From a virus, in the IMG/VR virus record IMGVR_UViG_3300025636_000512, positions 1-28,600 of that record: 28,600 bases of DNA; one strand, given 5' to 3'. Every line of letters starts with the position of its first letter. The first letter of the stretch is position 1. The notes under the pieces were generated by a model. The model saw only the letters and a list, made by a program, of their open reading frames with translations, was not told the DNA's origin and made no database searches. The position numbers were made by a program, and so were the translations under genes. Shown here piece by piece: positions 1 through 28,600 of the stretch.

Positions 1-502
1 ATACTGCTTCATTAATCTTCCTTTTCTTCCAAATCTCAAAAGTTACTCCGGGGTGTTCTTCTGTCCAAGTACGTTCGAACAAACTTTCAATCTTCTTTAA
101 CGGTAAGAATGTGTCACACGCATAAGCACCAGGAATACGACTTAAATAAAACTCGTCAATAACGCCTAGTGTTTGTTCAATAATATTAGGACCGCCGATA
201 ACCCAAGTAATCAAACTAGGATATTCTTCTGCAAGACGTTGCACACTTAAATTTAGATCACCACTAATGTATTTGTCAGCACCTGGGTACTCTGCAGGAC
301 GAGTAGTTGCTAATACATTTACTCGTTTGGGCAACGGACGCGGCATATGAGGATCTTCCCATGTAGTAGATCCCATAATAACAACGTGTCCTGCTGTATT
401 TTCTTTAAACCATTTAAGGTCTGTGCTGTTATGCGGCCAAGGTAGTGTGCCGTTTTTGCTTACACCACCGTAATCATCACATGCTAGTATTGCTTTAATC
501 AT
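1..502 (-). CDS. folA: Dihydrofolate reductase, 3' end cut off by the window edge
   Basis: I translated the minus strand from the ATG at 500-502. The frame stays open to the left edge, giving about 167 residues. It begins MIKAILACDDYGGVSKNG and continues with LPWPHNSTDLKWFKENT, then VVIMGSTTWED, and later WVIGGPNIIEQTL, the classical DHFR order: the Leu-Pro-Trp substrate loop, the NADPH-binding G-S/R-T-T segment and the Ile-Gly-Gly loop. DHFR reduces dihydrofolate to tetrahydrofolate with NADPH and supports thymidylate synthesis; T4 (frd) and many marine T4-like phages carry one. The ATG directly follows the stop codon of the ferredoxin gene (503-505), so the two are probably co-transcribed and coupled. 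The C-terminus lies outside the window. Family assignment is secure; phage-specific properties are inferred. Confidence 0.93.
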   Translation of the reverse strand, partial: MIKAILACDDYGGVSKNGTLPWPHNSTDLKWFKENTAGHVVIMGSTTWEDPHMPRPLPKRVNVLATTRPAEYPGADKYISGDLNLSVQRLAEEYPSLITWVIGGPNIIEQTLGVIDEFYLSRIPGAYACDTFLPLKKIESLFERTWTEEHPGVTFEIWKKRKINEAV

Positions 503-850
503 TTAACTTCCTTTGCCGGGTAGTTCGCTCATTAATCCGTTATCGTACTTATCAGGAACGCCTTCCCACTCTAGTGCATCTGCAGGTGCTTCGCCCTTTT
601 CAGTAATTACTGGCCAAATCAAACTATATTTAAGATTAATATCATACCATTTATCTGCTTCAGTATCTAATTCAGTATCTGAGAAGATTGCCCCGGGTCC
701 GCACTCTGGAACACAAACACCGCAATCAATACACTCGTCTGGATTAATTACTAGAAAGTTCTCGCCTTCATAAAAGCAGTCTACCGGACACACTTCTACA
801 CAATCCATATTTTTACATTTAATACAGTTGTCAGTTACTAGATAAGTCAT
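503..850 (-). CDS. fdxA: 7Fe (3Fe-4S/4Fe-4S) ferredoxin, FdxA-like
   Basis: This 115-residue protein closely resembles bacterial seven-iron ferredoxins of the Azotobacter FdI/FdxA type. It starts [13 protein letters not shown] and has the double cysteine pattern C9, C12, C17, C21 followed by C40, C43, C46, C50 ([11 protein letters not shown]). In the family C9, C17 and C50 hold the 3Fe-4S cluster, and C21 with C40/C43/C46 the 4Fe-4S cluster. The family C-terminal extension is present ([11 protein letters not shown]), so it is full length and not the plant-type 2Fe-2S ferredoxin known from cyanophages. One difference: the last cysteine is followed by Gly rather than the usual Pro. It lies 3 bases after the clamp loader stop and directly before DHFR. 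Its role would be electron transfer during infection; the electron donor and acceptor cannot be told from the sequence. Confidence 0.92.
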
Positions 851-853
851 ATA

Positions 854-1768
854 TTAAAGTCGTCCTAGGCGAATAAGTGTCGCCGCTAAGTTAATCTCTG
901 GGTCTGCTACCAACGCATGATCTACTAACCCTTGTTTAATAATTAGCACAGCTGAGTCTTGTTGCTCTTCGTTTCCGAACACATCGACATTGTCATACAA
1001 CCAGCGATAAATCTCATCCATCTCTTCTGGCAACACTTGACTGCAAATAAGTTTACGTGCTTCTGTAATTTTACCTGCTTTAAACAAGTCTACCATTTCA
1101 AGTTTGTAGTCACTTGTTGACGCATCTGCGTTCTTAGTAATCAGTGTACCTGTTTGCGATTCTAATTGTACTGTGTTGATACACTTGCGCAAGTCTGGAT
1201 AGTAAGCCTTGACATACGTATCTAAGGTGTCTAATTCAAATTGTACGCTCTCTGTGAGCAGGATTTCGGCCATACGTGCCGTAAACTCTACCTGATCAAT
1301 CTTAGCAATGTGCATGTGCTGACAGCGACTGTGAATAGCTGGCATAATCTTGTTGGGATAGTTACAAGTTAAGATAAAGCGTACACTATGACTGTAGTCT
1401 TCCATCAAGTTGCGTAGTGCAGGCTGCACACTGTTGATGTTCATATAGTCTGCTTCGTCAATCAGCACAACCTTAAAGTCACCAAACGGCATAGTCTGAC
1501 AGAATGTAATAAGTTTGTCAACCCATTCAATCTTACGTGCTTCTTTAGATCCGTTAGCAACCATAACGTCAGTGTCTTGCACATCAAGTTGATTGATAAG
1601 AATCTTAGCAATAGTTGTCTTGCCTAGTCCTGCACTGCCACTTAGTAAAATATGCGGAATACTTCCACTGTCGATCCAGCCTTTGATCTGTTCACGCTGA
1701 TTTTCATCACGAAACACATAACCGTCTACACTGTTAGGACGATACTTTTCTACCCATAGTTCTTTCAT
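854..1768 (-). CDS. 44: Sliding clamp loader large subunit, gp44-like AAA+ ATPase
   Basis: The 304 residues compare with about 319 in T4 gp44. It begins with the clamp-loader signature WVEKYRP (5-11). The Walker A loop is GSAGLGKTT (44-52), Walker B ends in DEAD (104-107), and SRC with the arginine finger is at 147-149. In T4, gp44 and gp62 form the ATP-driven complex that places the gp45 clamp on DNA for the gp43 polymerase. The partners gp45, gp62 and gp43 are not in this window. The start ATG overlaps the aldolase stop by 4 bases (ATGA), indicating translational coupling, and ferredoxin follows after 3 bases. Family is certain; the gp44 assignment rests on size, the SRC motif and the phage context. 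Confidence 0.95.
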   Translation of the reverse strand: MKELWVEKYRPNSVDGYVFRDENQREQIKGWIDSGSIPHILLSGSAGLGKTTIAKILINQLDVQDTDVMVANGSKEARKIEWVDKLITFCQTMPFGDFKVVLIDEADYMNINSVQPALRNLMEDYSHSVRFILTCNYPNKIMPAIHSRCQHMHIAKIDQVEFTARMAEILLTESVQFELDTLDTYVKAYYPDLRKCINTVQLESQTGTLITKNADASTSDYKLEMVDLFKAGKITEARKLICSQVLPEEMDEIYRWLYDNVDVFGNEEQQDSAVLIIKQGLVDHALVADPEINLAATLIRLGRL

Positions 1769-2574
1769 TCACTTGCCTCTGTTATCATTTTAATATTATT
1801 ACTAATTATAGCATCAAACTCAGCGTCAGTCAAGTCATAACGTAAACCTTCTGACAACGCTCTACTAAAACTAGCAGTTACATCGTCATTAAGTCCTAGT
1901 CTATTACATGCTTCTGCTGTACTGTAACCACCGCTTAGAAACACAACACGTTCTACATTAGGAAACACTGTAAGGTTGTGATACAAGTTGGGCACTTCTG
2001 GCGGCGTTAGTTTGAGAATACACTTGCCTGGATATTCATCTAAGAACTCTTGCAAGTGATACATAAGAGCGTCTTCGACTTCAGCTTTGATAGGATGATC
2101 AATGGGCACTTCTGGTTCAATAATAGGTACAAGCCCATGCTCCCAAATAGTACGAGCAAGGGTAAATTGTTGTTTGAGTACAGGATGAATCATGCCTGTA
2201 CCATGTACAATACTGCGCATCTTAGTGCCATAGATTCGAGGACCAATGCCGTTTGTAGCAAACTCCAACATCTGCTTTACTGGAAACTGTTTGAGTGTTC
2301 CATCTTCGTCACAACCACTATCAATCTTTAGGAACGTGTCAATACCTTTTTCATCCAAGATGTTAACCATGCCACGTGTGACTGTGTCTTGGTAGAGGAT
2401 TGCTCCCCAGATGTTTGAGTCGTTGAAGTCAGGACTGTTGACCATTCTAAGACGCATAGCATGAACTTTCTCCATCTTGTCTGCTTCTGTGTACGCTTGT
2501 CCGTAGCGTTCTAATACACCACCTGTGCTTCCGCCGCTGTGATCCATTGCTGCAATAAATCTATGATCACTCAT
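1765..2574 (-). CDS. fda: Class I fructose-bisphosphate aldolase
   Basis: With the start at 2574 the protein has 269 residues and resembles the bacterial class I aldolases of the Staphylococcus Fda type. It opens FIAAMDHSGGST, then FLKIDSG (81-87), YGTKMRS (115-121), IIEPEV (151-156), CILKLTPP (185-192) and FLSGGYS (212-218). Lys188 in the LKLT segment is the expected Schiff-base lysine, and the acidic pair in IIEPEV is also kept. The enzyme would interconvert fructose 1,6-bisphosphate with dihydroxyacetone phosphate and glyceraldehyde 3-phosphate. A longer frame opens at 2628, but ATG 2574 fits where the homologous region begins and overlaps the HAD gene end by only 8 bases. The lack of gaps in conserved blocks argues for a working auxiliary metabolic gene; flux direction during infection is unknown. 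Confidence 0.9.
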   Translation of the reverse strand: MSDHRFIAAMDHSGGSTGGVLERYGQAYTEADKMEKVHAMRLRMVNSPDFNDSNIWGAILYQDTVTRGMVNILDEKGIDTFLKIDSGCDEDGTLKQFPVKQMLEFATNGIGPRIYGTKMRSIVHGTGMIHPVLKQQFTLARTIWEHGLVPIIEPEVPIDHPIKAEVEDALMYHLQEFLDEYPGKCILKLTPPEVPNLYHNLTVFPNVERVVFLSGGYSTAEACNRLGLNDDVTASFSRALSEGLRYDLTDAEFDAIISNNIKMITEASE

Positions 2575-2899
2575 ATGTTTCGCCTGTTTCACGGAAGAAA
2601 TTTTCACTCCAAAACGCTTTGTCGTCAATCCAAATATCGTAATGTTCTTTTTCGCCTACGCTTAATTCGTGAAACTTAGCACCCCAGCTTATTAGCTGAT
2701 CGTTAGTAAGTTTATAATAGTCAATTTTACTAACAGCACCACGTGCTGTCATATACTTAATTGTATGGCCTGCATCATACAATGCATTTATTTTTGCAAT
2801 ACGATCCATCATAGGTTCGTGTAGTGCGTAATCTTTAGTTCCATCTGCTTTTAAAACTTCATTACAAATAGTACCATCGATATCTATAACATACTTCAT
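2567..2899 (-). CDS. Small HAD-superfamily phosphatase-like protein
   Basis: This 110-residue protein shows the HAD catalytic layout in a capless, minimal form. Motif I is VIDIDGT with the nucleophile D6 and general acid D8; motif II is YMTARG with T51; a lysine around 75-84 could serve as motif III; motif IV is IDDKA with D92/D93. Such proteins hydrolyse small phosphate esters or act in sugar-nucleotide metabolism; substrate cannot be predicted. The start overlaps the stop of the 57-residue gene (ATGA), and its end overlaps the aldolase start, so all three are one translational unit. Placement before a sugar-phosphate aldolase makes a phosphosugar substrate conceivable, but that is a guess. 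Confidence 0.8.
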   Translation of the reverse strand: MKYVIDIDGTICNEVLKADGTKDYALHEPMMDRIAKINALYDAGHTIKYMTARGAVSKIDYYKLTNDQLISWGAKFHELSVGEKEHYDIWIDDKAFWSENFFRETGETYE

Positions 2900-3069
2900 T
2901 TATTACTTTCTTCATTCTTCTTCTTACGGCGCTGATAAAACCCACCGGTATATTCAATGTTTTCAGTTACTTCATAAGCTTTACATACTGTAATCTTATT
3001 ACCTTTTTTTAAATATTCATCAACTAGTCTTTGTGTTTCGAGATCAGGCTCTGGTGGTACAGGGTTCAT
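2896..3069 (-). CDS. Small conserved-looking protein, 57 aa, function unknown
   Basis: I translated this from ATG 3069. The protein begins MNPVPPEPDLETQRLVDEYL, contains KKGNKITVCKAYEVTENIEY, and ends in a very basic segment with RRKKK. The stop TGA overlaps the ATG of the HAD gene in an ATGA arrangement, which is strong evidence that it is translated. A good Shine-Dalgarno (GGAGT) lies upstream in the AT-rich stretch before the start. It has one cysteine and no membrane segment. The N-terminal half looks amphipathic and the C-terminus could bind nucleic acid. I recall similar short basic proteins with a KGGK(I/V)T core in marine T4-like phages, but cannot name a function. Confidence 0.75.
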   Translation of the reverse strand: MNPVPPEPDLETQRLVDEYLKKGNKITVCKAYEVTENIEYTGGFYQRRKKKNEESNK

Positions 3070-3093
3070 TGTTAGATTACTCCATTTTTAAGT

Positions 3094-3258
3094 TTATTTT
3101 TCATTTTCTTGTTTTAATCTCCACGGGCAGTAAAAATCTGACCAAGCACCATATACAAAGTAGGCTGCAAATCCGCCAAAAATACTACCACTGAATATAA
3201 GTCCAGTCATAAAGTCTGCGGCTAGAAATGCTGCTGGATAATCATACCAACGTATCAA
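3094..3258 (-). CDS. Small membrane protein, 54 aa, probable TTG start
   Basis: The reading frame from 3258 gives (M)IRWYDYPAAFLAADFMTGL, then a Gly/Ala/Phe-rich hydrophobic stretch, and ends YCPWRLKQENEK. Residues roughly 9-38 form one or two membrane passes. No ATG precedes the conserved-looking start, but TTG at 3256-3258 overlaps the exonuclease stop as TTGA, the same arrangement as the ATGA overlaps elsewhere in this cluster. The first in-frame ATG is 16 codons further in and would remove half of the hydrophobic part. It lies between the exonuclease and the 57-aa gene, filling what would otherwise be a 185-base gap. Location would be the host inner membrane; function unknown. Confidence 0.65.
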   Translation of the reverse strand: MIRWYDYPAAFLAADFMTGLIFSGSIFGGFAAYFVYGAWSDFYCPWRLKQENEK

Positions 3259-3794
3259 CGAGTTACTCCTAGTTCCTTGTATGCAAATTGCACACCTTTT
3301 GCTTGAAAGTAAGCGTCTGCTAGTGCGTTGTGCAAGTCAGTTTGCTTTAATACTTTGCGTGGATCAACTTTACAGCATCCGAAAAGTGTGCGAGCATCTT
3401 TGATTTGCCAAAACTGCCAAGGAATGGGAACACCTAACATACGATACATATCTTCCATAATAGTCAAGTCAAAGCCGTAGCCTTGTCCCCAGATAGTATC
3501 ACATCCTACTGCCCACTTGCTGACCTGTCGCAGAGCTTCTTCTACAGTCACGGCGCCCGTTTGGTCAAATGCTTCTTCCATTGCTTTAGGATCTTGTTTA
3601 GCCCACCATGCAATAGTATCATCACTTGTAGTACGTCCTAAACGATCCTGATCGTCTACACTAACTTTAAGATATAGTTCGCTGTGTGGCTCACTATCGT
3701 CAAATGGATTAAATTTGATTGCTCCTAAACTTAGTACAGTACAGCTAGGCTTTGTGTCTAGTGTTTCTAAGTCAATCATTCCGTGAGTAGCCAT
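3255..3794 (-). CDS. dexA: DEDD-family 3'-5' exonuclease, DexA-like
   Basis: The 179-residue protein has the three exonuclease blocks of the DnaQ/RNase T fold. Exo I is MIDLET with D8 and E10; Exo II is GYGFDLTIMEDM with D109; Exo III is HNALADA with H155 and D160. Conserved SLGAIKF (22-28) and WWAKQ (63-67) match the phage exonuclease A / Rv2179c-like subgroup. T4 DexA is 227 residues, so this is a shorter form. It would degrade DNA or RNA from the 3' end using two metal ions. Start ATG 3794 is preceded by AGGG at suitable spacing and follows the membrane-protein stop by 2 bases. The stop overlaps the TTG of the next small gene. Whether DNA or RNA is the substrate is not decided by sequence. 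Confidence 0.88.
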   Translation of the reverse strand: MATHGMIDLETLDTKPSCTVLSLGAIKFNPFDDSEPHSELYLKVSVDDQDRLGRTTSDDTIAWWAKQDPKAMEEAFDQTGAVTVEEALRQVSKWAVGCDTIWGQGYGFDLTIMEDMYRMLGVPIPWQFWQIKDARTLFGCCKVDPRKVLKQTDLHNALADAYFQAKGVQFAYKELGVTR

Positions 3795-3796
3795 AG

Positions 3797-3958
3797 TTAG
3801 CCCTTCCTATTTTCTTGTCCAATGCCTGAGATAATAAGGAATATGTAAAGAATAGGCCAAGCCCATCCTGTTAAGAATCCTGTAATGTGTAGTGTCATTA
3901 GTGCAATGCCTGTAAGTCCTGTTGTACCTACGCCTGCTGTTTGTGGTGTAATTTTCAT
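3797..3958 (-). CDS. Small membrane protein, 53 aa
   Basis: The frame opens at 3985, but the ATG at 3958 has a clear AAGGAG six bases upstream, so the protein most likely starts MKITPQTAGVGTTGL. Residues about 10-45 are hydrophobic (IALMTLHITGF and WAWPILYIFLIISG), suggesting two short membrane passes joined by a Gly-Trp turn. It ends in the charged tail GQENRKG. It is the first gene after the AT-rich SGNH pair, follows a possible promoter, and lies 2 bases before the exonuclease. It has no recognisable family. Two small membrane proteins flank the exonuclease, as is common in T4-like early regions. Confidence 0.72.
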   Translation of the reverse strand: MKITPQTAGVGTTGLTGIALMTLHITGFLTGWAWPILYIFLIISGIGQENRKG

Positions 3959-3976
3959 AAAAAACTCCTTAGCTTT

Positions 3977-4004
3977 AGTATACACTATAACATATAAATG
4001 CTAA
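3977..4004 (-). promoter_or_regulatory. Possible sigma70-type promoter
   Basis: On the minus strand TTAGCA (3999-4004), 16 bases of AT-rich sequence and TATACT (3977-3982) resemble a host-type promoter with a weak -35. It lies in the longest gap of the left gene block, just ahead of the AAGGAG ribosome site of the 53-aa gene. It could start transcription of the exonuclease-to-DHFR cluster independently of the late genes. In an AT-rich genome such matches occur by chance, so this is tentative. Confidence 0.3.
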
Positions 4005-4720
4005 GAAGTCAACTGATAAGTTTCTTTATAGTTAGAACTATTAATAAATTTGTTCTTAAAATCCGAAGTTAAATCGATAGGTTGCCAATCTTGGAAGTAA
4101 TTATATATCTTATTTGCCAAAATTTTATGGTTTTCTTCGTGCATATGATTAATACGAGGATCATTTTTATGGTCTACATAATATTTGCCTATTAACTCTT
4201 GATCTTCAAACTCTCCAAAGCATACATGACCTAAAGAACCGATAATACCTCTAATAGGATCGAATCCTGGTAACACTAGCATCTTTGGAGCATCTTCCTG
4301 TAAGGCAACAAATTTTAATGCATATTCTAACATTTTATAGTTTGCATCATTAGCTGTCTCATTAAGTAAATATCTTTTATAATTTTCTAATGCTTTTATT
4401 TCATTTTTAGATAAATTAACAGCTGGAGAGTATTGAAAGTTCGACATTTCAGGTTTATCTTTAAAAAACCATCTTCTAGACGAACATGTTAACTGTACTA
4501 TAAGATAATCTTCTGAAGTAAATTGATCTTGATATTTAACTAATTCATTAAAAATCCATTCATTAGCAGCACCCGGGCTAGCATGTATATTTAAATTAGG
4601 ATTATTTAATTTTTGTTGTAGTAATTCTACCCATGTTTTATCTATATCTTGCCAGTTGTTGCTGCCTTTAGTTTTTCTTCCATCGGCTGTATAACTATCT
4701 CCAAATACCCAAAGTGTCAT
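4001..4720 (-). CDS. SGNH/GDSL-hydrolase-like protein (copy 1)
   Basis: The 239 residues start MTLWVFGDSYTADG, carrying the GDSY block with candidate nucleophile S9, and end with a His-rich block DPRINHMHEENH (D187, H192) that fits the catalytic Asp-x-x-His region of SGNH hydrolases. In between, ASPGAANEWIFNEL resembles the oxyanion Gly/Asn block, and SSRRWFF is shared with its neighbour. Such enzymes cleave ester or acetyl groups, often on polysaccharides. ATG 4720 has GGAG just upstream. It is a diverged tandem duplicate of the next gene. The gene is much more AT-rich than its surroundings (13 of 60 bases G/C at 4021-4080), which suggests later acquisition. The substrate is unknown; modification of host or virion surface sugars is a guess. 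Confidence 0.75.
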   Translation of the reverse strand: MTLWVFGDSYTADGRKTKGSNNWQDIDKTWVELLQQKLNNPNLNIHASPGAANEWIFNELVKYQDQFTSEDYLIVQLTCSSRRWFFKDKPEMSNFQYSPAVNLSKNEIKALENYKRYLLNETANDANYKMLEYALKFVALQEDAPKMLVLPGFDPIRGIIGSLGHVCFGEFEDQELIGKYYVDHKNDPRINHMHEENHKILANKIYNYFQDWQPIDLTSDFKNKFINSSNYKETYQLTS

Positions 4721-5449
4721 TTAAATACTCCTATATATACTTTTTATAAATTCATTATTAAGATTGATGTCATGGTTAGTATCTTCAAAGAAATCAATAA
4801 CTTTACTGGCTAATATTTCATGATTAGCTTTAGAAAGATGATTCCATCTATCATCAGATGTTTTCTTGTAATACTTATCAAGCGTATTTTTACTATCAAA
4901 TTCAGCAGCAGTAATTTCTACTAATGTTCCTTGTATTCCTTGTATATGATGAAATCCTGGAATAATTAAAAATTTAGTATTATTACTTGCTACTTGATTT
5001 GCTATATTAATAGATGCCCAAAATATTGCATCGTATACTGCTTTATTAGCAAGTTCATTATTAAGGTGTTTTCCGTATTGATGAATAGCTTTAGTTTGGT
5101 TTCTAGATACTACGTTAGGATCAAAGGCACAATTAGTCCAATTAGCAAATTCTGGAGATTGCTCAAAGAACCACCTTCTATTATAGTCAGTAAGAACTAC
5201 AATAACACAATCATTAGACTTAAACTTATCTTTGTGTAACATAAGATTATGAAATATATATTCATTAGAACAACCTGCTATTGCATAGTTGTTATGAATA
5301 GTAGTACCTGTTAATTTCTTTGATACTATATTAAGCCAATTATTATCTAAACTTTGAAATTGTGGTAATTTATTAATTTCTCTTACTTTGTTTGATTCGG
5401 CCATATTTTGGATATCAACCGCAAAACTATCACCAAAAACATGCAACAT
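4721..5449 (-). CDS. SGNH/GDSL-hydrolase-like protein (copy 2)
   Basis: The 242-residue protein begins MLHVFGDSFAVDI, with candidate nucleophile S8, and has the C-terminal block DDRWNHLSKANH (D199, H204), followed by EILASKVIDFF. It aligns end to end with copy 1: the N-terminal GDS block, AIAGCSNEYIFHNL versus ASPGAANEWIFNEL, NRRWFF versus SRRWFF, and the PGFxxIxGI segment. The pair therefore arose by tandem duplication and has since diverged in sequence. Its stop directly abuts the ATG of copy 1. The start has only a weak ribosome site in the sequence TTTAATATG. The same low G+C as copy 1 sets both apart from the MazG and co-chaperonin genes. Confidence 0.73.
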   Translation of the reverse strand: MLHVFGDSFAVDIQNMAESNKVREINKLPQFQSLDNNWLNIVSKKLTGTTIHNNYAIAGCSNEYIFHNLMLHKDKFKSNDCVIVVLTDYNRRWFFEQSPEFANWTNCAFDPNVVSRNQTKAIHQYGKHLNNELANKAVYDAIFWASINIANQVASNNTKFLIIPGFHHIQGIQGTLVEITAAEFDSKNTLDKYYKKTSDDRWNHLSKANHEILASKVIDFFEDTNHDINLNNEFIKSIYRSI

Positions 5450-5455
5450 ATTAAA

Positions 5456-5812
5456 TTATTTTATAAACTGTTCTAGTTCAGGGGCCTTCCAGCCTTCCGG
5501 CTTTAGTACCTTGCCATCTTCACGCTTGCGTACTTTGCCTGTTTCGGCATCAATCTTAGCAAAGTTAGTGTTCATTACTTCTTTCCAAGCAGCTTCGCCA
5601 TTCCATCCAGCGGCACGAATAGCACCCACTGTTACAACTAGAATATCTACTAGTGCGTCTAACTGTTCTACCTTGTCGTCTGCTGCTACAGCCGCTACAA
5701 GTTCACTTACTTCTTCGTCAATAAGACCAAGATACATTTTGTAGTTTGCTTCACTTGCAGGTTGATCACATGCTGTGCCAAACTTGTTTACATCTTCAAA
5801 TACGTTTGTCAT
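5456..5812 (-). CDS. MazG-like / PRA-PH-type nucleotide pyrophosphohydrolase
   Basis: The 118-residue all-alpha protein has the metal-binding motif of the MazG/dUTPase-2 superfamily: EEVSEL (E33, E34, E37) followed by EQLDALVDILV (E49, D52, D56). The tail GKVRKREDGKVLKPEGWKAP is typical of the single-domain phage and integron versions. The enzyme would hydrolyse a nucleoside triphosphate, or a related nucleotide, to the monophosphate and pyrophosphate, cleaning the nucleotide pool or altering alarmone levels. It is half the size of bacterial MazG and has one catalytic domain. GAGGA precedes ATG 5812 and the gene lies 7 bases after the co-chaperonin. The exact nucleotide is not predictable. 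Confidence 0.85.
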   Translation of the reverse strand: MTNVFEDVNKFGTACDQPASEANYKMYLGLIDEEVSELVAAVAADDKVEQLDALVDILVVTVGAIRAAGWNGEAAWKEVMNTNFAKIDAETGKVRKREDGKVLKPEGWKAPELEQFIK

Positions 5813-5819
5813 TATTTCC

Positions 5820-6233
5820 TCAATAGCTAGGGTTTACAAATGCACTCGGATCAATAGTCGCGTGTTCACCGTCTGTAAACTCTTGACCAATCTGAATGCC
5901 AGTCGGTTTTTCTTTACTATATGCTAGTATACTTTCTAATTCAACTTTACGCATTTCAATTTCACCGTCAGATTCGGTTTCAATTTTTAGTCCACGAGTC
6001 CAACGACCATGTGCTACTAATATCCAATCTCCAACTTCGAACTCATCTTTGTTGTTTGGACCTTTGGAATACACCTTGCCCCAACGTGGATAAATTCCTC
6101 TAGTGTCACCGTCATCATTACTAAGTATAATTCCGCTTTTAGTAACTTGCTCACCAAAATGCATATCGATTACTAATACGTCTTCGCCTTTTGCTCGAGG
6201 AGTTCCTTTAATTGTATTAATATTTTGAACCAT
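5820..6233 (-). CDS. 31: GroES/gp31-like co-chaperonin
   Basis: The 137-residue protein has the beta-barrel signature of GroES. PRAKGEDVLVIDMHF opens the barrel, SGIILSND resembles the mobile loop, and GKVYSKGPNNKDEFEVGDWI with LVAHGRWTRGL form the core, ending in a conserved VELESILAY strand. It is longer than host GroES (about 97) and has a C-terminal extension from about residue 110, like phage versions. In T4, gp31 replaces GroES with host GroEL so that the large capsid protein gp23 can fold. ATG 6233 overlaps the upstream stop as TAATG, with AGGTGAT as ribosome site. Family is confident; equivalence to gp31 is inferred from the phage context. Confidence 0.85.
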   Translation of the reverse strand: MVQNINTIKGTPRAKGEDVLVIDMHFGEQVTKSGIILSNDDGDTRGIYPRWGKVYSKGPNNKDEFEVGDWILVAHGRWTRGLKIETESDGEIEMRKVELESILAYSKEKPTGIQIGQEFTDGEHATIDPSAFVNPSY

Positions 6234-6577
6234 TAATCACCTTTTTTTACAAAATTGCCGTCTTCGTCTTCAACCCACTCGTCATCTTCAAAAAGTTCTA
6301 GTTCTTCTTCAAGCAACTCAGCTGCTATAACTGCTTCTGGTTCAGCCTGTGCGCTTGCTCTTACTTCGTCAACAGCAGCGCCTTGATAATGTTCTTGAAC
6401 AATTTCGTCACGATTGCGTATAATCTTGCCTCCTGCGCCTAGTTCATCGCCTCGAGCATTAACTTTTGCGTTTCCTACTGCTGGGGTTAGTTCGTTTCTT
6501 TTACGTAGTAGATCCATGTCAACTACTTTACCGCGCATACTACGATGCTGTTTTCTTCCTGCTGATACTTTTGACAT
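6233..6577 (-). CDS. Conserved-looking phage protein with basic head and acidic tail, 114 aa
   Basis: The first 25 residues are basic (SAGRKQHRSMRGKVVDMDLL). The middle is GNAKVNARGDELGAGGKIIR, and the last 40 residues are strongly acidic (LLEEELELFEDDEWVEDEDG). The charge separation suggests an adaptor or an assembly-associated protein, and I recall similar basic-head, acidic-tail proteins from marine T4-like phages, without a name. A strong ribosome site AAAGGAGAAAG precedes ATG 6577. It is coupled to the co-chaperonin gene by TAATG, so a role linked to capsid folding is possible but unproven. No enzymatic motif is seen. Confidence 0.75.
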   Translation of the reverse strand: MSKVSAGRKQHRSMRGKVVDMDLLRKRNELTPAVGNAKVNARGDELGAGGKIIRNRDEIVQEHYQGAAVDEVRASAQAEPEAVIAAELLEEELELFEDDEWVEDEDGNFVKKGD

Positions 6578-6604
6578 ATCTTTCTCCTTTAAATATATAC
6601 TTAC

Positions 6605-7123
6605 TTATCTCAAGAACTCTCGCCAGTCCAGGCCATACTGGATTGAATCGATTCTATGTACGCCAATTAAATACAACACATAACTTGCTACACTTGATCC
6701 ACGTCCTACGCCCCATACAATATCATTCTCACGCATATAGTCTACAAGATATATCATATAGCGTAATAGATTTCCCATGCCTCGTTTTTCAAACTCATTT
6801 AGTTCTTCAAAGCATCTTTCAAAGTATTCGCCTGGACATTTTTTAATAACATAATCACGTACATCCATGTTCTTGTATTCATCAGGCATAAACCATTCAC
6901 CTTGACATACACCGTCAAAAGTCTTTTGATCTACATCTAATGGAATATACTTTTGTAGTTTATCAAAGCCTTGTTCTTGCATTGCTTTGTTAAACATATC
7001 TATATCATCTGACTGCTCACACAGAACCACATGACACTTGTCAGCATGACCTGTGTAGATCATATCAATAAGATCTTTATTTGTAAATCGCGGGATACCA
7101 AGTTCATCAGTTTTCATAAGCAT
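6605..7123 (-). CDS. Stand-alone DnaE-like fragment (DNA polymerase III alpha), catalytic part absent
   Basis: The 172-residue protein matches the part of DnaE that leads into the palm. It begins with GIPRFTNKDLIDM, and its C-terminus reads VWGVGRGSSVASYVLYLIGV followed by HRIDSIQYGLDWREFLR. Bacterial DnaE has GPGRGSAAGSLVAY then an ID-P---L-FERFL block at this place. GRGS in the family lies in the palm near the incoming nucleotide. The gene stops just before the expected MPD(F/I)D(V/I)DF catalytic aspartates, and no continuing DnaE frame follows: the next gene begins 28 bases on. It is therefore a polymerase-derived domain without polymerase active site, about one seventh of DnaE, lacking also PHP, fingers and clamp-binding parts. 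ATG 7123 or 7117 are both possible starts. The frame is intact, so it is probably expressed; function unknown. Confidence 0.7.
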   Translation of the reverse strand: MLMKTDELGIPRFTNKDLIDMIYTGHADKCHVVLCEQSDDIDMFNKAMQEQGFDKLQKYIPLDVDQKTFDGVCQGEWFMPDEYKNMDVRDYVIKKCPGEYFERCFEELNEFEKRGMGNLLRYMIYLVDYMRENDIVWGVGRGSSVASYVLYLIGVHRIDSIQYGLDWREFLR

Positions 7124-7132
7124 ATACTTATT

Positions 7133-7372
7133 TTAACTTACATTAATTAAACTGTCAAGTCCTGTTTCACCATTTTCTTGATTTTGTTGGCGCTGATATT
7201 CAATAGCACGTCTAGTTTGTACTTCTTGTTGATAGATTTCTAAGAAGTTTGAGATTTGATGTTGTACTCCGGGATTTGTAGTCATAAAATATCTACGTTG
7301 GAGTACAACAATTTTGTCTTCTAATTCACTTACAGTAAAACCTGATAAGTTATCAACAAGAGGATTAAGCAT
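7133..7372 (-). CDS. Small helical phage protein, 80 aa
   Basis: The frame opens at 7408, but the ATG at 7372 comes one base after the stop of the 189-aa gene and yields a protein beginning MLNPLVDNLSGFTVSELEDK. It continues RRYFMTTNPGVQHQISNFLE and IYQQEVQTRRAIEYQRQQNQ, ending in a polar tail with DSLINV. It is predicted to be mostly alpha-helical with coiled-coil character, Gln/Arg rich in the second half. I recall this short sequence type in marine T4-like phages beside structural genes, but cannot assign a T4 gene number. It is the last gene of the structural block in reading order. Confidence 0.75.
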   Translation of the reverse strand: MLNPLVDNLSGFTVSELEDKIVVLQRRYFMTTNPGVQHQISNFLEIYQQEVQTRRAIEYQRQQNQENGETGLDSLINVS

Positions 7373-7373
7373 T

Positions 7374-7943
7374 TTATACAAATATGCCTTTATAGTCAGC
7401 ATATACAATATTTCCAGAATCGTGTGTCCAAAATTTAATAATAATCGGATCTGTAAGAGTAGTAATACTAACTTGTGCCGGAAAGTCTGCAGATTTTTTT
7501 ATTGTTCCGTTAGCAGTACTAAATGTAAGATTACGAACTGCGCTCTGGTCTGAGTGTATTTGTAAAGTTAATTCTGCATAGCGTCCGGTAGCTGGCCAAT
7601 TATCTAGTTCGATGTTAATATCATCTCCGCAAACTATTCTTTGATAGTCACCTTCAGAAAAATTAACAATAGCGTCTAATATATATGGTTCGTTATTTCC
7701 TTTATTAAGATACTTACTTGTGCATGTTTCTAAACTAGCATCAACTACAGCAGTTCCTGCAAAAGTAGTTGCTACGTCTTTTCTCACTCCAAAGTTTTTG
7801 AAATCAGAAAGTTCAGCATTTGCTACAGTTAATGCTGTTTTAATTATATTAAAGTTATCTCGAAACCCTTGTGTATCGTTATCTACACCAGCTACCGGAT
7901 ATGCTTCGTCTATTGTACTATATACTATATCGCTATCAGCCAT
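7374..7943 (-). CDS. Virion structural protein with shared N-terminal motif, 189 aa
   Basis: Residues about 20-40 (GVDNDTQGFRDNFNIIKTAL) resemble the N-terminal module of three other large structural genes here (pattern ND-T---(F/L)R--F--I--N). The rest is beta-rich and Gly/Asp/Thr-rich, ending with a hydrophobic WTHDSGNIVYADYKGIFV, with no enzyme motif. A perfect T4-type late -10 box TATAAATA lies 23 bases before the ATG and AGAGG serves as ribosome site. It is separated from the 1163-aa gene by 34 bases and abuts the 80-aa gene. It is most likely a baseplate or tail-tip component; the position within the virion is inferred. Confidence 0.75.
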   Translation of the reverse strand: MADSDIVYSTIDEAYPVAGVDNDTQGFRDNFNIIKTALTVANAELSDFKNFGVRKDVATTFAGTAVVDASLETCTSKYLNKGNNEPYILDAIVNFSEGDYQRIVCGDDINIELDNWPATGRYAELTLQIHSDQSAVRNLTFSTANGTIKKSADFPAQVSITTLTDPIIIKFWTHDSGNIVYADYKGIFV

Positions 7944-7965
7944 TTTAAATCCTCTTTGTTATATA

Positions 7966-7973
7966 TATTTATA
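7966..7973 (-). promoter_or_regulatory. T4-type late promoter -10 box, perfect TATAAATA
   Basis: On the minus strand the sequence reads TATAAATATATATAACAAAG, and the first eight bases equal the T4 late promoter consensus recognised with the phage sigma factor gp55. It ends 22 bases before the start of the 189-aa structural gene, in a 34-base gap, which fits a short leader with an AGAGG ribosome site. There is no host-type -35. The window's AT-richness makes chance matches possible, but position in a gap ahead of a virion gene supports it. Confidence 0.65.
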
Positions 7974-7977
7974 TTAA

Positions 7978-10900
7978 TTATATGTTGAATTGATAATTTG
8001 CGAATAAAATATATTGTTCTTCGCTATTCTCTTCTGTCCTTTGTAGAATATATCTATCAATATCAAAATTTATGCTCCGAAAGTCAAATCCATATGCTTT
8101 TATATTAGTTAATATTTTGTCTGCTGTACCTGGGTTACAATAACAAATTGGCACAGCACTAACATAACCTAACTCTTGTAATCCATTTTGTGAAGTACGC
8201 ATCCACAAAGGTAGATAATTTCTTTCATTTTTTCCTATTGATTTAATATTGTCTCGCATATTTGCTATATTTGAAATATACCGCACATTGTCAGTAGATT
8301 GATTAACATTTACAGCATTTGAATCAACCTTAATAGTATTAGTATTATTAGGTCGTAGTTTATATGGCTCACTATCTGTTAAAGTTAATGTTACAATAGC
8401 ACTACTATCATTACCTAACGTAACTAAAAAATCGTCATTATCAACATTTACATTGATGCTACCATTTTCTCTAGTTTCTATTTTTATTGTATCTAATTCT
8501 GAAAATACTAATTTAACAGTTTGTCTTCCATACACAGGTATTGCTGAATCACCATTAGTTGAATTAAAACTATCATCGGCCTTTTCATATGACATACTAT
8601 CGACTGTTATCTTGTTAGGTGTGTTAACAGTAAAACTTTTAGTAGTTTTGCTTATTTTTGAAGAATTGTTGTCGATGACATCGACATATATTACTTCGTA
8701 AACAGGCGTATTTGATAACGGATCAATTGCTACTGCTTTTTTAACTTCGCCTAAATTATAACGTGTACGTTTATGGTTCTTAGCAGCACTAGCTACAAAT
8801 TTATTAATACTAGCTGCTTCTATGCCTGCATATACTAACATTTTTAATTGTCTTTGTAATCCAAAGTTTGTATCATCTGCTCTGTAAATATATTCAGGAG
8901 GAAATACATCTGATTGCGAGACAAGTGTCGTATACCCTGCACGTTCATCTTTCTTTAACATAGGTTTAGCATATACATCAGAGTACAATGTATTATCTAA
9001 ATCTATGATATTTAATGTAAATTCACGTTCAATAGCAGTATAATTAAATCTATCTTTAGCTTCAACAACAAATTTAAAGTTTCTATCAAATGTAGTATCA
9101 CCCGGAAGTTTGCCATCGAAAGGCATTCTATAAGTACTATTATCAAATGTAGTTAGTCCCGATGTAGTGTTAGTAGCAAACTGAACAGCTTGTCCTTGAA
9201 TTTCGCCTTTGTAATTTAAATACATTCCGTTAGGCAATTTTCCTGATTTTAATGTATAAACCATAGCAGTATCCGGAACAGTAGTTTCTGCTACTAGTTT
9301 TATTGTACTCCTAAAATTAGCATTAATAGATCCTAAGTCTGCAGGAGTTATCCATTTAACATTACTATCAATTTCTCCAATTATCTTAATATCAAACGTT
9401 TTTTCTTTACTTGGTAATACAACTTCGTCGTCACTTACTACTGCAATATTTTTAGAAAATGCTTCTTTTCTAAAAAGTGCAATACCTATATTCCTGCCTG
9501 CGCTTAATTGATTTAATAAATTAGTATCAAGTTCTAGTCTATCTTCATTGTCTCGTATTAATCTTAAACCTATTTGTGTGCTATCGTTTGCTGTTGCAAA
9601 AAATTCTCTAATATTAGTTAAAATTCTAGATTTAGCTGTGCTTTTTAACAATATTCTCCATCGATTTTCTTCTAAAACATTAATGTATGCTACACCTCCA
9701 TATTCTGCTTCTAGTGCTTGTTTAGTTGCTGTTAGTCTATTAGACTCGGACATCAACGATAAACTTGCTGCTATTGGGGTCCAGTTCTCGGCTATAAATG
9801 TGATATTGTTAACATTGCCTTGTATTGTATGTGCAGTTGTGCATTTATATATAGCATCATCTCCGCCCGTGTCACTACTATAAATTGCATACTCTCCTAC
9901 ATAAAAATTACTATTTAATTCCATTTTACGTGGAGAGCTAGCTGGCAAAATAGGATCATTTTCTGCATCAGTTTGTTCGATTTCATATTCAATGTACGGA
10001 ACAATATTCTGTATTACATAAGATTCAGTTTCGCTAAAATTTAATGTTCGACCTTGATATTTTTCTTTACCGGCATCAGTTAACCGATTTACAAAAATAT
10101 AATCGTTGCCTGATTCTATTCCTCTACTTATTATTAAAGATATTTGCGGTGCTAAACTATCATTTATAAAGATTGTATCATACAAAGAATTTCTATTATC
10201 GATATTGGTGATTTCATATAATCTTCCATTAATTGAAATATTTCTATTTCTTAATTCTGCTAGATCGTTAATACCATCGTCTGTGTTATCATTAATCTTT
10301 CCTACTTTAAAACTAGTTGCTCCTAAAAGCGTATCTTCATAATAAGTTCCAAATATTGTTACAGTTTCTATATCGCCTTCAAATCTTGTAGCACGTACAG
10401 TAAATGAATAGTCTTGTGTAATAGCAGGCTGATACGGAATAATTCCTGTTATTTCGCCAGTATTGTTATCTAACGTTAGCCCGGGCGGCAGTTTACTAAC
10501 AGAACCATTATCATTAAAATCTTCTAATGTGTAAACAACAGTACCAGTTAATGTAGAATTATCAATAATATCTAAATAAATTGTTTGATAGTTGTTTGCT
10601 CGACGCATGCCTAAATTTCTTGGCGTTATCCATTGCGGAGTTCTAAGATGCGTAGTGTCAGCAGTAAATACACCTGAACTTGCAAACATTGTAGTATTAT
10701 CAGAACGTAGGAAATCATCACCTACTATATATATTTTAAAATCTCTTTTTATAAAAGTTTCACCGTCGGTTACAGTTACACTAAACGGATAATATCTATT
10801 TAATTTTCTTAAACTTGTAGTACGTTCAGAATAATCGTAATCTTGTGAATCATAAAAGAAGCTACTAAATCCATTGCCTGACGTAACTCCGTAATCTAAA

Positions 10901-11469
10901 ACAAAATCGCCATATGGTGCTGAATCATATCCACCTGAAACATATCTTTTATCAAGAGATAATAATGGTTCAGTTGTTCCTGATATTTTTCCAGTTTCTG
11001 ATAATACAATACCCGGTGGCAAGACTCCGTCACCATCGGCAATATAAAATTCTAATGTGTCGCCTGCTGGCAAATCTGTATCTAACGCTATTAATTGAAA
11101 ATCGATAATTTCATTATCGAGTATAAAAAATGTATTATTAGATCCTACCGGAAGTAGTCCGGTATCTGTAACCCATGCCGGGTCGTCTTTACCGACAACT
11201 ATTAATTTAAGAGTGCGATCGTCAATGTATCCTAAGTGTGTTGCTCTAAGAGTTACATTAAAAACAGTTTCACGAGATACTTCGTATGCTGTTCCCCGAA
11301 TTGAGTTCTCTTCAATTCTTAGTCCAGTTGGAAGACTGCCACTAATAATTTCTATTTCGACATCACTAATACCGTTTGAAATAGGTAATACTATATCAAC
11401 AGATGACCTTTCGATTAATGTAGCTATTTCTGTGCCGCTTTGTATATTCCAAAGTGATATTGATGACAT
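7978..11469 (-). CDS. Large tail/baseplate protein with putative Ig-like (He_PIG) domains, 1163 aa
   Basis: At least four putative-Ig (He_PIG/cadherin-like) repeats are visible by their LPxG(L/I/M) turns: LPTGL (46-50), LPPGI (150-154), LPPGL (327-331) and LPNGM (745-749), each followed by a G-(I/K)-x-G strand and an FxVxAxD/T strand. Between repeats, residues about 527-567 (ending CTTAHTIQ...ENWTPI) resemble small carbohydrate-binding-like modules. The C-terminus YILFANYQFNI is distinct and conserved-looking, perhaps an attachment or trimerisation end. There is no signal peptide, as expected for a virion protein. I recall proteins starting MSSISLWNIQSG in marine T4-like phages. It would be an adhesin or fibre-like baseplate element. 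A one-mismatch late promoter lies 20 bases upstream. Confidence 0.85.
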   Translation of the reverse strand: MSSISLWNIQSGTEIATLIERSSVDIVLPISNGISDVEIEIISGSLPTGLRIEENSIRGTAYEVSRETVFNVTLRATHLGYIDDRTLKLIVVGKDDPAWVTDTGLLPVGSNNTFFILDNEIIDFQLIALDTDLPAGDTLEFYIADGDGVLPPGIVLSETGKISGTTEPLLSLDKRYVSGGYDSAPYGDFVLDYGVTSGNGFSSFFYDSQDYDYSERTTSLRKLNRYYPFSVTVTDGETFIKRDFKIYIVGDDFLRSDNTTMFASSGVFTADTTHLRTPQWITPRNLGMRRANNYQTIYLDIIDNSTLTGTVVYTLEDFNDNGSVSKLPPGLTLDNNTGEITGIIPYQPAITQDYSFTVRATRFEGDIETVTIFGTYYEDTLLGATSFKVGKINDNTDDGINDLAELRNRNISINGRLYEITNIDNRNSLYDTIFINDSLAPQISLIISRGIESGNDYIFVNRLTDAGKEKYQGRTLNFSETESYVIQNIVPYIEYEIEQTDAENDPILPASSPRKMELNSNFYVGEYAIYSSDTGGDDAIYKCTTAHTIQGNVNNITFIAENWTPIAASLSLMSESNRLTATKQALEAEYGGVAYINVLEENRWRILLKSTAKSRILTNIREFFATANDSTQIGLRLIRDNEDRLELDTNLLNQLSAGRNIGIALFRKEAFSKNIAVVSDDEVVLPSKEKTFDIKIIGEIDSNVKWITPADLGSINANFRSTIKLVAETTVPDTAMVYTLKSGKLPNGMYLNYKGEIQGQAVQFATNTTSGLTTFDNSTYRMPFDGKLPGDTTFDRNFKFVVEAKDRFNYTAIEREFTLNIIDLDNTLYSDVYAKPMLKKDERAGYTTLVSQSDVFPPEYIYRADDTNFGLQRQLKMLVYAGIEAASINKFVASAAKNHKRTRYNLGEVKKAVAIDPLSNTPVYEVIYVDVIDNNSSKISKTTKSFTVNTPNKITVDSMSYEKADDSFNSTNGDSAIPVYGRQTVKLVFSELDTIKIETRENGSINVNVDNDDFLVTLGNDSSAIVTLTLTDSEPYKLRPNNTNTIKVDSNAVNVNQSTDNVRYISNIANMRDNIKSIGKNERNYLPLWMRTSQNGLQELGYVSAVPICYCNPGTADKILTNIKAYGFDFRSINFDIDRYILQRTEENSEEQYILFANYQFNI

Positions 11470-11489
11470 CTATTGTAATTCCTTTTTAG

Positions 11490-11497
11490 TATTTATC
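11490..11497 (-). promoter_or_regulatory. T4-type late promoter -10 box, one mismatch (GATAAATA)
   Basis: The minus strand reads CGATAAATAC in the 40-base gap ahead of the 1163-aa gene, 7 of 8 matches to TATAAATA. The start codon is about 20 bases downstream with AAGGAATT between, the same layout as at 7966-7973. The same CGATAAATA occurs ahead of the 395-aa gene. Confidence 0.5.
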
Positions 11498-11509
11498 GTA
11501 AATACAATA

Positions 11510-12229
11510 TCAAATTATACCAAGGTCAATTGACCTAATATCTGGATTTTGGAATGTTCCATTATCAACATCTGCGCTATCTATAATCCATGTAATTGCA
11601 CTAGTATATGCAGTACCTAAATCCCCAAAGTCCCAATAGTTATCGAAATACTTATTAATAGTTCTAATATCGATATTATGGACATTACCTACAGTGTCTC
11701 CGACATGCAGTCCACTAATTAAACTTGCTGTAATTGAACTTATATTAGAAATACTGTTATTTTGTGCATCTAAGTTTCCGCCAAGTGCTGGTGTTGTGTC
11801 TTCAACTAATGATTCCCAACCGTCATACTCAATTGTTACTTGACCGTTAGTTACTGAGGTATTAATATCACGTCCACCTGTAAAAGTTAGTGCTGCATTA
11901 TTGTCCGGAACATTCCATCCTCCTATATCAGCAGCTACAGATATTGATTGAATGCCTGTATCAGCGTCAATAAGAATTGTTGAATCACTTTCGGTTAATG
12001 TTATATATCCACCTGCTTTTAAACTTTTAAATTGTAAGTCATAATTAAGTTTTTGTTTAAAAATGCCTGCTTCGTCATCACTAGATTGTAAATTACTTGC
12101 TGTTGTTTGCTCGTCATCTCTTAAATCTATCTCTTCAAAATTTGAATTAATTTTAAGCATTGCTTCACGAAGATCATCACCTGTTCCGTCGTTTGCAATA
12201 TTACCTATGTTTATTAATTGTATTGCCAT
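11510..12229 (-). CDS. Structural protein with shared N-terminal module, 239 aa
   Basis: The N-terminus (MAIQLINIGNIANDGTGDDL then REAMLKINSNFEEIDL) carries the module found also in the 220-aa and 2906-aa proteins: (I/V)xxG-xxx-GxGDxxRxxxxKxNxNFxE. After it comes a beta-rich segment with YITLTESDSTILIDADTGIQ, which resembles the Gly/Asp-rich repeats of fibre shafts, and ALGGNLDAQNNSISNISSIT, a known tail-fibre repeat turn. The C-terminus is short and lacks an obvious receptor-binding domain. ATG 12229 has AAGGA upstream and lies 10 bases after the protease gene. It is likely a small fibre or adaptor attached to the same site as the larger ones. Confidence 0.75.
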   Translation of the reverse strand: MAIQLINIGNIANDGTGDDLREAMLKINSNFEEIDLRDDEQTTASNLQSSDDEAGIFKQKLNYDLQFKSLKAGGYITLTESDSTILIDADTGIQSISVAADIGGWNVPDNNAALTFTGGRDINTSVTNGQVTIEYDGWESLVEDTTPALGGNLDAQNNSISNISSITASLISGLHVGDTVGNVHNIDIRTINKYFDNYWDFGDLGTAYTSAITWIIDSADVDNGTFQNPDIRSIDLGII

Positions 12230-12239
12230 ATTTATTTCC

Positions 12240-15200
12240 TTATGATACTGTAATATTACCTGTCATCGGACCGTGAATAAGACATTGATAGTAGTATGTT
12301 CCACTACTTCCTATAGTCCATTCAATAGTTGTTGTACCTTGTCCGGTAGTCCCACTTGCTTGATCGGCGGAGCCTGCGCCTGCTACAGTTTTAATATAAA
12401 CTGGGTGCGAACTTGATGTTCCTGCGTTTACATTAAATTGTACTTTGTCGCCACTATTAAACGAAAGTGCTGGATAGACACCGCTTACTGAACCACTTCT
12501 GTCTGTACCAGACAAAATATAATCAAATCCACTATTTGAAATATTAATAGTATAGTCCGGAGTAAATACAACCGGTGTGGTGCTTACATCATTAATTGTA
12601 ATCGGAGTAGTTGTATTAACAATAGTTCCACCAAATCCACCTGTTCTAATTTGAACTTGGAATGTTTCTGCGCCTTCTGTTGTAGAATCCGCGGTCGGTG
12701 TTACAGTAAATGACCCTGTGTCGTTTGTAATTGTAAAAATACCACTTGATGTACTAAAATCACCTGAGTTAGTTACTGTCCAATATAGTGGTGTTGAATC
12801 TGCCACATCTGTTGTAACAACATTAATTGTTAACGCACTACCTTCGCCAACATTATCTATTGCTGGATAAGCATAATAAGATGGTCCAATATTTTGACTT
12901 GAATCTGTAATACTAACATTGTCCGAGTCTTCGCCATTATCTAATGCTAGTGTTAGTGTGTCATTACCATCTGTAGTCCTGTCCTTTGCTATATTGATTT
13001 CAAGTTCAGAAGTATTTGAAATAATTGTAAAGTTTCCAGTTAGTGATATCGGTGTATCTGCTACATATCCTGATGAGCCAGCTTGAGTTGGGTCACCGAT
13101 GTCGCCGTCTTGGAATATGCTTCTGATTGTTGCAAGTGTTGGCTTGCTAATAACATCACCAATGTGTGTATTAAATAATGCATATCCCAATGGGTTATTT
13201 GCTAAAATACCTGATTGTGTACGCATATCGTCTGTCCATTCAGGATCAAGACTTCCGCCATCCCAAAGACTTGTATATTCAAACATACAAAAGTTTAACA
13301 AGTACAAGTATTCTTTTACTGCTACTTCATATTGCCCTGAGTCAGATTTCCAGTTAGGCGCATATCCGCTTGGATCCCATTTACCAGCATCAAAGGCTTG
13401 CGCCATTGCCGCATACAAATCACTAGTTGCCCAATCCGCACTTATTTGTGGATACATTTTTAATGTTGCTGCATCTAATCCATGCATGTGTAGTGTGTGG
13501 AATACGTGCTCAATAACTTCTTGTGCATCTTCGTCGCCTGTTCCAGGAGTACCACTACTGTTTAAGTACCATACCATATCGTTATTTACTGTTTCATCAA
13601 ACAATGGTTCTAATCCCCAACTACGTATACCTGCATCAGTTAAGAAGTTTGGTGTATAGTCGCCGCCTGCGCCTCTTGCTATTCTTTGTATAGTCGGCTT
13701 TGGTGAGTGATAAGATGTTGTATTACCAAGTAATGTTTCAATCAGTTGATTTTGTTTGTTCATATTAATACCTACACCTGACGGATTAGTAAATAATTGG
13801 AACATACGTGCTACTTTTTCAATAAACGCATCCGGAACTGCTATTTGTCCACCTACTGAACCTGCACTAACTAATCTAACACCAGATGTTCTAATTTCTC
13901 TAGTAAAGAAGTTACTACCATAACCTACAGTGTCTGCAACTGCAGAACTTGACCTTGGTCCTGTATCCATATCACTAGATGAAATACCTGTAATTGTATA
14001 TGGAACTAGTGTTGTGTCACCGACATTAGTTGTATTAAGTGTAAATGTTGTTTTCTCACCTTCTTGTAAAGAGGATGCACTTGTACTAAGTGAATATACT
14101 GCTGCGCCAGCGACAGTGTTTGCAGTGCTACCCATTCCACTATGATTAATACAGTAGTAATATAGTGTAGGAGCACCTGCTGCTACAGAAATTTGTGTGT
14201 ACGCTCCGGCAGTTCCAGCAGTACCAACTTTAGTTACTCCTATAGTATATTCTGTGCCACCGTCCCAAGTTCCGTTTGGAGTTTCGGAGAATAATAGTTG
14301 ATGTGTATTATTACTTGAATCTGATTGATCAAATCTATATGTTTGGCCTTCGATTAAGTTTAATACAGGACTAACTCCAGCTACTTCAGCAATATAATAT
14401 TTATTACCTGTTCCGTAAGAATTCTCTCCACTTGCAACTGTAACTGTGCGAGCTATAAAATCTGGTGTTAAGCTAGTATCATTAATTGTAATTGTGTTAG
14501 ATGTTCCGACTACTGTGCCGATTATGCTTCCTGTTCTTATACTAGCTATAAATGTTTCTGCACCTTCTGTAGTTGTATCAGCTGTTGGCGTTACAGTAAA
14601 CGAACCCGAATTACTTGTGATTGTAAAATTGCCGGTTGAGTCATCACCGAAGTCTCCGGAATTGCTAAGACTCCAATATAGTGTTGTTCCGTCATCTACA
14701 TTAGTTGTACTAACATTAAATTGTATAGGTTCGCCTTCATTTACACTATTAGCTGAAGAAACAATATATGTCGGAGCACCTACAGGAGTAAGACTTGTAT
14801 CGTTAATTGTAACACTTGTTGTTACATTTAAATCATCTAATGAAATTACGAACGACTCTGTACCTTCTGTAGTTATATCTGATGATATATTAACCGTAAG
14901 TGTTGCAGTATTACTTTGTATAGTAAAGTTTCCAGTTAAACTTGCATCAGATATATCAGAATTTGAAACACCTGAGATTGTATAAGGTATGTTCGTTCCG
15001 TTTATTACGTTTGTAGTTGCTAGAGTAATTACAAATGAAGCTCCCTCGTTAACTGAAGCTGCAGAACTAGACAATATGTATGTTGGTGTTAATACTACTT
15101 CATCTGATTGCGATCCTAGTTTAAGTTGAATTCCGCTATTAAATGTATTAAATACAAACTTATTTTCTCCTCCTATTAAACTTCGATACTGTGTATAATC

Positions 15201-16667
15201 ATTATCTAAGTTAGTAGTATATAGTAAATTTGATTTAGATTTAGATAAAATCCATGCTTTTGCTTCTGCAGGCGTTGCTCCGGGATTTGCTTGTAGATAT
15301 AATGCTGTTACTCCAGCAACTTGCGGCGCTGCCATAGAAGTTCCGGATATATTAGTTTGCTTAAAAATAGGGTCAGTAGCAAGATACGCTTGTGATCCTA
15401 CTCCCCATTTGTTTATTGTACTAGTGCAGCTCATTATATTTGTACCTGGTGCATATATATCGACGCCTGGGCCTGTTTCACTGTATAAAGCTTTTTGTTC
15501 AACATTAGTTGCATGTATTGCACTATCTATACTTCCGACGATTACTGCCTGATCATCGTATGGGCTAGATCCTCTATGATAATAAACAGTTCCGGAACTT
15601 GTTGTAGCATAATTATTATAGTCAGCACCGGTTACTTTATCAATTTTATGACTTCTATTTCCTGCTGCAATAAAAACATGTATTCCTGCATCGATCATTT
15701 CTTGTATATCTGTGTCAACAGACGGTACACGTACATTTGTTGTCCATCTATTATTAATTGCATCATATATGTTAAGTAAGCCGTAGTTGCTGCGCTCATT
15801 TGCAGTATCGATAGCACTACCTGAATACGTTAGTCCTTTATACCGTATAGTAGATACACTTGTATAACTAATACCATACCCCCAACTCATATTAACAACT
15901 GTAGGACGTTTTACACCCGTAGTAGGATCTATAGGTTTATTTTTATGCCATTCTTTAATTACATCAAAACAAAAGCCGCCTGAAACAGGAATGCCGCCGT
16001 TTGGGTCAGTAGGACCCTGTAAGCCTGCAACTTTAACTGCGTAAATTTTAGCATTTTTAGCCCAACCGTATGTTTTACCAGCTGCAATACCTGCGCAGTG
16101 TGTGCCGTGACCGTCATAATCTGTATAATGCCCAGGCGGCATTGATCCAACTAATCCACTAGCAGTGTACCAATCAAGTTCTTCTACTCTGCTATTTCCA
16201 AGAGTATCTTGAAATTCTGGATGATCTATTTGTAATCCGCTATCTTGTATTACAATGTCAATTCCGCTTCCATCTAGTGTATAATCATAAGTACCTTCAG
16301 TAAAATTACCGTTGTATGTATTGGTATCTTCATTTATTCTTTTTAATCCCCAGTTTATAAAGACGCCGCTGTCGCTGGCAGTCTTTGTAAAGTCACCTGT
16401 TTGGGATGCTACATGACCTATTACAAGATCAGATTGTTGTTCCGGTGGAATTTCTACAGCCATTACCCTTGCATCAGCACGAAGAAATGATGCTTCTGCA
16501 TCAGTGAGCATGTAATGAGTATTTCGTTGAGAAGCGGGCCTAGCGTGTACAATACTAACTGCTCTTTTGGGAATCGCTCCGGCGCCTGTGATATCAATCA
16601 TTTCTTGATCAAATTTTTGATAGTTGACATTTTTTTGCAACGTAACAATGTATTCTTTTTCGCTCAT
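12240..16667 (-). CDS. Virion-associated subtilisin with Calx-beta, cupredoxin-like and inserted His-rich domains, 1475 aa
   Basis: Residues 5-75 look like an inhibitor I9-type propeptide. Residues about 128-485 are an S8 subtilase with all key residues: D142 in IVIQDSG, H187 in DGHGTHCAG, N337 in FIAAGN and S444 in SGTSMAAPQVAG. Then follow Calx-beta-like repeats with SVNEG starts at about 530-628, 633-735, a split one (857-906 and 1203-1258) and 1263-1366. Two cupredoxin-like domains lie at 738-854 and 1370-1475, each with the His...Cys-x2-His-x2-Met ligand set. The split repeat holds a ~300-residue domain with EHVFHTLHMHG (1053-1063). There is no signal peptide, so it is likely carried on the virion. 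It sits between fibre-like genes and is probably a tail-associated protease that acts on host surface proteins or matures neighbouring fibres; the target is unknown. The S8 call is very firm, virion location inferred. Confidence 0.9.
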   Translation of the reverse strand: MSEKEYIVTLQKNVNYQKFDQEMIDITGAGAIPKRAVSIVHARPASQRNTHYMLTDAEASFLRADARVMAVEIPPEQQSDLVIGHVASQTGDFTKTASDSGVFINWGLKRINEDTNTYNGNFTEGTYDYTLDGSGIDIVIQDSGLQIDHPEFQDTLGNSRVEELDWYTASGLVGSMPPGHYTDYDGHGTHCAGIAAGKTYGWAKNAKIYAVKVAGLQGPTDPNGGIPVSGGFCFDVIKEWHKNKPIDPTTGVKRPTVVNMSWGYGISYTSVSTIRYKGLTYSGSAIDTANERSNYGLLNIYDAINNRWTTNVRVPSVDTDIQEMIDAGIHVFIAAGNRSHKIDKVTGADYNNYATTSSGTVYYHRGSSPYDDQAVIVGSIDSAIHATNVEQKALYSETGPGVDIYAPGTNIMSCTSTINKWGVGSQAYLATDPIFKQTNISGTSMAAPQVAGVTALYLQANPGATPAEAKAWILSKSKSNLLYTTNLDNDYTQYRSLIGGENKFVFNTFNSGIQLKLGSQSDEVVLTPTYILSSSAASVNEGASFVITLATTNVINGTNIPYTISGVSNSDISDASLTGNFTIQSNTATLTVNISSDITTEGTESFVISLDDLNVTTSVTINDTSLTPVGAPTYIVSSANSVNEGEPIQFNVSTTNVDDGTTLYWSLSNSGDFGDDSTGNFTITSNSGSFTVTPTADTTTEGAETFIASIRTGSIIGTVVGTSNTITINDTSLTPDFIARTVTVASGENSYGTGNKYYIAEVAGVSPVLNLIEGQTYRFDQSDSSNNTHQLLFSETPNGTWDGGTEYTIGVTKVGTAGTAGAYTQISVAAGAPTLYYYCINHSGMGSTANTVAGAAVYSLSTSASSLQEGEKTTFTLNTTNVGDTTLVPYTITGISSSDMDTGPRSSSAVADTVGYGSNFFTREIRTSGVRLVSAGSVGGQIAVPDAFIEKVARMFQLFTNPSGVGINMNKQNQLIETLLGNTTSYHSPKPTIQRIARGAGGDYTPNFLTDAGIRSWGLEPLFDETVNNDMVWYLNSSGTPGTGDEDAQEVIEHVFHTLHMHGLDAATLKMYPQISADWATSDLYAAMAQAFDAGKWDPSGYAPNWKSDSGQYEVAVKEYLYLLNFCMFEYTSLWDGGSLDPEWTDDMRTQSGILANNPLGYALFNTHIGDVISKPTLATIRSIFQDGDIGDPTQAGSSGYVADTPISLTGNFTIISNTSELEINIAKDRTTDGNDTLTLALDNGEDSDNVSITDSSQNIGPSYYAYPAIDNVGEGSALTINVVTTDVADSTPLYWTVTNSGDFSTSSGIFTITNDTGSFTVTPTADSTTEGAETFQVQIRTGGFGGTIVNTTTPITINDVSTTPVVFTPDYTINISNSGFDYILSGTDRSGSVSGVYPALSFNSGDKVQFNVNAGTSSSHPVYIKTVAGAGSADQASGTTGQGTTTIEWTIGSSGTYYYQCLIHGPMTGNITVS
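13050..13964 (-). other. Domain nested within a Calx-beta repeat of the protease gene
   Basis: The repeat at residues 857-906 ends YTITGISSSDMD, and the next part of the same repeat, ISLTGNFTIISNTSELEI, comes only at about 1207. In the uninterrupted repeat (560-590) the two halves are joined directly: YTISGVSNSDISDASLTGNF. So residues about 902-1206 are an insertion in one loop. The insert has a Zn-site-like segment EHVFHTLHMHG (1053-1063), a KEYLYLLNF helix (1118-1126) and NNPLGYALF (1158-1165). I recall similar EH-x2-H-x2-H domains in secreted proteins of marine bacteria, without known function. Confidence 0.65.
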
Positions 16668-16680
16668 ATTTTAATTCCTG

Positions 16681-17868
16681 TTAATATAAAGGTTGCCATA
16701 CAGCACCATCGTAGTAAACTGGATAACTTCTTCCTGACCCTTTAGATGCCGGATCCCAAGTTTCTCTGTCCGCAGCAACAATCATTCCATCAGTTGGACT
16801 TGCTGGTTCAGCTGTTAAAGGAGTTAAATTTATTACATCGCTTATGATATTTGTAGAAGTTAATTGTCCTACTGATATATTATTAGTTGTAGTTGCATTA
16901 TTATCTGTAACTACATCTAATGTAATTGTACTTAATATAGCAGGTAACTCTGCGTCTTCGACATAATCTACTAGTGTTGTTATAAGTGCATATTGACTTA
17001 GGTCGGGTGGTTGATAAGTAAACTCGCCTGTTGTATTATTATATTGTATTCCGCCATTGCTAAATGGTGTCAAAGGAGAACTAACTGATAACGAAGCTAA
17101 CTGAATTCCAACAGTTGGCGTCTCAGGTTCCCATCGTTCTGCACTATCACTCCATGTTAAGACTTGACCATCAGTAGCAGCTACTTGATCTAACCTATGT
17201 GTGCTTAATAAATTATTAACACCATCGACTAGTATAGTGCTATCGTCTCCGAATACTGATCCTGTAATATCTACATTGCCTACATTTAACGAATCTAGTA
17301 CTGTTGCAACTTCAGCTTGAACATCAGCTGTAGTAGTAAACCCGGTATCATTTGTAAACTCTGATAATGACGTAGGTGTTCCATTTATTAGTGCATATGA
17401 AATTTGATTAGTTGTCGCATCTAATATTAATGTGCCGTCATTACCTCTTATACTTGCGTATACATCTGTAGCATAAATTTTATTAAATTTGTTAGTTTCA
17501 CTTCCAACAGATCCAATATTATTAGTTGCTGGAGTAATATTATTATTCATTGTAATATTATCAACAACAAGGTCACCAAAATTATTTAACGTAGCAAATT
17601 CTATACCTGTGCCTGCACTATTAACTTTTAGTACGGCGCCGCCAGCATCAGAATATGTACTAGGGACATCATCTAATTCAATAAAATTTTGTGCAAATAC
17701 TGCTGAACCTGCTATAGTTAACTGTGCTGCTGAAATAGTACCTAACGCAGTAATATTTTGTACTTCTGATATATTACTGTTTCGTAAATATAGATCGTCA
17801 CTAGCTGGTAATTCTTTAATTTTATTACTATCAGATGTATCTAATATTAACGGATATCTATTTGCCAT
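16681..17868 (-). CDS. Tail-fibre-like structural protein, 395 aa
   Basis: It starts MANRYPLILDTSDSNKIKEL and runs through shaft-like motifs common in phage fibres: AGTGIEFATLNNFGDLVVDN, then TNNIGSVGSETNKFNKIYAT (the NIGS-x-x-x-(K/N)-x(Y/F)N-(I/V)YA turn also seen in the 2906-aa protein), and residues 203-219 GSVFGDDSTILVDGVNN shared almost exactly with the neighbouring 220-aa protein. The C-terminus contains PASPTDGMIVAADRETWDPA, then YPVYYDGAVWQPLY, typical of phage proteins where the last strand contacts a knob. The N-terminal module of the neighbours is missing, so it may attach differently. A CGATAAATA late-promoter-like box lies upstream. No enzyme motif is present. Confidence 0.8.
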   Translation of the reverse strand: MANRYPLILDTSDSNKIKELPASDDLYLRNSNISEVQNITALGTISAAQLTIAGSAVFAQNFIELDDVPSTYSDAGGAVLKVNSAGTGIEFATLNNFGDLVVDNITMNNNITPATNNIGSVGSETNKFNKIYATDVYASIRGNDGTLILDATTNQISYALINGTPTSLSEFTNDTGFTTTADVQAEVATVLDSLNVGNVDITGSVFGDDSTILVDGVNNLLSTHRLDQVAATDGQVLTWSDSAERWEPETPTVGIQLASLSVSSPLTPFSNGGIQYNNTTGEFTYQPPDLSQYALITTLVDYVEDAELPAILSTITLDVVTDNNATTTNNISVGQLTSTNIISDVINLTPLTAEPASPTDGMIVAADRETWDPASKGSGRSYPVYYDGAVWQPLY

Positions 17869-17892
17869 TTCTTTAATTCCTATTGTTATACA

Positions 17893-17900
17893 TATTTATC
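17893..17900 (-). promoter_or_regulatory. T4-type late promoter -10 box, one mismatch (GATAAATA)
   Basis: On the minus strand CGATAAATATG lies in the 40-base gap between the 220-aa and 395-aa genes, with AGGAATT and the ATG following at about 24 bases. It is identical in nine bases to the box before the 1163-aa gene. Two such identical boxes at equivalent positions make a real late promoter more likely than chance. Confidence 0.5.
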
Positions 17901-17908
17901 GTATCTGC

Positions 17909-18571
17909 TTAAAGTGCTGCTATCCTAACTTGAAAGTCTGCAAAGTCTGTTGCTGCTGCTGTTTCTGTTTTTAATGTCGCTAATGTTATAGTTTCAGCTT
18001 GTAATGCGCTTGCTGCCAATACGCCTTGTGCTGCTGTTGCTGCATCAGTAATTCCATATCCTGCAAGTGTTGTAGGTTTACCAGTTAAACTTGTGAATGT
18101 TTGTGCCGGTACACTTGTTAAATATCCTGCAACACTATGATCTCCCCAACTATATGCTGTATTCCAGTTAGTTGCTTCTGTGCCGCTAATATTTGCACTA
18201 GGAATAATATTGTTTACGCCGTCTACAAGTAGTGTTGAATCATCGCCAAACACACTACCTACAGTGTCTTGCACTTCCGCAGGTGCTGCGCCGTTAACAA
18301 GTAGTGAACCACCCGAAGTAACTTCAATTCTAGCACTATTTAAGTAAATAAAATCTGCAACGTGTAAGTCTGCCCATTTTTTGTCACTAGCACCTAGATC
18401 ATACGTTGCATCAGTGTCTGGTTTGAGAGCAGTTCCGATTGATTCAGGATCAGTAAAATTACCTGCATATAATTCATTAAAATTGTCATTTATTTTATCA
18501 AACGCTGTGCGTAACGGATCACCGTCGCCTTTGTTTGCACTTGTACCTAAATTAACTGTTTGTTTTGCCAT
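17909..18571 (-). CDS. Tail-fibre-like structural protein with shared N-terminal module, 220 aa
   Basis: The first 36 residues (MAKQTVNLGTSANKGDGDPL, RTAFDKINDNFNELYA) are the same module that opens the 2906-aa and 239-aa proteins. Then come YDLGASDKKWADLHVADFIY (a variant of the NIGS...YA turn) and GSVFGDDSTLLVDGVNN (105-121), which is shared with the next gene. WNTAYSWGDHSVAGYL and SLTGKPTTLAGYGITDAATA are repeats well known from phage tail fibres. The protein ends early, in a helical ETITLATLKTETAAATDFAD segment, without a receptor-binding head. AAAGGGTAAT is the ribosome site. It overlaps the 50-aa ORF by 20 bases. Confidence 0.8.
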   Translation of the reverse strand: MAKQTVNLGTSANKGDGDPLRTAFDKINDNFNELYAGNFTDPESIGTALKPDTDATYDLGASDKKWADLHVADFIYLNSARIEVTSGGSLLVNGAAPAEVQDTVGSVFGDDSTLLVDGVNNIIPSANISGTEATNWNTAYSWGDHSVAGYLTSVPAQTFTSLTGKPTTLAGYGITDAATAAQGVLAASALQAETITLATLKTETAAATDFADFQVRIAAL

Positions 18572-18704
18572 TATTATTACCCTTTAGAAAAGTTACTCTT
18601 AATCTATTTGATGAAGAAACTACTTGGCGCGGCTGTTCATCCTTACTAGTTATCACTGTTGCTTTACCTTGTGATTTTAAATTATTAACTGTACTATTTT
18701 TCAT
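18552..18704 (-). CDS. Possible small ORF, 50 aa, bridging two structural genes
   Basis: An ATG at 18704 overlaps the stop of the 2906-aa gene as TAATG, and the frame runs to a TAA at 18552-18554, overlapping the next gene by 20 bases. The protein begins MKNSTVNNLKSQGKATVITS and contains QPRQVVSSSNRLRVTFLKG. It fills the whole 132-base gap between two genes. It is polar and basic with no known motif. The stop-start overlap supports translation; the lack of any recognised family and the short length argue for caution. Confidence 0.45.
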   Translation of the reverse strand: MKNSTVNNLKSQGKATVITSKDEQPRQVVSSSNRLRVTFLKGNNNGKTNS

Positions 18705-21700
18705 TAGTGCTTTCCTACTACAATTTCAATTACGCCGCGCTCGGTGTCTAGTTTATCTTCCAATGCCTTACCAATTACACTGCCTACTGTTGGATTATTA
18801 TTAACAATTGCATAACCTGCAATGCCTGCTGATACTAACATATCACCTTTAGTAACTTTTCCAACAACCTTACATGGTACACGCCCTTGTAGTGCTATTG
18901 CAGTAACATTATCACCTTCACAGTGTGAGTTCATTAAGTGTGCCGGATTAGTAGATACAACACCAGCAACTCTATGATCGCCTTTTTTAGTTGTTTCTGT
19001 TACTTCGGCATCGCCACCAAATATTAGCACCGTGCCTGCTTGATAAGTTTTATCTCCTAAATAATTCTCTGCCAAGTCAGCGTAGTATGATTCAGTAGCA
19101 GTGCCACGGAATAATGTTGCATAAACATTGTTGTATTTCTTAGTTGCACTACCAATATTATAAACATTATCTTCATCTGGAACAACACCTGTTTTACTAA
19201 AGATAAAGGGTTTTGCACTTAGGCCAGTTCCAGTATCACCTGTAACAATCGAAATTACACCCGATGCTTCAGTACCGCTACCGATACCAATGCCAGTAGT
19301 TGCATTACTTCTTTCGCCTGCTGCTTCAATAAAGTTAGTATAAATCCAATCAACACCTAATACTGGTTGACTAGTTAAGCTAACATTAGCAGTTTGCGCC
19401 AGTCCTTCTGAAATTCCAGTACCGCCTATATTAACACTGCCTGAGAATTCAGCAGTTACTCGTCCGCTTGGATTGCCAGTACCGTCGCCGACTGCGGTTA
19501 ATACCGTTCCTTGTGCAGGTGTTTTAATTTGTAATGTAGTATTACCAGCGCCAGTTAATGACATAACTTCGTATCCAGATGCACCAAGTATTAATGAATT
19601 AACAATAATACTACCATTTGCATCTGTTTTAACAATTGAATTAACTTCTCCTGTTTTAGTAACATTACTGATACCGTATGTTCCTGCGCCAGTCTTAATA
19701 AGTGCTTCGCCTGAATCAGATGCTGCTAATATTGTACTAGTAAAGTTACTATCTAATAGTCCGCCGCCTTCGTCAATAACAGTAGCAAATGGTACTGCAC
19801 TAATTGCTCCAGTACCGTCGACACTACGGCCAAGTACAGTATCAGTAGCAACATTTTCAATATCTGCTAATGGAACTGATCCCGGTCTTATCGAAATCCA
19901 TCCATTATCACTTGTAAATCTTCCACTATCAAATGATGCAACTCCTAAGTCGCCTTGTGTGATACCAGTTGCATTTGCTCTAGTTGTTCCAGGGTTTAGT
20001 AACAATTTACTTTGCTGTATATTCGCATCTGCTTTAACTTTAGCATCTACAATTATATTATCCTTAATAACAAAATTTGCTGCTGTGTATCTAGATGTTA
20101 CTTGATTGCCACTAAGTGTAACAATTCTATCAGTAGTTAATGATATTTCGTTGTCTGCGCCTGCAACAGCATTTGCCCATTCTGAAACTGGACCATCTAC
20201 TACAGTACCTTGTGTGCCGCCCGGAGTTGTTACAACATCTGAAGTATTAAAGTCAATTACTGATGTTGGAATATATACAATTGAAGTTAAGTTTCCTTCG
20301 TATCCTACTAATGAACTGGCATCTACAAGTGTACCAGTTGCTCCTGATATTGTTCCAGTAATAGTATCACCGCGTTCAAACGGTCCTGCAACAATTGTAT
20401 CAGCATTTAAGAATAATTTCTTATATCCTGTTGTAACTAATTGTTGACCTACTGCTGGCAGGGCAAGATCTTTATACACTAGTCCATTTATTTCAGTATC
20501 TCTAAAATCAGGTATAGTGTCATTATTTGCTTGAGCACTGTCTGCATAAGTCTTAGTTGCTGCATCTGAGCCTGACACTGGAGCTGATAAGTTCGTAATT
20601 GTATTGCCAGCTGCGTTCAAATCATCTGTCATTGGCACAGAACCGTTTGGAGCAAGTACACCTGGTCCAATTTTGTTAGCAACTGGTGTTCCGTTAACAT
20701 CATATCCTAAGCGTCTGTTAACGTATCCACGTACAGCACTTTCTGTAGGTACTGTATCTGATGCATTGTCAGTCATTGCTGTATCTGTACTAAATTCAGT
20801 AATAACAACACCACGCTTAAAGCCTAGTCCGTCAACGTCTGATAGTGCAAGACTTGCACTAAATGTAACTGTACCAGTGCCTTGATCAACACTGAAGAAA
20901 CGTCCTACTCTAAAGATACCGTTTTGGTCTGTACTTACATAGAACACACGACCTTTTGTACGCTCTTCAACTTCTTTAGCTTGATCTGATTCTCTAGGTA
21001 GACCAAAAATAACATTTGGATAATTACTTTGATTAAATCCGCCTGTACCAACATCAAGGAAATCATGTGCTGTAGCACGACATGTACTAATATTAATAGT
21101 TACACTACCAATTGCTCCGCTTTTTAAACCAGCTCTCAATGTTACAGTTTCATTTCCTAATACTACTGGACCTGCCAAACCTGCAACTGCTGATACATTA
21201 ATATCATCGCCTACTTCAGTTATATCAACAAGTCCGTATGCATTATCTTCTGCTGGCGCAACGATAGCGCCAAGTGCATCGACACCTCTATAGTTGTGTA
21301 CATAATGCTTTTTACCATTCCATGATATAATTGGTGCTGGCTGTAATGATGTTGGCGTCCATCCAAGGGGTCTATTGCCTTCTGGAGTTTTTTGGTTGTT
21401 GTTTAGTCTATAAATTTCATTAGCGTCTACAGTTGCTTGTACAGCAATTACATCATCACCAATAGTAGCTCCTTGTGTAGTTCCTCCTACACCTGCATGT
21501 GTAGTTAATGCTGCGCTAGTTCTATCTACAATTAATCTAATATAATCATATGTTTCGTCGAACCCTGCTTGTGCAACATTATCTTCTAATGTATTACCTA
21601 TACTATCTGAAGTTAAGAAACTTATCGAACGATAAACTATATCAGGATTTTCGTCAAACACAACAGCAGTACTCGGACGTATAGTTAATACATCAGGTCT

Positions 21701-24700
21701 TGCTATATCATTAAGAATATGTGTTTGGTTACGTCTATAGTTAATAAACGTTCCCCAACCTACTGCTTCTAATAATCCGTTAGTGCTATATCTTACATCA
21801 CTAGTTGAGAAATTTAATTTGTAAACAATACCGCTATATTTTGGAGTTGTTTCTTCAACGAACGGTGTTCCTGTAACTGTTACCTCAGTAATTCCGCCCG
21901 TGCCATTTACCGCACTAACTGTAATAACAGCATCGTGTGTAACATCTGTTCCACTTAGTGCTGAGCCCAAAACAGTATATGTATCACCAATTGCATGTCC
22001 ACTGCCGCCATTTGTTATTGATGCAGTATAACCATATGTAATAGTTTTATATAAACTAAATATTGCTCCTATAGGCGTACCTGGAGACGATAAGGTTGCT
22101 GGAATAGTAGTATTAATTAATGGATATTCGCCAACATGATGTGGCATTACTTCAACATTAGCAGCTTCGTATCTTGCAAACGAAGGGCGGCCTGGATGAA
22201 AAATATCAAACTCTGATCTATTACTAGGCGGATCTAACATATCATATACATGTATAGATAACTGCTCTTGCGCATTTCCGTAACCTCTAGTATCAACACT
22301 AATTGGTACACTATTTGCGCCGAATCCTGCGCCACCGGTAATTTCTAATTCGTTAATTGTATCAAATGATCCATTTACATTAGTTAAGTAAAGATACCTT
22401 GATCCACTTGCACTACCATCAGATACTTGCGCAGTATCAACTCTTACAGTGCCTGTTGCACCAGTAACTAATTGCGTAATTTGTGTAGTTGCAGTTGTTT
22501 CAATATTTCCAGTTAGTGTTAATATAAGATCTGCATCAAATGTTTTCGCTGGCAGTGTCATATCTTGTGCTAATACAATAGTATCAGGAATTTCGTTTGG
22601 ATCTGACCCTTCTGCAACTAGTCCATATTCACCATAACAGCTTGAGCCTGTAACACTTCGAATCTCTGATCCGTTTTTAGCATAGTAACTTGTCCAGCAA
22701 TAGTATGTAAACATACTAACCATTTCTGATAATGCGCCATTGACACAAATAAGTCCGTAACCTAAGTCATTAACTTGTGTAAAGTCATTCCCTAGCATAC
22801 TTCTGTTACCAGCTGTCTGTAGTGTAACTCCTAAAGGTGCGTTAACACTTTGAACAGTTCTGTGAGCAATTAATGCAGTATTTGCATCTATATCATTTTT
22901 TGCATCAACTCTTTCAGATGGTGCCCAGGAAGTAACAGGATATATTGTTAAAGGCAATGCCGAAAGAGTGTTACTATTTATAGCACCTATAATAGCATCC
23001 ATCAATATAGATATTTCAGTTGTTTCGGCCGCTGTTGCTGCGGTTCCACTTACATCTTGGCTAGGATATGTTTCTACTATTATTTGTTCAACAATAGATT
23101 TTAATTCTGTAAACATAGCAACATATATAGGCTTTTGAGTAGCTGTTAAAATACTTACTCCATCATCAAAATAGAATCTTGCAAAAGTTTTTATAGCAGT
23201 GTTGCCGCCATATTGAATGTCATAACTTAATGCATCAACAATATAATTAATTTCTGTTAGTAACTCTCCTTGTACATAACCAGCTGCTGCATTATACGTA
23301 GGATATGTAGTAGTAAGCCATGTATCAATTTCAGTTCCGATAAAGGTTCTGTTTGTTTGTAATTGTTCACGTGCAAATCTTTTGTTACTATCAACTCCTG
23401 GATCTGAGTATACAATAGCATCAGCATTAGCAGTTCCGTTTGTGATTATATCAATAACTTCATCAAATCCTGCATTTGAATCAGCTAATGATGCTGCACT
23501 ATCAGCAACCTCAGGTAACGCTGCAACTTCAGCTTTCGCTACTCCGATTGCTGTAGTTGTTTGTGTTAATTGGTCATCAATCACTACATTTGCATATGAT
23601 CGACGATATGCTAATCCGTTTGTTACACTGTTATAGTTTGTTCCAAATGCAACATCGTAACCGATACCTTCTAAGATATAACGTGTGTCTCTATCACACT
23701 TATCTTCATTAAATTCAAATGTTCCAACAGTATCTAAATTAATTCCTGTAATTAATGAACTAGTAGTTCCAGTGAAGCCGTTACCGTCATTTGAGTTACG
23801 GTCTAATATTAATTCAGCAGTACCAAAATCAGGATCATATTGTGAAACGGCGTTAATTTGGAAACGGCGACCGTCTATATAAAACGCACTAGGTACTTGC
23901 GGCTTACGTATAAACAATCCTTGATTAGGTAAACTTTTAACTTTTAATCGGAAATTAGAACTGTCTACTTTTTCAACAACTTGTACACTACTATTACCTG
24001 TAAATGCATCAATAAACATGCCGCCACTAAAAACTTGCTTATTCTGTGATTTAGAAAAACTTGATCCTACTTGAATATATGGCGACTTAGTTAAAACTTG
24101 ACCTTCTGGATCAAGTGTACACATAAATCCTCCGTGCCCCTGTACAGTAATATTACTTACACGGGTTGCATCGTTCATTAAAAATACATCCATTTGATCA
24201 TTTCTTAATGGCGGATTGTAGTTTGCATTAAATGCAAACGTAATAGTACCAATTAACAATTGTACAGTTTCTTGCGGACCTTTAACTTCGGTCCAATAAC
24301 TGTTTACTTCTTGAGCATCTAATATAGCGTTTGATGTGTTTTCAGTATTACATTGGTAATATACAGTTAAACCTGCATCGATTGTTTTTACTACATTTCC
24401 CACACGATAAAGTTTATCAGCTACCCAATCATCCGGTTCTGCAGATCCATTAAACAAGTCAGCAGTTGGATAATCTAAACTATCACCCAGTACTGGAGGA
24501 GTAACTCCAGTTAATAATGAAGTAGCAAGTGTGTATATATAGTTCATTCCGGCTATACATCCTGCTTCATTAATTTCACCTAATGACCCTTCATAAAATT
24601 CACCTTGGGTTTCTAATGCAAATTCATTGCCACCGCCTCTTAAATCTTTAATAAGAGAATCTACAATGTATCCTGTGTCTCTTTTACTTTTAACTTCACT

Positions 24701-27424
24701 ATAAGCACCTACCATCGCAGGATAATTTGCATTGATATATTCTACAACTTGTTCTTGAATAAATTCTTTATTATCAATCAGTGTTAGTGCCGCTGTTTCC
24801 CACTTACCGATATTTCTATATCCAGAACCGACATCTTTTAATCTACTTGGATCACGCAAGTAATGATATCCAAAGTATCCATCAACCTTTCCTGTTGATG
24901 GATTGATATATTCAACACCATTAGGTATACTGTCTATTTTAATAATTACATTTGGTGCGCCGCCTGATCCTAATTGCGAATCAGGTATAGTAATTAAATC
25001 ACCCGCTTGGAAATCTTTTCCTTTATTCGGTAAGCTAACATCTGTTATTGCTCCGATCGAATCAATTGTAACAGAGAAAATTGCATCACTACCAAGACCA
25101 GTTGAAGTATAGTCTTGATCTGTAATTGTATAAACTCCAGCCGTGCGTGATCCATCTGCAGGTGTTGTAACACTTATTGTACCAATTTCACTACGACCTA
25201 ATACTAACCCATCAAATTCTCTATCTCTATAAAAGAAAGTACCAGCGTAAGGTGATTGCGAAATACGATCTTTAGGACGTATTAGGCAACGTCTAAATTC
25301 GTCCCCTAAAATTGTTACGTTTGCTGGAACACGTATAGGATAATCTTCGTAATATATTCCTGATTCGACAAGTAATGTAACTTGTGTTTCTCTTACAATG
25401 TTGCCGTATTCTAATTGTTCTCCTGGCAAAAAGTTAATAGGTTCAAGTAACTGTATTTCAATTTGGTCTACGTCAGAAGCTGGAGACAATCCTCCTGAAC
25501 CGGTTTTATATTCAATAATTCTACCTATCGCTCCGGAATCTTTACCACGTACTACTTTACCCGGAATAATATCTGTGTTTTCCGGGTTAGCTTGATCAAT
25601 AAATCCAAAATTACCATTGTTAAGATTAATTTTATATACTGTATTACCGTCAACTACTGTTGGAGCTTGTAAAGGTCCGTCATCAATAATTTGAAGTATT
25701 AATTCAAATTTTCCGTCAATAGCAGTATCAGCAGCTGGATCAGGTTGATTAACCTGAACGTCATCAACTACTTCTTCAAAAATTTGGGTAACACGATTTT
25801 GGTATGTTGTAGCAACCGGAGTACCTGCAATAATGTTTTGTACAATTGTTCTAGCATATTCTATACCTGCCACTGTTTCAATTTTTTGACTACCAATTGC
25901 TTTTTGTGCGCTTGGATTAGAATAATATCTAAATCCGCTCCAGCGAGACAGATAGTTTGCGTTATTTCCTAGTAATGCATCTAAAGTAACAGCTTCAAGA
26001 ATATAACCTATATCTCTTTCACATATCTCTTCGTCGTATGATCCTACAAAGTCTGGATATGTTGCATTAATATACGATGTTACTTCTTTCTGAATAAACT
26101 CTTTATTTTTTATAATTCTTGATCTTGCATTAGTACGTAGTATTCCGCCGATTGCGTCTGTAGGATCAGCACCAGCTGTTATAATATTAGGAACACTTTC
26201 GCCATTATTGTATGTCATGGTCTGCATGTATGGACCAGGTTCATACGGAGCAGTAATAATAACTTCTTCTGCTTTCCGTGCCGCTGCATTTATTGTTCTA
26301 TATGCGTATGCAGGATTTCGTCCTTCTCTACCTCGAGGAGTATTTGTTTGTCTATCGTCGCCATTTTGTGCAACATAAAGATTAACTTCACTAGATGCAG
26401 CAAGGTTGTCTACATATAATTTTGTTGCAGCCTGTAAATCGTCTGTACTGTTAGGTAAACCAAATCCACTTAATTCACCTGGATGGTCTGACAAGTTTAA
26501 TACACCTGTCATAGTATCGCCTTGTCGCCTTACTATGCTCTTACGTGGTACAGCAACATTATCTAACCAAAAGCCTTCTAACTCACTGTCGTATGCTGCA
26601 TCAGTAATTGTAAATGTACCTGTGCCGCCTGACAACGCTATATTATTTAAGGAGTTTGTAAGTGCGTCTTGTTCTGTTTCAAATAATCTAATAGTAGTTG
26701 TATCAACTATGCGTATATGAACAATACCATTTGCTGGAATACCAAACGGATTAGATCCTGTTGATTTGAATACAAATGGAGCGCCATTATATGCTTCAGA
26801 TAATCCATGGGCTGATGCAAATGTTAAATTTTGCTGTAATATTCCGCTAGCAGTAAATACATATCCTGCTGCACTTGCAGGCTCGTTGTCTAGACGTAGT
26901 CCGCCGCCCGATACTTCTTTTGTTTGATAATTTCTATCTCCGTAATTTTTATCAATTACTAATGAACCCAAATCATAGTTTGTTCCGTATGTAGAATTAA
27001 ATTCTTCAAGTGCTGCTTGTGTAGTTGCTACATTAACAATTGGCTGTGCTGATGCATTCATTGGCCCTGACAATGTCGGTGTAGGGTCATTCGAAACTTT
27101 AGAAACAAGTTGTTTAATAATAAGTTTTCCATCAACACTAAAATCAAAACCAATCGTATCTGTTGTTCCGTCTAATGCATTATTAGATGCAAGTTGTAAA
27201 AAATTTATACCGGATCCGTTGCTTTTAACAGACGGTATCTTGTTTTCATTGCCTTCATATGTATTAGGAGTATCACTTAAATCCGTATATGATATCTGTC
27301 CACCAATACCAAATACAGCATATAATTCTTGAAAGTTTTCGTTTACTTTACGAAACGACTCACGTATGCTGTCGCCAGTGCCGTCATTACCTTCAATGCC
27401 GATATCAATTTGTTGCTTTGCCAT
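18704..27424 (-). CDS. Giant tail-fibre/adhesin-like virion protein, 2906 aa
   Basis: It opens with the shared N-terminal module (GNDGTGDSIRESFRKVNENF, residues 12-31). A fibre repeat GDTMTGVLNL...DLQAATKLYVDN lies at 302-340. A pectin-lyase-like beta-helix seems to start at 348 (LYVAQNGDDRQTN, YAYRTINAAARKA) and resume at about 682 (VTLLVESGIYYEDYPIRVPA, ILGDEFRRCLIRP). Four helical repeats lie between about 439 and 1450. Residues 1000-1047 resemble a carbohydrate-binding-like module, and 1538-1612 (SMLGNDFTQVNDLGYGLICV, TYYCWTSYYAKNGSEIRS) form a conserved-looking core. A second DAATKTYADSAQ fibre repeat lies further on. The end (2753-2906) is NIGSATKKYNNVYA, then YYADLAENYL and a compact beta domain RVAGVVSTNPAHLMNS...GRVPCKVVGKVTKGDML, like a C-terminal chaperone or capping domain. 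Probably a main host-recognition or baseplate protein; no enzymatic residue set was identified. Confidence 0.85.
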   Translation of the reverse strand: MAKQQIDIGIEGNDGTGDSIRESFRKVNENFQELYAVFGIGGQISYTDLSDTPNTYEGNENKIPSVKSNGSGINFLQLASNNALDGTTDTIGFDFSVDGKLIIKQLVSKVSNDPTPTLSGPMNASAQPIVNVATTQAALEEFNSTYGTNYDLGSLVIDKNYGDRNYQTKEVSGGGLRLDNEPASAAGYVFTASGILQQNLTFASAHGLSEAYNGAPFVFKSTGSNPFGIPANGIVHIRIVDTTTIRLFETEQDALTNSLNNIALSGGTGTFTITDAAYDSELEGFWLDNVAVPRKSIVRRQGDTMTGVLNLSDHPGELSGFGLPNSTDDLQAATKLYVDNLAASSEVNLYVAQNGDDRQTNTPRGREGRNPAYAYRTINAAARKAEEVIITAPYEPGPYMQTMTYNNGESVPNIITAGADPTDAIGGILRTNARSRIIKNKEFIQKEVTSYINATYPDFVGSYDEEICERDIGYILEAVTLDALLGNNANYLSRWSGFRYYSNPSAQKAIGSQKIETVAGIEYARTIVQNIIAGTPVATTYQNRVTQIFEEVVDDVQVNQPDPAADTAIDGKFELILQIIDDGPLQAPTVVDGNTVYKINLNNGNFGFIDQANPENTDIIPGKVVRGKDSGAIGRIIEYKTGSGGLSPASDVDQIEIQLLEPINFLPGEQLEYGNIVRETQVTLLVESGIYYEDYPIRVPANVTILGDEFRRCLIRPKDRISQSPYAGTFFYRDREFDGLVLGRSEIGTISVTTPADGSRTAGVYTITDQDYTSTGLGSDAIFSVTIDSIGAITDVSLPNKGKDFQAGDLITIPDSQLGSGGAPNVIIKIDSIPNGVEYINPSTGKVDGYFGYHYLRDPSRLKDVGSGYRNIGKWETAALTLIDNKEFIQEQVVEYINANYPAMVGAYSEVKSKRDTGYIVDSLIKDLRGGGNEFALETQGEFYEGSLGEINEAGCIAGMNYIYTLATSLLTGVTPPVLGDSLDYPTADLFNGSAEPDDWVADKLYRVGNVVKTIDAGLTVYYQCNTENTSNAILDAQEVNSYWTEVKGPQETVQLLIGTITFAFNANYNPPLRNDQMDVFLMNDATRVSNITVQGHGGFMCTLDPEGQVLTKSPYIQVGSSFSKSQNKQVFSGGMFIDAFTGNSSVQVVEKVDSSNFRLKVKSLPNQGLFIRKPQVPSAFYIDGRRFQINAVSQYDPDFGTAELILDRNSNDGNGFTGTTSSLITGINLDTVGTFEFNEDKCDRDTRYILEGIGYDVAFGTNYNSVTNGLAYRRSYANVVIDDQLTQTTTAIGVAKAEVAALPEVADSAASLADSNAGFDEVIDIITNGTANADAIVYSDPGVDSNKRFAREQLQTNRTFIGTEIDTWLTTTYPTYNAAAGYVQGELLTEINYIVDALSYDIQYGGNTAIKTFARFYFDDGVSILTATQKPIYVAMFTELKSIVEQIIVETYPSQDVSGTAATAAETTEISILMDAIIGAINSNTLSALPLTIYPVTSWAPSERVDAKNDIDANTALIAHRTVQSVNAPLGVTLQTAGNRSMLGNDFTQVNDLGYGLICVNGALSEMVSMFTYYCWTSYYAKNGSEIRSVTGSSCYGEYGLVAEGSDPNEIPDTIVLAQDMTLPAKTFDADLILTLTGNIETTATTQITQLVTGATGTVRVDTAQVSDGSASGSRYLYLTNVNGSFDTINELEITGGAGFGANSVPISVDTRGYGNAQEQLSIHVYDMLDPPSNRSEFDIFHPGRPSFARYEAANVEVMPHHVGEYPLINTTIPATLSSPGTPIGAIFSLYKTITYGYTASITNGGSGHAIGDTYTVLGSALSGTDVTHDAVITVSAVNGTGGITEVTVTGTPFVEETTPKYSGIVYKLNFSTSDVRYSTNGLLEAVGWGTFINYRRNQTHILNDIARPDVLTIRPSTAVVFDENPDIVYRSISFLTSDSIGNTLEDNVAQAGFDETYDYIRLIVDRTSAALTTHAGVGGTTQGATIGDDVIAVQATVDANEIYRLNNNQKTPEGNRPLGWTPTSLQPAPIISWNGKKHYVHNYRGVDALGAIVAPAEDNAYGLVDITEVGDDINVSAVAGLAGPVVLGNETVTLRAGLKSGAIGSVTINISTCRATAHDFLDVGTGGFNQSNYPNVIFGLPRESDQAKEVEERTKGRVFYVSTDQNGIFRVGRFFSVDQGTGTVTFSASLALSDVDGLGFKRGVVITEFSTDTAMTDNASDTVPTESAVRGYVNRRLGYDVNGTPVANKIGPGVLAPNGSVPMTDDLNAAGNTITNLSAPVSGSDAATKTYADSAQANNDTIPDFRDTEINGLVYKDLALPAVGQQLVTTGYKKLFLNADTIVAGPFERGDTITGTISGATGTLVDASSLVGYEGNLTSIVYIPTSVIDFNTSDVVTTPGGTQGTVVDGPVSEWANAVAGADNEISLTTDRIVTLSGNQVTSRYTAANFVIKDNIIVDAKVKADANIQQSKLLLNPGTTRANATGITQGDLGVASFDSGRFTSDNGWISIRPGSVPLADIENVATDTVLGRSVDGTGAISAVPFATVIDEGGGLLDSNFTSTILAASDSGEALIKTGAGTYGISNVTKTGEVNSIVKTDANGSIIVNSLILGASGYEVMSLTGAGNTTLQIKTPAQGTVLTAVGDGTGNPSGRVTAEFSGSVNIGGTGISEGLAQTANVSLTSQPVLGVDWIYTNFIEAAGERSNATTGIGIGSGTEASGVISIVTGDTGTGLSAKPFIFSKTGVVPDEDNVYNIGSATKKYNNVYATLFRGTATESYYADLAENYLGDKTYQAGTVLIFGGDAEVTETTKKGDHRVAGVVSTNPAHLMNSHCEGDNVTAIALQGRVPCKVVGKVTKGDMLVSAGIAGYAIVNNNPTVGSVIGKALEDKLDTERGVIEIVVGKH
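23075..26110 (-). repeat. Four diverged copies of a helical repeat within the 2906-aa protein
   Basis: Protein-level repeats follow the pattern (N)KEFIQxEVxxYINxxYP--VG-Y-E---RD-GYI-(D/E)A---D---G-N. Copies lie at residues about 439-535 (KEFIQKEVTSYINATYP, CERDIGYILEAV), 885-973 (KEFIQEQVVEYINANYP, KRDTGYIVDSL), 1237-1300 (FNEDKCDRDTRYILEGIGYD, lacking the first helix) and 1358-1450 (RTFIGTEIDTWLTTTYP, EINYIVDALSYDIQYGGN). Similarity is in protein rather than DNA, so the duplications are old. The copies interrupt the beta-helix entry, suggesting insertion domains projecting from the shaft. Confidence 0.75.
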
Positions 27425-27440
27425 TTATATATTGCTCCGT

Positions 27441-27803
27441 TTATATTGCTGCTGTTAGTTTGTTTATATCAAAATTTACACTTACACCGCATCCACATTC
27501 TGATTGTGCGTTAGGATTAATGATTTCGAACATTGAACCCATAATATCTTTTTTGTAATTTATTTCAGTGCCAATTAAAAACATTAAACTAGTGCTACCT
27601 ACTACAAAGGTACAATTAGTGTCTGTCTTTATAACTTCGTCACCATCTTCTAACTCATTAGGACTATTAATAGTTCCCCATTCATATTCAAATCCTGCAC
27701 AGCCGCCACCTTTAAGATTAAGCGTAACTGCATAGCACTCATTTTCTTCGCAGATAGTGTCTATTTGTGCTTTTGCTGTGTCAGTTAGTGTGCAGATTGC
27801 CAT
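27441..27803 (-). CDS. A-type Fe-S cluster carrier, IscA/ErpA/HesB-like
   Basis: The 120-residue protein has the three ligand cysteines of the family: C35 in LKGGGCAGFEYEW and C103/C105 in SECGCGVSV. Other family marks are the NxKGGGC turn and the GTEINYKKD stretch (78-86), and the length is normal. Such proteins accept and pass on Fe-S clusters in Isc/Suf assembly. It stands directly before the 2906-aa gene (16-base gap), at the head of the structural block rather than near metabolic genes, and has a late-promoter-like AATAAATA upstream, suggesting late expression. It may supply or mature Fe-S in a virion protein, or help the phage ferredoxin; both are inference. It could equally be a moron unrelated to its neighbours. 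Confidence 0.92.
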   Translation of the reverse strand: MAICTLTDTAKAQIDTICEENECYAVTLNLKGGGCAGFEYEWGTINSPNELEDGDEVIKTDTNCTFVVGSTSLMFLIGTEINYKKDIMGSMFEIINPNAQSECGCGVSVNFDINKLTAAI

Positions 27804-27816
27804 GATTTGTCCTTCT

Positions 27817-27846
27817 ATGATAGTATTTATTATTTAATTTTATAAT
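27817..27846 (+). promoter_or_regulatory. Possible sigma70-type promoter for the zinc-ribbon gene
   Basis: On the plus strand ATGATA (27817-27822) and TATAAT (27841-27846) are separated by 18 bases; the -10 is perfect and the -35 matches TTGACA in 4 of 6. The start codon is 18 bases past the -10, leaving a very short leader with no clear ribosome site. It overlaps the late-like box of the opposite strand, so early transcription rightward and late transcription leftward would use the same bases. Confidence 0.35.
27824..27831 (-). promoter_or_regulatory. T4-type late promoter -10 box, one mismatch (AATAAATA)
   Basis: The minus strand reads AATAAATACTATC, 7 of 8 matches to TATAAATA, about 20 bases before the IscA-like start with AAGGACAAATC between. 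It lies in the 61-base gap between the divergent IscA-like and zinc-ribbon genes. The four late-like boxes all sit at 20-25 bases from their start codons, a constant spacing that supports them together. Confidence 0.45.
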
Positions 27847-27864
27847 CTTAATGTAAATATAGTT

Positions 27865-28152
27865 ATGTTCATAAGAGAATTTAAAAAGCAAACACGGCAT
27901 GTGCGTACTAGCAAAATGGGCAAGGAACACGCCTATACACGCGAAGTTACTATGTGTGTATTTAGATGTGACAGTTGCGATCAAGAGTTTGAACGTTCTA
28001 GAGGTAGTATGGATCCTAAGCGACTAAGTAATTCCTACTTTCACGTATGTAAGAACTGCGATAGTAAGAAATTTGCTCAAAAGAAAGGCGTAGAACAGAA
28101 GCAAAAATGGAATATGACTGCTTCAAGCTCTACGCCTATTAGTAAACTATAA
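27865..28152 (+). CDS. Small zinc-ribbon protein, the only plus-strand gene, 95 aa
   Basis: Two cysteine pairs, C35-x2-C38 (FRCDSCDQEF) and C62-x2-C65 (HVCKNCDSKKF), are 23 residues apart and form a zinc ribbon or treble-clef-like site. The flanking sequence is basic (REFKKQTRHVRTSKMGK, KKFAQKKG), consistent with nucleic-acid binding. The Arg-rich RSRGSMDPKRLSNSYFH linker recalls HNH-type or ribosomal-protein zinc ribbons, but no nuclease His-Asn-His set is seen. It diverges from the IscA-like gene and converges with the copper-monooxygenase-like gene, abutting its stop. I recall similar small proteins in marine T4-like phages. Genes on the opposite strand are rare here, so an early regulatory role is possible. 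Confidence 0.8.
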   Translation: MFIREFKKQTRHVRTSKMGKEHAYTREVTMCVFRCDSCDQEFERSRGSMDPKRLSNSYFHVCKNCDSKKFAQKKGVEQKQKWNMTASSSTPISKL

Positions 28153-28600
28153 CTAGTCTACATTCTTCCAAGTAAATGCACCGAAGAACATTTCATCTTC
28201 ACTCATCTGTCCCCATGGCACTTCTCTGCTAGGATCAGGATTCATTGGATTGTCTGCTGAGTTATCAAACGCACCCTCTACAAACAAACGAGTTCCTGCA
28301 GGAATAAACTTAGGCTCTTTCCATGTGTATGAAAGTTGCCAAGCATAATCGTAGCGAGGAATATCAATTAATTCTTCTTCTGTGCCATCAGCATAGATTG
28401 CAGTTGCTTTCATACTCTTACCACGGAAATGCATGTGCGGTAAGAATGTGTGCAATCTAATATCATTCTTTAGAGTAATCTCTGCTGTCTGTACAAAGTT
28501 AGGATCGTATGGGGGAATAGGCGTCCAGTTGTTAGGGAAGATACAAGCACAGTCGCCTGCCATTCTCTCTTCTGGTACTACGCCCTCATCGTGGAAGTAC
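28153..28600 (-). CDS. Copper type II monooxygenase-like protein, C-terminal part (5' end outside window)
   Basis: The frame is open through the right edge (upstream residues read YFHDEGVVPEER), so the Met at 28563 is internal. Counting from that Met, visible features are NNWTPIPPYDPN, HTFLPHMHFRGKS with H43-x-H45, DIPRYDYAWQLSY, FDNSADNPMNPDP and DEMFFGAF with M125. The HMH pair and a later Met match the Cu-M ligands (two His, one Met) of the C-terminal domain of the PHM/DBM family and of related bacterial periplasmic proteins. The full bacterial forms are membrane-linked or exported oxygen-using enzymes. It ends right at the stop of the convergent zinc-ribbon gene. It would be a rare auxiliary gene in a phage; a signal peptide cannot be judged without the 5' end. 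Confidence 0.75.
   Translation of the reverse strand, partial: YFHDEGVVPEERMAGDCACIFPNNWTPIPPYDPNFVQTAEITLKNDIRLHTFLPHMHFRGKSMKATAIYADGTEEELIDIPRYDYAWQLSYTWKEPKFIPAGTRLFVEGAFDNSADNPMNPDPSREVPWGQMSEDEMFFGAFTWKNVD

Follow-up and report, generated by a model that had tools for sequence, protein, structure and literature searches.

A tail-region phage protein with a complete subtilisin active site and a predicted propeptide

Why does a phage keep a subtilisin gene among its tail genes, and what would the encoded enzyme cut? The question is raised by the window, the whole stretch of DNA analysed here (28,600 nucleotides, positions 1 to 28,600 of IMG/VR record IMGVR_UViG_3300025636_000512). In it, the open reading frame complement(12240-16667) runs on the minus strand from an ATG at 16667 to a stop at 12240 and encodes 1475 amino acids, with AGGAA as its ribosome-binding site. 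The subtilisin (S8) part occupies the first third only of this protein and is followed by adhesin-like repeats and modules (Table 1). The gene is spaced by 13 nt from its upstream and by 10 nt from its downstream neighbour, and these neighbours carry tail-fibre PHROGs and a T4_gp9_10_N domain, in line with the tail location and short gaps described in the first-pass annotation. A signal peptide was not apparent when the protein was read by eye, which agrees with the same source.

Table 1. Positions of the S8 gene, its encoded parts and its neighbours in the window
Feature	Position	Strand	Evidence or remark
Tail-region protein, 1475 aa	12240..16667	-	Propeptide, S8 protease, Calx-beta-like and cupredoxin-like modules, nested domain
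Predicted propeptide, residues 1-90, I9-type by structure	16398..16667	-	AF2 model aligned from residues 1-3 to proenzymes 3afg, 3whi, 2z2z, 1r6v, 3wiu; Pfam I9 unmatched
Linker, residues 91-102, beside family-conserved QTGDFTKTTSDSG stretch; predicted propeptide-mature junction	16362..16397	-	pLDDT <50, conservation, mature enzymes align from residue 100
Mature subtilisin/proteinase K-like catalytic domain, residues 100-512	15132..16370	-	Pfam S8 at 15231-16271; best Z 37.4, 2.3 Å over 275 residues to 5wsl (predicted model)
Catalytic D142 codon	16242..16244	-	Motif and family conservation
Catalytic H187 codon	16107..16109	-	Motif and family conservation
Oxyanion-hole N337 codon	15657..15659	-	Motif and family conservation
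Nucleophile S444 codon	15336..15338	-	Motif and family conservation
Calx-beta-like repeat 1, residues 527-628	14784..15089	-	Pfam search, repeat alignment
Calx-beta-like repeat 2, residues 632-735	14463..14774	-	Repeat alignment
Cupredoxin-like module 1, residues 738-856	14100..14456	-	Alignment with module 2
Calx-beta-like repeat 3, residues 856-902 and 1203-1262, split by nested domain	12882..14102	-	Halves align jointly as a single repeat
Nested domain, residues ~905-1205, invariant EHxxHTxHxH at 1053-1062, possibly zincin-like	13053..13955	-	
Calx-beta-like repeat 4, residues 1262-1368	12564..12884	-	Repeat alignment
Cupredoxin-like module 2, residues 1368-1475	12243..12566	-	Alignment; weak plastocyanin match, E 0.0037
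Upstream tail-fibre-like gene, 395 aa	16681..17868	-	phrog_9729 tail fiber, E 9e-8
Downstream gene, T4 gp9/gp10 N-terminal domain, 239 aa	11510..12229	-	Pfam PF07880, E 4.7e-6
Conserved Ig-like (He_PIG) tail protein, 1163 aa	7978..11469	-	C-terminal part fused to S8 in Atu_ph07 and Phosso
Giant fibre gene, 2906 aa, operon shared with S8	18704..27424	-	phrog_9851 and other tail-fibre families

The protein is confirmed as a true S8 protease with a complete active site, far beyond chance. Pfam Peptidase_S8 (PF00082) matches residues 133-479 (E 4.8e-32, 111.9 bits versus a cut-off of 21.8), and the four residues that had been proposed from the letters alone are found at the proposed positions in canonical contexts: D142 in VIQDSG, H187 in GHGTH, N337 in AAGN and S444 in GTSMAAP. 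A single IMG/VR scan yielded 36 relatives with 35-60% identity, and the D, H, N and S are unchanged in 36/36 full-length family members, in an alignment that includes four cyanophage homologues and spans a divergence of up to about 70%. Pairwise dN/dS for close pairs lies at 0.04-0.17, and the enzyme is under strong purifying selection. Confusion with PF04984, a “tail sheath subtilisin-like domain” that is not proteolytic, was ruled out, as the match in the window is to PF00082. An Acinetobacter “phage” MD-2021a S8 gene was set aside since its contig bears ordinary bacterial genes. D403, the equivalent of the calcium-site residue D200 of proteinase K, is kept in 13 of 32 family members only; because of this poor conservation we do not claim calcium binding. 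One related contig (L029) carries four tandem S8 genes (4242-11266), the first of which encodes a possible pseudoenzyme, judged from its glutamate in place of the catalytic aspartate and its SHATH in place of GHGTH.

An AlphaFold2 model of the propeptide and S8 domain, built from a 32-sequence alignment, reached a pLDDT of 88 and a pTM of 0.92 and shows the subtilisin fold. In this predicted model, the mature part (from residue 100) superposes on the keratinase 5wsl and aqualysin 4dzt with Z 37 and 2.1-2.3 Å over 271-275 residues. At least five proenzymes, among them unautoprocessed pro-subtilisin E and Tk-subtilisin, superpose on the model from residues 1-3 onwards (339-366 residues, Z 31-33, r.m.s.d. 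3.7-4.4), and the N-terminal domain is therefore predicted to be positioned as a propeptide over the enzyme, as expected if it caps the active site. The first-pass annotation had described this region as I9-like. This description holds for the predicted structure and fails at the level of sequence: Pfam Inhibitor_I9 leaves the window protein unmatched and finds one of 32 family members at E 0.78. The linker of residues 91-102, which has low pLDDT and lies beside the conserved QTGDFTKTTSDSG consensus, is in the model a plausible region of self-cleavage.

Downstream of the protease, the two halves of Calx-beta-like repeat 3 (856-902 and 1203-1262) align as a single repeat once the intervening piece is removed. 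This piece, a nested domain of ~300 residues, recurs with 60-85% identity in other phages, in proteins that are otherwise dissimilar (the S-RIM2 wedge protein is one), and by this comparison the domain is mobile. It is also 61-64% identical in lipoprotein-like genes of marine Actinomycetota (contigs L100-L103); its presence at this identity in both phages and Actinomycetota suggests gene transfer. The motif EHxxHTxHxH is invariant in 29 viral copies, and the two Actinomycetota copies that were compared keep it except for the last histidine. The HExxH zinc motif is absent from the domain, and a PDB sequence search with it gave nothing significant. Its model (pLDDT 72) has zinc metallopeptidases as all of its best 26 structural matches, with Z at most 6.4, so that on structural grounds the domain is possibly zincin-like. 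The two cupredoxin-like modules (14100-14456 and 12243-12566) have the Cys-His-Met spacing of plastocyanins and occur in cyanophage tail proteins as well. A weak AGS_C Pfam match at residues 635-673 was rejected, being under the cut-off and inside a Calx-like repeat.

The C-terminal modules of the S8 proteins are swapped between phages, and stand-alone relatives of ~520 residues have no adhesin modules at all, so attachment through such modules cannot be universal. Marine relatives keep a tight tail operon around the S8 gene, which in most relatives begins less than 40 nt after another gene, a fibre or tail gene wherever that neighbour can be named. The neighbouring fibres vary among the phages that retain S8. 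The product of the second gene downstream, the He_PIG protein, is 43-59% conserved across marine relatives and carries an invariant PLWMRT motif close to its C-terminal end; its family has no PHROG, and a PDB profile search with it gave no match. A relative of this protein is fused to S8 in Atu_ph07 (L104, 13851-17606) and in Phosso (L105, 13515-17378). Elsewhere in the window, two small minus-strand genes (503-850 and 5820-6233) match a ferredoxin family and head-morphogenesis/GroES-like co-chaperonin families.

From its sequence, we take the window to be a piece of a marine jumbo myophage genome with affinity to the Rak2-like phages. Its clamp loader is 52.6% identical to that of PA5oct-type Pseudomonas jumbo phages and 46% to that of Phosso, and clamp-loader, MazG and S8 genes lie in one region both in Atu_ph07 and within the 28.6-kb window. 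Related contigs reach 237-328 kb. We do not favour a cyanophage origin, since photosystem genes were found neither in the window nor in 11 related contigs and the clamp loader is closest to those of Pseudomonas/Sinorhizobium jumbo phages.

S8 genes at a tail locus are already named in records of cultured cyanophages and are grouped in phrog_9158 and phrog_3677. The kind is therefore known; what is new in the window protein is its architecture. A literature search, with most subscription journals outside its scope, found no paper testing a phage tail subtilisin. The S8 gene of S-H38 and S-CREM1 is flanked by a gp9-like and a gp8-like baseplate gene. In S-RIM2, the gp9-wedge-gp8 locus is present and the wedge core it has in common with S-H38 is intact, with S8 absent. 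By this comparison of loci, the S8 gene is an accessory module that is missing from related phages with an equal baseplate locus.

Is the protein part of the virus particle? The first-pass annotation had called it probably a virion component, and mass spectrometry of virions from two cultured phages that encode S8 homologues lends support, by way of annotation tags and gene counting. The S-SCSM1 homologue (SSCSM1_228) is annotated with the tag “virion protein”, of which we counted 48 in S-SCSM1; the S-SCSM1 paper gives 45 proteins detected by mass spectrometry in CsCl-purified virions (PMC9602691). The virion preparations also contained non-structural enzymes, for which the authors allow carry-over (PMC9602691). 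Because the tags cover three non-structural proteins named there as detected and are absent from several structural genes (e.g. SSCSM1_17, 211 and 215), they seem to mark detection by mass spectrometry. For Atu_ph07, genes were numbered from ClpA (gp292) and checked at NUDIX (gp303), the clamp loader (gp312) and the tail fibre (gp327), which makes the S8 gene gp329. According to the Atu_ph07 paper, most of the virion proteins identified by mass spectrometry are encoded in three gene clusters, of which CDS 284-329 is one (PMC6102473), and gp329 would be the last gene of that cluster. The tags (48 versus 45) and the gene counting, read against these two papers, point to the S8 homologues of S-SCSM1 and Atu_ph07 being in virions. 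We conclude that the tail of the virus particle probably bears a proteolytic enzyme.

We lean towards a tail- or baseplate-attached, self-capped proteinase K-like subtilisin that digests outer-surface proteins of the host at adsorption, and consider this reading rather probable. The protein would be made in the host cytosol with its I9-like propeptide, which would both aid folding and block the active site. It would then be mounted on the tail via its C-terminal Ig/Calx-beta/cupredoxin modules and its He_PIG partner. After assembly or release, the propeptide would be removed by a cut near residues 85-100, and the protease thus uncovered could digest host outer-surface proteins during adsorption. 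The analysis itself establishes the sequence, the fold (as a predicted model), the conservation of the active site, the operon and the fusion, and published mass spectrometry of relatives supports a place in virions; catalytic activity, the timing of activation and the host-surface target are what we infer here. The varied lectin, Ig and cupredoxin attachments and the tandem duplication in L029 fit a host-facing diversification.

The first-pass annotation had named two possible substrates, host surface layers and the neighbouring giant fibres. The second would make the enzyme a morphogenetic protease that cleaves these fibres, or the modules fused to it, while the tail is being assembled, and that may stay on as a passenger. 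The S8 gene does sit among giant fibre genes, the absence of a signal peptide would mean synthesis at the site of assembly, and the predicted self-cleavage site requires at least one autoprocessing event. Yet the gp9-wedge-gp8 locus of S-RIM2 does without S8, so wedge assembly is independent of it, and this accessory status argues against a role in fibre processing. Moreover, the enzyme resembles broad-specificity secreted proteases, and the adjoining fibres differ among phages that retain it. We therefore regard assembly processing as unlikely; of the two predicted roles, cutting at the host surface fits better.

Less likely still is a late, non-structural enzyme of lysis or host takeover, soluble or freed at lysis, that merely co-purifies with particles. 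The carry-over allowed for the S-SCSM1 preparations would permit it (PMC9602691). Against it stand the fusions of S8 (with tail modules in the window protein, with an Ig-like tail protein in Atu_ph07 and Phosso), the usual coupling to an immediately upstream gene (a tail gene where nameable), and the absence of both a signal peptide and a holin neighbour. That the S8 fold is a scaffold or adhesin without catalysis is very improbable. The one L029 paralogue without the catalytic aspartate would fit it, but the other members of the family, deeply diverged as they are, all keep D, H, N and S, and the propeptide is retained.

Could the host-surface protease represent a wider class? Known cell-opening phage tail enzymes mostly cut sugars or peptidoglycan. 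Tentatively, marine and jumbo phages may carry on their baseplates a propeptide-capped entry protease of the subtilisin class that is armed after assembly, a protein-digesting counterpart of the polysaccharide depolymerase tailspikes, to which the window lineage would add, in the same chain, a metallopeptidase-like domain nested in an adhesin repeat; we rate this as possible and somewhat doubtful. If true, a family of conserved self-capped tail proteases that spans cyanophages, freshwater phages and jumbo phages would extend the repertoire of tail enzymes to protein digestion, would be relevant to the passage of phages through S-layers and other surface proteins, and would make phage-borne proteases available as tools. 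The cultured carriers S-SCSM1, S-CREM1, S-H38 and Atu_ph07 allow direct testing.

Among the nearest named systems are the S-CREM1 “peptidase”, the S-H38 “subtilisin-like serine protease” and SSCSM1_228 of S-SCSM1 (Kyanoviridae), which share the propeptide and S8 core with the window protein (37, 39 and 30% identity, respectively, over ~500 residues), lie in tail or baseplate gene clusters and likewise show no signal peptide. They differ in genome type and in their C-terminal modules, which are other ones (LamG lectin domains in S-SCSM1) or none. The Rak2-like jumbo phages Atu_ph07 (gp329) and Phosso (XYS97278) also have S8 near a tail gene cluster, which in Atu_ph07 includes clamp-loader (gp312) and MazG genes as in the window. 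In both, however, S8 and a He_PIG-like Ig protein form one chain (1251 and 1287 residues), whereas the window encodes them separately. The S-RIM2 baseplate wedge protein (SWTG_00062, 1713 residues) has residues 755-1204 of the window protein in common at 53% identity, including the nested domain; unlike the window protein it has no S8, and its modules are inserted in a wedge protein, the core of which S-H38 encodes as a gene of its own. This S-RIM2 protein (L005, 10270-15411) corresponds to the 701-residue protein of S-H38 plus ~1000 residues (YHYH and nested domain) after residue 88. Aqualysin I, Meiothermus keratinase and proteinase K (S8A) share the catalytic fold of the predicted model (Z 35-37, 31-36% structural identity). 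These enzymes are secreted with a signal peptide and are soluble, whereas the phage S8 protein has no apparent signal peptide and is joined to tail modules.
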